A stretch of DNA of 64,000 nucleotides from Candidatus Chloroploca sp. Khr17 (lineage in GTDB: Bacteria; Chloroflexota; Chloroflexia; Chloroflexales; Chloroflexaceae): the NCBI RefSeq assembly GCF_004138165.1, contig NZ_RYFF01000002.1:1-64000 (forward strand), in the 5' to 3' direction. The position numbers and the translations under genes are program-made. Under the pieces are notes generated by a model. The model was not told the DNA's origin. It made no database searches and saw nothing but the letters and a program-made list of their open reading frames with translations. Of this stretch, positions 1-64,000 are shown piece by piece (within the stretch, counting starts at the first letter, position 1; every line of letters begins with the position of its first letter).

Positions 1-103
1 CCCCCCCCCCCCGGCCCGCCCCACCCCTGCCCTACCCCTCGCCCCTGCCCGGCCCCTCGCCCCTGCCCGGCCCCGGCCCGGCCACTGCCCGGCCCCCCCG
101 CCG
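1..103. repeat. C-rich low-complexity tract at window edge
   Basis: The first ~100 bases are almost pure C on this strand with scattered G/T, built from degenerate copies of CCCCTGCCCGG and CCCCTCGCC. It begins just beyond the stop codon of the minus-strand gene that follows. The complementary strand has many G runs and could form G-quadruplexes. It may be a real degenerate tandem repeat or a poorly assembled contig edge. Confidence 0.6.
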
Positions 104-111
104 AGACGGTG

Positions 112-2304
112 CTACCGCCCTGTCTGTGGCGAATAATCGACGCGGGGATGATAAATCGACTGCAAACTTGTCACGAACGCCTGCTTGATCAGCGTCAGAT
201 CGTGCATCGTCAGCGGGGCCAGATCAAGCTCGCCTTCACGAACCCGGGTCTCGATAATGCTCTTGACTAGTTCGTCCAGGGCCATTGCGCCATTCAGACC
301 GCCCGAGACCTGGCCGTCAGTGGTGCGCGATGGGGCCAGTTTGCCATTCTGCGCTTTCGAGCGCACCGTCGCCTCGACCGAGTCGGCTAACATCATGATC
401 GCCTGTTCGCGGGTGTGGGGGCGCGGGCCTGGGTAACGGAAATCAGCTTCGTTGACGGTGTCCTGTTGTTGCAGGGCCTGCTGGTAAAAATGGCGAATCA
501 CGCCCGTGCCATGGTGGGTCGCAATGAAATCCACGATCTGCGACGGCAAACCCTCGGCCTGCGCCATCTTCACCCCTTCGCGCACATGATCCACAATGAT
601 CTGCGCACTCGTCACCGGGTCGAGATCGTTATGCACATTTTCGCGCCCCATCTGATTGTCGGTAAAGAAATAGGGCCTGATTGTCTTGCCGATGTCGTGA
701 TAGTAGGCCCCCACGCGTAGCAAGAGCGCATCGGCCCCGACCGCCTCGGCGGCCGCTTCGGCCAGGTTGCCAACCGCAACACTGTGGTAGTAGGTGCCCG
801 GTGCCTCGCGGATCAACTTGCGCAACAATGGGCGCGATGGATGGGCCAGTTCCATCAATTGAAGCGGCGTAACCTGACCCGCGGCCCGGCTGACCAGGTT
901 GAAGACCCCCAGCGAGAGAATCGTCGCGAGCCCACCATTCATCCCGGCAAAGAGCACCATTGGCAGTAGCGCACTCGAGAGGGTAGCCATTTGCAACGAA
1001 GGACTCTCCATCAGCCAGAAGGCCAGGGTCATCCCAAAGGCCGTCATTGCGACACTCACGCCTGCGATGAGGAAGGTAAAAATGCGATCAGCTGACCGCA
1101 CCGCCAGTACCGCAACGACGCAGGTGGCAACAAGCGTGATCGCCAGCGGCAACGCATCCTGTTCCATCACCCCGATCACCGCCGCCATCAGTGCTGATGC
1201 CGTGATACTGATGCGCCCGCTAAAAACAACCGCGAAGATGATCGCCATCGTTGCCAGGGGAAAATAGTGCGGCCACGCTGGTACCAGGGGCAAGAGCAGG
1301 CGTGCGGCGATCAGGGTTGCGTTGATCAAGATGATCAAGACTACCAGCGAGCGTGGCCGCATGGCAAGCGGTGCCTCGTAGATCACAGCGTAGGCCATGA
1401 ATCCGGCCGCAAGCAGGGCCGAAAACAACCCTCGCCCCAGAATATCGCTCCAACTGAGCGGCCGTGGCATCGCGCCAGTGCGTTGTAGTTTCTCGATAAT
1501 CTCGGGAGTGATAATTTCGCCGGTGCTTACAATGCGTTCACCCGCTAGCACGCGGACCGACTGGGGGGGTACGTTGTTGGAGACCTCTTCGCGGCGTTGC
1601 GCGGTGGCTGCTTCGTCAAGCGTACGGTTGACCCGCAGAAACGACTCGGTAAAGAAGGTCGCCAGTTCACGTTGCGTCGGCGAAAGACTCGTTGTGGCGA
1701 GCCAGTAGGTCAGCCAGCGTTCACGCAGTTGCAATAAGGCCCGCTCGTCAATCGCAAAATCGTAACGCTCGATCGCCCGATCATAAAGGGCAAGTGTCTG
1801 CGTGCGCAGCTGATCCCACCGCACTTCATCGAGCGTTAGCATCACATCGGCTTGCGCCTCGCTGATCTGCAAGGCCGCATTGGGCAGTGAGGCGAGCGTA
1901 GTCAGGCGTTGCGCCCGGGTCAGCGATGGGTCTTCACGGACACTCGTGATGGTATCGAGCAACGCAACGAGATTCTGGCGCTGTTGCACCGGGATCTGCG
2001 GATCATAGACATAGATCAGGTTGTCGGGGCTGTTGGCGGCCTGCGCCTGACGCTCGGCCGTCAAAACCTCACTGACATAACTCACTTCGTTGGGTGCCCA
2101 GATGCTGATCGGGCTCGGTACGCCAACCTCAAGTTGCCCATATTGTCCAGGTAAACTCACGGTGAGCGCGGCCCAGATGCCAAGCATCAACAACAACCCT
2201 TCAAGCAAGAGGGTTATCCTGAGACGCCTTGGCTCAGCCACGGTCTGACGTTGTGGTCGAACATGGGAAAGGCTGGCAAGCCAGCGTGGTCGCGTAGTAT
2301 TCAT
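112..2304 (-). CDS. 7TM-HD family membrane phosphodiesterase (PgpH-like)
   Basis: Membrane-anchored HD-domain hydrolase, 730 aa from the ATG at 2304 (an upstream in-frame GTG at 2310 is possible). Layout: short cytoplasmic N-terminus, one transmembrane helix near residues 35-55, an extracytoplasmic region of about 230 residues, a block of about seven transmembrane helices (roughly residues 290-480), then a cytoplasmic HDIG domain. The HD metal ligands are visible in YYHDIGK, preceded by GTYYHSVAVGNLAE, with a later ATHHGTG. This is the arrangement of Listeria/Bacillus PgpH, which hydrolyses cyclic di-AMP; that substrate is known for the family and only inferred here. It lies alone, reading toward the window edge, so its downstream partners (often ybeY and era-type genes) would be outside. 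Confidence 0.85.
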   Translation of the reverse strand: MNTTRPRWLASLSHVRPQRQTVAEPRRLRITLLLEGLLLMLGIWAALTVSLPGQYGQLEVGVPSPISIWAPNEVSYVSEVLTAERQAQAANSPDNLIYVYDPQIPVQQRQNLVALLDTITSVREDPSLTRAQRLTTLASLPNAALQISEAQADVMLTLDEVRWDQLRTQTLALYDRAIERYDFAIDERALLQLRERWLTYWLATTSLSPTQRELATFFTESFLRVNRTLDEAATAQRREEVSNNVPPQSVRVLAGERIVSTGEIITPEIIEKLQRTGAMPRPLSWSDILGRGLFSALLAAGFMAYAVIYEAPLAMRPRSLVVLIILINATLIAARLLLPLVPAWPHYFPLATMAIIFAVVFSGRISITASALMAAVIGVMEQDALPLAITLVATCVVAVLAVRSADRIFTFLIAGVSVAMTAFGMTLAFWLMESPSLQMATLSSALLPMVLFAGMNGGLATILSLGVFNLVSRAAGQVTPLQLMELAHPSRPLLRKLIREAPGTYYHSVAVGNLAEAAAEAVGADALLLRVGAYYHDIGKTIRPYFFTDNQMGRENVHNDLDPVTSAQIIVDHVREGVKMAQAEGLPSQIVDFIATHHGTGVIRHFYQQALQQQDTVNEADFRYPGPRPHTREQAIMMLADSVEATVRSKAQNGKLAPSRTTDGQVSGGLNGAMALDELVKSIIETRVREGELDLAPLTMHDLTLIKQAFVTSLQSIYHPRVDYSPQTGR

Positions 2305-2388
2305 ATGCACAGAGCGCCGGCTCGGGGCCGCAGCCTCTTTCCGACGTATGTTGACTTCACGGTGGCGAAGTCGCAGGAGTGCGGTGTG

Positions 2389-2940
2389 TTACCCGTTGGC
2401 GAGTAATTCACGCGCTACCTGGCTCAAGGCGCGTCCGTCGGCGCGCCCTTTGAAACGCTCTATTAGAGTCGGCATCAGTTTGCCCATTGCCGCCGGGCCA
2501 CTCAGCCCCAATTCGGCAATCAAGGCCGCAACTTCAGGCCGTAACTCTTCAACACTGAGCATACGGGGCAGATACGCTTGCAAAATGGCAAGCTCAGCCT
2601 CTTCAACGGCTGCTAATTCCATACGTCCAGCTTTACGGTATATCTCGGCGGCCTCATAGCGCCGTTTGACCTCTTTGGTGAGCACGGCTTCTTGTTCTTC
2701 GGCGGTCAAGCTCACGCGCCCCTGGGCATCAATCGCGGCCAAGGCTGCTTCACGGGCCGCTGGATCGTGGGCGTGCTCGGCCTCTATTGCGCGCGCTGCG
2801 GCATCAAAACGCTGTTTTGCAGCCTCAAGTTGGGCACTCTGCAAGGCGGCCCGCGCATTGCGAATGGTCTCCACCCTGGTGCGCTCCCCCGCTTTCATCG
2901 CAATTTTCAAATCGGCTTCTAACCGCTCACTAATCATCAT
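2389..2940 (-). CDS. GatB/YqeY domain protein
   Basis: Small protein of about 183 aa matching the whole length of the YqeY family, which resembles the C-terminal tRNA-binding domain of the GatB subunit of tRNA-dependent amidotransferase. Recognisable segments are the N-terminal ERLEADLKIAMKAGER, a central LQAYLPRMLS and a C-terminal MGKLMPTLIERFKGRADG. Start chosen at the ATG ATG pair (2940/2937), which has AAGGA eight bases upstream; a longer reading to 3045 would run through REP-like intergenic DNA. The cellular function of free-standing YqeY proteins is not well established. Family assignment is firm, role is not. Confidence 0.85.
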   Translation of the reverse strand: MMISERLEADLKIAMKAGERTRVETIRNARAALQSAQLEAAKQRFDAAARAIEAEHAHDPAAREAALAAIDAQGRVSLTAEEQEAVLTKEVKRRYEAAEIYRKAGRMELAAVEEAELAILQAYLPRMLSVEELRPEVAALIAELGLSGPAAMGKLMPTLIERFKGRADGRALSQVARELLANG

Positions 2941-2994
2941 TGCTGCTTTCCTTGGAGGCTGTCTGCAAAGGGTGTCAGCATCGTTCTCCACTAC

Positions 2995-3180
2995 GTGGTG
3001 TGCCCTTGGAGGGCCGGCTTTAGCCGGCTCATGGTTCAAGTACATAATCCGGTATGCGCCCGATGCCGTGGGGATGAAGCCCTCGGCTCGGGGAAGCGAA
3101 GCCCGCCTGCGCGGGCGAGAGCGGATTCATTTCTGAAAGACCATAAGCCTGCACTCCGGTGTAGCCCGTCGACTTTTCAG
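2995..3180. repeat. REP-like palindromic elements
   Basis: The space between the gmk stop and the yqeY-like start carries small palindromes: GCCGGCTTTAGCCGGC near 3016-3031 and CCCGCCTGCGCGGG near 3103-3116, with degenerate GC-rich repeats around them. The second motif recurs at about 52872-52885. These resemble short interspersed repetitive extragenic palindromes; no transposase for them is visible here. Confidence 0.6.
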
Positions 3181-3188
3181 ACAGCCTT

Positions 3189-3821
3189 TTAGAGTTCGAC
3201 GTGACGTGGAAAAACCCGATGCTTTTCGGCGATCATAATCGAATGGATCTGATTCACGGCTTCGTCGAGCTGATCTTCACGATTGAGCACGACATAATCA
3301 AAGAGCTCAAGCCGCGCCATTTCGTCGCTGGCGACCTCAAGGCGGCGTTCGATGGTCGCAGGATCTTCGGTGCGCCGCAGCATCAACCGCCGTCGGAGTT
3401 CTTCCGGCGAGCCGGGCGCGAGAAAGATAAAGATCGCTTCGGGCGCAAGCGCTTTGATGGTCGCTGCGCCATCAACATTGATCCGTAACACGACATCGCG
3501 CCCGCTTGCCATTGCTTCCCGAATCTCAAAACGCGGGATGCCTTTGTACTGCCCATAGACTTCTGCCCATTCGAGCAGTTCTTCGTTGGCGATCATCTCG
3601 CGAAAACGTTCCTCACTCACAAAATGATAATCGTAGCCGTCAAGTTCGCCAGGCCGAATCGCCCGACTCGTGGCCGTAACGACAAAATGAAAGGGTAAAC
3701 CTAGTTTCCGCATGCGCATCAAGACCGAGTCTTTGCCGACGCCTGATGGCCCCGAGATCACGATCAGCAATGGCTGAGGCGGCGCTCCTGCCAGCAGTGG
3801 ATTATAATGCTGCTCGGTCAT
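3189..3821 (-). CDS. gmk: guanylate kinase
   Basis: ATP:GMP phosphotransferase of nucleotide metabolism, 210 aa, the usual size. The P-loop is SGPSGVGKDS near residues 24-33. The GMP-binding stretch follows as TSRAIRPGELDGYDYHF, and the lid region is LMLRRTEDPATIERRL. The ATG at 3821 is the only reasonable start and leaves a short unconserved N-terminal tail. It is divergent from the NFACT gene, with 81 bases between the two starts. Assignment is secure on motif order and length. Confidence 0.95.
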   Translation of the reverse strand: MTEQHYNPLLAGAPPQPLLIVISGPSGVGKDSVLMRMRKLGLPFHFVVTATSRAIRPGELDGYDYHFVSEERFREMIANEELLEWAEVYGQYKGIPRFEIREAMASGRDVVLRINVDGAATIKALAPEAIFIFLAPGSPEELRRRLMLRRTEDPATIERRLEVASDEMARLELFDYVVLNREDQLDEAVNQIHSIMIAEKHRVFPRHVEL

Positions 3822-3902
3822 GGTTCTGTTCTCACGTTTGTGGTATCCTACTTCAGGGCCTTACGAGGGTTCGGCACGATCCAAGAGGAGCCAGGCGTCG
3901 CG

Positions 3903-5840
3903 ATGTATTTTGATGCGTTGACCCTTGCCGCAGTCGCTGAAGAGTTACGGGCGACGATTCTGCATGGCCGTGTGCAGCGTGTCTTGCTGACTGGCCCGCT
4001 CAGCCTCGGGCTTGAGGTCTATGCCCATGGCCGTCGTTATCAGGTGCTTGCTTCAGCTCATCCGCAATTGGCTCGTGTCCATCTCGTCGAGGGGCGTCTG
4101 ACCCGTGGTGTTCAGCAAGAGACGCCACTCTTGCTCCTCTTGCGCAAGTATGTGCTCGGTGGGCGCATCACGGCCGTTGAACAACCACCTCTCGAACGCG
4201 TGCTTCTCCTTAGTATAGTCAAAGCTGAGGAGATCCGCAACACTGATTCCGCCGCCGATAGTCCGTCGCCTGTGAGCGAGGGTGTCGCGCCCTCGGGGAG
4301 TGTTCGAGGGCGGGACGCCCTTGCTCACAGGGATGTTTCTCACCAGTTACCTGAGTCCTTGGATCTGCAACCTGATGATGACTTTGATGCGTTGCCTGAC
4401 TTTGATGATGAGACGGGTGAGGATGCCGCGTTGGCGGCGTCGCCACGCCCGCGCTCCCGGCGCACTGGTAGGTTGCTGACCTGTGAGTTGATTATTGAGC
4501 CGCAGGATCGGCGCAGCAATATTCTCCTGGTTGATGATAATAATCTGATCCTCGATAGCATCAAGCGCGTGACGCCGCGGATGAGTAGCCGTGTGGTGAT
4601 GCCCCGCCGTGTCTACGAGTTGCCGCCGCCGCTCGACCGCCGCGATCCGACCCTTGCTACGGCGGCTGGCCTCGCTGCCCTCGCCGAGACCGGTCAGGTG
4701 GACCTGGTTCGCGCCCTTGTTGCCGGGTATCGCGGTGTTTCGCCTCAGCTTGCGCGTGAAGTCGTTTTCCGGGCGCTCGGACGTACCCAGGCGCGACTTG
4801 ATGAGCCGTTGCCCCACTATCTGCTTGCCGCTCGTTTACGTGAACTGATGGGGGAGCAAGCCTCCCCCTCGCTCGCCACTGGCCCCGAAGGGCCGGTGGC
4901 CTATGCCCCCTACACGTTGACCCACCTCAATCCGGTTGTGCCTATGCCGTCGATCAGCGCGGCCCTCGAGCAGTTCTACGCCTCCCGCGAGACGGTGACT
5001 GGTCATACGCAGCGCCGCGAGGCGCTCGTGCAAGCGTTTGGCACGACCCGTGAACGCCTGGCGCGCCGCTACGACCAGCTTGCAACGGAACTCGAACGTG
5101 CCCGCGAGCTCGATCAGTTGCGCTGGGAAGGCGAGATGATCTTTGCCTTTCTCCATAGTCTGCGCCCCGGCCAGACCAGCCTTGAGGTCGAAGGGCGGGT
5201 CATCGCCCTTGATCCGCAGCGTTCACCGGTTGAACAGGCCCGCGATCGCTTTCGTCAGTATGAGAAGGCCCGGAGCGCGGTCGCGGGCCTGCCCGAACGC
5301 CTGGCCGAAGCTGAAACCCAACTCACTGCGCTCGATCAACTCGTGGTGCTGCTTCACCTCAGCGATACCTATGAAGAGGTTGAACAGATCGCCCGCGAAG
5401 CCGAGGAATTCGGTTTTATCCGTGAGCATCCCGATCCCACCACGTCCCGGCGGCGTCAGCGCGCTGCTGCCACCCGCCCCTTGCACCTGGTCTCCAGTGA
5501 TGGCTTTGATCTCTATATCGGGCGCAGCGCCCGCCAGAATGAGGAGGTGACCTTTCGAATCGGACGAAGCGACGATCTCTGGGTGCATGTGCGTACCCTG
5601 CATGGGTCGCACGTTCTGGTGCGTTCAGGCGGCCGCGAAGTGCCTGAAGCTACGTTGCACGAAGCGGCATGCCTGGCCGCCTATTTCAGCCAGGCCCGCA
5701 ATGAGGCCGCCGTTGAGGTTGACCTCTGTCGGCGTGCCCATGTCCGCAAAATACCGGGTGGCCCGCCGGGTCTCGTGACCTATCGCGCTGAACGTACGCT
5801 GCGGGTTGCCCCCTGTCAGCCTAGTTTGGAGGCCTCATAA
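3903..5840 (+). CDS. Rqc2/RqcH homologue (NFACT family, FbpA-like)
   Basis: Protein of 645 aa of the NFACT family. Bacterial members (RqcH) bind stalled 50S-peptidyl-tRNA and add C-terminal alanine tails in ribosome quality control; older names are fibronectin-binding protein FbpA. Order: NFACT-N domain starting YFDALTLAAVAEEL, coiled-coil middle (about residues 340-480), and the C-terminal NFACT-R domain near LYIGRSARQNEEVTFR to DLWVHV. The start is the ATG at 3903 with AGAGGAG upstream; a longer frame from 3807 overlaps gmk and is not supported. Odd feature: NFACT-N is interrupted at about residues 115-190 by a low-complexity acidic insert that contains a 61-bp palindrome read in frame. The stop overlaps the next start as TAATG. 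Confidence 0.88.
   Translation: MYFDALTLAAVAEELRATILHGRVQRVLLTGPLSLGLEVYAHGRRYQVLASAHPQLARVHLVEGRLTRGVQQETPLLLLLRKYVLGGRITAVEQPPLERVLLLSIVKAEEIRNTDSAADSPSPVSEGVAPSGSVRGRDALAHRDVSHQLPESLDLQPDDDFDALPDFDDETGEDAALAASPRPRSRRTGRLLTCELIIEPQDRRSNILLVDDNNLILDSIKRVTPRMSSRVVMPRRVYELPPPLDRRDPTLATAAGLAALAETGQVDLVRALVAGYRGVSPQLAREVVFRALGRTQARLDEPLPHYLLAARLRELMGEQASPSLATGPEGPVAYAPYTLTHLNPVVPMPSISAALEQFYASRETVTGHTQRREALVQAFGTTRERLARRYDQLATELERARELDQLRWEGEMIFAFLHSLRPGQTSLEVEGRVIALDPQRSPVEQARDRFRQYEKARSAVAGLPERLAEAETQLTALDQLVVLLHLSDTYEEVEQIAREAEEFGFIREHPDPTTSRRRQRAAATRPLHLVSSDGFDLYIGRSARQNEEVTFRIGRSDDLWVHVRTLHGSHVLVRSGGREVPEATLHEAACLAAYFSQARNEAAVEVDLCRRAHVRKIPGGPPGLVTYRAERTLRVAPCQPSLEAS
4270..4330. repeat. palindromic repeat inside coding sequence
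   Basis: A 61-bp inverted repeat with 26-bp arms (about three mismatches) around a 9-base loop; the left arm starts CTGTGAGCGAGGGTGTCGCG and the right arm ends CGCCCTTGCTCACAG. It lies inside the NFACT gene and keeps the reading frame, encoding roughly residues 123-143. In structure it matches the intergenic palindromes of this window. Confidence 0.8.
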
Positions 5841-6076
5841 TGGAAGCATCGTCTGGTGACAATCCGTCGCGTTGGCAAAGAGAGATTAACAATATTCTTG
5901 AAGTTCAGATCTCACGTTACCCGTTTCTTGTGCAAATGCGGGCCTTGATGCGGCAACTTCAGGATGAACGGGCCAACTGGCCGGTCTTATTACCCCTGTT
6001 GTTCGTCTTCTTTGTGCTGGTCTATCGCAATGAACGCAAGAAGGTCAAGCGCCTTCTGCGTCACCTAGCTGAGTAG
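5840..6076 (+). CDS. small single-pass membrane protein
   Basis: Protein of 78 aa with one predicted membrane helix (WPVLLPLLFVFFVLVY, residues 47-62) followed by a basic tail NERKKVKRLLRHL, suggesting an N-out/C-in topology. Its ATG overlaps the stop of the NFACT gene, so it is likely translationally coupled to it. No family is recognised. The coupling to an NFACT gene, the basic tail and the codon use all argue that it is real. Confidence 0.65.
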   Translation: MEASSGDNPSRWQREINNILEVQISRYPFLVQMRALMRQLQDERANWPVLLPLLFVFFVLVYRNERKKVKRLLRHLAE

Positions 6077-6081
6077 GATGT

Positions 6082-6891
6082 ATGCGCTCTCTGATCTTCG
6101 TTCTGGGCCTTGTCTTGCTGGTTGCCTGTGGTTCGCCAGGGGCCTCTGCTGAACCGACCCCTACCCCCGCGCCTGTGAGCGTTATTGCCAATCAGGGGGC
6201 TTATGCTGTCCTGGTTGATGAAGTCTTTAGTATGAACCTGCTGCTCGAGTTCTCGCGGCTTGATGCTTTCGAGCGCGATGCGGTCGAGGCCGTCGCGTTG
6301 ACCCCTGCTTCGCCGCTGATCGAGGTAGTGAATGCTCAGACCTTTTCTCAGGCGATCGGCGGTTTACGTTCGCGGCGCAATCTCACGCTCGACGTGCGCG
6401 CCCTTGCCCCTGGCGAGCATACCTTCACCGGGATGCTGATCCGCACCTCGACCCGTAGCTACGAGGTGCCTGTCGGCGAGTTGCGGGTCGAAATTCTGAC
6501 GGGTCAGACGCCGGGTTTCTTCACGGTGTTTCAGACCCGTGGGGTCTTTGAAGAGCCGCAGCCACTTGTGACCACCCTGGTGAATCCGACGCGTACGACC
6601 TACCAGTTTCGCGGCATCATTCCGACCAATCCAGCCTTGAGCTACGGCCCCGAGGATCTCAAACAGATTGCCGCTGATGGAACGGCGACGCCCGTGCCCC
6701 CCGAAGGTTTGACCCTAGAACCTGGCGCACGCATCGAGATACGGCTTGACTGGACGGTGGATATGCCCAACGACGAGGGGCGCAGTGTGGAACTACGCCC
6801 CCTGGCGCTGCTCGAAGGCCCCGACGGGCCGGTCTATATCCCGATGGCGAATCTTGTCTTTCGCAATGCTCAGGCGGTGCGGCGTCTATAA
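6082..6891 (+). CDS. hypothetical lipoprotein
   Basis: Secreted lipoprotein of 269 aa. Signal peptide with lipobox LVAC at residues 13-16 gives a lipidated Cys16, followed by a Pro/Thr spacer PTPTPAP. The remainder looks all-beta, with alternating hydrophobic strands and no catalytic motif that I can name. AGGA precedes the ATG by five bases, and it follows the small membrane protein by five bases, so the NFACT, membrane and lipoprotein genes probably form one transcript. Its stop overlaps the convergent dehydrogenase gene by six bases. Function unknown. Confidence 0.7.
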   Translation: MRSLIFVLGLVLLVACGSPGASAEPTPTPAPVSVIANQGAYAVLVDEVFSMNLLLEFSRLDAFERDAVEAVALTPASPLIEVVNAQTFSQAIGGLRSRRNLTLDVRALAPGEHTFTGMLIRTSTRSYEVPVGELRVEILTGQTPGFFTVFQTRGVFEEPQPLVTTLVNPTRTTYQFRGIIPTNPALSYGPEDLKQIAADGTATPVPPEGLTLEPGARIEIRLDWTVDMPNDEGRSVELRPLALLEGPDGPVYIPMANLVFRNAQAVRRL

Positions 6892-8355
6892 GCCCATCGA
6901 GACATACTTTTCTTCGAGATACTCGTCAATGCCACTCGGCCCGCCCTCGCGCCCAAGCCCACTCTGCTTGAACCCGCCAAAGGGGGCCTGGGCGGTCGAG
7001 GGGATGGCGTCATTGATGCCGACGATGCCATACTCTAGCCCCTCGGCCATCCGCCAGGCCCGGCTGAGATCGCGGGTGTAGCAGTAGGCCGCCAGGCCAA
7101 AGGGTGTTGCATTGGCATACCCAAGCACCTCGGCCTCGTCATCGAAGCCGATCAGCGGGGCCACAGGGCCGAACGTCTCTTCGCGGGCGACCAGCATCGT
7201 TGGCGTGGCATGTGCCAGTACCGTTGGCGTCCAGAACTGCGTCTCGGGCGCAACCGCGCTACCGCCAGTCAAGATCGCAGCGCCACCCGCCAGCGCATCG
7301 GCGACGTGGCGTTCGACTTTGGTACGCGCCTGCTCATCAATCAGTGGCCCAATCACCGTCGCCGGGTCGAGCCCGTTGCCGACCTGCATCGCCGCCACCC
7401 TGGCCGTAAAGCGCTCGGCAAACGCCTCATAGATCGAGCGTTGCACAAAGATCCGATTGGCGCAGACACAGGTTTGACCAGCATTGCGAAACTTCGAGGC
7501 AAGCGCCCCGCTCACCGCCGCATCAAGATCCGCATCGGCAAAGACAATGAACGGCGCATTGCCGCCAAGCTCTAGCGAGAGCCGCTTGACCGTCGCGGCT
7601 GACTGCTGAATCAACAACTTGCCAACCTCGGTCGAGCCGGTGAAGCTCACCTTGCGCACCCGCTCATCGCCAAAAATCGTCGTGCTGAAGGGCACCGGAT
7701 CTTGGCAGGTTACAATATTGCAGACCCCAGCGGGCAACCCGGCCTGGCGCAAGATCCGCCCCAACTCAAGTGCCGAGAGCGGCGTCTGCTCGGCTGGCTT
7801 GATCACCGCTGTGCATCCTGCGGCGAGGGCCGGCCCGAGCTTGCGCGTAATCATCGCACTCGGGAAATTCCAGGGCGTAATCATCGCGCAGACCCCAACA
7901 GGCTGCCGCAAGACAAGCAACCGTTTGTTCGCGACACTCGCCGGGATCGTCATGCCATAGATGCGCTCGGCTTCACCGGCAAACCAGGTCAAAAAGCTCG
8001 CCGCATAGGCAATCTCGCCACGCGCCTCGGCGAGCGGCTTGCCCTGCTCGAGCGTCATGACGGTTGCCAGGCGCTCCTGCTCTTCCAGCATCAACCCTGC
8101 CGCCCGACGGAGGATCGCCGCCCGTGCCGGCGCAGGCACAACGGCCCAGGTGGGCAGGGCCGCCGCAGCAGCATCAATGGCAGCCTGCACATCAAGCTCA
8201 TTGGCATCAGCTACCTCGGCAAGTTGATCGCCCGTTGCAGGATTCGTCACCGTAAACCGACCGCCACCGGTAGCCGGACACCATTCTTCACCAATCAACA
8301 ACCCATACGGCTCTGTTCCAAGCATGGTCTGGGCAAGCATACGTGCATCTGTCAT
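6886..8355 (-). CDS. gabD: NAD(P)-dependent aldehyde dehydrogenase, succinate-semialdehyde type
   Basis: Aldehyde dehydrogenase superfamily enzyme, 489 aa. Features of the succinate-semialdehyde (GabD) branch are visible: ITPWNFPSAMITRKLGPALA, the general-base Glu in LSLELGGNAPFIVFADAD, and the catalytic Cys in GQTCVCANR. Start chosen at the ATG at 8355, preceded by GAGGAAAG; the longer frame to 8478 would translate an intergenic hairpin. Expected reaction is oxidation of succinate semialdehyde to succinate. Related semialdehydes cannot be excluded from sequence alone. No GABA aminotransferase gene is near, so its pathway here is open. Confidence 0.85.
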   Translation of the reverse strand: MTDARMLAQTMLGTEPYGLLIGEEWCPATGGGRFTVTNPATGDQLAEVADANELDVQAAIDAAAAALPTWAVVPAPARAAILRRAAGLMLEEQERLATVMTLEQGKPLAEARGEIAYAASFLTWFAGEAERIYGMTIPASVANKRLLVLRQPVGVCAMITPWNFPSAMITRKLGPALAAGCTAVIKPAEQTPLSALELGRILRQAGLPAGVCNIVTCQDPVPFSTTIFGDERVRKVSFTGSTEVGKLLIQQSAATVKRLSLELGGNAPFIVFADADLDAAVSGALASKFRNAGQTCVCANRIFVQRSIYEAFAERFTARVAAMQVGNGLDPATVIGPLIDEQARTKVERHVADALAGGAAILTGGSAVAPETQFWTPTVLAHATPTMLVAREETFGPVAPLIGFDDEAEVLGYANATPFGLAAYCYTRDLSRAWRMAEGLEYGIVGINDAIPSTAQAPFGGFKQSGLGREGGPSGIDEYLEEKYVSMGL

Positions 8356-8379
8356 CACTTTCCTCATACTATATTGTTG

Positions 8380-8430
8380 CTTGTGTTGGCGACAACGGCC
8401 AGCTTTGCTGGCCGTTGTCGCCAGCACAAG
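8380..8430. repeat. long inverted repeat, 24-bp arms
   Basis: Near-perfect hairpin between the lipoprotein and dehydrogenase genes. The arms run from CTTGTGTTGGCGAC to GGCCAGC, with a TTT loop and one mismatch. It lies in the 5' leader of the dehydrogenase gene on the minus strand. There is no T-tract, so it is not a classical terminator. Its apex AGC-TTT-GCT is shared with other hairpins of the window. Confidence 0.85.
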
Positions 8431-8431
8431 C

Positions 8432-8466
8432 GAGTTTTCAGGGGCCGCTAGGCCCCCTGAAAACTC
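8432..8466 (-). terminator. possible terminator hairpin after lipoprotein gene
   Basis: Second hairpin, one base from the first: GAGTTTTCAGGGGCC, loop GCTA, and the complementary arm with one bulged base. It touches the stop codon of the lipoprotein gene, and the stem itself ends in a T-containing arm on the minus strand. It is a plausible 3'-end structure. Confidence 0.55.
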
Positions 8467-9118
8467 ATAACGACGCATCAGGATTGATGCGATAGCTATT
8501 AATCATCACATTCGTTACCTCAGTATACTCGTCAAACCGTTCATCGGGGATCAGGGTCGTCAGAATCGAGATCTTATTGCCCCGTTGCTCAACGAAACTA
8601 TTGCCCAATAGGAGAAACTCTTCACCCGAAGCCGCAGTCGCAACATAGGCCCATGCTAACAAGATACTCCCATCATTCTGGATCTCTGGATCATCATTTT
8701 CAAAGCCAGGTTGCCCACGGAAATTATTGTTGAGAAAGGCGTCGAGAATGCTCAGTAATTCCTCTTCGTTATAGGCCGTCTCGTCCTCAAAGAGATTAAT
8801 CATCACGCCGCCCTTGCGGGTCGTATCAGTCCAGGTCATAAAAAGTTCATCAGGCCTGCTCTGATCAATCAGGACCCAATTTGCGGGCACATCAAACGAA
8901 AAGACGCCCGAGGGATGCTCGTAGGGGACAAGGTTGCCAAACTCAACGAAGAGCGGATCAGCCTCGGTCGTTGCGTCAAGGCTTGCTTGCTCAGAGAAGG
9001 TCGCGGTCGGCTCTTCAAGCGGGGCGGGAGCCCCGTTCTGCCCAACCGTGCATGCGGCCAGCAGCATTGTTACAAAGAGCGCCGCTGCAAGCGTGAGCCG
9101 TCGTAGGAAGTTTGTCAT
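8465..9118 (-). CDS. hypothetical lipoprotein, PsbP/DUF1795-like
   Basis: Protein of 217 aa with a signal peptide ending in lipobox LLAAC (Cys at about residue 22), then a linker rich in Ala, Pro and Glu. The mature part begins YEHPSGVFSFDVPANWVL, the pattern of the PsbP/DUF1795-like beta fold (a 'sits on the membrane' accessory domain in other proteins). The start is the ATG at 9118, giving a typical signal peptide; the longer frame to 9256 runs through a terminator hairpin. No enzymatic residues were seen. Function unknown, export confident. Confidence 0.7.
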   Translation of the reverse strand: MTNFLRRLTLAAALFVTMLLAACTVGQNGAPAPLEEPTATFSEQASLDATTEADPLFVEFGNLVPYEHPSGVFSFDVPANWVLIDQSRPDELFMTWTDTTRKGGVMINLFEDETAYNEEELLSILDAFLNNNFRGQPGFENDDPEIQNDGSILLAWAYVATAASGEEFLLLGNSFVEQRGNKISILTTLIPDERFDEYTEVTNVMINSYRINPDASL

Positions 9119-9187
9119 GGATATCGTTCTTTCTAGGCTTGCCGCTAATAATCGTGCTATTTTACCATTGACGAACCGCAGCCGCCT

Positions 9188-9242
9188 TCTGTGGAGTGAC
9201 CAAAAAAGCCAGCTATGCTGGCTTTTTTGGTCACTCCACAGA
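9188..9242. terminator. bidirectional terminator, perfect 26-bp arms
   Basis: Perfect palindrome with arms from TCTGTGGAGTGACC through AAAAAAGCCAGC, loop TAT, then the exact complement ending in TTTTTT-rich sequence. The A6 and T6 runs within the arms give a rho-independent terminator on either strand. It sits 11 bases past the SDR gene stop on the minus strand, which it most likely terminates. Confidence 0.8.
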
Positions 9243-9252
9243 AAAACGTTCC

Positions 9253-10014
9253 TCAACGGGTGCAGAGCATGCCGCCATCAACCACCAGGGTCGTGCCGTG
9301 GATGTAGCTTGCTTCATCGCTGCACAGGAAGAGGATTGGCCCAGCAATATCTTCGGGTTGCCCAATGCGGCGCTTCGGAATGCGTTCGACAAAATAGCGC
9401 TCGCGCTCTTTGTCGCCAAACATGCGCTGGGTCATATTGGTGACCACCATGCCTGGGGCGACCGCATTGACATTAATATTGCGCCCTGCCACATCAACCG
9501 CAATGCCCTGGGTCAACAGCTTGGCTGCCCCCTTGCTTGCATTGTAAACACTCTGCCCCATCGCGGCAATCTCGCCCATAATCGACGTGACATTGACAAT
9601 TTTGCCATAGTCGTGCTCGAGCATAATCGGCAGCACCGCCCGGCAGAAGTAGAACGTGCCACGCAGGTTGATATCCATCACGCGGTCATACTCATCATTC
9701 GACATCATCGGAAACGGGCTGAATTGTCCGGTACCGGCATTATTGACCAGAATATCAATCGTGCCAAAGCGTTCGCGGGTCTGCTGCACGCAACTCTCGA
9801 TGGCTGCCTGGTTTCGCACATCGACCTGTAAGGCCAGACACTCGGCCCCGAGTGCCTCAAGCTCTTGACGTGTCTCCTCGAGACCCTCGACATTGCGATC
9901 GGCACAAATTGTTACCTTCGCGCCCTCGCGGGCCAGACCGACCGCCGTTGCTCGCCCGATCCCCGATGATGCGCCCGTTACAATGGCGACTTTGTCTTGA
10001 AAGCGCTGGGTCAT
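9253..10014 (-). CDS. SDR-family NAD(P)-dependent oxidoreductase
   Basis: Classical short-chain dehydrogenase/reductase, 253 aa. Cofactor loop TGASSGIG at residues 13-20, NNAG at 91-94, and the catalytic Ser144, Tyr157 and Lys161 (YNASK) are all present. The C-terminus GTTLVVDGG is typical of the FabG/glucose-dehydrogenase-like group. Start at the ATG at 10014 has GGAG about eight bases upstream; the longer frame to 10083 is not supported. The substrate cannot be told from sequence. The gene is divergent from proC and is followed by a strong terminator, so it is probably monocistronic. Confidence 0.88.
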   Translation of the reverse strand: MTQRFQDKVAIVTGASSGIGRATAVGLAREGAKVTICADRNVEGLEETRQELEALGAECLALQVDVRNQAAIESCVQQTRERFGTIDILVNNAGTGQFSPFPMMSNDEYDRVMDINLRGTFYFCRAVLPIMLEHDYGKIVNVTSIMGEIAAMGQSVYNASKGAAKLLTQGIAVDVAGRNINVNAVAPGMVVTNMTQRMFGDKERERYFVERIPKRRIGQPEDIAGPILFLCSDEASYIHGTTLVVDGGMLCTR

Positions 10015-10140
10015 GCTTTTTCTCCACAGCCAGCAGGGTGCCCGCACGGCCCCTGCAAGCTCGCTGTACATATGAACAGACATCGTTGCTTATAGATAAT
10101 AACATAGTCTCACTGATTGTGCTGGGCTGCACTGCACCAG

Positions 10141-10169
10141 TTGCCATTGCACGTAATCTGCGGTAGACT
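10141..10169 (+). promoter_or_regulatory. candidate sigma-70 promoter of proC
   Basis: TTGCCA (10141-10146), a 17-base spacer and TAGACT (10164-10169) match the vegetative consensus at four of six positions in each box. A hairpin follows immediately in the predicted leader. Confidence 0.5.
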
Positions 10170-10180
10170 TCTCGCTGGTG

Positions 10181-10214
10181 TGACGCAAAGGCGCAGCTTT
10201 GCGCCTTTGCGTCA
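10181..10214. repeat. hairpin in proC leader, 15-bp perfect arms
   Basis: TGACGCAAAGGCGCA, loop GCTT, then the exact complement. It lies between divergent genes, downstream of the candidate proC promoter, so it cannot be a terminator shared by convergent genes. It could act as an attenuator or a leader structure, or be a dispersed palindrome. Confidence 0.75.
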
Positions 10215-10303
10215 ATAAGAGATTGCTTCTAGGGCAAAAGTGGGCGGGCTGCCCGCGCTCCCTGGGGTGAGGTTCGGGGCCGCAGGCCCAGTGGAGAGAA
10301 AAC

Positions 10304-11119
10304 ATGCTTCATCACCTTCCAATTGCTGTGATCGGGCCTGGTGCGATGGGCGAGGCGGTTATTGGTGGTCTGCTGCGTCAGGAACTGGTCACTCCTGACC
10401 AGATTCTGGTCAGCCATCCGCGGGAAGAGCGACGCCGTGAACTGGCCGCTACCTATGGGGTGCATACCAGCCCTGATAATGCCGTGGCGGCACGTTGGGG
10501 CCGCATTGTGATTCTGGCGGTCAAACCCCAACAACTGCAGCGCGTGCTGCCGCCGCTGCAACATACGTTACGCGACGATGATCTGGCCATTTCGGTCGTG
10601 GCCGGGGCGACCATCCAGAGCATCGCCGAGGCGCTCGCCCATCCGGCGGTGGTGCGCAGTATGCCCAATACCCCCGCAGTGATCGGTGAGGGTATGACAG
10701 TCTGGACGGCGGCCCACGAGGTGAGCCTTGAGCAGCGTGAGTGGGCCGAGACCGTGCTCGGGGCGCTGGGGTATGCGCTGTTTGTTGATACCGAGGCCTA
10801 TCTTGATATGGCGACGGCGATCAATGGTACCGGGCCAGCCTACTTCTTCTTGATGATGGAGGCGATGGTTGATGCCGGGGTTCACCTCGGGTTGTCGCGG
10901 CGCATTGCCGAAGAACTGGTGCAGCAGACGATGCTCGGCTCGGTACGTTATGCGCAGCAGAGCGGGTTGCATCCAGCGCAACTGCGCAATGCGGTGACGT
11001 CGCCAGGTGGCACAAGTGCCGCCGCTATTTCCGAACTCGAACGCGGGGGGATGCGTACCGTTCTCTCTGATGCGATCTGGGCCGCCTACCGTCGCTCGGT
11101 TGAACTTGGCAAACGGTAG
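10304..11119 (+). CDS. proC: pyrroline-5-carboxylate reductase
   Basis: Last step of proline synthesis: NAD(P)H-dependent reduction of pyrroline-5-carboxylate. 271 aa, normal length. The nucleotide-binding loop is GPGAMGEAVIGGLL at the N-terminus (Pro replaces the usual Gly in GxGxM). The family signature TSPGGTSAAAISELERGG is near residue 230, and NGTGPAYFF precedes it. GGAGAG lies six bases before the ATG. The gene stands alone, between a divergent SDR gene and the convergent carboxylase operon. Confidence 0.95.
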   Translation: MLHHLPIAVIGPGAMGEAVIGGLLRQELVTPDQILVSHPREERRRELAATYGVHTSPDNAVAARWGRIVILAVKPQQLQRVLPPLQHTLRDDDLAISVVAGATIQSIAEALAHPAVVRSMPNTPAVIGEGMTVWTAAHEVSLEQREWAETVLGALGYALFVDTEAYLDMATAINGTGPAYFFLMMEAMVDAGVHLGLSRRIAEELVQQTMLGSVRYAQQSGLHPAQLRNAVTSPGGTSAAAISELERGGMRTVLSDAIWAAYRRSVELGKR

Positions 11120-11124
11120 TGATG

Positions 11125-11164
11125 TGATGGTCTGAGGGAGGGCTTGCCCTCCCTCAGACCATCA
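11125..11164. terminator. hairpin between convergent proC and carboxylase operon
   Basis: TGATGGTCTGAGGGAGGGC, loop TT, then the exact 19-base complement. It lies five bases after proC and 26 bases after the biotin-carrier gene stop. It has no T-tract but its position suggests a 3'-end structure for both transcripts. Confidence 0.65.
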
Positions 11165-11189
11165 GTTGACCTATCGGTATGATGCGCTC

Positions 11190-11684
11190 TCAGCTGATCT
11201 CGATTAGCAGTTCGTGCAGTTTTACACTCTGACCGGGCTGGATGTTGAGCATGCTGATCGTTCCGCTGCGGGGGGCCGTGATCTCGTTCTGCATCTTCAT
11301 CGCTTCCAGTACCAGTATTGGCTGTCCTACTTCCACATACTGGCCTGCTTCAACCAGGATGCGGGCAATCAGGCCGGGAATGGGCGCTTTGACGCGCCCG
11401 TCGCCACTCCGTGGCCGTGAAATCGGCGTATCACGGTCACGGATCTGCACGTTGTGCCGCCCACGGGTTGTCTGAATCCAGTGCAGATCATGATCGATCA
11501 GGATCTCGTGCGGACGGTTGCCCACCATCGCCCAGGCGCTATGTGCGGATGTCGCCGACCAGGGGAGCCTCACCCGCACTGGCTCACCATTGACCTGTAC
11601 CTCGATCCACCCTTCGATATTCGGTGAACCACTTATCTCAACCTCAAAATCATTTTCGTTAATGGTGACAAAAAAACGACGCAT
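11190..11684 (-). CDS. accB: biotin carboxyl carrier protein of acyl-CoA carboxylase
   Basis: Carrier subunit of a biotin-dependent acyl-CoA carboxylase, 164 aa. The C-terminal biotinyl domain (residues ~95-164) carries the biotin-attachment motif EAMKM, with Lys130. The N-terminal 90 residues are beta-rich and resemble the BT-like region that docks biotin carboxylase to carboxyltransferase in propionyl-CoA carboxylases. AGAGGAG precedes the ATG. It is the last gene of the six-gene minus-strand operon, 12 bases after the biotin carboxylase. The gene symbol is by function; it is not the two-domain E. coli-type AccB in its N-terminal part. Confidence 0.85.
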   Translation of the reverse strand: MRRFFVTINENDFEVEISGSPNIEGWIEVQVNGEPVRVRLPWSATSAHSAWAMVGNRPHEILIDHDLHWIQTTRGRHNVQIRDRDTPISRPRSGDGRVKAPIPGLIARILVEAGQYVEVGQPILVLEAMKMQNEITAPRSGTISMLNIQPGQSVKLHELLIEIS

Positions 11685-11696
11685 AGGTGCTCCTCT

Positions 11697-13178
11697 TCAC
11701 TGTGGCAAACGACGACTATCACGGTGCCAGCCACTCGTGAAGGCTTCGGGGATTGCTCGATGCGCCGCCTGGGTGCGCTGGAGATAAGCGAGCGCGACAA
11801 TCGCCGCCAGATCGGTGGTGTAATCGCTGACTGGTGGCATCTCGAGCAGGCGTCGTCGGCTAAATTCGGTGGTGTAGGTTCCCGCAATGAAGGCATCGTC
11901 ATTCAAGATGAGCCAGAGCAGCGCGAGGTTCGTTTGCACACCAGTAATCTGAAACTCTTGCAGCGCCCGATGCACCCGGCGTATGCACTCCTCGCGGGTT
12001 GGTCCCCAGACGACCAGTTTCGCCAGGAGCGAGTCGTAACGCACAGGAATTTCAGCCCCGGCATAGGCGTAGGTGTCAACCCGGACATTAGGGCCACCTG
12101 GGATGCGGAAGCCAGTGATATGTCCTGGGCTCGGCAAATAGCCACGCCATGGATCTTCCGCGTTGATGCGACAGAAGATCGCGTGCCCCTGCAGATGCAC
12201 CTCTTCCTGGGCAAAGCCCAGGGGCAGGCCTGCGGCAATGCGCAACTGCTCACGCACCACGTCAATGCGTGTGACCATCTCGTTCACCGGGTGCTCGACC
12301 TGGAGCCGCGGTTTGACCTCGGTGAAGAAATGATTGCCTTCATCATCAAGCACAAACTCGATCGTACACGCACTGCGACACGAAAAGAGCCGCGCCACCT
12401 GGATTGCGGTTGCCCAGATCGCCTCGCGTTGGGCCTGGCTCAGATTTGGTGCCGGTGTCTCTTCGATCACTTTGCGCGTATTGCGCTGGATCGAACCATC
12501 GCGTTCACCCAGATGGATCAAGTTGCCGTGATGATCGCCAAGAATGGGTACCTCGATATAACGCGAAGGGAGCACAGCCTTTTCGAGATAGACCTGTGCA
12601 TCGAGATAGACGGATTGGGCCGCCGCTGATGACCGTCGCACGACCCCAAGCAGATCATCTGGTCCACGGGCGACAAAGGTTCCCCGTCCGCGTCCACCCG
12701 CACAGGCTTTTACCACCAGCGGATAGCCAACCGAGTCGGCTTCACTCAAGAGCGCTTGAGCTTCGTCTGGCATAAAGATCCGTGACGAAGGCTGTGTTGT
12801 TGGAATCCCGACGGCCCTGGCGTGCGCAATCGCACCGACTTTATCACGTACCCGACTGAGCACTGTGCTCCCCGGCCCAACGACAGCAATGCCAGCGGCT
12901 TCACATGCCTGCGCAAACCCTGGATGCTCGGAAATCAGCCCATACCCCGGAAGCACTGCATCAACCTTGCTTGTCCGCGCCGCCGCGAGCATCGCGTCAG
13001 GGTCACGGTAGCCTAGTTGGGCCATAATGGGATACGCCTCGTCGGCCAGGCGGACATGCAGCGCACCTTCATCGCCAGGCTCGTAGACCGCTATCGCCGC
13101 AATGCCCAGGTCACGACAGGCGCGAACCATGCGCACGGCGATTTCGCCTCGGTTGGCGATCAATACTCGTTTGAACAT
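11697..13178 (-). CDS. accC: divergent biotin carboxylase subunit
   Basis: ATP-dependent carboxylation of the biotin on the carrier protein; 493 aa, normal size. N-terminus FKRVLIANRGEIAVRMVRAC is canonical, and the C-terminal LPSPGHITGFRIPGGPNVRVD is recognisable. Three usually invariant sites differ: the Gly-rich ATP loop reads AGGRGRGT rather than AGGGGRGM, the metal-site motif reads EVKPRLQVEH where Asn normally replaces that Lys, and GHAIFCRINAED has Phe for the usual Glu. The start at 13178 has AAGGTG upstream. So it is either a specialised paralogue or impaired; a canonical copy may exist elsewhere. Operon position: between carboxyltransferase (53 bases upstream) and carrier protein. 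Confidence 0.85.
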   Translation of the reverse strand: MFKRVLIANRGEIAVRMVRACRDLGIAAIAVYEPGDEGALHVRLADEAYPIMAQLGYRDPDAMLAAARTSKVDAVLPGYGLISEHPGFAQACEAAGIAVVGPGSTVLSRVRDKVGAIAHARAVGIPTTQPSSRIFMPDEAQALLSEADSVGYPLVVKACAGGRGRGTFVARGPDDLLGVVRRSSAAAQSVYLDAQVYLEKAVLPSRYIEVPILGDHHGNLIHLGERDGSIQRNTRKVIEETPAPNLSQAQREAIWATAIQVARLFSCRSACTIEFVLDDEGNHFFTEVKPRLQVEHPVNEMVTRIDVVREQLRIAAGLPLGFAQEEVHLQGHAIFCRINAEDPWRGYLPSPGHITGFRIPGGPNVRVDTYAYAGAEIPVRYDSLLAKLVVWGPTREECIRRVHRALQEFQITGVQTNLALLWLILNDDAFIAGTYTTEFSRRRLLEMPPVSDYTTDLAAIVALAYLQRTQAAHRAIPEAFTSGWHRDSRRLPQ

Positions 13179-13231
13179 ACAAGCACCTTCGTGCATACCA
13201 ATGCAACTTGCATTGTCGTGCGAAACTCTTC

Positions 13232-14770
13232 CTACATCGGTGAAATGCCATGCTTCTTGGGCAGGTGACGGTCACGTTTCGAGAGCGTCACGTGCAGCGC
13301 CCGCACGAGCACCCGTCGGCTGTCGCGTGGCTCGATCACGTCGTCAATCAGACCACGTGCCGCCGCAACATAGGGGTTGTTGAACTTCTCTTGATAGTCG
13401 CTCACCAGTTGCTGGCTGCGTGCCTTCGGGTCCGCAGCCGCCTTGACCTCGTTGCGGAAGAGGATGTTGACCGCCCCTGCCGCCCCCATCACCGCCAGTT
13501 CGGCGTTGGGCCAGGCATACAGCAAGTCGCCCCGGAGCCCTTTGCTGCTCATGACGCAGTAGGCCCCGCCATAGCTCTTGCGCAGAATTAGCATCAGTTT
13601 GGGCACCGTTGCCTCGGAATAGGCATAAATGAGCCGCGCACCGTTGCGGATGATCCCTCCATATTCCTGACTCGTGCCAGGCAAAAAGCCAGGGACATCT
13701 TGCAAAGTGATGATCGGAATATTATAAGCATCACAGATGCGAATAAAGTGCGTCGCCTTGATTGAAGCTTTGATGTCAATCGTGCCTGCTAAATACATTG
13801 GCTGGTTTGCCACTAACCCAACCACATACCCATCCAGGCGCGCAAAGCCTACGACCATGTTTTGCGCCCAGAGCTCGTGAACCTCTAGGAAACGCCCGTC
13901 ATCCACGATACTAGCAATGACTTCCCGCACATCGTAGGGCTTCTGCGGATCGACCGGTACCAGTTCCTCAAGCTCAGGACAGCGGCGCTCGGGGTCATCG
14001 CGGGGCGGTACATACGGCGGGTCGCTCATATTATTCGAGGGCAGGTAGCTCAGCAATTCGCGCACCTTCAGCAGACACTCCTGGTCATCGCGTGAGAGAA
14101 AGTGCGCCACCCCACTCTCGGTGGCGTGAATTCTCCCCCCTCCCAGTTCTTCCTGGCTGACCTGCTCTTGCATCACTGAGCGCACGACTTCTGGGCCAGT
14201 GATGAACATGTAGCTGTTTTCGGTCATGAAAATAAAATCAGTGAGCCCAGGCGAATAGACGGCGCCGCCCGCACATGGCCCGAGGATCACCGAGAGTTGC
14301 GGGATCACCCCCGAGGCTTCACAGTTGGCATCGAAGATCCGGGCATAGCCCCCCAGACTATCAACGCCCTCTTGAATGCGCGCCCCACCCGAGTCATTCA
14401 GCGCCACAAAAGGACAGCCGTAACTCAGGGCCATCCGCATCGCCTTGACGATCTTGTTCGCGTGCATCTCGCCGAGTGAGCCACCCATCACGCTCGCATC
14501 CTGAGCCGCCGCAAAGACCTGGCGCCCATTGATCAAGCCAAAGCCAGTCACGACGCCATCACCAAACCGTGACCCCTTGCCACCCATATAACTCTCGTAG
14601 CGCGGGGTCACCAGCGTATCAATCTCATTGAAACTATTGGGGTCGAACAATATCTCGATCCGCTCACGTGCCGTCAGGCGACCCTTCTGATGCTGCGCAG
14701 CCGCATCTTTTTCTGTGCCAGCCGCAATGGCTTTACGTTCACGGAGCTTACGAACAAAATCTTCCATCAT
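13232..14770 (-). CDS. pccB: acyl-CoA carboxylase carboxyltransferase (propionyl-CoA carboxylase beta type)
   Basis: Transfers carboxyl from carboxybiotin to an acyl-CoA, giving malonyl- or methylmalonyl-CoA. 512 aa, full length, with both crotonase-like halves. Seen: KGRLTARERIEILFD, NDSGGARIQEG (first oxyanion region), GPCAGGAVYSP, QDVPGFLPG and RKSYGGAYCVMSSK (second half). In actinobacterial enzymes the residue after GGAY is Asp in propionyl-CoA- and Ile in acetyl/propionyl-CoA-preferring forms; here it is Cys, so the preferred substrate is open. It starts at tandem ATGs (14770/14767), 12 bases after the PPTase. Co-transcription with the megasynthase suggests extender supply. Confidence 0.9.
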   Translation of the reverse strand: MMEDFVRKLRERKAIAAGTEKDAAAQHQKGRLTARERIEILFDPNSFNEIDTLVTPRYESYMGGKGSRFGDGVVTGFGLINGRQVFAAAQDASVMGGSLGEMHANKIVKAMRMALSYGCPFVALNDSGGARIQEGVDSLGGYARIFDANCEASGVIPQLSVILGPCAGGAVYSPGLTDFIFMTENSYMFITGPEVVRSVMQEQVSQEELGGGRIHATESGVAHFLSRDDQECLLKVRELLSYLPSNNMSDPPYVPPRDDPERRCPELEELVPVDPQKPYDVREVIASIVDDGRFLEVHELWAQNMVVGFARLDGYVVGLVANQPMYLAGTIDIKASIKATHFIRICDAYNIPIITLQDVPGFLPGTSQEYGGIIRNGARLIYAYSEATVPKLMLILRKSYGGAYCVMSSKGLRGDLLYAWPNAELAVMGAAGAVNILFRNEVKAAADPKARSQQLVSDYQEKFNNPYVAAARGLIDDVIEPRDSRRVLVRALHVTLSKRDRHLPKKHGISPM

Positions 14771-14782
14771 AAGTCTCGACTC

Positions 14783-15547
14783 TCATATTCCATACAGCGG
14801 TGACTGGATAACCGGTCGGTTGCCCACCTGCTCGGTGACGAGACGTGGGGTAATGGCGGCAATCGTCAGGACAACATGGTGATCCTGGCGCCACCAGCAG
14901 CGTACGCCAGCTGGCGGTGCGCCAAGCGACGGATCGCAGTGGGCGAGAAATGCTCGCCAGCCAGCATCCTGGTCTGCTGCGTCGAGCAGTGGTACCAGGC
15001 ATTCGACAAGACGTGTATCAACCCGCAAGCCGTGCCGTAAGGCTTTTAGGACAGCCTCTTTGGTGCTCCAGATTGCATTGAGCAAGAGGTTGTAGTGGGA
15101 GGGATCGGTGGCTTCGAGCAACGCGAGCTCGCCAGGCGTGTAGTAGGTTTCGGCAAAGTTCGCATGCCGTGGCTCGATCTGCTCAATATCGGCACCCACC
15201 GGTGCCCCCGCAGGGGCCAGCGCACAAAAGGCCTGCCCCGCACTATGGCTGATCGTGAGGCGTACCGTCCCGAGGGCCATCCGCAAGGCGGGATCAAGCG
15301 CATGGATTTCGGGTGCGCCATCAGGGGCCGGCAGAATCATCAGTTCCGTTGGGTGGGGCGCGAAGCCAAGCTCGCGTTGTGTCCAGGCCTGGATGAGCCG
15401 CCGCGCTGTCCAACGTCCGAGCAACCACTCTTCACGCCGTTTTTCCATGCGGAGTGTCCGCATCCGATCACGTTCGGGTACGCTTAGCCATAGTTCTGGT
15501 GCTACGGCCGGTAGATCGGATCGTTGTTGGATCAGCCAGTCAATCAT
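14783..15547 (-). CDS. 4'-phosphopantetheinyl transferase (Sfp/HetI type)
   Basis: Transfers phosphopantetheine from CoA to carrier proteins. 254 aa, the size of the Sfp/Gsp/HetI group rather than the short AcpS. The Mg/CoA signature is present as GADIEQIEPRH near residue 125 and WSTKEAVLKALRHG near residue 170. The start at 15547 has AGGAAAG upstream; a longer frame runs into a hairpin. It lies directly downstream of the megasynthase (70 bases, with a hairpin) and 12 bases before the carboxyltransferase, so the megasynthase carriers are its obvious targets. Those carriers lack the usual acceptor Ser, which makes its real target worth testing. Confidence 0.9.
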   Translation of the reverse strand: MIDWLIQQRSDLPAVAPELWLSVPERDRMRTLRMEKRREEWLLGRWTARRLIQAWTQRELGFAPHPTELMILPAPDGAPEIHALDPALRMALGTVRLTISHSAGQAFCALAPAGAPVGADIEQIEPRHANFAETYYTPGELALLEATDPSHYNLLLNAIWSTKEAVLKALRHGLRVDTRLVECLVPLLDAADQDAGWRAFLAHCDPSLGAPPAGVRCWWRQDHHVVLTIAAITPRLVTEQVGNRPVIQSPLYGI

Positions 15548-15570
15548 GTCTTTCCTATGCGCCTGGTTGG

Positions 15571-15607
15571 GCGTTGGGCAGGCAGGAACTTCCCGCCTGC
15601 CCAACGC
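15571..15607. repeat. hairpin between megasynthase and PPTase genes
   Basis: GCGTTGGGCAGGCAGG paired with its complement across a short loop, one mismatch, no T-tract. Within an operon it could trim transcript levels of downstream genes or stabilise a processed end. Confidence 0.65.
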
Positions 15608-15616
15608 TATTCTTTC

Positions 15617-18600
15617 CTACAGGTGCGCCGTCCCCGGCAAGCGGGCTGTCCGATAGCCGTGCAGATCAAGATAGACGTTCCCCAGGTCGTCAACAACCCG
15701 TGCGTCAAAGCTCGTGCCGTTTTCGACCGGGGTGACGATGGCGTAGATCTGCGCGTCGCCAGCCTCTTCCAGATGCCGATAGACCTCAAGCGTGTCAAGT
15801 GAGGATGGCAAGGCCATCGCCTCGGTCTGGACGATCTCCCACACGCCTGCTGTCTGGAAGCAGAGCTCTAGCAAACGTGGGTCAACCAGGTGTTCGGCGT
15901 TGATCGGGGTGCTATCGGGTGGCAGGTCGCCCGCCAGCATGCCAATCGCCATCTCGTCGCTCAGCATGACCTTCTCGAGCACCTGGTACGCTGGGCCGTG
16001 GAAGTAGACTTTGTAGATCTCACTTCGCTCGATCACCCGCGCATGCTCGTCCGCAATCGGTTGTTCGGTCTGCGCCGCAGTCAGTTCCCCACGCGTGAGG
16101 CGAACCTCGGCCCGGAAGTGTACCGTCTCTTGCGCTGGTGGCGGGGTCTGCCCTGGGGCCACTACCGGTTGGAATGTCGAGCTCAACGTGGTCTGGGCCA
16201 GCAGATCTCCACCTTCGGCAGGCCGAATGACCGCCCGCAGCGTCAGTGTGCGTGGCTGGCTGCGATGGAATTTGACCGGGCTATCGAGCCGCTCATGCTC
16301 GATCCGCGCCAGACGGAAGTCAGGGGCAAACAGCCCCGCCACCTCCGCAAAGCCTTCGGTGCCCATCACGCCCGGCAACACCGGTGTCCCTTCGATCTGA
16401 TGATCGTACAGGAACGGTTGCTCGTGCGGATCAAGTGAGGTCTGGGCAATGATGCCACCATATAGCTTGGCGGCTTCGACTGTGCCGACCATCAGGTACG
16501 GGCGCTCACGCGCAGCCAGCGTTGCTGCGACTTTGTCTGGGTCAAGGCCGCCGTTCGGGTCAAACTCTTCGGTGAGGACACCCAGGCGCAACCCGACGAC
16601 GATTTCGTCGCGGGTATCGCCCGCCGTCAATTCGCGCCTGATCGTTGGGATGCCAACCTCGGGGGGCAGCATATCAATCCCCGCCATCTCCATGATCCGT
16701 GGGATCGACCCACGGGTCGCCATCCCGATCCCGCCCCAGGCTGTCCAGTCAATCACAATGGCACGTGTGTCGGGGCGCCAGCGCCGCATGCTGCTGCTGA
16801 TTTTGCAGAGCAAGTCGTTCGCGGCACTGTAGTCGGTCTGACCACTGTTGCCAAACCGCCCGGCCACGGAACTGAAGGCGACGGTTGCGCCAATCGGCAG
16901 GCCCTTGGCCGCCCGCAGCATATTGAAGAAGCCATCAGCCTTGATGTCAAAGACGCGGCTGAATTCGTCGTGCGCTTTCTCACTCAACGCCCGACTGATC
17001 TCGATGCCACCTGCGTGCAACAACACATCAATGCGGCCCTCGCGCTCGCGAAGGGCGTCAATGACCCCGGCAACCGCTGGGGTATCACGCAGGTCGAGGC
17101 TGTAGTAGTTGGCTGTACCGCCCGCTGCTTCGATCACTTCAATCACCCGCAACGCCGCCTCTGACCGTTCCACCGCCATGATGCCCCGGTCAATCTGCAC
17201 TGGCGTTGGCCGTTCGCCGCGGGCCTGCGCTTCCGCGATCAGCGCCGTCTTCAGTGCGGCCCGATCTTGCCGGAAGAGCCGAATGTGCTCGTCGGCGGGA
17301 TCTGGCTCTGGCGTGAGATCGAGCAGGTAGAACGTGCCACCCATCCCGGCTGCCGCCAGGTCGCCAATGATCGCACTCGTGATGCCCCCCGCTGCCCCCG
17401 TCACCAGATAGACCGTCTCGGGCGTCAGCACCATCCCCGAGTTGCCATTGTAGGCGTGGCGCTCTTCCAGGCTGATGCTCAGCCGGAGCCCGTCACTGTA
17501 GCCGACTTCAACGATGCCCGGATCGCTCAGGGTTTCGGCGATCAGGCTCTCGGCTGGTTCGACACTCTTGCGCCCGGTCTCGAAGTCAACCGCTTTGACC
17601 AGCACCGACGGGTATTCGCGCTTGTAGGCTTTGGCAAACCCTGTCACTGCACCGCCAAGCGGGGCCGCCGCGCCTTCGTCGTCGTAGCCGTGCCGCCCAC
17701 CCATCCGCGTTCCCACCACGAGGAAGGGAATGCGCTCGGGTTGCGCCCCAACGAGCGTGTGCGTCGCCAGATGCAGATTCTTGACTCGCGCACGGTTCAG
17801 TTCGTGCCACTCTGCCAGGTCAAGCTCTTCCAGGTCTGGCTCGACCTCAAGGGCCGGTAGCCAGTAGAGCCCGTCAACCGGCCCTTCGGCAAGCATGCCC
17901 TGGATCATCGCGACAATGGCACCCTCTTCCGGTGGCGCCTCAATCGGCAGCACCGTCACGCCCCGCTTTTCAAGCCGCGTTACGAGCGCTTTGCCGACAC
18001 CACTCCGATCCAACATGACGATGACCCGCACGCCTTCACCAAGCTGGGCGTTCGTTGCTTTGCAGAGATCCAGTGGTGGCCGGAGCACTGGTGTGGCGAC
18101 GCGCCGTGGCGCTCGGTTTGCTTCGCTCAGGTCGTAGGCCCCGGTAGGCACTGCTGTGGTCGTCTGCGTTGACTCAGCCGTTGCGCTCGCGCCTGTTCCT
18201 TCGCTCACCACCGCCGCGCCATTTCTGGTCTCGGGACGCTTTGTATAGACAAAGCCAATCACGTCGCGTAGCGTCGGATAATCGCGCAGCTTCAGATCTT
18301 CGATGCGGGGGATGTTGAACGCTTCGCGCACTGCCGCAAAGGTCTCGGCTTGCTTGACCGTGTCGACCCCCAGGTCGGCCTCAAGGTCGAGGTCGAGATC
18401 GAGCATCTCAATCGGGTAGCCGGTCTTGTCGGCGACCAGGTTGAGCACCGTTGTCGTGACCTGATCCTCCGCTGAGGCCATGCTTTGCGCTGGTGCATTT
18501 CCATTCGGGGCGATCGACGGTGCTGTGGCAACGGTTGTCGCTGCCGCTGCCGCCAGATCGGGGCGCTGCGTATGCACAAAGCCAATCACATCGCGCAGCG

Positions 18601-21600
18601 TTGGATAATCGCGCAGCTTCAGGTCTTCGATGCGGGGGATGTTGAAGGCCTCGCGCACCGCCGCAAAGGTCTCGGCCTGTTTGACCGTGTCGACGCCTAG
18701 GTCGGCCTCGAGATCAAGGTCAAGATCGAGCATTTCGGTCGGGTAGCCGGTCTTGTCGGCGACCAGACCAAGCACCGTTTCGGTAATTGGATCGATCGAT
18801 GGCTGAGTCACCGGTGTTGCCGCCGGTGCAACTGCTGTCGCCGGTGTCGGGGCCACCGCTGCCGGTGCTGCCACTGATGCGGCGAGATCGGGCCGGTGTG
18901 TGCGCACAAAGCCGATTACGTGCCGCATCGTCGGGTAGTCGCGGAGCTTCAGGTCTTCGATGCGGGGGATGTTGAAGGCTTCGCGCACTGCCGCAAAGGT
19001 TTCGGCCTGCTTGACGGTGTCGACGCCCAGGTCAGCCTCGAGGTCGAGGTCAAGATCGAGCATCTCAATCGGGTAGCCAGTCTTGTCGGCGACCAGGTTG
19101 AGCACCGTGTCAGCCACGGGATCACTCACGCTTACTGGCGCACTAATGGTGATCGGTTGGAGCGCTGCGGCGACGGGCGCTGCCGCCGGTGCCGCCACGG
19201 GCGCGGCGAGATCGGGTCGCTGTGTACGCACAAAGCCGATCACGTGCCGCATCGTCGGATAGTCGCGCAACTTCAGGTCTTCGATGCGGGGAATGTTGAA
19301 GGCTTCGCGCACCGCCGCAAAGGTTTCGGCCTGCTTGACCGTGTCCACGCCCAGGTCGGCCTCGAGGTCGAGGTCGAGATCGAGCATCTCAATCGGGTAG
19401 CCGGTCTTGTCGGCGACCAAATTGAGCACCGTGTCAGCGACGGGATCGCTCACGGTGGCTGTCACACTAACGGCGACTGATTGGGGCGCTGTGGCGACGG
19501 GTGCTGCCACTGGTGTTGCCACCGGCGCAGCGAGATCGGGCCGTTGCTCACGGACAAAGCCGATCACATGGCGCATCGTCGGGTAGTCACGCAGCCTCAT
19601 GTTCTCGATGCGGGGAATGTTGAAGGCTTCGCGCACCGCCGCAAAGGTTTCGGCCTGCTTGACCGTGTCCACGCCCAGGTCGGCCTCGAGGTCGAGGTCG
19701 AGGTCGAGCATCTCGCTTGGGTAGCCCGTCTTGTCGGCGACGAGCTTGAGCACCGTGTCCGCGACCGGATCGCTCACGACTGGCGGCGGACTGACCACCG
19801 CAGGCTGGGATGCTGGTGCCGGGGCAACCGGTGTTGGCGCAACAACGGGTTTGTGCGCAGCTGGTGCTGGAGCCGGCGCAACCGGTGCCGTTGGTTTTGT
19901 GGCAACTGGAGTCGGCGCAACCGGCGCCGTTGGTTTTGTGGCAACTGGAGTCGGCGCAACTGGCGCTGGTGTTGCTGGTCGGCTCACCACACTTGGCGCG
20001 CTCGGGCGGCCATTGCTTGCTGGCATAACCGCCATGTGATGTCCGGCCACATCAGGCGCAAACGCTGCGCGCTGCACCGGCCCGGTGCCAGCAACCCAGT
20101 CACTTGGTGCTGGTACGCGCTTTGGCGCACCCTGGGCCTTGATCCGCAAGACGCGTTTCACCACTTCGGTCTCGGCCCGGTCATAGCCACTCACCTGGGC
20201 CAGCCAATAATCATAGCGCTGGCGCTGATCAATGCGCTCGCTTGATCCTGGAATGCGTCGCAGCAAGGTCAGCGCGATCTGCGAGCCAAAGCCTGCTGCC
20301 AGGTGGATCGCATAGCGCACCGGGTAACGTCCGCCGCGGCTCAGGTTCAACTGGCCGAGTTCGGGGTCGGGCTCGCGGTAGTTCGGTACCGGCGGCACAA
20401 TGCCATGCTCCAGGATCTTGACCGCGATCACATCTTCGATGCCCACCCCCATCGGATGGCCGGTGAAGCCTTTGGTGTTGGCGATGACAATGTCGCTCGC
20501 CGCTGGCCCAAAGGTGTGCCGCAAGGCGGCGATTTCGGCCGAAGCACTGCCGCCCCGGGCCGGCGTAAAGGTCTCGTGCGAGATAAAGACCGTCTGCGCC
20601 GCCATGGTGCGCCGATCCAACCCAAAGCGCTGCTCGGCGGCCCGCACCAGATTGTCCACAATCTGGCTGATGTGCTGCACATCCAGGCGCGTTCCGTGGA
20701 AGGCGCTATTATTCGTCTCACTCGAGAGCACCTCGACAATGCCGCGCATGCCACGCTCGCGGACGGCATCCTCGCTCTCGACCAGCAAGGCACACGCGCC
20801 CATGCCGAGCAAGGTGCCATGCCGACGCCGATCAAACGGCAACGCAGCCTCTTCGACCGCATCATCGGTTGCCGCGGCCCCCGTTGCCAGGAAGCCGGCC
20901 CCGACCCATTCGAGCATATGCTCGCTTGTGACATCGTCGCCGCCCACTACCAACACCCGTCGACAGCGCCCACTGCGGATCCAGTCTTCGGCAATCGCAA
21001 CGGCCTGTGCGGTCGAGGCACATGCCGCATTGACATGCGTATTGGGCCCGCGTGCGCCGATATACTCGGCCAACTGGCTATGGCCCATCGCCAGGATGCG
21101 GAAGATGAAGCGTCGGTCGAATGTGTACGGATTGCGTTCGATCTCGTCGCGTACTTCGTTCATGCGCTGCGTCAGACGCATCAGCGTCGCCTCGTCACTC
21201 GTCACGTTGCGCAGCGCTTCCAGTTCCTGCAGCAGCGCCAGACGACCCTCGTGCTCGTAGTAGCGCTGCAACTCGCCACTCAACTGGTCATAGCCAGGGA
21301 AGGCGCTCGCAAAGATAACGCCAGTCTCGTCACGCAAGGCCTCGGGTAGCATCCAGCGCTCGGGCAAGAAGGTGCCCTTGCTCGTCTTTTTGTAGGTTTG
21401 CACCAGCGGAAGGCCGGCCTCACGCAGCGCATCAAGCCCCGCCGCCATCGCCAACTGGCTGGTGATGTCCAGCGCCTCCACCAGATTGGCCGCGACGCCG
21501 TATTCCGCCGTGAGGTCAAAGCTCCCTGAGCGCCCCGCGAGCCGGATCACATCGTCGGCGTGATCGATCTCTTGAAAGCTACCGCCGCCATCTTCACCCT

Positions 21601-24600
21601 TGACCACCCGGGTTACATGCTTCTTGACCATCAACCGACGGAAGCGCTCGGGAATGAGATCAATCAGTTGCTCGCCACGCAGGATGCGCTCGGCATTATC
21701 GAGTGCCATTAATGGCTTTGCCGCCCCCGGCAGGCCCAGGCCCGTGCCACTGATGACAATCGATCCGGCTGGTGGTCGATTACGGTCGTAGGCAGTCGGG
21801 TGTGGAGCCGGGCTTGCGCCATTGCCTGCCCCTTGCCGAAGCGCCTGTGTCAACAAGGCACTCAAGGCTTCGAGCCCTTGCCCATTCCCGTTGCCATGCT
21901 GCGCTCCATGATAGTCGCCCTGGCTCATCTCGCGGGTATCCTCCACCGGGCTCGCCTGAGCCATTTCGGCGTCAAGCGCGGGCAGATGTGCTACATTCGC
22001 AGGTAGGCGATGGGTTACCACCGGTGCCTCGTGGGCATAGGCTGCGGCGACCTGTCGAGGTGCCGCGACTGCGACCGGCTCAGCTGCATCCAGGCCTGCC
22101 GCATAGAGCCCGCAGAGCGCCTGGTTAAAACTGGCAAGCTCACCCGTTTTGGGATGGTTGGTAAAGAGCGCAACGGCATCGCCTTTGTCACCAAGTACAT
22201 CATCAACAAAGCCCTTCAACGCCTTCTTGGGGCCGCACTCGATAAAGATCCGGCATCCCTCGCGATAGAGCGTCTCGAGTCCCTTGACCCACTGCACCGG
22301 CGAGGCGATCTGGCGCTCCAGAAGATCCTTGATGCCCTCCACCGTGGTCGGATAGAGTTCGCCGGTCACATTGGCGACCAGCGGCAGTTCTGGTTCACGG
22401 ATGTGCAAGCGGTCGAGTACCTTGCGCAACGGCCCCGACGCCGGGGCGACAATGCTCGTGTGGAAGGCATGACTCACCGGGATGCGCTGGGCCTGGAACC
22501 CACGGCTAACAAAGAGGTCAATTGCTTGCTCGACGGCCCGACTCGCGCCACCGATCACGGCCTGGCTATAGCTATTGAGGTTGGCTGCAACCACATAGCC
22601 ATCAACCTCTTTGAGCGTGCTCTCGATCACCTCAAGCGGGGCCATGACGGCGGCCATCCAGCCATTATCCTCTACGCTCACCCTGGTCATCTCGGCACCA
22701 CGGGCGGCTGCCGCCTCGAGCGCCTGGGCAAAGGGCATAATGCCCGCCGCCACCAGCGCTCCATACTCCCCAAGCGAATGGCCCATCACCATATCGGGAC
22801 GAATGCCATACTCCGCGAGCAGCGTTAGCAGCGCGATATCGAGCGTCAGCATCGCCGGCTGGGTAATCGCCGTCTGCATCAGCGCCCGCTCGGCCTGCTT
22901 GATCACCGTCGGATCGTCGCTATCCACAAAGAGATAACTCGTTAACGGTTGCCCAAGGATCGGCGTCATCACCGCATCAGCCTCGGCAAAGACGGCGGCG
23001 ACCGCCGCTGAGTGCTGGGCAAGCTCGCGCCCCATATTGAGGTACTGGCTGCCCTGGCCGGGGAAGAGAAAGGCCACTTTCCCGGCAACCGTTCCACTGC
23101 CCCGAAAGATACCCTGGGCGGCAAGGGGTCGCCATGCAGCCGGATTATTCAACCCCGCAGCGCGCGCTGCCTTGCCCAGTTTCTCGGCCAGGTCGCTTGC
23201 CTCGCTAAAATCCACGACGAGCCGCTCGGGTTGACGGAGTTCGGCCCGCTCCGGCGCAGCAAGTGGCGGTGTCCAGCCACCTTTCACGCGCTCAAGGGTC
23301 GCCGTGATCCGCGCTGCCAGATCGGCGCTTGTTGCTGCACCCAGGGCCAGCATGCCCCGCAACGGCGGCTTCTGATCCACTTGAGCAGGGGCAGCATAAT
23401 GTTTGCTCATACTCTTCGCCTCTTCGCCTCTAGCCTCACCAGGGATCGCAGCACTCTGATAGCGGCGTGGGCCAGTGGTGATCATCCCGGGCACATACTC
23501 TTCAAGCACCAGGTGAAAATTGGTTCCCCCAAACCCATAGGCACTCACGCCCGCACGGCGGGGGAAGGCCGCTGGCCGCTCCCACTCGCGTCCCTCGTGG
23601 AGCAGGCTAAAAGGCGTTGCCGTGAAGTCAACACTCGGGTTTGACGGCATTGCATTGAGCGTCGGCGGCAAAATCTTCTCGTGAACCGCGAAGGTCGCCT
23701 TGAGCAACCCGGCGGCTCCAGCTCCGGCTTTCAGGTGGCCAATATTGCTCTTGGCCGACCCGAGGCCGATGCGCCCGCGTTCGACGCCCGCAAAGACCTT
23801 GCTCAGACTCTCGACTTCCACCACATCACCGACCCGCGTGCTCGTGCCGTGTGCTTCGAGCAGCGTGCAGGTCGCGGGGTCAAGCCCGGCATGTTTCCAT
23901 GCACGCTCGACCGCATAGATCTGCCCGATCGGATTGGGCGCCGTAATGCCCTTGCCTTTGCCATCCGACGCCGCCCCGACCCCACGGATCACGGCGTAGA
24001 TCGTATCGCCATCGCGTTCCGCATCCGCCAGGCGTTTCAGCAAAAACGCCGCAGCGCCTTCACCCATCACAAAACCATCGGCCCCATCGCCAAATGGGCG
24101 TGTCCCGGTCGCCGAAAGCGCCCCGATCTTGCAGAATTTTACATAAGTCGAAATGCCCATATTGCGGTCAACGCCACCCGTCACCACCGCATCAACATGG
24201 CCTTCGCTCAGCATCTCAACGGCAGCCGCAACCGCGGCAAAGGTCGAAGCACAGGCTGCATCCGTGATAAAGTTGGGTCCGCGCAGGTTGAGCACATTCG
24301 CCACCCGTCCGGCGACGATATTGGGCAACTCACCTGGCATCGAGTCTTCGCTGATCGCGGGCAACTTCCGCCCCACTTCAGCATAAAACTGAGCCAGCAT
24401 CGCCGCCTGCACCTCAGCGGGAAGCGTTTTGAAGGCGTCGGTACTCGCAAGATAGTTGGCAAAATCGGGGGCCACGATGCGCTGATTGGTCAGGTAGTGC
24501 AACTCGCCGCCCATCGCCGTGCCGAGGATAACCCCGGTATTGTCGGTATTGAGCGCCCGGTCAGGCAAGCCGTAATCAGCCAGCGCCTCGGCGGCAACCG

Positions 24601-24895
24601 TGACCGCCCACTGCTGCCCTTCATCCATCGCACTCGCCACGCGGGGCGGAATGCGGAAACGCTGCCAATCAAACTGGAAACCCCGTACCCACCCACCGAT
24701 CTTCGTGTAGGTCTTGTCAGGGGCCGCCGGATCAGGATCGTAATAATCCGCCAGGCTCCAGCGATCAGCCGGTGTCTCGCTGATGCTGTAGCGCTTAGAA
24801 AGAATATTCTGCCAGAATGCTCGTGCATTAGGAGCATCAGGCAACATCGCGCCAACGCCCACGATGGCGATGGCGCACGAGGCCGAAGTATCCAT
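15617..24895 (-). CDS. type I polyketide / PUFA-synthase-like megasynthase
   Basis: Protein of 3092 aa. Start is the ATG at 24895 with GGAGGAG six bases upstream. Domain order: ketosynthase 1 (~10-460; Cys215 in DAACAST, EAHGTST, SNIGHL), acyltransferase (~640-960; Ser707 in GHSLGEYG), ketosynthase 2 (~1045-1545; Cys1292 in [24 protein letters not shown]), a Pro/Ala linker, five tandem carrier domains (~1705-2225), a ketoreductase (~2280-2760; Tyr2689 in TDYSAAND), and a hot-dog dehydratase (~2790-3080; His2832 in [12 protein letters not shown]). No enoyl reductase or thioesterase is seen. The tandem carriers and KS-AT-ACPn-KR order recall PfaA of PUFA synthases, but with a second ketosynthase and a dehydratase in one chain. 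All five carriers have Thr (1744, 1852, 1960, 2070, 2179) in LGVDTVKQ instead of Ser. The product is likely a modified long-chain lipid; this is inference. Confidence 0.9.
18240..19780. repeat. five tandem carrier-domain repeats
   Basis: Five copies of a ~325-bp unit (108-110 residues each) within the megasynthase gene. The core of each copy encodes [19 protein letters not shown], nearly identical at the protein level and very similar in DNA, with variable Ala/Pro linkers between. Copy number may be unstable by recombination or misassembled in short-read data. Confidence 0.9.
19890..19967. repeat. 39-bp tandem repeat in Pro/Ala linker
   Basis: Two near-identical 39-bp units starting GTTGGTTTTGTGGCAACTGG encode 13-residue repeats of the type [13 protein letters not shown] in the flexible linker before the first carrier domain. 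The unit keeps the frame, so copy-number change would only alter linker length. Confidence 0.8.
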
Positions 24896-24932
24896 GAAAA
24901 GCTCCTCCGGAGCACCCCCACGCAGGGGGTCA

Positions 24933-26570
24933 CTACTCTGCCGGGAACGCGGCATTGAGCCGCTCGGCAACGATATTCATATCCTCAATCTGTCCAGCTT
25001 GAGCCTGATAAATCGCCGGTAGCCCGAGGTTTCCCGCTAGGTTGGGATCGGTCTGCCCTGCACTGATGCACCAGCGTAGCCCATCGGTGGCGACCTTGAG
25101 TGCCGCCTCGCGGGCGTGAATGCGCGCCATGGTGCGTAGGGTTTCGGGGCTAAAGGGCACGGCCTTGCTTGGGTTATTGGCGGCGCGCTCGCTAAAGATC
25201 GCGGCCGTTTCGGCCCACGCAATCAACTCACCAAGCCGGAAGAGAATATGCTGATTGCGGGTCAACCGATCAAGCCGGCAGCGCTCTAGCACCACCGCCA
25301 GTGCACGCAACGCCAGCGCGGTGGTGGCGGCCCCGGTGTCGGGGTTGGTACGGGCCAGTTGCTCGAGTTTCGCCGCCCAGTCGTTGTAGTAGGCTCCACG
25401 CGTCTTCAAATGCAACTGCCACCGATCACGCGCAATCGTCCACTCCATAATCTCCGAGGTACCCTCGTAGATACAGGTGATCCGCACATCGCGCTTGACC
25501 TTCTCGACCATATACTCTTTGGTGTAGCCATAGCCACCGTGCGCCTGGATCGCATCTTCAGCCGCCTTATTGCCGCTCTCGGTGGCGAAATACTTCGCTA
25601 CGGCCCCCTCGGTCTGCTGCCCGGGGTCGCCCGCATCAATATTTTCCGCAACCCACTCGATATAAGCGCGTGAGGCTTCGAGCCGCACTGCATTCGGTAC
25701 CAGCAGTTTGTGGGTGTAGGCCTGTTTCGTCGAAAGCAGCGCCCCACCTTGAATGCGCGTCTGCCCATACTGAATCGCCCGCTCAAGCGCGCTCCAGCCT
25801 CCACCCATGCCAAAGGCCGCGACCATCAGTCGGGTATAGCCAAAGACCGCTTGCGCCTGCGCAAGCCCCTGCCCTTCGACGCCGCCGACCAGATTTTCGG
25901 CTGGCACAAAGACCTCATCAAGGAAGAGCGCTGCCGTATTCGAAGCCCGAATGCCGTGCTTATCTTCGGGCTTGCCCCAGCTAAAGCCAGGCGCCCCCCG
26001 CTCAACGACAAACCAGGTTGGCCCGCCTTCGGTATTGGCAAGAATCGTATAGAGCGTCGCCACCCCACCATTCGAAATCCACTGCTTGCGCCCCGAGATC
26101 TTGTAGCCAGTCAGTTGCCCATCTTCATAGACTGGCGTTGCCCGGGTCGTCAGGCTGCCAAGATCACTCCCTGCCTGCGGCTCAGTCGCCCCATAGGCCA
26201 CCAGCAAGCCCTCGTCGGCAATGCGCCCCATCCAGAGCGCCTTCTGCTCGTCGGTGCCACCCACCACGATTGGATCCGTGCCGAGAAAGGTTGCTAGTAC
26301 TCCCGTCGCGACCCCAAGGTCGATGCGTGCCATTTGCTCGGAAACGCGGTAAATATCGTAAGCACCCCCACCGAGCCCACCGAACTCTTCGGGGATGAAA
26401 ATAAGGTGCAGGCCAAATTTCTCAGGGTCGTAGAGATCCTTCAGCACCTGGTGCGGAAATTCGTCACGTTCGTCCAACTCCCTCAGAAATTCGGGTTTCA
26501 GTTGCCGGTCGGCATAATCCCGCAACGTCGTCAGTACCATCTCCAGCGTATCGGTATCCAGGGTCGTCAT
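24933..26570 (-). CDS. acyl-CoA dehydrogenase
   Basis: FAD-dependent acyl-CoA dehydrogenase, 545 aa. Conserved segments: [15 protein letters not shown] and [13 protein letters not shown] in the N-terminal/middle domains, and [16 protein letters not shown], whose Glu is the usual catalytic base of this superfamily. A C-terminal extension of about 120 residues makes it longer than the ~380-aa soluble class, closer to the longer bacterial members. Start at 26570 has GGAGG nine bases upstream. It is the first gene of the minus-strand operon, 37 bases before the megasynthase, and could supply or modify an acyl-CoA starter, or work on the product. Substrate not determinable. Confidence 0.85.
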
Positions 26571-26886
26571 TACCTGTCCCTCCGAACTAGACCCATAACA
26601 TAAGGGTATAAAACAGGCTCTAGTGTACACCATCGCAACGCGCTCGCGCCAATAAGTTGCAGAAGTAATAGATAAGAGATATTTATTATGCGAGAAATTT
26701 CGTTCACCGTTATGTTTCTAGGAGTATCAATTTGTGCCTTTGCCTTGTCTGTGAAAACATTCTCAATTGTATCAATCCATGGTATACTAAGCCGAGACTG
26801 CCCAGGTTTCGCTCAGTGAATGGACGTATGTTGCACAGAATAGGGCAGCCCTGCAGCGCACTCAGGAGTTCCAACAGGGAGAGTGT
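26571..26886. other. divergent intergenic region
   Basis: 316 bases between the divergent megasynthase operon and pntAA. The pntAA-proximal half is AT-rich and holds a candidate promoter. I could not place a convincing promoter for the leftward operon, although one must be here or the operon is read from further upstream. No hairpin or ORF was seen. Confidence 0.6.
26760..26788 (+). promoter_or_regulatory. candidate promoter of the pnt operon
   Basis: TTCTCA (26760-26765), 17-base spacer and TATACT (26783-26788). The -10 box is good, the -35 box weak. It lies 98 bases upstream of the pntAA start. Confidence 0.45.
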
Positions 26887-28059
26887 ATGATCGTCGGCAT
26901 TCCGGCTGAATTGGTGTCGGGTGAAGATCGCGTGGCGATCGTCCCCGCAGATGTGCCAGCCCTCATGAAAATGGGGTTGCAAGTTGTCGTTGAGGCAGGT
27001 GCCGGGATGCGGGCCGGGTTTCCTGACGCTGCCTATGTCGAACGTGGGGCGCGTACCGTGGCGTCGCGTACCGAGGTCTATGCGCAGGCTGATATCGTGC
27101 TCAAGGTGCGGGCGGCCGGCGCTGATCCAGGTCACGCCGATAAAGAACGGGCGATGTTGCGTCCTCAGCAGTTGTTGATCGCGTTTCTTGAACCGCTGTG
27201 GGAACCAAGGTTGGCGGCGAGCTTGGCTGAGCGAGGCGTGACCGCGATGGCGATGGAGTTGATCCCTCGCATCAGTCGTGCGCAGAGTATGGATGCGCTC
27301 TCTTCAATGGCGACGGTGGCCGGCTACAAGGCAGTGCTGATTGCGGCTGCCAGTATGCCGCGGATGTTTCCGATGTTGATGACGGCCGCTGGTACGGTGA
27401 CGCCCGCTCGGGTCTTTGTCATTGGTGCCGGTGTGGCTGGGCTTCAGGCATGTGCTACCGCCAAACGCCTTGGGGCGCGCGTTGAGGCCTATGATGTCCG
27501 TGCTGCAGTGAAAGAACAGGTCGAGAGCGTTGGTGCCAAGTTTGTTGAGTTGCCCCTTGAAACAGGCAGCAGCGAAGACAAAGGTGGCTATGCCAAAGCG
27601 CTTGGCGATGATTTCTACGAGCGGCAGCGCAAGTTGATGGCTGAAGTGGTCGCACGTAACGATCTCGTCATTACAACGGCTGCTATTCCAGGGAAGCCAT
27701 CACCGGTCTTGATTACGGCTGAGATGGTTGCTGGCATGCAGCCTGGTTCGCTGATTGTCGATCTCGCCGCCGAACGTGGGGGGAATTGTGCCTTGACCCG
27801 GTCTGATCAAATTATCGTCGCGCATCATGTCACGATCATTGGGCCAGGTAATTTGCCCGCAACGGTGCCTAATCACGCGAGCCAACTCTATAGCCGTAAT
27901 CTGATCAATCTGCTCCGCCTCTTGGTCAAGGATGGCAAATTGACGGTCAATATGGATGATGAGATTATCCGTGAGTCTACCGTCGTTCACGATGGCAAAG
28001 TTGTCAGCGCCAGGATCAATGATCTGATTGGTGCGGGTACACCAGTTGCCTCGTCATAG
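26887..28059 (+). CDS. pntAA: NAD(P) transhydrogenase subunit alpha, part 1
   Basis: Soluble NAD(H)-binding domain I of proton-translocating transhydrogenase, 390 aa. Hydride is passed to the NADP site of PntB and coupled to proton entry to make NADPH. The N-terminus GIPAELVSGEDRVAIVPADV and the Rossmann loop VIGAGVAGLQACATAKRLGA are clear. It lacks the membrane helices that are fused to PntA in E. coli; these come as the separate next gene, as in Rhodospirillum-type three-subunit enzymes. GGGAGAG precedes the ATG. First gene of pntAA-pntAB-pntB. Confidence 0.93.
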   Translation: MIVGIPAELVSGEDRVAIVPADVPALMKMGLQVVVEAGAGMRAGFPDAAYVERGARTVASRTEVYAQADIVLKVRAAGADPGHADKERAMLRPQQLLIAFLEPLWEPRLAASLAERGVTAMAMELIPRISRAQSMDALSSMATVAGYKAVLIAAASMPRMFPMLMTAAGTVTPARVFVIGAGVAGLQACATAKRLGARVEAYDVRAAVKEQVESVGAKFVELPLETGSSEDKGGYAKALGDDFYERQRKLMAEVVARNDLVITTAAIPGKPSPVLITAEMVAGMQPGSLIVDLAAERGGNCALTRSDQIIVAHHVTIIGPGNLPATVPNHASQLYSRNLINLLRLLVKDGKLTVNMDDEIIRESTVVHDGKVVSARINDLIGAGTPVASS

Positions 28060-28144
28060 CTGATCACTCAACGCATCGACGCATCAGTTAGACCAGCAGC
28101 GGTCGTTCTGATCGCTTGCCCCTGGATAACAAAGGAATCTTCGC

Positions 28145-28426
28145 ATGGAAATACTCGTGGTCTCGTTGACCGTCTTTGTTCTGGCGCTTTTTATTGGTGT
28201 TGAGATTATTACCAAAGTGCCGCCAACCCTGCATACGCCGTTGATGTCAGGCTCGAATGCTATTTCAGGCATTACCTTGGTTGGGGCGATCCTTTCGGCT
28301 GGCTCGCTGGGGCCACAGGCGGCGACAATCCTTGGCTTTCTGGCTGTTATTCTTGCGACGATCAATGTGGTCGGTGGTTTTATGGTGACGAATCGCATGC
28401 TTGGCATGTTTCGCCGGAAGGATTGA
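28145..28426 (+). CDS. pntAB: NAD(P) transhydrogenase subunit alpha, part 2
   Basis: Protein of 93 aa with three hydrophobic helices, matching the small membrane subunit of three-gene transhydrogenases. Recognisable: FIGVEIITKVPPTLHTPLMSG followed by an ISGITLVGAI segment. AAAGGA lies eight bases before the ATG. It is three bases before pntB. Together with part of PntB it forms the proton channel. Confidence 0.93.
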   Translation: MEILVVSLTVFVLALFIGVEIITKVPPTLHTPLMSGSNAISGITLVGAILSAGSLGPQAATILGFLAVILATINVVGGFMVTNRMLGMFRRKD

Positions 28427-28429
28427 GCG

Positions 28430-29815
28430 ATGGGCAACGCGCTGATTAATTTGGCTTACCTTGCGTCGGCAACGCTCTTTATCCTTGGCATCAAGGGCCT
28501 TACCCATCCACGTACCGCCGTGCGTGGCAATCAACTCGGTGCGATCGGGATGCTCATCGCGGTCGTAACCGCTTTGGTCGATCAGCAGGTCGTCAATTAT
28601 GTCTGGATCATCGCTGGCTTGGTCATCGGTTCGGGCATCGGTGCCCTGATGGCGACCCGCGTCCAGATGACCGATATGCCCCAGATGGTTGCGTTGCTCA
28701 ATGGTTTCGGTGGTGCCGCTTCGACTTTTGTCGCCGGTGCTGCCCTCCTTGATGCGCTTCAGATCGATCTGGCACTCATTACGCCGCAGTTTATTGTTGC
28801 TACTGCTGCCTCCGGTCTTGTTGGTACCGTGACGTTCTGGGGCAGCCTTGTGGCGTTTGGTAAGCTGCAGGGCATTGTCAAGGATGTTCGCTTGCCGGGT
28901 GCCCAGATCTTTAATGCGATCTTGCTCGTCGTCGCTCTCGCGCTCTCGGTCTGGCTGATTGTTGATCCGACGGCCGTCTGGATCTATTGGGCCATTGTGG
29001 TTGTCTCTTCGATCCTTGGGCTTTCGCTCGTCTTTCCTATCGGTGGCGCCGATATGCCGGTGGTGATTTCGTTGCTCAATTCTTATTCGGGTATTGCCGC
29101 CGCTGCCGCTGGTTTTGTCCTTACGAATAATGCGCTGATTATTACCGGTTCTCTCGTTGGGGCCTCTGGGATTATTCTTACGAGCATTATGTGCCGGGCG
29201 ATGAATCGGTCGTTGACGAATGTGCTCTTTGGCATCTGGGTTCCCTCGGATGCCGCTGATAGTAGCGATGATGTCTATGGCGGGCGCGTCAAGGCGGCCA
29301 ATGCTGAAGAATTGGCCATGTTGATGGAGACAGCGCGCCGGGTGGTGATTGTTCCCGGTTATGGTATGGCTGTCTCGCAAGCCCAGCACGCGGTGCGCGA
29401 TCTCGTCAATTTGCTCGAAGAGCGTGGTGCTGAAGTCGAGTTTGCCATCCATCCGGTTGCCGGTCGCATGCCCGGCCATATGAATGTGTTGCTCGCCGAG
29501 GCCGATATTCCCTACGATAAGATGAAGGAGATGGATGAGATCAATCCTTCCTTCGAACAGACCGATGTGGTTATTGTCATTGGGGCGAATGATGTCGTCA
29601 ATCCCGTTGCACGTACCAATCCGAGTAGCCCCATCGCTGGGATGCCTATCCTTAATGTCGATAAGGCCCGCAGTATTATTGTGATTAAGCGGAGCCTTAG
29701 CCCCGGCTTTGCCGGTATCCCTAACCCGCTCTTTGCGGCCGATAATACGCTGATGCTCTTCGCCGACGCCAAAAAGGGTGCCCTCGATATTATGAATGCC
29801 CTCAAAGCAGTATGA
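28430..29815 (+). CDS. pntB: NAD(P) transhydrogenase subunit beta
   Basis: 461 aa: about eight or nine N-terminal membrane helices (residues ~1-270), then the soluble NADP(H)-binding domain III with VPGYGMAVSQAQHAVRDL and FAIHPVAGRMPGHMNVLL, and VVIVIGANDVVNPVA. Complete and canonical. In the cell this enzyme supplies NADPH, which the reductive lipid synthesis encoded upstream would consume; any direct link is inference. It starts with GGAAGGA upstream. Confidence 0.95.
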   Translation: MGNALINLAYLASATLFILGIKGLTHPRTAVRGNQLGAIGMLIAVVTALVDQQVVNYVWIIAGLVIGSGIGALMATRVQMTDMPQMVALLNGFGGAASTFVAGAALLDALQIDLALITPQFIVATAASGLVGTVTFWGSLVAFGKLQGIVKDVRLPGAQIFNAILLVVALALSVWLIVDPTAVWIYWAIVVVSSILGLSLVFPIGGADMPVVISLLNSYSGIAAAAAGFVLTNNALIITGSLVGASGIILTSIMCRAMNRSLTNVLFGIWVPSDAADSSDDVYGGRVKAANAEELAMLMETARRVVIVPGYGMAVSQAQHAVRDLVNLLEERGAEVEFAIHPVAGRMPGHMNVLLAEADIPYDKMKEMDEINPSFEQTDVVIVIGANDVVNPVARTNPSSPIAGMPILNVDKARSIIVIKRSLSPGFAGIPNPLFAADNTLMLFADAKKGALDIMNALKAV

Positions 29816-29876
29816 ACATATAGTCTTTGAATATGTGCTTCTGCCTACCTATTGCCGAGATGGAGCATAGCCGAAA

Positions 29877-29911
29877 TGATGCGGTTCTGGTATGATACCC
29901 AGAACCGCATT
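29877..29911 (+). terminator. hairpin after pntB
   Basis: ATGCGGTTCTGG, loop TATGATAC, then the exact 12-base complement, about 65 bases after pntB. No strong T-tract follows. Possible end of the pnt transcript before the glycolate-oxidase-like gene. Confidence 0.5.
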
Positions 29912-29965
29912 CTCGTCTCTGGCTGTTGTGCTGCCTCCGTCCAATGTTGTATGTCAGGAGCCTCC

Positions 29966-32512
29966 ATGATTGCCCGTGAGCCTGCCCTTACTGCGCTGAC
30001 AAGTCTGTTGCCGCCTGGCCGTGTTGTGACTGATCCGGTTGCGTTGCTGACCTATGAAGGCGACGCGAGCCTCGATCGCGGTCTTCCCGATGCAGTGGTT
30101 TTGCCCCAGACGACCGAAGAGGTCGCTCGCCTGGTCGCCTGGGCCTCACGCTATCGGATTCCGCTGGTGGCGCGTGGCGCTGGTACCGGTCTCTCGGGTG
30201 GCGCTGTCGCTGAACACGGTGGTGTCATTGTTGCCTTTGCCCGTATGGAACGCCTCGTTGACCTCGATCCGGTGGGTCGGAGTGCTGTCGTTGAACCTGG
30301 CTTGACCAATCTGTTGCTCGATACCGTTACCCGTGAGCACGGGCTCTATTTTCCCCCTGATCCTTCCAGTGGCCGTGCTTCGACGCTCGGCGGCAATCTC
30401 GCTGAGAATGCCGGCGGCCCCCACTGTTTCAAGTATGGGGTCACCTCCAATTATGTGACGGGCCTTGAGGCTGTGTTGCCCGATGGCCGTCTTGTGCGCC
30501 TCGGCGGCGCGGCCCTCGATTATCCTGAGTATGATCTCGCTGGGTTGCTCGTTGGCAGTGAGGGTACCCTCGGCTTGATTACGAGCGCAACGGTGCGTTT
30601 GATGCGCTATCCACCTGCCGTCAAGACGATGATGGCTGCCTTTGACTCGGTTGAGACCGCTGGTGAAGCTGTTTCCGCCGTCATTGCCCGTGGCCTGGTC
30701 CCCGCCACGATGGAGATGATGAATCAGGCGATGATGGAGATTATCGAGGCCTTTGTGCCCGCCGGTCTCCCTACTACCGCCGGGGCGGCGCTCATTATCG
30801 AGGCTGATGGCTATCCCGAGAGTGTCGGTCTTCAGATTGATGAGATTGCGGCGATTCTGCGCGAGTATGGTGGCTTCAATCTCCGCATTGCGCAGAGTTC
30901 CGAAGAGCGTGACCGGATCTGGTATGGGCGCAAGAGTGCCGCTGGCGCGATGGCGCGCCTCGCCCCGGCCTTCTATCTCGTGGATGGCACGGTGCCTCGC
31001 AGCAAGCTCGCTGCAACGCTCGGTGGCGTCAATGCGATCTGCGCCCGCGCTGGTCTCGAGGTGGCCTATGTCTTCCACGCCGGCGATGGCAATCTTCACC
31101 CCTTTATTCCGCTCAAAAATCCCAATGATCCGGCCCTGGTACGCCAGGTCATTGAAGTTGGCCGTGAAATCCTGGAACTCTGCGTTGGCTACGGTGGCAG
31201 TATCACCGGTGAACACGGCGTCGGCATCGAGAAACGTGCTTTTATGCCGATGATGTATACCGCCGATGAGTTGGCCGTCATGCGCGAGATCCGTGATCTC
31301 TTTGATCCACAGGCTATTTGTAATCCAGGCAAGATTTTTCCGCCCGCCTCGCCCACACCGGCCCCGGTGCCTCCGGTTGACCATCCGGCCCTCACCGCAA
31401 CCCCTGAAGATGCTCTTGCCCCCACCACTGCCGCCGAGGCCGCCGCAATCCTGCATGCGTTGACGGCGACGGGCCGTTCTGTGCGCCTGGTCGGTGGTGA
31501 CTCGCACGCGTCTTCGCCTGGTTCGGCTGAGGTGACGGTGAGTAGTCGTGGCCTTGCCGGTATTACGACCTATGCCCGTGACGATCTCTATGTTGTCGCC
31601 GGTGCCGGGACGCCTCTTGCGACCTTGCAGGCCGAGTTGGCGCAGGATGGGATGTGGGTGCCCCTCGTGTCGCCCTGGCCTGAGGCAACGCTTGGGGGCA
31701 TTGTGGCGACCAACTTCAATGCGCCTTTGCGCATGCGTTATGGGGGCGTTCGTGATCTTTTGCTCGCCACGACCGTCGCGTTGCCCGACGGTCGGGTCAT
31801 CGGGGCTGGTCGTCCGGTGGTCAAGAATGTCGCTGGCTACGACCTCCCCAAGCTCTATGTTGGCTCGCACGGTACGCTTGGCATGCTCACCGATGTGACC
31901 CTCAAGCTCTCGCCGCGCCCACGTGCCTCGGTGACCCTGCGCGCCAGTTTCGCCAGCCTTGCCGACGCCCTTGCCGCTGGTGCCCGTCTGCTGCCGCTCT
32001 GTCTCGTGGCATCGGCACTGCTGATCGTTGCCGAGCCTGGCTCGACCGCGCTTGTCTATACGGCTGAAGGGTATCCCGAAGATGTACAGGCTGAAAGTGC
32101 GCAGGTTCAGGGGTTGCTCGCCGGGGCAACCGCGCTTGAAACCCTGACTGAGACGACCGGGTCGGCGCAGTGGGCGGCATGGCTTGCCGCTAGTCAGGCG
32201 CGCATAACGCTTCGTCTGGGCCTTCCTTCCCAGCGCCTGCCCGAGGTGACCCGCCTCGCCGCCCCGACGTCGGCTGGTCTGCTCGCCGATCTTGCCAATG
32301 GGTTGCTCTACGTTCGCGATCCGGCGCAACCCTCCGCGCTTGCTCAGGCTGCACGGCAGGCCGGTGGCTATGCTGTCAGCGTGCCAGGTTGTTTGCCGCC
32401 TCCCGCTGATCTCGCTCTCCAGGGCTATGTGTCCGAAGCGCGGGCAATCCAGCAGGCGCTGCAGAACCATTTCGGTGCTGGGGGGCTTCTCAACCCCGGC
32501 ATATGGTCATAA
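29966..32512 (+). CDS. GlcD-GlcE fusion, FAD-linked glycolate/lactate-type dehydrogenase
   Basis: 848 aa. The first half (~1-455) is a full GlcD-type protein: FAD-binding loop RGAGTGLSGGAV, the segment DPSSGRASTLGGNLAENAGG, and the C-terminal oxidase domain with HAGDGNLHPFIPL and GEHGVGIEKR. After a Pro-rich linker, a second FAD_binding_4 domain of GlcE type follows, with WPEATLGGIVATNFNAPLR and VKNVAGYDLPKLYVGSHGTLG. In E. coli these are separate subunits of glycolate oxidase with the Fe-S subunit GlcF; no glcF is in the window. Start at 29966 has CAGGAG at six bases; longer frames cross a hairpin. Likely oxidises a 2-hydroxy acid such as glycolate; exact substrate unknown. Confidence 0.88.
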   Translation: MIAREPALTALTSLLPPGRVVTDPVALLTYEGDASLDRGLPDAVVLPQTTEEVARLVAWASRYRIPLVARGAGTGLSGGAVAEHGGVIVAFARMERLVDLDPVGRSAVVEPGLTNLLLDTVTREHGLYFPPDPSSGRASTLGGNLAENAGGPHCFKYGVTSNYVTGLEAVLPDGRLVRLGGAALDYPEYDLAGLLVGSEGTLGLITSATVRLMRYPPAVKTMMAAFDSVETAGEAVSAVIARGLVPATMEMMNQAMMEIIEAFVPAGLPTTAGAALIIEADGYPESVGLQIDEIAAILREYGGFNLRIAQSSEERDRIWYGRKSAAGAMARLAPAFYLVDGTVPRSKLAATLGGVNAICARAGLEVAYVFHAGDGNLHPFIPLKNPNDPALVRQVIEVGREILELCVGYGGSITGEHGVGIEKRAFMPMMYTADELAVMREIRDLFDPQAICNPGKIFPPASPTPAPVPPVDHPALTATPEDALAPTTAAEAAAILHALTATGRSVRLVGGDSHASSPGSAEVTVSSRGLAGITTYARDDLYVVAGAGTPLATLQAELAQDGMWVPLVSPWPEATLGGIVATNFNAPLRMRYGGVRDLLLATTVALPDGRVIGAGRPVVKNVAGYDLPKLYVGSHGTLGMLTDVTLKLSPRPRASVTLRASFASLADALAAGARLLPLCLVASALLIVAEPGSTALVYTAEGYPEDVQAESAQVQGLLAGATALETLTETTGSAQWAAWLAASQARITLRLGLPSQRLPEVTRLAAPTSAGLLADLANGLLYVRDPAQPSALAQAARQAGGYAVSVPGCLPPPADLALQGYVSEARAIQQALQNHFGAGGLLNPGIWS

Positions 32513-32684
32513 ATACTACATTTTGAGTGATGCTATTGGTGTCTGCTACCGACTATACTAGCTATACACTTGATCTCGACAACAGTGCATTGCTGTATGC
32601 CATTTGTGCATCACAAATGACGAGGCGGTACTCTCAGTAGTGCCGCTTTTGGTGGGTAGATACCATGTCTTTTGCGCAGATACT

Positions 32685-33389
32685 ATGACCATCAAAAGCC
32701 AGATTCGGATAGTGACTGCTGATCCACAGTCAATCTATCGTGCTGGAATACGCCATATCCTTTCCGCGCTGCCGAATATTGCGGTTGTGGGTGAGGCGGG
32801 CTTTGCTGCCGATGCTTTTATGCTCTGCGAGCGGCACCATCCTAACCTGCTGCTGCTTGATCTGACGATGCCAGGGGCGCTGGATTTGCTGCGTGACCTT
32901 CAGCACCAGCAGCCGCCTGTGCGTGTGGTTGTCTTGACCGAGCGGGTTGAAGCGATGCTGCTGCCTGCGGCATTGCAGTATGGCATCACCGCGTATCTGC
33001 TCAAGCATGTTGATGCCTTTGAATTGGCCCAGGCTCTGCGCAATGCGGCGAATGGGGTGTTGACCCTGGCTCCCGAAGTTGCCGCCTTGCTTGCTGGCGA
33101 TGATCAGCAACAGGTTGCTGATCCGGATCGCCTCTCTCAACGCGAACAGGCCGTCTTTGCGCTCTTGTTGTACGGCCTCTCGAATGATGCGATTGCTGAA
33201 CGCCTGCATATTAGCCGTACAACGGTCAAGTTTCATCTGCGCAATATCTATGGTAAACTTGGTGTACGCACGCGTGTGGAAGCAATCAGCAAGTCCTACC
33301 GCCAGTATCACGCTGCTGGGACGTCGCTGCACGATCGGCTGCCTCCTTTGTCCCGGCAGCCGTTAAAGCTCTCGATGAAAGGAATTTGA
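32685..33389 (+). CDS. NarL/LuxR-family response regulator
   Basis: 234 aa. N-terminal receiver domain with acidic pocket start TADPQ, phospho-acceptor Asp in LLLLDLTMPG and Lys in YLLKHVDAFEL. The C-terminal LuxR-type HTH begins LSQREQAVFALLLYGLSNDA with recognition helix SRTTVKFHLRNIYGKLG. The start at 32685 gives the standard receiver N-terminus; the ribosome site is weak, so the start is less sure. No sensor kinase is adjacent (orphan). It is three bases before the DUF937-like gene, suggesting that it is cotranscribed with, or controls, the following genes. Confidence 0.85.
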   Translation: MTIKSQIRIVTADPQSIYRAGIRHILSALPNIAVVGEAGFAADAFMLCERHHPNLLLLDLTMPGALDLLRDLQHQQPPVRVVVLTERVEAMLLPAALQYGITAYLLKHVDAFELAQALRNAANGVLTLAPEVAALLAGDDQQQVADPDRLSQREQAVFALLLYGLSNDAIAERLHISRTTVKFHLRNIYGKLGVRTRVEAISKSYRQYHAAGTSLHDRLPPLSRQPLKLSMKGI

Positions 33390-33392
33390 TGT

Positions 33393-34400
33393 ATGCCATC
33401 GGTGATTGACACAATTTCGAATCTGATCAGTCCGACGGTGATTGAACGTGTCGGTAAGCAGGTGGGCCTTAGTGACGAAATGACCCGCCAGGGGATCGCT
33501 TTGACCACCGCAGTGCTGGCGGGCGGTTTGGCCCGTATGGGCAATACGCCCGAGGGTGTCGAGGCGCTTGATAAGATGATTCAGGGCGCTGATACTGGTG
33601 TGCTCGGCAATCTCCAGGGGGTGCTCGCCAAACCGACCGGCACAACCCCCGCAGTTGTGCAGCAGATGTTTGGCAGCAATCTTGAACTCGTAACGGGTGG
33701 CATCAAGAAGGCGAGCAGCATTGATATTACGCCGTTCCTTGGTATCGTGACTCCGGTGCTGATGGGTGTGATTAAGAATATGACGACCCAGCAGGGGATG
33801 GATGCAGCCGCCCTCACCAAGACCTTGCAGACCGAACTGCGTGGCCTGAGCCGCCGCGATAGCACGACCAATCAGGTGATCAAAGAGGTCTTCAAGCCGC
33901 TTGAGGTTCAGGATAAGTTGCGGGCCAAGTTTAGTGATGAAGAATGGGCTACGTTGCGCCAGGGTCCGGTCTATGCCGCGACGCTCATTATTCTTGCTGA
34001 TCTTTCCGGCAAGGGTGGCCGTGATAAAGAACTCGATGCGATGTATGCCGCAATTGATGAGGCAGTCACCAAAGCTGGCCCCACCGAGTTGCTCAATATC
34101 CTCTTCAATGACGATGTGACCGCTGATGAGGTCGAGGCAATGGTCAAGGCCCATAAGAAGTCTGAGCAGGCCGAGATCCAGGCGACCCTGATGCCCCTCG
34201 TGCTCGAGTCAGTTGGCGTTGCGCGTGCCAAGGCGCCTCGTTCCGATGCCGTCGCTTATCAGGGCTTGATGCTTGCGATTGCCCAGCAAGTTGCCGGTGC
34301 GGTCAAAGAGGGTGGCTTCCTCGGGATGGGCGGTACGCCGGTGAGCGCCGAAGAGAAGGCCGCCATTGATGCCCTTGCTGCCGCGCTGGCGGCAAGCTAA
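33393..34400 (+). CDS. DUF937-like protein
   Basis: 335 aa, no signal peptide or membrane helix. The N-terminal ~120 residues (VIERVGKQVGLSDEMTRQGI then VLAGGLARMGNTPEGVEALD) match the helical DUF937 pattern of paired repeats. The C-terminal part (KLRAKFSDEEWATLRQGPVY onward) is a second helical region that I do not recognise. A cytoplasmic protein of unknown function, downstream of an orphan response regulator. Confidence 0.65.
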   Translation: MPSVIDTISNLISPTVIERVGKQVGLSDEMTRQGIALTTAVLAGGLARMGNTPEGVEALDKMIQGADTGVLGNLQGVLAKPTGTTPAVVQQMFGSNLELVTGGIKKASSIDITPFLGIVTPVLMGVIKNMTTQQGMDAAALTKTLQTELRGLSRRDSTTNQVIKEVFKPLEVQDKLRAKFSDEEWATLRQGPVYAATLIILADLSGKGGRDKELDAMYAAIDEAVTKAGPTELLNILFNDDVTADEVEAMVKAHKKSEQAEIQATLMPLVLESVGVARAKAPRSDAVAYQGLMLAIAQQVAGAVKEGGFLGMGGTPVSAEEKAAIDALAAALAAS

Positions 34401-34468
34401 GCTGTCTTTATTCCTGATTTTTTCTCGTTTGCTCGCTTGTGTCATTTGAAACTTAGGGAGGTTTTTAT

Positions 34469-34957
34469 ATGTCCGCTTTGACTGTGCTGAAGTTCCCGAC
34501 CGTGGACGGTGCCGAGAAGATGCTCGATACGCTGGATAGTCTGCAGAAGCAGCAGTTGATTACCATTATTGATGCGGCTACTGTTGTCTGGGCTGCCGAT
34601 AAGAAGAAACCCAAGACCCGCCAGCTCCATAATCTGGCCGGAATGGGTGCCCTCAATGGGATGTTCTGGGGCATGCTCTTTGGCTTGCTCTTCTTCATTC
34701 CGTTTGTCGGCGCGGCGATCGGTGCCGCCACCGGCGCACTCACCGGTAGCTTCGCTGATGTCGGTATTGATGATCGCTTCATCAAGGAAGTTCAGGCCAA
34801 AGTCACCCCCGGTACCTCGGCCCTCTTCTTGATGAGCACCGGTGCTGTCCTCGACCGGATCAGTGAGGCCGTTAAGGGCCAGGAATTTGAGTTGATCGCG
34901 AGCAATCTCTCGACTGAGCAGGAAGCGAAGCTCAAAGAGTACTTCAGCGAGGAGTAA
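34469..34957 (+). CDS. DUF1269-family membrane protein
   Basis: 162 aa. A ferredoxin-like N-terminal region (LTVLKFPTVDGAEKMLDTL) is followed by a Gly/Ala-rich hydrophobic hairpin (GALNGMFWGMLFGLLFFIPF then VGAAIGAATGALTGSF) and a C-terminal domain with TSALFLMSTGAVLDRI. This is the DUF1269 pattern, often stress-associated. GGAGG lies eight bases before the ATG. It is followed by a strong hairpin, so it is probably the last gene of the response-regulator unit. Confidence 0.8.
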   Translation: MSALTVLKFPTVDGAEKMLDTLDSLQKQQLITIIDAATVVWAADKKKPKTRQLHNLAGMGALNGMFWGMLFGLLFFIPFVGAAIGAATGALTGSFADVGIDDRFIKEVQAKVTPGTSALFLMSTGAVLDRISEAVKGQEFELIASNLSTEQEAKLKEYFSEE

Positions 34958-34978
34958 GCTCGCCCGCAGCATCGTATA

Positions 34979-35024
34979 TAAACAAGAGCATACGTAGGCT
35001 GATGCCTGCGTATGCTCTTGTTTA
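34979..35024 (+). terminator. terminator hairpin, 21-bp arms
   Basis: TAAACAAGAGCATACGTAGGC, loop TGAT, complement with one mismatch, the 3' arm ending in TTGTTTA. It lies 22 bases after the DUF1269-like gene. Confidence 0.7.
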
Positions 35025-35111
35025 CATAACCCCTGTGATTGCACGCAAACCCATTTTAGAACTAATGAGTTGTTAGACGCGGTTTCAGGCTACTGTACCG
35101 TTCACGCTCAT

Positions 35112-35165
35112 CGGCGTGCCGACTTCAGTCGGCTTCCAGTTCAGCCGGCTGAAGTCGGCACGCCG
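35112..35165. repeat. palindromic repeat, ~23-bp arms
   Basis: CGGCGTGCCGACTTCAGTCG and its near-exact complement flank a short loop; each arm also contains a smaller palindrome (GCCGACTTCAGTCGGC). REP-like nested structure, 65 bases upstream of the next gene and overlapping no reading frame I accept. Confidence 0.8.
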
Positions 35166-35229
35166 CGTCGAGGGTAGAGCTGATCCGGCCCTTCTAGAAC
35201 CATGTCGTAACGCAGAAAAAGGCGGTGCC

Positions 35230-35883
35230 GTGTTTGAATTTCTTGGCTATGTGCTTCAGGGTATTGGTGGGGCGCTTCGCCTTAATCCCCGCGTCTTTGA
35301 AGTGGTCGAAAGCTATCCCAATACCAACTGGATCATTCTGATGATTGCACTTCTCGGTGGCGCCTCGATGCTCGTTGGCCAGAGTGTCATTCTCTTTGTG
35401 AATCGGGTGCGCCCCGGGCGCTTTGTGCTCAGTTTGCTGGTCAATGGCATTATTTTTGCGACCTCGCTGCTTATCTGGGCGATCGCGATCTGGGCCACCG
35501 GTCAGGTGCTCTTTCCCAATGATATTCCGTTCCGTACGGTGATGCGCCTGGTCGGTCTCGGTGCTACGCCCTATCTCTTTGGTTTTTTGGTGCTGATCCC
35601 TTACCTCGGTACGTTCATTGGCCGTGTGCTCTCGGTCTGGAGCTTTCTGGTTGTGCTCGGTGGCATTACCTTTCTCGCTAATGGCGCCCTCTGGCCCGCG
35701 CTTGTCTGTGTTGGCCTCGGGTATCTGCTTGTGACGGTCGGCAGTGCGACGATCGGACGCCCTATTCTTGCTGTCCGTAACTGGCTCTTCAAGACGGCTG
35801 CGGGGACAACCTTTGATACGGCGCTTGATGATGTGCTTGATCGTTTTGCCAATGAGAAATCACCCCCCAAAGGAGGTCGCTGA
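35230..35883 (+). CDS. multi-pass membrane protein, Yip1-like
   Basis: 217 aa with about five hydrophobic helices (e.g. IILMIALLGGASMLVGQSVI, LLIWAIAIWATG, YLFGFLVLIPYLG), the general look of Yip1-type integral membrane proteins. I chose the GTG at 35230, with AAGGCGG upstream, because the longer ATG frame would translate the palindromic repeat. Its stop overlaps the next start (TGATG), so it forms a unit with the two genes that follow. Function unknown. Confidence 0.65.
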   Translation: MFEFLGYVLQGIGGALRLNPRVFEVVESYPNTNWIILMIALLGGASMLVGQSVILFVNRVRPGRFVLSLLVNGIIFATSLLIWAIAIWATGQVLFPNDIPFRTVMRLVGLGATPYLFGFLVLIPYLGTFIGRVLSVWSFLVVLGGITFLANGALWPALVCVGLGYLLVTVGSATIGRPILAVRNWLFKTAAGTTFDTALDDVLDRFANEKSPPKGGR

Positions 35884-36977
35884 TGCTCTCATTACTCTGG
35901 TTGCTCTTCATTGGTGCCGTTGTTTTGCTCTTCCTTTCGGCTGCCGTTGCTCCCTTCGAGAGCCTTGGCTGGTGGGCCGGTTGGTTTGGTGAAAGCAAAG
36001 CGCCCCCGGTTCCCGGTCACGTCACGCCCCAGTTGGCCGATATTCCTGAAAGCAAAGAACCCCATTTTCTCGTCTATCTCTCGGGAATCGGGGCGATTGA
36101 TGCCGCCGGTATTCCCCAGGAAGAGATCGATTGGGGCAAGATGGCGATCAAACGCCTCTCCAATACGACCGTGGTTCCTGATGTCTATCCCTATTCCGTC
36201 ACCAATGCCGGTCTCACCAACGAACGCGCCTTTGCTCGTATGTGGGGGTATCTCGAAAAGCGCCGTTTGAAAAATCCGTATGACTTGCTGCAATTCCTTA
36301 TTAACATTCGCAATATGTTCCAGGTGGCAATTTCGGCGGATCGCCGCTATGGGCCGATCTATAACCTGGGGGTTGCCAATGAAATTGTTGAGGCGCTGCA
36401 GTTGCGTGGCTATCGCATTGGCAGTGGCAAGCCCGTGACGATTATTGGTTTCTCGGGTGGGGCGCAGATTGCGATTGGTGCCGCAACGTTTCTCAAGCCG
36501 TTGCTCCGCCAGGCTCCCATCCGTGTTATCTCCATTGGTGGGGTGATGAGTGATGATCTCGGTATTAAAAATCTGACCAAACTCTACCATCTCTGGGGTG
36601 ACGATGATCCTCTCCACGGGCTCGGCGAGAAACTCTATGCCGGGCGCTGGAAGTGGTTTTCGCAGAGCGTCTGGAACCAGGCGCTCTACAATGGGGTCAT
36701 CGAGTTTGTCCCGATGGGCAAGATGCATCACAATGGTGCAACCAACTATTTTTCGTGGGTGGCGTTTACCCCCGATGGGCGCTCACACGCAATCGCAACC
36801 ATTGATACGATCGGTGATCTGCTGGTGCGCGAGCATCTGATTGATGCAACTGATCTCGCTGCCGCCCGTGAGTCAACTGATGCCGAGGCTCGTGTCTATG
36901 CCGATGCCCGTGTGGCTGAGATTGCCGAAGCCAGGGCTGAACGCGAGGCGAAAAAGAAGAAGCAAAAGGTGGCCTAA
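35883..36977 (+). CDS. membrane-anchored alpha/beta hydrolase-like protein
   Basis: 364 aa. One N-terminal membrane helix (residues ~3-20), then a soluble domain. The nucleophile-elbow motif GFSGGA with a preceding hydrophobic strand VTIIGF suggests an alpha/beta-hydrolase fold; candidates for acid and His lie in LWGDDDPLHG and GKMHHNGA. The C-terminus is a charged helix rich in Ala, Glu, Arg and Lys. A perfect AGGAGGT lies before the ATG. The substrate is unknown; lipid or peptide ester hydrolysis are possible. It abuts the 587-aa gene with no gap. Confidence 0.65.
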   Translation: MLSLLWLLFIGAVVLLFLSAAVAPFESLGWWAGWFGESKAPPVPGHVTPQLADIPESKEPHFLVYLSGIGAIDAAGIPQEEIDWGKMAIKRLSNTTVVPDVYPYSVTNAGLTNERAFARMWGYLEKRRLKNPYDLLQFLINIRNMFQVAISADRRYGPIYNLGVANEIVEALQLRGYRIGSGKPVTIIGFSGGAQIAIGAATFLKPLLRQAPIRVISIGGVMSDDLGIKNLTKLYHLWGDDDPLHGLGEKLYAGRWKWFSQSVWNQALYNGVIEFVPMGKMHHNGATNYFSWVAFTPDGRSHAIATIDTIGDLLVREHLIDATDLAAARESTDAEARVYADARVAEIAEARAEREAKKKKQKVA

Positions 36978-38741
36978 ATGACGACCGTCAGCAATTATCA
37001 GCGCTATCAAGCCGCTGCCTTCAATCAACCCGCCTTCTATCCGCTTCAGCAGGTGCCCGATCCTACCCGCTACCAACCGCTTGGTGCCTGGCTCGGCCGC
37101 TTGAGCTTGCCTTCACTCGCTGAACGTGAATTGGTGCTTGGTTGCTGGATCGAACTCGAACACGTGCCCGCAACCGATCAGGATCTCCTTGGTGCTAGGG
37201 TGCGCCTGCGCTGGCTCCCGAACCTGACGCTCAATGCGCGTTTCTGGGGGGCCACCCGCAGTGTCCATATGAGCGAAGATTCGCTCAAGGCGATCGCGGC
37301 GGGTACGGTGCTTGCCGAACGGGTCAATGGCTGGGAGTATGTCAATCCACTTGAGTCGCTCGCCGGGGCGCATCCGCTTGATGATCTCACGGTGCGCCTT
37401 GAAGATGAGGTGACGGTCGAACGCCAACCCGCCGATGGCGGCCCGCCAATCATCTTTGTGACGACCGAACCAGTCCAGATTACCGGTCGCTTCTATGCGC
37501 TGGTACAGTTTCTTGGGCCTTCAGGTGACGGTGATGCCTATCGTGTGCGCCACTATGCGTCGGCGACCAGTGACTTCACTGGCCCCGAAGAATTGGTGCG
37601 CATGCCCGAGGTTGTGCCCGATAGCTTCGGTGTGTCCAATAGCACCGCCTCTGGCATCGAGCACTCGCCCCTCAATGCGCAAGGCTGGTATATCTATGGT
37701 GCCCAGGATGCCGAAGGCAATTTTGTCGTGCGTGCCCTGGCCCCTCGCTTGATGCTACGCCTCGAACCCCAGAGTTACGCTGATCGCACCTCTGAGTGTA
37801 TGGAGTATTTGAAGCCTAAACAGTGGAAGCAAGCCGCTGTCAAAGGCCAGGCGACCACCGTATTGCTTGCTGGTGACGGCATTACCCCGCATGCGGCACG
37901 TGATGCGTGGCGAGCCGGGGATCGTGCCTTGCTGGTTCATCTCTTTGGTGGCATTGGTGGCGAAAAACGTGAACCTGCCGCTCGTACTCCACTCTATTGG
38001 GGCCATTTTGCGTTTGGCTGCGCTACCGTCATCCATGAACCGCTTGCTGATGAGTTAAGCTTTGATCTTGTTTATCATCAGGTGTATGCCCATAATGTTG
38101 ATGGCCTGACCGCTGGCTCGATGCACTATAGCCGGTATAGTGGTGACCGCCAGTATGGTTGGTCGGGGGTTCGTCCGATCCAGGATGTGCTGATCAAACA
38201 TCCTGCGGTGACAGATGCATTCCAACTGGGTGGCCAGCCGCTTGCCGCGCTCGATTTGATCTTGCGCCAGCTTGAAGTAATGATGGCGCGCTATCGTATC
38301 GCCGATGGACGTGGTGGTACCAGTGTCGGGGCGGCCAATAATTGTGCCCAGGATTCAGCCCAGGCGCTCTATGCGGCCATTCGCAATGCAGGTCGCCTCT
38401 TGCGTGATCGGCCTGATCTCCAGGAGGCCCTTGCCAATACTCCCGAAAATGCCCGTCGCCTCGAGACGCTCTTGTCAATCGGCAGCGATGTGCGCGAAGT
38501 CCTCACACCCTGGGGTGCCCGCGAGGATTGGGAATACGACCTGCCTATCCTTGGCAGCGGTGGCACACCACTCAAAAGCCTTGGCAAAGCCGTACGCAGT
38601 TGGCGCACTGTCCTGCCGCCCGTCATTGCCCGTGCCCTGATCGAGGTCTTTCTCAAACGCGGTGCCTCGGCCTGGGTCTTGCGCAGCAGCCAGATCGGCG
38701 GTCACGACCCGACGATCGAGCCAATTGTCCCGAACGTGTAG
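36978..38741 (+). CDS. uncharacterised 587-aa protein, possible cysteine hydrolase
   Basis: Soluble protein of 587 aa without signal peptide. The first 350 residues are beta-rich and unfamiliar. The later part carries GAANNCAQDSAQAL, a Cys at the start of a helix as in papain-fold (NlpC/P60-like) hydrolases, and an upstream His in LVYHQVYAHNVDG. That is a suggestive but unproven Cys/His pair. The gene follows the hydrolase-like gene directly (TAA then ATG) and ends at a strong bidirectional terminator. I do not recognise the family. Confidence 0.6.
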   Translation: MTTVSNYQRYQAAAFNQPAFYPLQQVPDPTRYQPLGAWLGRLSLPSLAERELVLGCWIELEHVPATDQDLLGARVRLRWLPNLTLNARFWGATRSVHMSEDSLKAIAAGTVLAERVNGWEYVNPLESLAGAHPLDDLTVRLEDEVTVERQPADGGPPIIFVTTEPVQITGRFYALVQFLGPSGDGDAYRVRHYASATSDFTGPEELVRMPEVVPDSFGVSNSTASGIEHSPLNAQGWYIYGAQDAEGNFVVRALAPRLMLRLEPQSYADRTSECMEYLKPKQWKQAAVKGQATTVLLAGDGITPHAARDAWRAGDRALLVHLFGGIGGEKREPAARTPLYWGHFAFGCATVIHEPLADELSFDLVYHQVYAHNVDGLTAGSMHYSRYSGDRQYGWSGVRPIQDVLIKHPAVTDAFQLGGQPLAALDLILRQLEVMMARYRIADGRGGTSVGAANNCAQDSAQALYAAIRNAGRLLRDRPDLQEALANTPENARRLETLLSIGSDVREVLTPWGAREDWEYDLPILGSGGTPLKSLGKAVRSWRTVLPPVIARALIEVFLKRGASAWVLRSSQIGGHDPTIEPIVPNV

Positions 38742-38743
38742 CG

Positions 38744-38799
38744 TGTTGTCCGCACGAAAAAGCCAGCATCGCGATGCTGGCTTTTTCGTGCGGACAACA
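38744..38799. terminator. bidirectional terminator, perfect 28-bp arms
   Basis: Fully palindromic 56-bp sequence: TGTTGTCCGCACG, AAAAAGCCAGCATCG, then the exact complement. It lies between convergent genes, two bases after one stop and seven before the other, with A5/T5 runs inside the arms. Confidence 0.85.
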
Positions 38800-38806
38800 A
38801 TTGATC

Positions 38807-41008
38807 TCAGGTTGCCGGTTGGGCTGGCGCAACGGGCTTGCCACGTCGTTTCACATCATAGTACTGCCAGATCCAGACCCCACTAAAGATCGCGATACCC
38901 AGCAGATCAGTGCCTAGACTCGGCCAGAAGCAGAGGAAAGCCCCAAAGGCGGCGATGATCCACTCCCACCACGTTGTTTGCCGTACCAAATAGAACATCG
39001 AAACCGCCGAGAACGCAATCGTGCCAATAAAGCCTGAGAAGAAAGCGAGGCCCACCTCACCCCACATGACTTCTTGTAGCGGCTGACCGGTATGCCCAAT
39101 CAGCAAAATTGCCGGGCTGAAGGCAAAGAGGAACGGCATCACATAGAGCAACTTCGCAAACTTAAAGGCCGTCCATCCTGTCTTCCAGGGGTCAGCCCCG
39201 GCAATGGCGGCCCCGGCATAAGCAGCCACACAGACCGGGGGCGTAATGTTGCTATCCTGGCTGAACCAGTAGACAATCATATGCGCCGCGATCAAAGCTA
39301 CCCCGAGTTCGGTGAGGGCGGGCACCATGATTACTGCGGTGATCAGGTAGGCTGCTGTCACCGGGACACCCATGCCAAGCACGAGTGAGGCCAGGCCAAT
39401 TAATATGATTGCTAGCACAACATTGCCACCCGCCAAGTCGGTCAGAATCTTGGCAAAACGCCCGCCAATGCCGGTTGCATAGATGGTGCCAACGATCATT
39501 CCGATCACGCCCACCGTTGCTCCAATCACCAGTGTATCGCGTACACCCTCTTCCATTGCCTCAATCACACTGCGCCCTACGCGCAAGGTACTGCGCCCAA
39601 AGGCTTGCAGTTTGCTGCCGCCCAGCACGAGCGGATTCTTGAAATCGGCAGCATTATCAGGCATCGTATACATCAGGATGACACACGACAGGATTGACCA
39701 GAAGGCTGAGTAACCAGCGGAAAAGCCGGTCATCATCAACGCCACAAGCACCAGCAGTGGCACCGACATATACCACTCTTTACGAATGATGTCGATAGCC
39801 TTCACACCGGTCTCAATCCCGCGCAGGTTGTGTTTCTTTGCCTCAAAGTGAACCATTGTTAGCACCGAGAGAAAGTAGAGGATCGCGGGAAAGATCGAAA
39901 TCACCACAATGGTTGGATAGGGAACTGCGGTCAATTCGGCCATCAAAAATGCACCAGCACCCATGACCGGGGGCATAAAGGCACCACCGATCGAGGCCGA
40001 GGGTTCAATGGCCCCTGCAACGTGTGGGCGAAAGCCAGAGCGCTTCATCAACGGAATCGTGAAAGCGCCGGTACTGACGGTATTGGCAATCGCACTGCCT
40101 GAAATTGAACCAAAAAGCGCTGATGAAATGACCGCGACCTTGGCTGGCCCCCCCGTTGATCGTCCTGCCAGGGCAAGAGGAAGATCAATAAAAAAGCGGC
40201 TTGCGCCTGATTTGCGAAGGAAGGCCCCAAAGAAGATGAAGAGGATAACGTACGAGACGAGCACGTTGGCCATGATGCCAAAGACGCCTTCCTGGTCAAA
40301 GAAGAGCGTGGTTGCCGCGCGTTCGGCTGAGCGTCCGCGGTGCGCAAAGGTGCTTAAAATGGGGACATCATAGAGCACACTGCCAAAGCGCAGATAGAGA
40401 ATGAACATACCACCGATAATAGTCATTGACCAGCCAAGCACACGGCGGGCAATCTCAAGCGAAATCAGCAACCCGATTGAGCCAACAATATAGTCGTTAT
40501 AGTTGTAAGCCCCTGCCCGAAATTGAAGATCCTTGAAATTGAGAATGTAATAGCCAACGACACCAACAGTCAAGGCCATCAAGATGAGATCAATCAAGCT
40601 TGGCCCCGAAGGTGGCGCAAGCACCATCCGCAGCCAACCTGGCAGTCGCTCAAGGATGTTCTCCATCCATGGACGTACTTTGCTTTTGCGGGGAATGGCC
40701 GGATAGAGTAGCAGAATCAAGATGTAGGTTAACATCACATACAAGCCGCGCTGCCACTGTACCGGGGCCGGTAGCGTTCCCGCAGTATAAATATAAAAAC
40801 CAGCCATTCCAACCGAGATGACCGAAACAACCATTGCCCAGAAGCGATTGAGTTGACGGGTAGCTGGCTCCTCTTTCTCGACAATTGCACGTAGCTTTTC
40901 GTCTTGAATCGCATCCTCAGCACCCGGAGTGCTCAAGGCAGCCAGAATTGCCTGTGGGTCTTCTTCGGGTTTTTTCTTTTCCGGTTCGGGGGCGGACTGT
41001 CCTGCCAT
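38807..41008 (-). CDS. TRAP transporter fused permease (4TM-12TM), TAXI type
   Basis: 733 aa membrane protein combining the small (DctQ-like) and large (DctM-like) permease functions in one chain, as in TAXI-TRAP systems. About 16-18 helices; typical segments are FGSISGSAIANTVSTGAFTI, GAIEPSASIGGAFMPPVMGA and GMGVPVTAAYLITAV. The cytoplasmic N-terminus is charged (EPEKKKPEEDP). Start at the ATG at 41008 with GAGGAGGAG upstream; a GTG one codon earlier is too close to it. It lies 98 bases downstream of its binding protein. Sodium- or proton-driven uptake of an organic acid is known for the class; substrate not determinable. Confidence 0.9.
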   Translation of the reverse strand: MAGQSAPEPEKKKPEEDPQAILAALSTPGAEDAIQDEKLRAIVEKEEPATRQLNRFWAMVVSVISVGMAGFYIYTAGTLPAPVQWQRGLYVMLTYILILLLYPAIPRKSKVRPWMENILERLPGWLRMVLAPPSGPSLIDLILMALTVGVVGYYILNFKDLQFRAGAYNYNDYIVGSIGLLISLEIARRVLGWSMTIIGGMFILYLRFGSVLYDVPILSTFAHRGRSAERAATTLFFDQEGVFGIMANVLVSYVILFIFFGAFLRKSGASRFFIDLPLALAGRSTGGPAKVAVISSALFGSISGSAIANTVSTGAFTIPLMKRSGFRPHVAGAIEPSASIGGAFMPPVMGAGAFLMAELTAVPYPTIVVISIFPAILYFLSVLTMVHFEAKKHNLRGIETGVKAIDIIRKEWYMSVPLLVLVALMMTGFSAGYSAFWSILSCVILMYTMPDNAADFKNPLVLGGSKLQAFGRSTLRVGRSVIEAMEEGVRDTLVIGATVGVIGMIVGTIYATGIGGRFAKILTDLAGGNVVLAIILIGLASLVLGMGVPVTAAYLITAVIMVPALTELGVALIAAHMIVYWFSQDSNITPPVCVAAYAGAAIAGADPWKTGWTAFKFAKLLYVMPFLFAFSPAILLIGHTGQPLQEVMWGEVGLAFFSGFIGTIAFSAVSMFYLVRQTTWWEWIIAAFGAFLCFWPSLGTDLLGIAIFSGVWIWQYYDVKRRGKPVAPAQPAT

Positions 41009-41041
41009 CACTCCTCCTCATCGAGTTGGCCGTTAGATTGC

Positions 41042-41084
41042 GCAATGGTGCTATCCACAACGATTTCGTGGATAACACCATTGC
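41042..41084. repeat. hairpin between TRAP binding protein and permease
   Basis: GCAATGGTGCTATCCAC and its near-complement (one mismatch) around a short loop, in the gap between the two transporter genes. Such structures often protect the upstream, more abundant binding-protein message. Confidence 0.6.
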
Positions 41085-41106
41085 TGCGTTTAAGCAAAGA
41101 TACCTG

Positions 41107-42243
41107 TTACTTCAACTCATCCGGAATGGTAACGCCCTGCTCTTCCCAGAAGCGTACTGCTCCGGGATGCAACCGACTCCCGATGCCGGTAATGCCATTT
41201 TCGAGGGCGACCTCACTGGCCGATGGGTGGGCGGCCCGCAGGCGGCTCATCCCTTCATCACCGAACACCGTCTTGAGTGCATTGTAGACCACGTCTTCGG
41301 GGACATCGACATTAGCTACCCAGAGGGCTGTATCCTGGAAGCTCGGCACATCCTCATCAACCCCACTGTACGCCCCGCCAAGCAGATTGCGCGCCGAGTA
41401 GAAGGGGTAGGCCTCAAAGAAGCCGCCCTCAACGCCAGGATTGTAGACATCAATCAGGCGAATGTCGGTGACCGTGGTTGCCTCAGTTACTGAAGCATTG
41501 GGGAAGCCGGCCAGGATCCAGAAACCATCAAGCTGACCATCGCCCATCGCCGAAGCAGCCTGCGAATAGCCGAGGTATTCAACCTGGATCTGATCAATCA
41601 GCCCCATCTGGGTAAAGTAGCGCTCGGCGGAAAGCGCCGCACCCGAGCCAGCGTTGCCCAGCGCAATGCGCTTGCCCGGCAGATCAGCCACACTCTGAAT
41701 GCCACTGGCTTCAGAGACGACCAGGTGGATCACACCACCATACAGCGGGGCCACCGCCAGCACATTGGTATACTGGGTCGGATCCTGGGGCAGTTCACCG
41801 GCAGCACCCAGCGCCACGTCGCCTGCATAGACGATGCCAAACTGGAAGTCACCCGAATTGGTGCTACGCAAATTCTCAGCCGAACCACCTGTACCCTCTG
41901 CCGTGATCTCTAGATTAGGATCGGCATCGGCTACAATGATCGCCAGCGTATCTGCATATACCTGGAAGACACCACCGACTGGCCCACCACCAAACGAAAG
42001 CCGCAACTGCTCTGCTGCGGGGGCTTCGGTTGCTGCTGCGGGGGCTTCGGTTGCTGCTGCGGGGGCTTCGGTTGCTGCTGCGGGGGCTTCGGTTGCTGCT
42101 GCTACGGGAGCATCTGTTGCTGCTGGAGCCGGTGCCTCAGTTGGCGTTGCCGCTGGTGCTGCGCCACATGCGGCCAGAACTAGGGCCATAACCATCATCA
42201 AAACGACTACCATCAACTCACGTGGCGAACGAAAGCTTCTCAT
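41107..42243 (-). CDS. TAXI-family TRAP solute-binding lipoprotein
   Basis: 378 aa. Signal peptide with lipobox LAAC (Cys at about residue 26), then a low-complexity Ala/Pro/Thr/Glu linker (~residues 27-78) containing a 7-residue repeat, then the binding domain starting LRLSFGGGPVGGVFQVYADT. TAXI features include NLRSTNSGDFQFGIVYAGDV and LPGKRIALGNAGSGAALSAE. AGGAGG lies eight bases upstream of the ATG. It captures the substrate outside the membrane for the permease that follows. Confidence 0.92.
   Translation of the reverse strand: MRSFRSPRELMVVVLMMVMALVLAACGAAPAATPTEAPAPAATDAPVAAATEAPAAATEAPAAATEAPAAATEAPAAEQLRLSFGGGPVGGVFQVYADTLAIIVADADPNLEITAEGTGGSAENLRSTNSGDFQFGIVYAGDVALGAAGELPQDPTQYTNVLAVAPLYGGVIHLVVSEASGIQSVADLPGKRIALGNAGSGAALSAERYFTQMGLIDQIQVEYLGYSQAASAMGDGQLDGFWILAGFPNASVTEATTVTDIRLIDVYNPGVEGGFFEAYPFYSARNLLGGAYSGVDEDVPSFQDTALWVANVDVPEDVVYNALKTVFGDEGMSRLRAAHPSASEVALENGITGIGSRLHPGAVRFWEEQGVTIPDELK
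42005..42100. repeat. 21-bp tandem repeat in lipoprotein linker
   Basis: Four tandem copies of GCTGCTGCGGGGGCTTCGGT plus one base encode the 7-residue unit ATEAPAA in the surface linker of the binding lipoprotein. The copies are identical in DNA, indicating recent expansion and likely length variation between strains. Confidence 0.9.
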
Positions 42244-42469
42244 CTACACTACCTCCTTGTCAAATTCCTACGACCGCGTCACTGCGATAACTAGTTGGGC
42301 CGGTCTGAGCGCGAATCGATCAGACCCGATGAGAAAGATCTATGCTTGGGGAGGCTTCTGCATTATTATGTGAGAGACTCTGCGTGTGTGCGGAGTATAA
42401 CCCGCATCAAGTTCGCTTGTCAAGCGATGACATAACGTTGGGTGCTCGCTGGAGGTGTCAGCCCTCCCA

Positions 42470-42536
42470 AGATTCTTGCTTGGACTGGCGAAAACGACTA
42501 GCTTCGCTCGCCGTTTCCGCCAGCCCAAGCAAGATT
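42470..42536. repeat. imperfect long inverted repeat
   Basis: Arms around AGATTCTTGCTTGGACTGGC pair with the downstream sequence ending CCAGCCCAAGCAAGATT with several mismatches; the apex AGC-TTC-GCT matches the apex of the other hairpins. This looks like a decayed copy of the same class of palindrome. Confidence 0.65.
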
Positions 42537-42572
42537 TGCCGGGCGTTAGCCCAAGCCATATAATTCCTCTCA

Positions 42573-42602
42573 TTGACATGTCTTGTGCCGATGTGCTATA
42601 AC
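42573..42602 (+). promoter_or_regulatory. sigma-70 promoter upstream of acyl-CoA dehydrogenase
   Basis: TTGACA (42573-42578), 18-base spacer, TATAAC (42597-42602): a full-consensus -35 and a good -10. The leader to the ATG at 42735 is about 125 bases. Confidence 0.7.
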
Positions 42603-42607
42603 ATGTA

Positions 42608-42622
42608 TAACGCATTGCGTTA
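42608..42622. promoter_or_regulatory. candidate operator palindrome
   Basis: TAACGCA-T-TGCGTTA, a perfect 15-base palindrome at the expected transcription start, with flanking ACAT and ATGT partly extending the symmetry. Position and symmetry suit a dimeric repressor site. The regulator is unknown. Confidence 0.5.
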
Positions 42623-42734
42623 AATGTTTATCGATGCGTGATCGGCGCCTCCCAAGTTTATGGCAGAGCGACGATGATCCGTCGACCGACGACAGTGTTG
42701 TCGCCGGCGGCACGCTATCTATCGGAGGAGATCT

Positions 42735-44042
42735 ATGGCTCCCGTCACGCTACCCTTTGCTGGTCTCTCTCGTCTGTTTCAACAGGTGAAATTCCCTGGT
42801 GGAGTCAGTCCGCAGGAGATCGGCCTGCTGCTCAAGAGCATTACGAGCAAACGTCGTCCAAAACATCTGCCGTCGGTCAATGGTGACTTCTACGATATTC
42901 TTGATGTGTTGTCCGATGAAGAACGTGCGATCCAGTTGGCAATCCGTACGTATATGGAGGAGCGCGTTCGCCCGGTGATTGCTTCCTATTGGGAACGTGG
43001 TGACTTTCCACACGAACTCGTGCCTTCGTTTGCCGCGATGATCCAGAGTACGTTTGGCTCACGCCCCTATTCGCTTGATGCCCTTGGCCCTGTCTTGACA
43101 GGCATTGCTGCAATGGAACTCGCACGGGTCGATCCTTCGATGTACACCTTCTGGGGTGTCCATTGGGGCCTCTCGATGGGCTCGATCTTCATGTTTGGCT
43201 CGGATGAGCAAAAACAGCGCTGGCTGCCCGCGATGGAACGCTTTGAAAAGATTGGTACTTGGTCGCTCACCGAGCCCGAGGTTGGCTCGGCGACGGCTGC
43301 TGGCCTGTTGACGACGGCCCGCCGTGAAGATGATGTCTGGATTATCAATGGTGCCAAAAAGTGGTGCGGCAATGCGCCAATTGCTGATCTGAATGTGGTC
43401 TTTGCCCGTGATGTGGCTGATAATCAGGTCAAGGGCTTTGTGGTCGAACGTGGCATGCCCGGCTACCATGTCGAGAAGCTTGAAGGCAAAATTGCCCTGC
43501 GCGTGGTGCAGAATGCGAATATTCAGCTCCAGAATGTGCGCGTTCCCGAGGCCAACCGGCTCCCCGGGGTCACTGCGTTCCGCGATGTCGCCCGCCAGTT
43601 GGCGATGGCTCGCGCTATTGTCGCTTGGGCAATGACTGGCACGGCGATGGGTGCGTATGAACATACCCTCGCCTATGCCAATGAGCGCATTCAGTTTGGT
43701 CGCCCGATCACCGGGTTCCAACTCGTGCAGAGCGGTCTCGTGTCAATGCTCGGCAACCTTACCGCGATGCAGGCGCTCTGTCTGCGCCTCAGTCAGCTCG
43801 CCGCCCGCGATGGCAAGCTCAGCCACGAACGGGCCTCGCTCGCCAAGGCCTTTTGTGGCGAAAAGATGCGCGAAGTGGTCGCCACTGGTCGGGGCCTGCT
43901 CGGTGGCAATGGCATTCTGCTTGAACACGATGTCGCCCGCTATTTCGCCGACGCCGAGGCGCTCTATTCCTACGAGGGTACCCACGAAATGAATACCCTC
44001 ATCGTTGGTCGGGCTATTACCGGTATGAGTGCCTTTATTTAG
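42735..44042 (+). CDS. acyl-CoA dehydrogenase, glutaryl-CoA dehydrogenase-like
   Basis: 435 aa. FAD-dependent acyl-CoA dehydrogenase with WSLTEPEVGSATAAGLLTTA, WIINGAKKWCGNA and, near the C-terminus, YEGTHEMNTLIVGRAITGMS. The last motif, with catalytic Glu in YEGTH, is that of glutaryl-CoA dehydrogenases. An N-terminal ~50 residues are extra to the family. GGAGGAG precedes the ATG by four bases. It is a single-gene unit with its own promoter and a hairpin after it. Whether it decarboxylates glutaryl-CoA or acts on another acyl-CoA is not settled by sequence. Confidence 0.85.
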   Translation: MAPVTLPFAGLSRLFQQVKFPGGVSPQEIGLLLKSITSKRRPKHLPSVNGDFYDILDVLSDEERAIQLAIRTYMEERVRPVIASYWERGDFPHELVPSFAAMIQSTFGSRPYSLDALGPVLTGIAAMELARVDPSMYTFWGVHWGLSMGSIFMFGSDEQKQRWLPAMERFEKIGTWSLTEPEVGSATAAGLLTTARREDDVWIINGAKKWCGNAPIADLNVVFARDVADNQVKGFVVERGMPGYHVEKLEGKIALRVVQNANIQLQNVRVPEANRLPGVTAFRDVARQLAMARAIVAWAMTGTAMGAYEHTLAYANERIQFGRPITGFQLVQSGLVSMLGNLTAMQALCLRLSQLAARDGKLSHERASLAKAFCGEKMREVVATGRGLLGGNGILLEHDVARYFADAEALYSYEGTHEMNTLIVGRAITGMSAFI

Positions 44043-44063
44043 GCGCGTAGTCCCTTTGCTCTG

Positions 44064-44107
44064 TTTGGGGTAGCGTGGCGCTCGCTCGACCACCACGCTA
44101 CCCCAAA
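44064..44107 (+). terminator. hairpin after acyl-CoA dehydrogenase
   Basis: TTTGGGGTAGCGTGG, an 11-14 base loop and the complement CCACGCTACCCCAAA, 22 bases after the stop codon. An A-run follows on the plus strand; as read leftward it gives T6. Confidence 0.6.
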
Positions 44108-44117
44108 AAATTCCCTC

Positions 44118-44146
44118 TTGACAATCTCGCGTCAAACTGTTATATT
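44118..44146 (+). promoter_or_regulatory. promoter of the SAM riboswitch / metYX transcript
   Basis: TTGACA (44118-44123), exact 17-base spacer, TATATT (44141-44146). Consensus -35 and near-consensus -10; the riboswitch begins about 30 bases later. Confidence 0.85.
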
Positions 44147-44178
44147 TGAACCCAGCACACGAACAACTAGACGCGCGG

Positions 44179-44342
44179 CTCATCCAGAGCGGTGGAGGGA
44201 ACGGCCCTATGAAACCGCGGCAACCACCTGGAAGTCTGATGCTTTGTAGACGCTCGCTTGCATAGAGCAGGTAGCGTATGATCTGCAAAGCGTTTTGCCC
44301 AGGCTCGGTGCCAATTCCGACAGAAAACATCTGGAAGATGAG
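44179..44342 (+). ncRNA. SAM-I (S-box) riboswitch
   Basis: Cis-acting RNA that binds S-adenosylmethionine. Conserved S-box blocks occur in order: CTCATCCAGAGCGGTGGAGG, then GGCCCTATGAAACCGCGGCA, a variable P3/P4 region, GGTGCCAATTCCGACAGAAA, and the closing CTGGAAGATGAG that pairs with the first block (P1). A promoter lies just upstream and an intrinsic terminator downstream, followed by two methionine genes. This implies transcription termination when SAM is plentiful. Confidence 0.95.
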
Positions 44343-44370
44343 CGGCACGCTGCGCCGATCTTCTACCTGA

Positions 44371-45744
<1,374 letters not shown>

Positions 45745-45752
45745 GTGTGATT

Positions 45753-45791
45753 GGGGGAACCAGTGGCGACCGAAGGGCCACTGGTTCCCCC
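45753..45791. repeat. hairpin within the metYX operon
   Basis: GGGGGAACCAGTGGC, nine-base loop, then GCCACTGGTTCCCCC: perfect 15-bp arms in the 88-base gap between metY and metX. No T-tract. It may tune metX expression or protect the metY message. Confidence 0.7.
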
Positions 45792-45832
45792 GCCAAGCAA
45801 GTAGTGTAAGCCAGTATCCTTGAGGTGTCTCT

Positions 45833-46975
45833 ATGACTGCTGTGGCAACTGAGCGTGTCTTTGATGGTGTTGGTCTTGTCCAACGGCAATATTTTACCTG
45901 GACTGAGCCGCTCACGCTTGAGAGTGGCAAGATGCTTGGGCCTGTAACGCTTGCCTATGAGACCTATGGACAGCTCAATGCTGAGCGCAGCAATGCAATT
46001 CTCTTGCTCCATGCCCTTTCGGGCGATGCGCATGCCGCTGGTTTTCATGGCTCTGCTGAACGCAAGCCGGGTTGGTGGGACATGATGGTCGGCCCGGGAC
46101 GCCCCTTTGATACTGATCGTTACTATATTATTTGCTCGAATGTCATTGGTGGGTGCATGGGTTCGACTGGCCCTTCCAGCCGTGATCCGCGTACCGGGCG
46201 TCCCTATGCGACCAGGTTTCCTGTGATCACGATTGGCGATATGGTTCGCGCCCAGGCCCGCCTGATCGATGCGCTCGGCATCGATCAGTTGATGGCCGTC
46301 GCCGGTGGCTCGATGGGTGGGTTTCAGGCGCTCGAGTGGATGACGAGTAACCCTGAGCGCGTTCGTAGCGCGATCTTGATTGCCACCGCTGCGCGCTCAG
46401 GTACCCAGACCATCGCCTGGAATAGCATTGCCCGCCGGTCTATTATGAGCGATCCGCGCTGGCGCAATGGCGACTATTATGGCTACGAGCCTCCCGTGGA
46501 TGGTCTCGCCCTTGCCCGTATGCTCGGCCATGTCACCTATCTGAGTGAACCCGCGCTTGAGCAGAAGTTTGGGCGACGCCTGCAGCATAATGATGATCTT
46601 GCTTTTAGTCTCGAACGCGAATTTGCTGTCGAAAGCTATCTCGATTATCAGGGCGAAGCCTTTAATCAACGTTTTGATGCCAATTCATACCTCTATATCA
46701 CCAAAGCGATGGATTACTGGGACTTGCCGGGACGCTATGGCAACCTCGATGTCGCCTTCAATCGGGTAACTGGCAGCACGCTGCTCATCTCGTTCAGCAG
46801 TGACTGGCTCTATCCGAGCGCTGAGTCACAGGCGATTGCCGATGCCCTCACCCGCCGTGGCCGTTTCGTCGAACACGTTGACCTCCCCGGGATTGCCGGC
46901 CACGATGCCTTTTTGCTTGATGCTGCCGCCCAGGAGCCGATCATCAACGCGTTTCTTGATGATGTCGGTTGTTAG
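45833..46975 (+). CDS. metX: homoserine O-acetyltransferase
   Basis: Acetyl-CoA-dependent activation of homoserine in methionine synthesis. 380 aa, alpha/beta-hydrolase fold. The nucleophile elbow is [12 protein letters not shown], the acid lies in [11 protein letters not shown], and the His in AGHDAFLLD completes the triad. The N-terminus [20 protein letters not shown] is typical. GAGGTG lies six bases before the ATG. Second gene of the riboswitch-controlled operon. Some MetX-like enzymes use succinyl-CoA; sequence alone does not exclude this. Confidence 0.93.
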
Positions 46976-46983
46976 CGATCCGG

Positions 46984-47028
46984 ATCCATGCACAAACGGC
47001 GAGCAAAGCTCGCCGTTTGTGCATGGAT
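46984..47028. terminator. hairpin between convergent metX and sigma-like gene
   Basis: ATCCATGCACAAACGGCGAGC, loop AAA, exact 21-base complement. It lies nine bases after metX and 15 before the next stop, serving both directions. No T-tract. Confidence 0.7.
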
Positions 47029-47042
47029 GTGGGCGATCCTTG

Positions 47043-47777
47043 CTAGTAGAGTTCACGCAGCATCGCGTGCCGTCGCAGGCGGTTCAGGACGATCCGCTTG
47101 ATTGCGTAGATCTCGTGAACATCGCTGAAGAGGTTTTGCCAGCGTTCGTAGATGTCGCCCGGTTTCATCCCGAGTTGGTACGAACAACGCACGACCAGGC
47201 GCTCGGTTTCACTGGTGAGTTGAGCCTCGATTAGTTGCCAGAATTCTTCTCGCCCTACGCGTTCGGTGGCCTCTTCATCGGCGTGCGCCATGCGCTGATC
47301 GTTCCAGTTCACCGCTTCTTCGGGCAGCAAATCGGCATAGGCCTGGCTCCGTGCTGCATCAATCACCACACACGAGGCACACCGGCGGAGATAGTTGAGC
47401 AGCGCCGCAAGATTCGGAAAGGCCTCAAAGCGCGCGGCTGGAATAGCCCGCCAGAAACGGGTAAAAGCTTCGCTGACAAAAAAATCACTCGTCTCGCCAC
47501 TGACCGTGAAGGCTCCTGTACGACGCACCCAGTGCTCGACCAGGGGGGCATAATGTTCAAAAAGAAACGTCCATGCCAGTTCATCACGCTCGACCAGGGC
47601 GCGCCGGAAGAGTTCATAGGCAAAGCGTGCATCATACTCTTCGTGGTTGTAAAAACGACGCCCTTCCGTCTGGGCGCGACGGGCGAGACTCGTCAGATCC
47701 ATCTGCCGTGGGTTATCTGCCACGGTTGAAGGCGGGCTATACGTTGGGTTTGTGGTTGGTATCAGCTGCGCGTTCAT
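47043..47777 (-). CDS. RNA polymerase sigma-70-like protein (ECF type)
   Basis: 244 aa. A region-2-like segment (AWTFLFEHYAPLVEHWVRRT, then SEAFTRFWRAIP and LNYLRRCASCVVIDAARSQ) matches ECF sigma factors. The C-terminal part (LTSETERLVVRCSYQLGMKP then AIKRIVLNRLRRH) would be region 4 but is less typical. Start at 47777 has AGGAGG six bases upstream; an ATG seven codons earlier has no such site. No anti-sigma factor is adjacent. Likely a DNA-binding regulator; whether it directs RNA polymerase is inference. Confidence 0.7.
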   Translation of the reverse strand: MNAQLIPTTNPTYSPPSTVADNPRQMDLTSLARRAQTEGRRFYNHEEYDARFAYELFRRALVERDELAWTFLFEHYAPLVEHWVRRTGAFTVSGETSDFFVSEAFTRFWRAIPAARFEAFPNLAALLNYLRRCASCVVIDAARSQAYADLLPEEAVNWNDQRMAHADEEATERVGREEFWQLIEAQLTSETERLVVRCSYQLGMKPGDIYERWQNLFSDVHEIYAIKRIVLNRLRRHAMLRELY

Positions 47778-47883
47778 TCCTGGCCTCCTCTTCGGCATTC
47801 CTGCGTGTGAGTTCTAAGACCAGTGTAGTTGGTTGGCGCAGCGATGTAGAGGTCGAAAGCCTCCTGTTTACCTGACGAAAAAC

Positions 47884-47953
47884 GGGGGAAGCCTACGTTT
47901 ATTCCCCCTCGTACTATGCAGACCTCACAGGTCTGCAAGACCTGCGAGGTCTG
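47884..47953. repeat. cluster of nested short hairpins
   Basis: GGGGGAA...TTCCCCC at 47884-47909, then CAGACCTCACAGGTCTG (47919-47935), AGGTCTGCAAGACCT (47929-47943) and AGACCTGCGAGGTCT (47938-47952): three overlapping hairpins built from one AGACCT/AGGTCT module. They cannot all form at once. The cluster lies between the glycosyltransferase stop and the sigma-like gene start. Confidence 0.75.
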
Positions 47954-47975
47954 ATGACCGCTATCTCCAATCGCA

Positions 47976-48935
47976 CTAGCGTTTGAGCCTTCGCTTCTTC
48001 AGCCGCCCCACCGGGTAGCCCACCATTTTGGCGATGTCGCCAACCACCCGTATCAGTGGCACCAGGGCCAGCGCAGTCCCCTGCTCAAGCCCTGGTCGCC
48101 CCTTCAGGCGCTTGAGCAGCCGCCGGTACGGACGATACGTGTACGCACCAAGCCCCAGGGCCACCAGTGCTGCGCTCGGCCCGCAGAGCCTGGGTACGTA
48201 GCGGGCCGCCGTGAGCATCAGGGCGGTGCTGCTATAGACCAGGTAGCGGATCGCGTGGCGTTTGGGCCAGAGACCCGCTATGCCGTCGCCGCGCGCATAG
48301 AAGTAGTATTGGCGGGCAAAGGCGCTCAGCGAACTGCGTGGGCGAAAATAGACCAGCGCCGAAGGTGCAAAGGTGCGCCTGAACCCTGCCTGCTCGGCGG
48401 CCCGGGCAAAGACCAGGTCTTCGCAGTGACTCAGCCATTCGGGAAAGCCGCCGACGTGCTCCCACAGGCTCCGTCGAAAGGCCATTGATTTGCCAAAGGG
48501 CATAAAATGGGTTGGATCGATTTCGTCCAGATCACGATAATTGACGGCTCCCAGGGTCAACTCAAAGAGCGATTGCGGATCGGCCTGAAAGAATCCGCCG
48601 ACAAGGTCTGCTTCATCGCGCTCGATTGGTGCTACAATCGCCTCAAGCCAGCCAGGATCGAGGCGCAGGCCGGCGTCAGTGCAGGCAATGATGGTGCCGC
48701 TGGCGGCACGAATGGCATGATTGCGTCCTGATGAAATCGAATTTCCACCTGCCACCATGCGAATGCGTGGCTCGCGGGCCGCATAGGCACGGACAATCTC
48801 TGGCGTTGGGTCACGACTGAGGCAATCATTGATCACAATTTCATCGGGAAGACGGTGTTGCGCCAGCATCGAGTCGATCAAGGCCCCGATCGTTTCTGCT
48901 TCGTCACGTACGGTACAAATGAGTGAAATAGACAT
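47976..48935 (-). CDS. glycosyltransferase family 2
   Basis: 319 aa. N-terminal GT-A domain: SLICTVRDEAETIGALIDSM, nucleotide-sugar region SSGRNHAIRAASGTIIACTD, and a TDAG motif in the place of DxD. The usual DGGSTDGT is changed to NDCLSRDPT. The C-terminal third has hydrophobic helices and ends in a strongly basic tail (GRLKKRRLKR), suggesting membrane association. Start at 48935 gives a standard GT2 N-terminus; the longer frame crosses a hairpin. Donor and acceptor unknown. Likely works on a surface glycan or glycolipid. Confidence 0.85.
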   Translation of the reverse strand: MSISLICTVRDEAETIGALIDSMLAQHRLPDEIVINDCLSRDPTPEIVRAYAAREPRIRMVAGGNSISSGRNHAIRAASGTIIACTDAGLRLDPGWLEAIVAPIERDEADLVGGFFQADPQSLFELTLGAVNYRDLDEIDPTHFMPFGKSMAFRRSLWEHVGGFPEWLSHCEDLVFARAAEQAGFRRTFAPSALVYFRPRSSLSAFARQYYFYARGDGIAGLWPKRHAIRYLVYSSTALMLTAARYVPRLCGPSAALVALGLGAYTYRPYRRLLKRLKGRPGLEQGTALALVPLIRVVGDIAKMVGYPVGRLKKRRLKR

Positions 48936-48983
48936 AACGTATTGCTCCGTGAGCGGGCGACAGCCCTCGAGTTTCTTTCTTTG

Positions 48984-49018
48984 GCTGGTACCAACCAGCA
49001 TAGCTGGTTGGTACCAGC
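48984..49018. repeat. hairpin between divergent genes, perfect 16-bp arms
   Basis: GCTGGTACCAACCAGC, loop ATA, exact complement. It lies 17 bases before the SEC-C gene start and 49 bases before the glycosyltransferase start, so in the 5' leader of at least one transcript. The arm is itself partly symmetrical. Confidence 0.8.
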
Positions 49019-49034
49019 GCAATAAGGAGATGGT

Positions 49035-49949
49035 ATGAGCAACCAACCAAAGCGCAAAGCCTCCAAACTTGGTCGCAATGATCCGTGTCACTGTGGCAGT
49101 GGCAAGAAGTATAAAGATTGTCACCTACCGCTAGAACAGGCCGAACGGACCGAGCAGATGCGTTTGCATCAGGCGCAGGATACCCTCTTGCCACGCATTA
49201 TCGAGGCGGCGCAGGCGTTGCCGATGCAGTTTCTTCCGGCGCTTGAGCGTTTCTGGCAGGGCAAATATCAGGTCGGGCAACTCGATGAGCTCGATACGCT
49301 GGAAGATCGAGGTGCCGAGCGCTTTCTGACCTGGTTTGCCTTTGATCTGCGCCAGGAAGATGGCCGTACCCTGGTTGAACAACTCGCAGCCGATGAAGCG
49401 TTTGAGCTTGACCTCTACGAGCGCCGTCTCTTGCAGACATGGGCAACCGTCCGCTTACGTCCGTATCTTATCGAAATGATCAAGAAGGGCAAGGGCGTCA
49501 TTGCCCGCGACCTGTTGAGCGACGCGACTTACGAACTCGCTGATCACAAAGCCTCGCGCCGCCTGGAGAGTGGTGAAGTTCTCGTCGGCCACCTGGTGCC
49601 CGTGGAAACCCCCGTTGGGGCCGAAGCGCCCAACTATTACCTAGCAGGTGCTGCGGCGCAACTCACCGACGACACAGCTGAAACGCTGGTGGCCTTTGCT
49701 GAACTGCACCTGGCCGACCTCCGCCGGACGCTCCCCGATGCTGCCTGGGCCGACCTGATCAAGGAACGGAGCGAAATCTTCAACCACTTTGTCACCGCCT
49801 TACCGACCGAAGAGCGCGATCCAACCATCTTCGACCGCATTCTCAGTGACGGCCAGATCGCCCTCAAACTGACTGCAGCTAATCTCGCCGAACTCCTCGG
49901 TCGCAAACCACCCGAAGAAGAAGAAGCTGACTCCTCACCATCCTCCTAA
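49035..49949 (+). CDS. SEC-C zinc-motif protein
   Basis: 304 aa with an N-terminal SEC-C motif NDPCHCGSGKKYKDCH: Zn ligands Cys18, Cys20, Cys29 and His30, as at the C-terminus of SecA where it binds SecB and ribosomes. The remaining ~270 residues are mostly helical and unfamiliar. Here the motif is N-terminal and there is no SecA core. A ribosome- or translocation-associated role is possible but only inferred. AAGGAG lies before the ATG. Confidence 0.8.
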   Translation: MSNQPKRKASKLGRNDPCHCGSGKKYKDCHLPLEQAERTEQMRLHQAQDTLLPRIIEAAQALPMQFLPALERFWQGKYQVGQLDELDTLEDRGAERFLTWFAFDLRQEDGRTLVEQLAADEAFELDLYERRLLQTWATVRLRPYLIEMIKKGKGVIARDLLSDATYELADHKASRRLESGEVLVGHLVPVETPVGAEAPNYYLAGAAAQLTDDTAETLVAFAELHLADLRRTLPDAAWADLIKERSEIFNHFVTALPTEERDPTIFDRILSDGQIALKLTAANLAELLGRKPPEEEEADSSPSS

Positions 49950-49955
49950 CGCTTG

Positions 49956-50004
49956 TGCTTGCGTTGAAAAAAGCCAGCTACGCTGGCTTTTTTCAACGCA
50001 AGCA
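49956..50004. terminator. bidirectional terminator, perfect 23-bp arms
   Basis: TGCTTGCGTTGAAAAAAGCC..., loop TAC, exact complement with T6. It lies between convergent SEC-C and prepilin-peptidase genes, seven and two bases from their stops. Confidence 0.85.
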
Positions 50005-50005
50005 T

Positions 50006-50773
50006 TTACACACCTATCCCGCCGGAGGCAATAAAGAGGATCACCCCTAGACAAAGATAACTCCCATAGGCTATGTAGGTTGGCGTTGGGCGTCCGGTCG
50101 CCCGCACAATGAGAATGCCTGCCGAGACGATGCCCGCCAGGATCATCCCCGCAAACAGGGCTGCACCAAGGTGCAAGAAGCCGACGGCGGTGCCAATAAA
50201 GATGGCCAGATAGACATCACCAAGGCCAAAGGGCACGCCTGCCGAAGGAAAGAGCATCCGGGCAAGGAGATAGAAGAGGAGGAAGACGAAGCCGCCGGTC
50301 AGCGCACCGAGAATCATCAGACGCCAATCGATTATGCCTGTCACCAGGCTGAAAAGAAATGCGCCAATGACCCCGCCAAAAATCACCGCAGTATAAATAT
50401 ACCGATAGAGCCAGTCAATTGCCCCGGTGATAACTAGTACGGCGCATACAAAGGTCAGATAATAGAACGTCGGCCCCAACCCGTAGAGTTGATAGAGTCG
50501 CAAGAGCGTGAGGCCACAGACGACCTCAACAAACGGGTAGATCCAGTGCAGTGGTTGCCCGTTGCGTGCGCGACCACGCTGAACCAACCAACCCACAACC
50601 GGGATGAGTTGCCACCAGACCAGGGCGTCGCCCGTGCGTATACAGCGCGGCCATCCGAGCAGCCTGCCTTCACGTGGAATGCGCACAATCAGCACATTCA
50701 ACAGGCCACCCAGAATCAGCCCACTCAGCATGACGAGGAGTGCGGTACCCATACTTAACGCAACGCCGCCCAC
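50006..50773 (-). CDS. prepilin peptidase (type IV leader peptidase, A24)
   Basis: 255 aa integral membrane aspartic peptidase that cleaves type IV pilin-like leader peptides. Catalytic Asp pair visible in TGAIDWLYRYI and the GxGD motif PFGLGDVYLA. The N-terminal cytoplasmic domain keeps the fold (LIPVVGWLVQRGRARNGQPL) but has lost the usual Cys tetrad, leaving one Cys. I chose the GTG at 50773 because GGAGG lies four bases upstream; this overlaps aroE by 19 bases. The alternative ATG at 50752 has no ribosome site. Last gene of mltG-aroE-peptidase. Confidence 0.85.
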   Translation of the reverse strand: MGGVALSMGTALLVMLSGLILGGLLNVLIVRIPREGRLLGWPRCIRTGDALVWWQLIPVVGWLVQRGRARNGQPLHWIYPFVEVVCGLTLLRLYQLYGLGPTFYYLTFVCAVLVITGAIDWLYRYIYTAVIFGGVIGAFLFSLVTGIIDWRLMILGALTGGFVFLLFYLLARMLFPSAGVPFGLGDVYLAIFIGTAVGFLHLGAALFAGMILAGIVSAGILIVRATGRPTPTYIAYGSYLCLGVILFIASGGIGV

Positions 50774-51606
50774 ATAACCTCCAACGGTGCCTCACGTCCC
50801 GTCCAGAGGGTAAAGCCGATCGTGCCCTGATGTACCAGCATGCCCAACCCATCACGGATCTGGGCCCCACGGGTTGCCGCTTCCTGCAGCAAACGTGTCT
50901 GGCGATAGACCATATCATAGACAAGGGTGTGCGGACCAACAGGCGGATCGGGCAGCGGTGTTTCGTCGCCATGCCAGCCCTGTGAGGTGGCATTGAGCAG
51001 CAGATCGCAGGTGCTCAGGTATTCGGTCAGCTCGGGATCGTCTAGGCCCAGGGCAATCAGTGAGGGGGGTGGTTCGCCGGTTGCCGTCAAGCCTTCATCA
51101 TCGGTGGTCGTCAGCAACAGATCAGCCAGCAACTCCTCGGCGCGCTCGGGCGTACGGTTCGCAACCACGAGCGTATCAACTCTGGCCTCGGCGAGACCGA
51201 AGGCTGCGGCGCGGGCGGCCCCGCTGGCCCCCAGGATCACCGCCAGGCGCCCCTCGGGCGCAAACCCGGACGCGGCGAGATCGACCATCAGCCCGGGGGC
51301 GTCGGTATTTGTGCCGATCAACTCACCGGCTGGACTCTTATAAATCGTATTGACCGCCCCGATCTGCGCAGCGAGTTCATCAATCCCGTCTAGGAAAGGC
51401 ATCACCGCCTGTTTGTGGGGCAGCGTAATATTCGCCCCGAGGTACTCAGCGCCACGGAGGGCCGCAATCCGGGCGGCAAGCTCGGCGGCAGGTGTATGCA
51501 CCGCCTCATAGCGGATCGCGAGGCCCAGGTGCTTCAGGGCTGCATTGTGCATCAGATGGGAGCGGCTGTGGGCTACCGGGTCGCCAATTAAGATAATTTT
51601 TTGCAT
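50755..51606 (-). CDS. aroE: shikimate dehydrogenase
   Basis: NADPH-dependent reduction of 3-dehydroshikimate in aromatic amino-acid synthesis. 283 aa. Shikimate-binding features: GDPVAHSRSHLMHN (Ser-x-Ser), NITLPHKQ with the catalytic Lys, GTNTDAPG with the paired Asp, and LVHQGTIGF near the C-terminus. Cofactor loop GASGAARAAAFGL. The start at 51606 has AGGA seven bases upstream; the longer frame to 51858 overlaps mltG and is rejected. Operon with mltG (37 bases upstream) and the prepilin peptidase (overlapping). Confidence 0.92.
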   Translation of the reverse strand: MQKIILIGDPVAHSRSHLMHNAALKHLGLAIRYEAVHTPAAELAARIAALRGAEYLGANITLPHKQAVMPFLDGIDELAAQIGAVNTIYKSPAGELIGTNTDAPGLMVDLAASGFAPEGRLAVILGASGAARAAAFGLAEARVDTLVVANRTPERAEELLADLLLTTTDDEGLTATGEPPPSLIALGLDDPELTEYLSTCDLLLNATSQGWHGDETPLPDPPVGPHTLVYDMVYRQTRLLQEAATRGAQIRDGLGMLVHQGTIGFTLWTGREAPLEVMWAALR

Positions 51607-51643
51607 CCTCGATCCTTTGCCCTGACCAGAAGCCATGTCTGGG

Positions 51644-52714
51644 CTACTGACAGGCCAACCACTCGGCCTCGTACTCCAAGAATTCTGCGAATGAGGCCGC
51701 AAAATTGTGTGAGCCATCAAGTTCGCAACTGGCGACAAAAAAGAGATAACCGTCTGCATCATCGGGTTGCGCGGCCGCTCGTAGCGCATCAAGCCCCGGC
51801 GAGGCAATCGGGCCTGGCGGGAGACCGGGGCGCAACCGCGTATTGTACGGACTCTCAATCTGCAGGTCGGTCATCGTCAGATTTTTGCGCCACCACGTTT
51901 GTTCAACGGTACTATAGCCTACCGCATATTGGATCGTTGCATCAGCCCCAAGCAACCCGCCACCGACAATTGGTGCATTCTCGGGCTTGAGTCGGTTCCA
52001 GAAGACCCCGGCGATCAAAGGCATCTCATCAACCAGAGCCGACTCGCGCTGCACAAGTGAGGCCATCGTGACCAGTTGATGCACATTCACATTAGGAACC
52101 TGGACATTGCGCTCGATGGTTGCATATTGCTCAACAAAACGATTGAGCATCCGTCGAACCACTTCATCGGGGTTCGCCTGTTGCGGAAAGCGGTAGGTGT
52201 CAGGGAAGAGATACCCTTCCAGGCTCGCCCCATCAGGTAAGCTACTCAGCAAGAAGAACTCGTTACGAAAGCGTGCGCCATCGCGGGCCGCTTGCAAAAA
52301 AGCGGTCGCCTCAACAATTTCCGCCGCTTCGAGCGTGTCGGCAATCTCTTCGAGGCGCATCCCTTCGACGAAGGTTACCTGCATATCCTCGATCCGTGCG
52401 GTCTGTAAAGCAATGGTGATCTGACTCATCGTCATCGTCGGACTCAACACATAACGCCCGGCCTGCAGGCGCCCATCGAGATCCTGGCTGCGACTGAGCC
52501 ATGTAAAAAGTATCGGCTGACGAATCAGCCCCTGACTCCGCAGCTGGGTCGCTATTTCAGATGTACTTGCTCCTGGCCTGATCACAAATTCAACCGGCTC
52601 ACCACGCGGGTCAGCCGGGGCACGTAGTTCATTCAACGCAGCATAGCCAACGCCAGCCACTACGAGCGCGATCAGGGCGACGCCCAGCATCAGGGCGCGC
52701 ACGTGTCGCATCAC
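51644..52714 (-). CDS. mltG: endolytic murein transglycosylase
   Basis: 356 aa. One N-terminal membrane anchor (residues ~7-26), a LysM-like subdomain (VEFVIRPGASTSEIATQLRS), then the YceG/MltG catalytic domain with the active Glu in LVQRESALVDEMPLIAG and VFWNRL. Cleaves nascent glycan strands at the membrane to release them from peptidoglycan synthase. Start: GTG at 52714 has AGGAGG at seven bases, with ATG next at 52711. First gene of a three-gene unit. Confidence 0.92.
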   Translation of the reverse strand: MMRHVRALMLGVALIALVVAGVGYAALNELRAPADPRGEPVEFVIRPGASTSEIATQLRSQGLIRQPILFTWLSRSQDLDGRLQAGRYVLSPTMTMSQITIALQTARIEDMQVTFVEGMRLEEIADTLEAAEIVEATAFLQAARDGARFRNEFFLLSSLPDGASLEGYLFPDTYRFPQQANPDEVVRRMLNRFVEQYATIERNVQVPNVNVHQLVTMASLVQRESALVDEMPLIAGVFWNRLKPENAPIVGGGLLGADATIQYAVGYSTVEQTWWRKNLTMTDLQIESPYNTRLRPGLPPGPIASPGLDALRAAAQPDDADGYLFFVASCELDGSHNFAASFAEFLEYEAEWLACQ

Positions 52715-52805
52715 AATAGATCCTCCTGGTACCTGTCTTGTCCTCGTTCACCACGTCATTATACCACTGACATTCAGGGCTACGCCCTTCGGGGGGGCTC
52801 AATGC

Positions 52806-52978
52806 AGGGCTGAGGCAACGTCAGTTCTCCAGGGTCGCCGTCGCCGTAAACGGCTCGGCTCCTGCGTACAAAGCCCGCCTGCGCGGGCTGGATGCGGCCG
52901 CGCAGGCGGCCTTCGCGACCCGTAGCCGCGGGCTTCAGCCCGACGGTGTTCCGGTCAGGTGGACGTTGCCTCAGCCCT
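52806..52978. repeat. 173-bp composite palindromic element
   Basis: Bounded by perfect 17-bp inverted repeats AGGGCTGAGGCAACGTC and GACGTTGCCTCAGCCCT. Inside are nested GC-rich hairpins, including AGCCCGCCTGCGCGGGCT and GCGGGCTTCAGCCCG. No coding capacity. The shape suits a MITE or a REP doublet. Confidence 0.7.
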
Positions 52979-53405
52979 AAGCCTCAAAGGGTTTCTCTTG
53001 CCATGAGCAGTGGAGGGCCAGCGGGTATCACCGCCTTCGGAGGTGTTGCGCCATCTCCGTTGCGCCCTGCCCCCGCTCTGGGTGCCCGCGTGCGCGGGAA
53101 CGACAAGTAGGGGGCCGGCGGGTACACCCAATCGGCCCGGAGGCCCAGTTGACTAGCCGACACCCTCACCACATGCGCGTGCTGGGCCGCCCGTCCTGAT
53201 GCGCAACAAGAATTGGTACGCACGAATGGGGCGTTTTGCCGGATCAGCAAGCCCGTGTCAGCATAGGTGAAATCCTTGGAAAGCCTATGGCCCCGGCGTA
53301 AGCTCTAAAAACTATGCTACAATCATATGCTGGCAATAGACCCTTAGACAAGGTTTCAGCCTCCTTTAGCATTCGGAGGTGTGCATCGCGTCCTGATGCG
53401 CTTGG

Positions 53406-53433
53406 CCTATTTCCTATTTCCTATTTCCTATTT
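53406..53433. repeat. 7-bp tandem repeat
   Basis: Four copies of CCTATTT directly upstream (about 55-80 bases) of the first gene of the polysaccharide locus. Perfect heptanucleotide repeats are prone to slippage and could change promoter or leader spacing. Confidence 0.8.
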
Positions 53434-53486
53434 CCTCGTCTTAGCGATGTGCCGTGTATCGCTGGATACCGATGCTGGAAAGAGTG

Positions 53487-54149
53487 ATGGTTTCACGACG
53501 ACTCCTGCTTGGCGCGACAATCTTTTGCCTCGCAGTTGGTGCGCTGGGTGCGCTGCTCTACCTTCAGCAACGGGCCGCTCGTTGCAACCCGCTTGTTGCC
53601 CGTGAGTTGTTGCCCAATGCTGACTTTGCCCTCGTGAGTCTGCCCGGGACACTCCCTGATGGCTGGAACCGCCGGGCCGGTGGCGTCGAGTTGCGTGGCC
53701 CGGCGGTTGATGGTCAGGGCTTTGATCTTGATGGCGATGGCCGTGCGATGCAGGTGATCGGCATTGGCAATTACCTCCAGACACCCGCTGTGCCGGTACA
53801 ACCCGGTGTGCGCTACTGTGTGTCGGGGTTTGCCCTGACCGATTCGATCCAGCGCTCGTCTACTCGTCTGCGCGTTACGTTTCACTGGTACGATGAGGCC
53901 GACCAGCCTATCCAGACCGACCACACCCTCTGGCAGCCCGTGGTGCTCTGGACACCTGAACAACCTCCACGGGCTTGGTCGCCGATCCTGGGGAGTTTTG
54001 AGGCCCCTGCTGAGGCAGCGAGCCTGACCATCCGGTTTGCGCCGGCCTCAGATGATCGCATCTACCTTGACCGCCTGCGTGTCCGCCATGGCGGGGTTGC
54101 CCTGGCGCAACTGGCTGCCACGCCCGATCCACGCTGTTGTGACCAGTAA
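53487..54149 (+). CDS. exported protein with carbohydrate-binding-like beta domain
   Basis: 220 aa. N-terminal membrane helix (LLLGATIFCLAVGALGALLY) as signal anchor, then a beta-rich domain: ELLPNADFALVS, YCVSGFALTD, RVTFHWYDEAD and DRIYLDRLRVRH. This is the pattern of CBM4/9-like or galactose-binding-like jelly rolls. Start at 53487 has GGAAAGAG upstream; ATG at 53472 and GTG at 53454 are alternatives. First gene of the locus, four bases before the deacetylase. Possible role in binding the exported glycan; inferred from context. Confidence 0.65.
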   Translation: MVSRRLLLGATIFCLAVGALGALLYLQQRAARCNPLVARELLPNADFALVSLPGTLPDGWNRRAGGVELRGPAVDGQGFDLDGDGRAMQVIGIGNYLQTPAVPVQPGVRYCVSGFALTDSIQRSSTRLRVTFHWYDEADQPIQTDHTLWQPVVLWTPEQPPRAWSPILGSFEAPAEAASLTIRFAPASDDRIYLDRLRVRHGGVALAQLAATPDPRCCDQ

Positions 54150-54153
54150 GCCT

Positions 54154-55515
54154 ATGAAACAAATCAGACCAGGCCAGCAAGCAGGGTTCCTCTCACGGCG
54201 TCGCTTTTTGCGGCTCGCCGGGGCATTGGCTGGCGGCTCCTTGCTGGCTGCCTGCGCATCACGTACCCCTGTTGCCCCCGTCGAGACATTTTTCCTCCCT
54301 CGGCTTGCAACTTGGCCGGCAGGTCGTCGGGCTGCTGTCGCTTTTACCTTTGATTGGGAAACGGCGATGGGGGGCTTGGTTCATTCGCGTTCGATTGGCG
54401 ACCCAAATGTTGATCAAGACTATTTGCTCCGGGCGCGACGGATGCGCGAGGGCCTTGCGGCAACCATGGCTATCTTTGCCCCACTCGCGATCCGGGCGAC
54501 CTATTATGCGACCGGCTACAATTTTTTGCTCGGCAACCGCGAACAGCGCCAGTTTCTCGGCAATCCGATCTTTTCCTGGGCGACCCAGGCCAATGGCTGG
54601 ACTTCGGATCGCTGGACGACAACGCCCTGGTTTGCCGATGACCCTTTTGGCACGGTTGAGACCCATCCCGAGTGGTATTTTGGGGATGTGATCGAGCCGT
54701 TGCGTGAGGCCGGACATACGCTTGAGAGTCATACCTTTAGCCATTTCCACGGCGGCCTCGTTGATCCAGTCACTTGGCGCCTCGATCTCCAGACCTGGAA
54801 TAATCTCGCGGCAGAACGGGGTGTGCCCCCCGCTCGTTCGCTCGCGTTCCCATGGAGTAGCAGCGCTGGCATGAGTGATGCTTCGTGGGATGAATTGGAA
54901 TTGGCAGGCATCACCAGTGTGACTCGTCTCAGTAACCAGGCCCAGTATAGTCTCTGGGAGGTTGATCAAGACGGCGTTGTGCTCCATCCGTGCCCATGCT
55001 GGTTGCCCGGACGTGAGGGGCGCATGATGGCGTGTCCCGATTTTTACCTGACGGTAGCGCGCACAAGCCTCGCTCTGGTGCAAATTGAACGAGCCGTCGA
55101 GACTGGTGGTATGATAGACTTCTGGGCGCATACCGAAGAGGTGGTTAGCGCTGAACAGCTTGCCTCGTGGCAACGGGTGGCTACCCGCGTGGCGAATGAT
55201 ATTCGCCTCTGGGTTGCACCATTAGATGAAATAACGACCTGGTATGCGGCCATTGCTGAGGTGCGCGTTGAGGCTGATGTGCTTGATGAGCAGCGTGGCG
55301 AGCTTCATCTGCAACTCACCAATCCAACGCGAACCGCTTTACCAGGCTTGACGTTACATGTGCCAGCGGCAACGCAACAGGTTTTTGTCGAAGATGCCGA
55401 GCTTGAAACCGTGCGTGGGCGTTTGTCGTGGCGGATGGGTTGGTGGCCCGCCGCCGCCCTGGTCACGCTTGATCTTCCTGCTGGAACAGCAGTACGTATG
55501 CGGATAGTAATGTGA
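54154..55515 (+). CDS. Tat-exported lipoprotein polysaccharide deacetylase
   Basis: 453 aa. N-terminus has a twin-arginine motif SRRRFLRLAG followed by lipobox LLAAC, so it is predicted to be Tat-exported and lipid-anchored. NodB-like features: VAFTFDWE (first metal Asp), LESHTFSHFHG (metal His pair) and a later FPWSSSAGMSDASW. A C-terminal ~110 residues look like a beta domain. Would deacetylate N-acetylated glycan outside the membrane. Its TGA overlaps the next GTG by three bases, so it is coupled to the export permease. Confidence 0.85.
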   Translation: MKQIRPGQQAGFLSRRRFLRLAGALAGGSLLAACASRTPVAPVETFFLPRLATWPAGRRAAVAFTFDWETAMGGLVHSRSIGDPNVDQDYLLRARRMREGLAATMAIFAPLAIRATYYATGYNFLLGNREQRQFLGNPIFSWATQANGWTSDRWTTTPWFADDPFGTVETHPEWYFGDVIEPLREAGHTLESHTFSHFHGGLVDPVTWRLDLQTWNNLAAERGVPPARSLAFPWSSSAGMSDASWDELELAGITSVTRLSNQAQYSLWEVDQDGVVLHPCPCWLPGREGRMMACPDFYLTVARTSLALVQIERAVETGGMIDFWAHTEEVVSAEQLASWQRVATRVANDIRLWVAPLDEITTWYAAIAEVRVEADVLDEQRGELHLQLTNPTRTALPGLTLHVPAATQQVFVEDAELETVRGRLSWRMGWWPAAALVTLDLPAGTAVRMRIVM

Positions 55516-57380
55516 ATTTCTTTGATCGTCTTGCTCTGCTCAATCGAGTTGTCCTGGGCTTGCGGCTCTATCAATGGTTCTGGGTGCTGCTTTCTGTCGT
55601 GGGCGCTCTTGCCGTTGCCGTGCCGCGGGTACTCGCTCAGCCGGTTGTCTATTATGCGACGGCGCAGACCCATTTTGATCTCGAGCGCTATGGCGCAATC
55701 TATAATCCGGTTGGCCCGAATGTGACTGGCCTCAGCATTGCGATCGGCGATGCTCATGAGGTCTTGCGTCAGCGTTCCTTCGCCCGTGGCGATGTGCGCT
55801 TTGGGCTTCCCAATTATCGGGTTGATTTCATTCCTGATGAGCCTGGCGTGGTGTTGGTGCGTGGCGTCGGGTCAACCGCAGGTGAGGCGCAGGCTCTTGC
55901 GAATGCTGGGGCCGAAGAATTGGTGCGCCAGATTCGTGCCGCAGGTGGTCGCGAAATCTTGCGCAATATGCTTGGTTGGGAGCTCTGGTTGTCCACGTCA
56001 ACTGAAGCTATATCCACTGAGCCTGATGCATTTGCGCAGTTGCTACGCCAGATTATTCGTACGCAGGCCTTCCCGATGTCACGCGAGCTTGAGCCGGTTA
56101 CCACGCCCCGCGATCTTGCGACCCTCTCTGAAGAGGAACTCCAGGATGTGGCCCGTGCGCTCGAAGCCCGCTATGATCTCTGGCGTTTTGCCATCAATAC
56201 GCGCAATGCGACCCTTGATGCCCTCTGTGGTACCGATGGGATCAATGTCACTGCGACTCGCGAGACTGCGCTGGTGACCTGTGCCGCAACGAATCCCGCT
56301 GCCGCCGTTGAGCTCGCCGAGCGTGATCGCGCCATTGTGCGCCTCCGCGTTATTCAGGCGACGCTCAACTATGTCGTCGTGACTTATGATGTGCGGTTTG
56401 ATCCAACGACTCCCGCTAGTGTCTGGGCTGTTCCGGCCCCCCTGCCAGCAACTTCTGAGCCACGGTATGTTCCGCACTTGATTGCCCTCGCGATGGTCTT
56501 TGGTCTCACCTTTGGGATCTCCGGGGTTGCTGTTGAGCGAAGTGCCGGGATTACCACCAAAGCTGTTGAACTCTGGGGGTATCGTGAACTGATCCGCAAC
56601 CTTGCCCTCCGCGATCTGCGCACGCGCTATAAAGGCAGTGCGCTTGGATACCTCTGGACGCAACTCGCTCCCCTGGGCATGATGCTGGTCTATGTGATTG
56701 TCTTTAGCCTGCTGCTGCCCAGTAGCATCGCCATGTTTCCGGTCTTTATTATCGTCGCGCTGTTGCCCTGGAACTATACCGCCGAGTCGATTATTGGTGG
56801 TACCCGCAGCATTATTGACAACGCTGCGCTGATCAAGAAGGTCTATTTTCCTCGCGAGGTTTTGCCGCTGGTGACGGTCTTTTCGAGCCTGATCAACTTT
56901 GTGCTCTCGTTGCCGATGATGTTTCTGGTTATGGCGGTGGTGCAGTTGACGACCATCGGACGACTCAATTTTTCTTGGTCGTTTGCCTATTTGCCTGTGC
57001 TCATGCTTATCCAGACGATCATGCTTGTGGGGTTTGCCATGCTGCTCGGCTCGGCGGCGGTCTTCTATCGCGATGTTGTCCACCTCATCGGCATCATCAT
57101 GAATATCTGGTTCTTCCTGACGCCGATTATCTATCCGCTTGGGGTCTTTGGCGAAGGATTGGCGGTACGCCTGGTGCGCTGGTTCAATCCAATGGCGTCA
57201 CTGATCGAGTTTTATCGTGAAATTCTATATGGTAATGTTGTTGCCGTCGGGCAGATCCCGACGCCCGCGTTGCCCGCGTTGAGCAGCGTGTTACGTGTGA
57301 GTGTGATGGCGCTCGTGATCCTTGCTGTCGGCTATTGGGTGTTTCAGCGCGTCAGTCGCAATTTTGGGGAAGAGATTTGA
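55512..57380 (+). CDS. polysaccharide ABC exporter permease with N-terminal Wzz-like domain
   Basis: 622 aa from a GTG start in GTGA overlap with the previous stop. C-terminal ~260 residues are a standard ABC2 permease (Wzm/TagG type): LRDLRTRYKGSALGYLWTQL, then six helices including IIALLPWNY-like and WFFLTPIIYPLG segments. The N-terminal ~320 residues have two membrane helices (residues ~20-38 and ~318-336) bracketing an extracytoplasmic domain with RYGAIYNPVGPNV and AGEAQALANAGAEELV. That topology is like Wzz chain-length regulators. The fusion is unusual. Its partner ATPase follows, overlapping by four bases. Confidence 0.85.
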   Translation: MNFFDRLALLNRVVLGLRLYQWFWVLLSVVGALAVAVPRVLAQPVVYYATAQTHFDLERYGAIYNPVGPNVTGLSIAIGDAHEVLRQRSFARGDVRFGLPNYRVDFIPDEPGVVLVRGVGSTAGEAQALANAGAEELVRQIRAAGGREILRNMLGWELWLSTSTEAISTEPDAFAQLLRQIIRTQAFPMSRELEPVTTPRDLATLSEEELQDVARALEARYDLWRFAINTRNATLDALCGTDGINVTATRETALVTCAATNPAAAVELAERDRAIVRLRVIQATLNYVVVTYDVRFDPTTPASVWAVPAPLPATSEPRYVPHLIALAMVFGLTFGISGVAVERSAGITTKAVELWGYRELIRNLALRDLRTRYKGSALGYLWTQLAPLGMMLVYVIVFSLLLPSSIAMFPVFIIVALLPWNYTAESIIGGTRSIIDNAALIKKVYFPREVLPLVTVFSSLINFVLSLPMMFLVMAVVQLTTIGRLNFSWSFAYLPVLMLIQTIMLVGFAMLLGSAAVFYRDVVHLIGIIMNIWFFLTPIIYPLGVFGEGLAVRLVRWFNPMASLIEFYREILYGNVVAVGQIPTPALPALSSVLRVSVMALVILAVGYWVFQRVSRNFGEEI

Positions 57381-58627
57381 GCCCTGTCATTGAATTCAAC
57401 CAGGTTAGCAAGCGCTTTGTCTTGCACAAAGATCAGCGCAAGACCGTGCAAGAGCGGGTGATTGGTCTGGTGCGCCCGCGGCCCCCTGGCGATGTCTTCT
57501 GGGCGTTGCGTGATGTTGACTTTGTCGTTCATGAAGGGCAGTCGCTGGGTCTGGTTGGGCATAATGGGGCGGGCAAGAGCACGGCGCTCAAGCTGATTAC
57601 GCGGATTCTTGAACCAACAAGTGGGCACGTGCGTACCCGTGGGCGCATTGCCGCGCTGCTTGAACTGGGCAGTGGCTTTCATCCCGAGTTGAATGGGCGC
57701 GAAAATGTCTTCCTCTACGGGTCGCTGATGGGGATTGGGCGGCGCGAGATGGAACGCAAGCTCGAAGAGATTGTCGATTTTGCTGATATTGGCCCTTTCA
57801 TTGATACCGAGATCAAGCACTATTCTTCGGGCATGTATACGCGCCTCGCCTTCGCTGTCGCGACCGCAGTTGATCCCGATATCCTGATCACCGACGAGGT
57901 GCTGGCCGTGGGCGATGAGGCGTTCCAGCGCAAATGCATGGAACGCATCTATGGTTTTCGACGGGCTGGCAAGACGATTATCTTTGTCTCGCACGCCCTC
58001 GAAGTTGTGCGCTCGCTCTGCGATGTGGCCGTCTGGCTTGACCACGGCGAACAGCGTGCCGATGGACCCGCAGGCATAGTCATTGATGCCTATCTCGCCG
58101 AGGTCAACCGGAAAGAAAAGATTCGCCTCGAGAATGAGCGTATCCGTGAGGGCGAGGAGAGCGAGGATGCTCCCCAAGCGACCGAGAGCCTCTTTCGGCG
58201 GGGAACACGCGAAGTTGAGCTTGTCCGGGTTCAATTGCTTGACGAGACCGGTGAAGAACGGGCGGTCTTTCACACCGGAAAATCTCTGACAATACGTATA
58301 CATTACGAGGCCCACGAGCCGATCACCGATCCGGTGTTTGGGGTGGGTATCTACCACGAAAGCGGAATCTGGATTAGTGGCCCGAATACCGGGTTTGACA
58401 GCGTTGCAATCCCACGTATCATGGGCCAGGGTTTTCTTGATTACACCGTCCATGATCTACCTCTTCTGACCGGGCGTTATAGCCTTAGTGTTGCGGTGGT
58501 TGATAGCACCCAGTTGCATGTCTTTGACCTGCATGACCGACTCTATCAGATTGTTGTGCATAATGATGCCGGACGTGAGCGGTACGGGATGCTGGCGTTG
58601 CGCGGCACTTGGCGTTGTGATGCGTGA
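57377..58627 (+). CDS. polysaccharide ABC exporter ATPase, Wzt-like
   Basis: 416 aa. Walker A GHNGAGKS, signature YSSGMYTRLAFAVA, Walker B ILITDEVLAVGD, in the Wzt/TagH family. A C-terminal ~150-residue extension (from about VELVRVQLLDETGEE) matches the Wzt C-terminal beta-sandwich that recognises the glycan end group. The TTG at 57377 overlaps the permease stop (TTGA) and has GGGGAAGAG upstream; a GTG at 57335 lies inside the permease and is less likely. Pairs with the preceding permease. Confidence 0.9.
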   Translation: MSPVIEFNQVSKRFVLHKDQRKTVQERVIGLVRPRPPGDVFWALRDVDFVVHEGQSLGLVGHNGAGKSTALKLITRILEPTSGHVRTRGRIAALLELGSGFHPELNGRENVFLYGSLMGIGRREMERKLEEIVDFADIGPFIDTEIKHYSSGMYTRLAFAVATAVDPDILITDEVLAVGDEAFQRKCMERIYGFRRAGKTIIFVSHALEVVRSLCDVAVWLDHGEQRADGPAGIVIDAYLAEVNRKEKIRLENERIREGEESEDAPQATESLFRRGTREVELVRVQLLDETGEERAVFHTGKSLTIRIHYEAHEPITDPVFGVGIYHESGIWISGPNTGFDSVAIPRIMGQGFLDYTVHDLPLLTGRYSLSVAVVDSTQLHVFDLHDRLYQIVVHNDAGRERYGMLALRGTWRCDA

Positions 58628-58641
58628 GAAGGAGCAGCGGG

Positions 58642-61600
58642 ATGGCGGAACAGAATCCGCAGAGCTTGTACGATAAGTTCTATTTTGCGACAGGCTGCGG
58701 AAGACCGTATGAGCGTGATGATCACTGGACGAATTTTTTTGGTGAGATCGCCGACGAAATCGTTGCCGCGATTGCGCCCAGCGATGTCCTCGATGCAGGC
58801 TGTGCCCTCGGGTTGCTGGTGGAACAATTGCGTGAGCGAGGGGTCGCCGCCGAGGGAATTGATATTTCAGAATTTGCGATTGCCAATGCCCCCGAAGCAG
58901 TCAAGCCCTATGTTCGGGTTGGTTCGGTCGCTGAACCCTTTGAACGTCGTTATGATCTGATCGTCTGCATCGAAGTCCTCGAACATATGCCAAAAGAAGA
59001 GTCCGAGCGTGCGGTGGCGAATTTCTGTGCCCACAGTGACGATATCCTCTTCTCCTCTTCGCCGTTTGATTATAAAGAAGTCACCCACTTCAACGTCAAT
59101 TCCCCGGAATACTGGGCTTTCCTCTTTGCGCGTCACGGTTTCTACCGCGACGTTGATTTTAATGCGGCATTCATTACACCCTGGGCGGTGCGCTTCCGCC
59201 GTCGCAACGAACCGACCGCACGCATTGTGCGTGAATATGAGCGCCGTTTCTGGGAGTTGTGGAAAGAGACCACTGACCTGCGAGCGTTGAGTCTGGAACA
59301 GCGCGATCAGTTGCGCGATCTCAATGCGTTGTATGTGCAGGCTCAGCAGAACTATGAGGATGAACAGCGTCGTCATTACGCGACCCTCCAGCATTATGAG
59401 GATGAACAGCGTCGTCATTACGCGACCCTCCAGCGTTATAATGAAGCCTCGCAGCAGAACCAAGAATTTGAGGCACAACTCCGTGACCTGCACCAGCAAG
59501 TCGCTGCACTCAAGCAGAGCAAAGCGCTTTTGCGCCAGCAGCGTGATCTGATCCGGGCGATGGCGCGTGAGGATCTTGCCGATCTCCGCACTGATCCAAC
59601 GCTGAGTCAAACCCAGGCCTATGCCCATCACCTTGAAGCTGAGCTCACGCATCGCGATGAGTATATCGCCTGGCTGGAAAGTCTGGTGCGGGCGTTTGAG
59701 CAGGGACGGTTGATGTCACTAATGCGACGCTTGCGCCGGAGTGGTACGATTCTCCCGCCTGCTTCTTCGTCTACTCCTACGCTTCCACCGTCGCCATCGC
59801 CACTGCCTGAATCGGCTCCTGCACCAGTGGCCTTGCCTTCTGATCCTGCGTCGGTCTATGCACGCTGGATCGTGGCCCATGAGCCCGATGCGGCTACGTT
59901 GATTGCCCAGCGGCAGCAGGCGTATCACCTGGCCTATCGTCCTTTGATCAGCATGGTTACGCCGGTCTATAATCCTGCTCCAGAAGCCCTCAAGGCGATG
60001 CTTGCGTCGGTCTTTATGCAGACCTATGATCGCTGGGAGTTGTGTCTCGCCGATGCTTCGACCGAGCCAGAGGTGCGTGCGTTGCTCCAGCAGTTTGCTT
60101 CAACTGATCCCCGCGTGCGCTTGACGACCCTCGCACAGAATGAGGGCATTAGTGCGAATTCCAATGCAGCCTTTGCCCTTGCGACGGGCGAGTTTATCCT
60201 GCTCCTCGATCACGATGATACACTGGCCCCCGAGGCGCTCTTTCAGGTGGTGCAAACCCTCAATGCCCATCCAGAGGCTGATATCGTCTACTATGATGAA
60301 GATAAGCTCAGTGAGGACGCGACGACACGGCATAGTCCCTGGTTCAAACCGTCGGCCTGGTCGCCCGATTTGTTGCTCTCGACCAACTATCTGATGCACG
60401 GGGTCTTCCGCCGGAGTCTGGTCGAAGCGTCCGGGCGCTTCAACCCGGCCACTGACGGTGCCCAGGATTGGGATTTAGCGTTGCGTTGCAGCGAGCGTAC
60501 CAGGGCGATCTATCATCTTCCGCGGGTGCTCTACCACTGGCGTCAGATGCCTGGTTCAGCTTCGCGTGATGCCAATGCCAAGCCGTGGGCGCTGGCGGGT
60601 CAGGAGCGTGCGCTGCGTGATCATCTCTCGCGTGGTCTCGCTTCATCCGCCGAGGTGGTGCGGCTCAATGTGAGTGACCTGCGGGTGGTCTGGCCTGTGT
60701 CAGCTAAACTTGTTTCGATCATTATTCCCAATCGCGATCGCTACGAGTTGCTACACGCATGTCTTCGTTCGATCTTTGCCACCACAACCTACCCTAAGTA
60801 TGAGGTGATCATTGTTGATAATGGCTCGGTGGATGGGCGTACGCTGGCCTATTATGAGCAACTCAAGGCCGACGGTCGGGTGCGCGTCGTTCCGTTTGCG
60901 GAAACGTTCAACTGGTCGCGAGCCAACAATCTTGGGGCCGCCGAGGCGCGCGGCGATCTGCTGCTCTTCCTCAATAATGATACCGAGGTGCGCGCCGGTG
61001 ACTGGTTGCACGAACTGGTCGGTTGGGCCGAACGCCCCGAGGTTGGGGTGGTTGGCTGTAAGCTGATCCGCCCTGATGGTACGACGCAGCACGCGGGGAT
61101 CGCGATTGGTGTGGAAGGCCACGGGAGCCACCTCTTTGATGGCGATGTGACCCCGACGTATGGCCCCTTTGGTTCCTCCGAGTGGTATCGCGATCTGCTG
61201 GCCGTTACGGGTGCCTGCATGATGATGCGTCGCGATGTTTTTGAAACCATCGGTGGCTTTGATGAACGCTACCGTGTCGGTTATAGTGATCTGACCTTCT
61301 GTCTTGCCGCCCATCAGCACGGTCTGCGCGTTGTCTATACGCCGCACGCCTCGTTGTTGCACCACGAAGGTGCTTCACGTGGTTTCGATTTGCCCTTTGC
61401 CGATATCCTGCGGGCCACGCTTGAGATGTTGCCGCACATTCTGGCGGGCGATCCCTACTTTAGCCCGCATCTTTCACCGGTGCAGCGCCGTCCCGCAATT
61501 GCCGATCCCGCCGGTGAAACAATCATCGAGCGGATGGCGCTGCTTGTCTCAACGTTTCATTTGACGAAGACGTATGACCCTGTCCAACTGGCTGCAGTTG

Positions 61601-62772
61601 CCGAGCAATTGCTCAAGCCACGTCTTCCTGCACAGCCGGTAGGATCAAGCAGCGCACCACGCCTCCTCGTCTGCTCGCACGAACTCTCGTTCACTGGAGC
61701 ACCGCTGATCCTCTTCCAACTTGCGCAGCACTTTGCCGCGCAGGGTTATCAGGTGACGATGGCTTCGGTCAAGCCCGGGCCACTCGGGGCTGTGGTCGAG
61801 GCCGCCGGCATCCCGGTCGAGGTCAATCCATTGCTCTATGATGATGCCCTGGTGGCGGCTACCATGGTGCGTGACTATGATCTGGTGCTCGTCAATACGA
61901 TCCTCGGCTATCGGGTTATCCTGGCCGCCCACGTAATGGGGGTTCCCTCGGCCTGGTGGATCCACGAGTCGCGCTCGGGGTATGCGTTGATGGAGAGCGA
62001 GGCGGCCCCGCGTGAGGCGTTGTCTCTTGCCGATCGCTTGATCTTCCCCGCCGCAGCGACGGCAGCCCTCTATCGCGGGTTTACTTCACGTCAACTTCCC
62101 ACGCCGCTGCCGTATGGAGTGCCTGATCTTCCCTTTGAGCCTGACCGGCCTCGCGATCCTGAAGAACCGCTGATGGTGCTGGTGATCGCCAGTATGGAGA
62201 CCCGCAAAGGCCAGGATCTCGTTGTCAAAGCCTTCCAGCAGTTGCCCCCGGCGGTGCGTGCCCAGTTTGAACTCTATTTCATCGGTGGTATTCACGATCC
62301 ACACTATTATCGCCAGGTACGCGCCGATCTCGCGGCTGAACCAAATGTCTATTTTATCGGGTTGCTCAACCGCGATCAGACCCTGACCTATCTGCGCCAG
62401 GCCGATATCTTTGTTCTGCCTTCGCGTGACGAGGTGTTGCCTGTCTCGATCCTTGAGGCGATGGCCTGTGGCAAGGCGATGGTCGTGACCGATGTTGGTG
62501 GTGTGACCGAAGCAGTGCGCCATGAACAAGAAGGCCTTGTTGTACCGCCTGATGATGCGGGTCAATTGGCTGCGAGTCTGGCTCGCTTGATCAGTGCGCC
62601 CGAGCTCCGTCAACGCCTCGGTCGTGCCGCGCGTGTGCGCTACGAAGAGCGTTTTACCGCTGCGACCTTTGCGCAAGCGATGGGGGCGCTTGTGCGTGAT
62701 CTTCTACCCCCTGAACGTGCGTTGCCCGCTGGTCACGATGCTGATGCAGAGCCTCAGCTACCCCAGGAGTAA
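58642..62772 (+). CDS. methyltransferase / coiled coil / three-glycosyltransferase protein
   Basis: 1376 aa. Order: SAM-dependent methyltransferase (~1-220; VLDAGCALGLLVEQLRERG), coiled coil (~225-330) with a doubled 14-residue repeat, Pro-rich linker (~366-403), GT2 domain 1 (~434-690; MVTPVYNPAPEALKAM, LLLDHDDT), GT2 domain 2 (~690-950; SIIIPNRDRYELLHACLR, LFLNNDTEV, CMMMRRDVFETIGGFDERY), and a GT4 domain (~1008-1353; SMETRKGQDLVVKAF, PSRDEVLPVSILEAMACG). AAGGAG precedes the ATG at 58642. Methyltransferase plus coiled coil recalls O-antigen chain-terminating WbdD, which fits an ABC exporter that reads a capped end; that link is inference. The product is an assembly-line glycan modifier on the cytoplasmic face. 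Confidence 0.88.
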   Translation: MAEQNPQSLYDKFYFATGCGRPYERDDHWTNFFGEIADEIVAAIAPSDVLDAGCALGLLVEQLRERGVAAEGIDISEFAIANAPEAVKPYVRVGSVAEPFERRYDLIVCIEVLEHMPKEESERAVANFCAHSDDILFSSSPFDYKEVTHFNVNSPEYWAFLFARHGFYRDVDFNAAFITPWAVRFRRRNEPTARIVREYERRFWELWKETTDLRALSLEQRDQLRDLNALYVQAQQNYEDEQRRHYATLQHYEDEQRRHYATLQRYNEASQQNQEFEAQLRDLHQQVAALKQSKALLRQQRDLIRAMAREDLADLRTDPTLSQTQAYAHHLEAELTHRDEYIAWLESLVRAFEQGRLMSLMRRLRRSGTILPPASSSTPTLPPSPSPLPESAPAPVALPSDPASVYARWIVAHEPDAATLIAQRQQAYHLAYRPLISMVTPVYNPAPEALKAMLASVFMQTYDRWELCLADASTEPEVRALLQQFASTDPRVRLTTLAQNEGISANSNAAFALATGEFILLLDHDDTLAPEALFQVVQTLNAHPEADIVYYDEDKLSEDATTRHSPWFKPSAWSPDLLLSTNYLMHGVFRRSLVEASGRFNPATDGAQDWDLALRCSERTRAIYHLPRVLYHWRQMPGSASRDANAKPWALAGQERALRDHLSRGLASSAEVVRLNVSDLRVVWPVSAKLVSIIIPNRDRYELLHACLRSIFATTTYPKYEVIIVDNGSVDGRTLAYYEQLKADGRVRVVPFAETFNWSRANNLGAAEARGDLLLFLNNDTEVRAGDWLHELVGWAERPEVGVVGCKLIRPDGTTQHAGIAIGVEGHGSHLFDGDVTPTYGPFGSSEWYRDLLAVTGACMMMRRDVFETIGGFDERYRVGYSDLTFCLAAHQHGLRVVYTPHASLLHHEGASRGFDLPFADILRATLEMLPHILAGDPYFSPHLSPVQRRPAIADPAGETIIERMALLVSTFHLTKTYDPVQLAAVAEQLLKPRLPAQPVGSSSAPRLLVCSHELSFTGAPLILFQLAQHFAAQGYQVTMASVKPGPLGAVVEAAGIPVEVNPLLYDDALVAATMVRDYDLVLVNTILGYRVILAAHVMGVPSAWWIHESRSGYALMESEAAPREALSLADRLIFPAAATAALYRGFTSRQLPTPLPYGVPDLPFEPDRPRDPEEPLMVLVIASMETRKGQDLVVKAFQQLPPAVRAQFELYFIGGIHDPHYYRQVRADLAAEPNVYFIGLLNRDQTLTYLRQADIFVLPSRDEVLPVSILEAMACGKAMVVTDVGGVTEAVRHEQEGLVVPPDDAGQLAASLARLISAPELRQRLGRAARVRYEERFTAATFAQAMGALVRDLLPPERALPAGHDADAEPQLPQE
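59353..59436. repeat. 42-bp tandem repeat encoding coiled-coil heptads
   Basis: Two nearly identical 42-bp units encode YEDEQRRHYATLQH and YEDEQRRHYATLQR, exactly two heptads each. Recent in-frame duplication in the coiled-coil spacer between methyltransferase and transferase domains. Confidence 0.9.
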
Positions 62773-62773
62773 T

Positions 62774-64000
62774 ATGACACGTGTTTTGATGGTGAGTACC
62801 GATGTGGTCGGTCCATCAATGGCGGGGCCAGGTATTCGTGCGCTCGAATTGGCGCGCGTGCTCGCACGTACACACGAGGTGACCCTTGCGATCCCCGAGG
62901 GCAGTAGGCCTTCGTCGCTGCCCTATGCGGTTGTTGCGTATCAGCCAGGCCGTGCGGGCGATCTTGCCGCTGCGGTCGCTGACACCGAGGTGATTGTTGG
63001 GCAGGGCTTTGTCTTTTCGCGCCATCCTGAATTGTTGGCTGCCTCACAACCGATTGCCATCGACCTTTACGATCCTCAGATCCTCGAGAGTCTGCATCTA
63101 GTGCGCCAAGTCGATCCGGTGACGGCGGCGATTGAGGCGCAGGGCTTTGTCGCTCGTACCAGGGCGCAACTCGAGCGGGGGGACTTCTTTTTTTGTGCGA
63201 CTGCGGTGCAACGCGATTATTGGCTTGGGGCTTTGAGTGTGCTTGGTCGTATGACGCCAACGCTGGTGGCTGAGGCTGATGATGATCTGCGCAGTTTGAT
63301 CGATCTTGTGCCGAGTGGCCTCGATCCTCAACCGCCACGTCGGGATCAGCCTGTTCTGCGTGGGGTGCATCCGGCGATTCCCGAGGATGCGTTTCTCTTG
63401 ATCTGGGCCGGTGGTCTCTGGGATTGGTTCGATCCGCAGCTTGTCGTACGTGCCGTTGCGCAACTCCGTGAGACGTGTCCACAACTCAGGCTCTGCTTCT
63501 TTGCCGGGGCTCGCCCTAATCCTGATGGCCCACCGATTGTGACGCCCGAGGGTCTGGCTGTGCGCGAATTGGCCGCGCACCTTGGGGTGCTCAACGAGAC
63601 GGTGATCATGCTTGATACCTGGGTGCCCTATGCCGAACGCGGTCGTTATCTCAGCGAAGCTGATGTTGGCGTCTCGGCGCATATGCCTGGGATCGAGACC
63701 CACTTTGCCTTTCGCACCCGTCTGCTCGATTATCTCTGGGCGCGTCTGCCGATCGTCTGTTCGCTGGGTGATAGTCTGGGGGAGCAGATCGCGCAGGCGG
63801 GGGGCGCGATCTGTGTTGCGCCCTACGATCTTGATGGCTGGTGCGCGGCCCTTCACCAACTCTATCACGATCGCGCGCAATGCAGGGCTATGGCTGCGTC
63901 AAGCGATGGCGTGGCTTGTACGTTCACCTGGGACGCGGTTGCTCAACCGCTGGTAGCTTTTTGTGATGCACCGCGTCGCACGGCACCCGATCATGGTGCA
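62774..64000 (+). CDS. glycosyltransferase, GT4-like (partial, cut by window end)
   Basis: Open for 409 codons to the window end with no stop. It starts at the ATG at 62774, just after the stop of the previous gene (TAATATG). N-terminus MTRVLMVSTDVVGPSMAGPG then IRALELARVLART is a GT-B N-terminal domain that scans for surface glycan synthesis enzymes. Later segments include LIWAGGLWDWFDPQLVVRAV and TFAF-like FAFRTRLLDYLWARLPIVCS near the C-terminus. Family 4-type glycosyltransferase, next step in the glycan locus. Donor and acceptor unknown. Confidence 0.8.
   Translation, partial: MTRVLMVSTDVVGPSMAGPGIRALELARVLARTHEVTLAIPEGSRPSSLPYAVVAYQPGRAGDLAAAVADTEVIVGQGFVFSRHPELLAASQPIAIDLYDPQILESLHLVRQVDPVTAAIEAQGFVARTRAQLERGDFFFCATAVQRDYWLGALSVLGRMTPTLVAEADDDLRSLIDLVPSGLDPQPPRRDQPVLRGVHPAIPEDAFLLIWAGGLWDWFDPQLVVRAVAQLRETCPQLRLCFFAGARPNPDGPPIVTPEGLAVRELAAHLGVLNETVIMLDTWVPYAERGRYLSEADVGVSAHMPGIETHFAFRTRLLDYLWARLPIVCSLGDSLGEQIAQAGGAICVAPYDLDGWCAALHQLYHDRAQCRAMAASSDGVACTFTWDAVAQPLVAFCDAPRRTAPDHGA

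Follow-up and report, generated by a model that had tools for sequence, protein, structure and literature searches.

Six genes run along the minus strand between positions 11190 and 26570 of the window, the 64,000-nucleotide stretch of Candidatus Chloroploca sp. Khr17 DNA analyzed here, and form a six-gene operon: all six open reading frames lie on that strand and their Pfam identities agree, so that the locus reads as a preliminary description of this DNA had it. With the start codons chosen there, the intergenic gaps recompute to 12, 53, 12, 69 and 37 bases, at most one base off its list. The genes are as follows.

11190-11684, minus strand: biotin carboxyl carrier (PF00364)
11697-13196, minus strand: biotin carboxylase (PF00289, PF02786, PF02785); second ATG at 13178
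13232-14770, minus strand: acyl-CoA carboxylase carboxyltransferase (PF01039); top solved relative 1x0u, 625 bits
14783-15547, minus strand: Sfp-type PPTase (PF01648); ORF 14783-15604, ATG at 15547
15617-24895, minus strand: synthase KS-AT-KS-ACP5-KR-DH, by Pfam; ORF 15617-24970, ATG at 24895 giving 3092 aa, GGAGG upstream
24933-26570, minus strand: acyl-CoA dehydrogenase (ACAD); ORF 24933-26633, with the preliminary description's ATG at 26570 behind GGAGG

The operon is flanked on the plus strand by a P5C-reductase-like gene (10304-11119) and a transhydrogenase-like gene (from 26887). The preliminary description had listed lack of synteny in relatives among the outcomes that would refute it, and synteny was found: 126 related loci were recovered, 80 of them were retained as the named loci to which all named-locus counts refer, and 25 of these 80 hold matches to all six genes. 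Because the same six-gene order recurs in many genera, it is not a product of chance. A pseudogene reading was rejected for the window and for those relatives whose frames are intact across the stretch examined.

The synthase scores 1168.6 bits against the curated PfaA model TIGR02813, above the cut-off of 1010.1, and Pfam recognizes in it the KS and the AT, a partial match to another KS, PP-binding repeats, the KR and the two halves of the DH, placed as follows.

23651-24871, minus strand: KS1 (PF00109/PF02801)
22214-23071, minus strand: AT with GHSLG and HAFH motifs (PF00698)
20171-21703, minus strand: KS2, FabF-like, with its Cys-His-His intact; FabF proteins are the best solved relatives
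18230-19783, minus strand: five tandem ACPs, each with a 10-residue motif; PF00550 matches in the genome search
16733-17413, minus strand: KR (PF08659)
15629-16462, minus strand: DH, two half domains (PF21089, PF14765)

As read from alignments, the catalytic residues of KS1, AT, KS2, KR and DH are intact. Among the loci covered, KS1 keeps Cys215 (110/110), His349 (109/110, Gln replacing it in one distant locus) and His387 (110/110), and AT keeps Ser707 and His812 (116/116), with a Gly inside HAFH in two distant loci. KR Ser2676, Tyr2689 and Asn2693 are each present in 31/31 aligned sequences, as are His2832, Glu3010 and Gln3014 of DH; Asp3005, also considered for the second half of DH, lacks such conservation. 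The usual rule reads an AT HAFH motif as malonyl, which makes use of methylmalonyl unlikely; the preliminary description had allowed either extender.

At the 4'-PP site, all five ACPs carry Thr in place of the canonical Ser.

19664-19666, minus strand: ACP1 Thr codon ACG, 4'-PP site
19340-19342, minus strand: ACP2 Thr codon ACG, 4'-PP site
19016-19018, minus strand: ACP3 Thr codon ACC, 4'-PP site
18686-18688, minus strand: ACP4 Thr codon ACG, 4'-PP site
18359-18361, minus strand: ACP5 Thr codon ACG, 4'-PP site

The other carrier domains found in the same genome have Ser in 20/20 cases. Thr occupies 183/183 sites in the 80 named loci (one more pattern match, with Glu, in L114, was set aside as not being an ACP motif) and 103/103 scored sites in a further set of 40 more divergent, or distant, loci, of which four have no ACP in reach and where one partial match was left unscored. 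A count made before de-duplication, in which genomes appear twice (L021-L038 overlap L040-L119) and eight partial matches miss the site, gave 247 Thr and 2 Ser, both Ser coming from a paralogous PfaA on C3 (L039). With de-duplication, and with a pattern that holds the neighboring residues constant but allows any residue at the site itself, Thr accounts for 288/288 sites, drawn from 101 of 121 loci and using four Thr codons. Retention across named and distant loci led us to reject the idea of a local oddity, and another ACP Ser as substitute site was likewise rejected: none is conserved in 245 copies, the top column reaching 13% Ser. The predicted structure is ACP-like (mean pLDDT 85.5), with the Thr, residue 40 of the model, starting helix II (40-54). 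The preliminary description did not mention this residue, the cluster's most unusual feature.

To our knowledge, Ser has been treated as invariant at the 4'-PP site, and a natural Thr-type carrier family appears in none of the titles and abstract openings of the literature searched, a scope that leaves out most subscription journals; an exact-phrase search on the subject returned no paper. E. coli ACP S36T is reported to be unmodifiable, a loss of function is cited for spinach S38T, and Thr at the carrier site serves as a laboratory dead control; because of the first two, Thr may also mean that no arm is attached. Further papers drawn on are PMC3340395, PMC13343975, PMC9310384 and PMC10308959.

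The cluster's PPTase has the Sfp fold with GxDxE and WxxKEA motifs, and its Asp120, Glu122, Lys163, Glu164 and Lys168 are invariant across 35 sequences; Gly173 and Asp177, which follow the KEA motif, are family-invariant. Solved relatives did not emerge when phmmer was run on this one PPTase sequence, but they did from an alignment query. The enzyme resembles Sfp-type PPTases in fold and catalytic residues and differs from them in that its partner carriers present Thr. The Type R PPTase motifs are x(G/D)xP (P1a) and hShxH (P1b'); DGAP in the window fits the former, and the stretch corresponding to the latter reads LTISH, with Ser at its second position in 46 of the 52 relatives aligned. No PPTase gene was seen directly downstream of the synthase in 4 of 42 testable named loci and in 3 of 23 distant ones, and the six genomes probed because none was seen there all proved to have the enzyme. 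In raw counts uncorrected for kinship, it occurs in 24/24 related genomes with the synthase versus 1/37 without, and in three distant relatives (L210-L212) it is fused to the synthase. At the level of gene content, proximity, co-occurrence and fusion demonstrate a partnership between synthase and PPTase.

Judged by domain order and its PPTase neighbor, the operon is of a known kind, the Type R secondary-lipid synthase, which Shulse and Allen (2011; PMC3098273) described as KS-AT-KS-ACPn-KR plus a PPTase with product unknown, from Roseiflexus, Koribacter, Solibacter and Elusimicrobium, noting a carboxylase gene near the Koribacter locus. The core synthase and PPTase match that type, and the preliminary description's proposal of an undescribed system falls accordingly. 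Shared with the published account are a single PfaA-like protein comprising KS, MAT, another KS-like domain, ACPs (five here, 3-6 in Type R) and KR, and a PPTase gene directly downstream (14783-15547). Unlike that account, the present operon has a DH after the KR, an ACAD upstream and an intact KS2 triad: Cys1292 is found in 120/120 relatives and His1440 and His1480 in 118/118 covered, which rules out the 2011 label of chain-length factor for this domain. It also differs in having Thr at the ACP site, and neither "threonine" nor "serine" occurs in the text of PMC3098273. The cluster is present in Roseiflexus bins (L049, L053, L055, L058); for the Type R strains named in 2011, the ACP comparison made here covers these bins. 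PUFA synthases PfaABCDE (Types A and B) are alike in the passed PfaA model, tandem ACPs and a PPTase of their own; unlike them, the operon places a second KS and a DH on a single polypeptide, has Thr for Ser, and holds no PfaB, PfaC or PfaD according to Pfam and NCBIfam searches of its six genes. The preliminary description was right on that point and, by Pfam, on enoyl reductase and thioesterase as well: neither an ER nor a TE domain is detected in any of the six proteins. Elsewhere in the genome, a PfaD homologue (C3:10583-11896) belongs to a separate PUFA-like locus on C3 whose ACPs have Ser. Enediyne-type iterative PKSs unite KS, AT, ACP, KR and DH on a single chain and come with a PPTase, a likeness extended by the fusions in L210-L212, but they have one KS and one ACP, unlike the two KS and five ACP domains here.

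We consider it probable that this is a Type R operon whose dedicated PPTase puts 4'-PP on the ACP threonine. A single iterative synthase would build a chain on the tandem ACPs, with AT loading presumably malonyl units, both ketosynthases condensing, and KR and DH processing the β-carbon; the cluster's Sfp-type PPTase would be the matched partner that transfers 4'-PP to the Thr of each ACP. In many Chloroflexota, the co-encoded acyl-CoA carboxylase may supply the extender. ACAD might act on intermediates or product, either by dehydrogenation or by a reverse enoyl reduction replacing the missing ER, and the product is plausibly a lipid. A shade more cautiously, we favor the broader view that a lineage of lipid synthases in Chloroflexota, Acidobacteriota and Myxococcota moved the 4'-PP arm from Ser to Thr together with a matched PPTase, giving orthogonal carrier arming.

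Thr could instead be a tolerated stand-in for Ser, an inherited quirk served by whichever promiscuous Sfp-type PPTase the cell has, with no specialized enzyme. The genome does hold three other PPTases, the cluster's own has an ordinary Sfp fold and catalytic residues, and in the original study of spinach S38T the Thr protein was reportedly modified to some extent. Yet one PPTase subfamily strictly co-occurs with the synthase and is fused to it in three relatives, E. coli S36T is left unmodified by the host enzyme, and 0/288 sites have reverted to Ser, though one base suffices; we therefore find this reading not very likely. That the ACP-like domains go unarmed, acting as a scaffold while chains ride on CoA or some other carrier and the PPTase has different client proteins, would agree with the abolished modification of the E. 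coli Thr form and with two CoA enzymes, ACAD and the carboxylase, in the operon. It is very unlikely given that the catalytic domains needing holo-ACP are all conserved, that Thr is in no case replaced by Ala, Gly or Asn, the drift expected of a dead site, and that the PPTase lies next to the synthase, co-occurs with it or is fused to it.

The preliminary description saw a self-contained, undescribed six-gene unit whose own carboxylase is needed for extender, a view that draws support from the 25/80 named loci with all six genes in the same order but that we hold unlikely. Of the 22 named loci that leave 6 kb or more for them, 15 have the complete three-gene carboxylase set after the synthase; the carboxylase is not beside it in 5/22, the carboxyltransferase stands alone in 2/22, and the full set was found in 0/17 distant loci tested. 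Elsewhere the genome encodes three more full-length carboxyltransferases and an AccD/AccA-like pair, so the operon's carboxylase is not the only one in the cell, and the core was described in 2011 (PMC3098273). ACAD precedes the synthase in 62 of the 64 named loci where its place could be tested. Since it is missing in 10/33 distant loci, and the full carboxylase in 17/17, neither is core; the carboxylase is, on gene content, an optional add-on to the synthase operon.

If the preferred reading, 4'-PP on Thr by a dedicated PPTase, is true, a large natural Thr-keeping family would break the Ser rule and caution against scoring Thr ACPs as inactive in genome mining; it would explain why the PPTase travels with its synthase and possibly provide an orthogonal carrier and PPTase pair. 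KS2-profile matches occur in 24/400 Chloroflexota, 24/347 Acidobacteria and 20/195 Myxococcota, counts of genome samples with few candidates scored per genome, and their spread over three sampled phyla makes the question widely testable.

ACAD aligns over residues 10-385 with solved 5lnx, MCAD and CarC, has YEGTSEI as its catalytic-Glu segment, and bears a C-terminal extension of ~160 aa without Pfam match. The final residue of the carboxyltransferase YGGA(Y/H)x motif, which is Asp in PccB, is Ile or Val in four solved carboxyltransferases and Cys in the window and at the 26 sites read in the 27 loci with all three carboxylase genes.

The chief interest of the operon at 11190-26570, missed by the preliminary description, is a fixed Ser-to-Thr switch central to carrier-protein chemistry, together with a matched phosphopantetheinyl transferase (PPTase). 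Every ACP of its KS1-AT-KS2-(ACP)5-KR-DH synthase reads LGVD-Thr-VKQAE, with Thr at the carriers' usual Ser position; the genome holds 25 carrier domains (PF00550), with Ser in the 20 outside the synthase and Thr in the five inside. Thr likewise occupies 183/183 ACP motifs of the 80 named loci kept from the 126 found in a KS2 search, and 103/103 scored sites in a more divergent set of 40 loci, whose KS2 identity falls as low as 43%. A de-duplicated count with the site residue left free in the pattern gave 288 codons, drawn from 101 of 121 loci and all encoding Thr (ACG 181, ACC 82, ACA 13, ACT 12); more than one Thr codon is in use at 36 loci. Since a single base change would restore Ser, the Thr looks actively kept. 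Helix II begins at this Thr in the predicted ACP model, and Ser stands at the equivalent position in the five closest solved carriers among the matches listed; apart from Thr, the ACP is orthodox. There is no obvious substitute site, because no ACP column exceeds 13% Ser in 245 distinct copies. An extra ACP ahead of KS2 (in the KS1/AT or AT/KS2 interval) of divergent loci L206, L209, L210, L211 and L212 has Thr too. The assemblies of L035, L036, L037 and L038 end right after KS2, where the ACP repeats are almost identical, so draft genomes give only minimum ACP counts. An internal contrast comes from a second PUFA-like locus of the window's genome (L039, G000:C3:8000-27990), which encodes a PfaD homologue and a PfaA-like protein whose two ACPs have identical motif segments with ordinary Ser.

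Thr at this position is surprising. In the available text of the sources, E. coli ACP S36T is a negative control that is not 4'-phosphopantetheine (4'-PP)-modifiable and does not support growth (PMC3340395), S36T costs an ACP interaction in a 2026 study (PMC13343975), and loss of function is cited for spinach ACP S38T (PMC9310384). The machinery surrounding Thr in the synthase family is intact and maintained. The operon PPTase keeps Asp120, Glu122, Lys163, Glu164 and Lys168 invariant across 35 aligned members, and its confident structure model (mean pLDDT 92.3) has the Sfp fold (4mrt, E 5.9e-13; 2cg5, E 8.1e-13). Among 61 related genomes, its subfamily (E below 1e-50; next genome at 1.3e-32) occurs in 24/24 with the synthase vs 1/37 without (Fisher p 4e-16, shared ancestry ignored). 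The sole genome with PPTase and no synthase, G034, is 84% complete, and all four other sampled members of its genus have the synthase. Genome search recovered the PPTase in all six genomes where none had been seen right behind the synthase, on the same contig in two; in distant loci L210, L211 and L212 it lies within one open frame with the Thr-ACP synthase. The simplest reading is that the operon PPTase would arm the synthase ACPs with 4'-PP on Thr, the putative attachment site.

Scored by alignment to the window protein over 120 loci, with denominators counting loci that cover the residue, KS2 retains Cys in 120/120 and both His in 118/118, KS1 its Cys in 110/110 and its two His in 109/110 and 110/110, and AT its Ser and His in 116/116. 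The KR Ser, Tyr and Asn, the DH His, and Glu3010 and Gln3014 of the second DH half persist in 31/31 aligned. The AT motif is HAFH, which by the usual rule denotes malonyl specificity. With its conserved Cys/His and FabF-like profile, KS2 is by sequence an active ketosynthase rather than a chain-length factor. No ER or TE domain was found in the operon.

Gene calls, Pfam and NCBIfam confirmed the operon as first described, on a 267-kb contig of a 6.38-Mb genome: six consecutive minus-strand genes separated by 12 to 69 bases and flanked on both sides by genes in opposite orientation, encoding an acyl-CoA dehydrogenase (ACAD), the 3092-aa synthase, PPTase, carboxyltransferase, biotin carboxylase and biotin carrier. 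Individual features are:

24933-26570, minus strand: ACAD, with about 160 C-terminal residues lacking a Pfam match
13232-14770, minus strand: carboxyltransferase, with Cys in the YGGAYx substrate motif
26887-29815, plus strand: NAD(P) transhydrogenase alpha (AlaDh_PNT) and beta (PNTB) matches, starting divergently beside the operon; a possible NADPH link

Among named relatives, Candidatus Chloroploca asiatica (99% over KS2) and C. mongolica (98%) come closest at this locus; an uncultured Oscillochloris Kiruna bin has two family synthases, L042 and L054 (84% and 74%). Conservation held as well, all six genes being matched in identical order in 25/80 named loci; many of the others are cut short where their contigs end, often at ACP repeats. 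Given enough contig to judge, named loci have ACAD upstream of the synthase in 62/64 (in L103 it lies just past the distance limit used; L114 is without it), PPTase downstream in 38/42, and likewise downstream all three carboxylase genes in 15/22, carboxyltransferase only in 2/22 and none in 5/22; the divergent loci have ACAD in 23/33, PPTase in 20/23 and the three carboxylase genes in 0/17. From these counts, the core consists of synthase and PPTase; in closer relatives ACAD almost always accompanies it, and the carboxylase is an optional addition found mainly in Chloroflexota, and also at L067 (titled Thermoanaerobaculia). At strict cut-offs, the KS2 profile matched 24/400 sampled genomes of the window's phylum, 24/347 of that of locus L083 and 20/195 of that of L104.

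Our analysis confirms the original observation and partly supports its interpretation. The system is not undescribed: the operon class is already known, because gene order and PPTase placement fit Type R of Shulse & Allen 2011 (PMC3098273), and because named Roseiflexus bins (L049, L053, L055, L058) carry the window-type operon. In its available text, that paper defines Type R as a single KS-MAT-CLF-ACP(3-6)-KR protein of unknown product with a PPTase behind it; its members are Roseiflexus castenholzii and RS-1, Koribacter, Solibacter and Elusimicrobium, and in Koribacter an acetyl-CoA carboxylase gene separates synthase and PPTase. The second KS, labelled CLF in 2011, is intact in the window operon; the words "threonine" and "serine" are absent from that available text, and within the literature searched we found no description of the Thr carrier, intact second KS or regular ACAD partner.

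Nor is the operon strictly self-contained, its carboxylase being optional and other carboxyltransferases being present. Besides the operon copy, the genome encodes three full-length carboxyltransferases and an AccD/AccA-like pair, so the operon carboxylase probably has a dedicated role rather than an essential one. ACAD, which aligns with medium-chain enzymes across the catalytic-Glu segment, could act on the product as a dehydrogenase or, running backwards with an electron carrier, stand in for the missing ER. The carboxyltransferase motif position also holds Cys in the 26 sites read in relatives, vs Ile or Val in four solved carboxyltransferases, and the acyl-CoA preference of the operon enzyme may be unusual.
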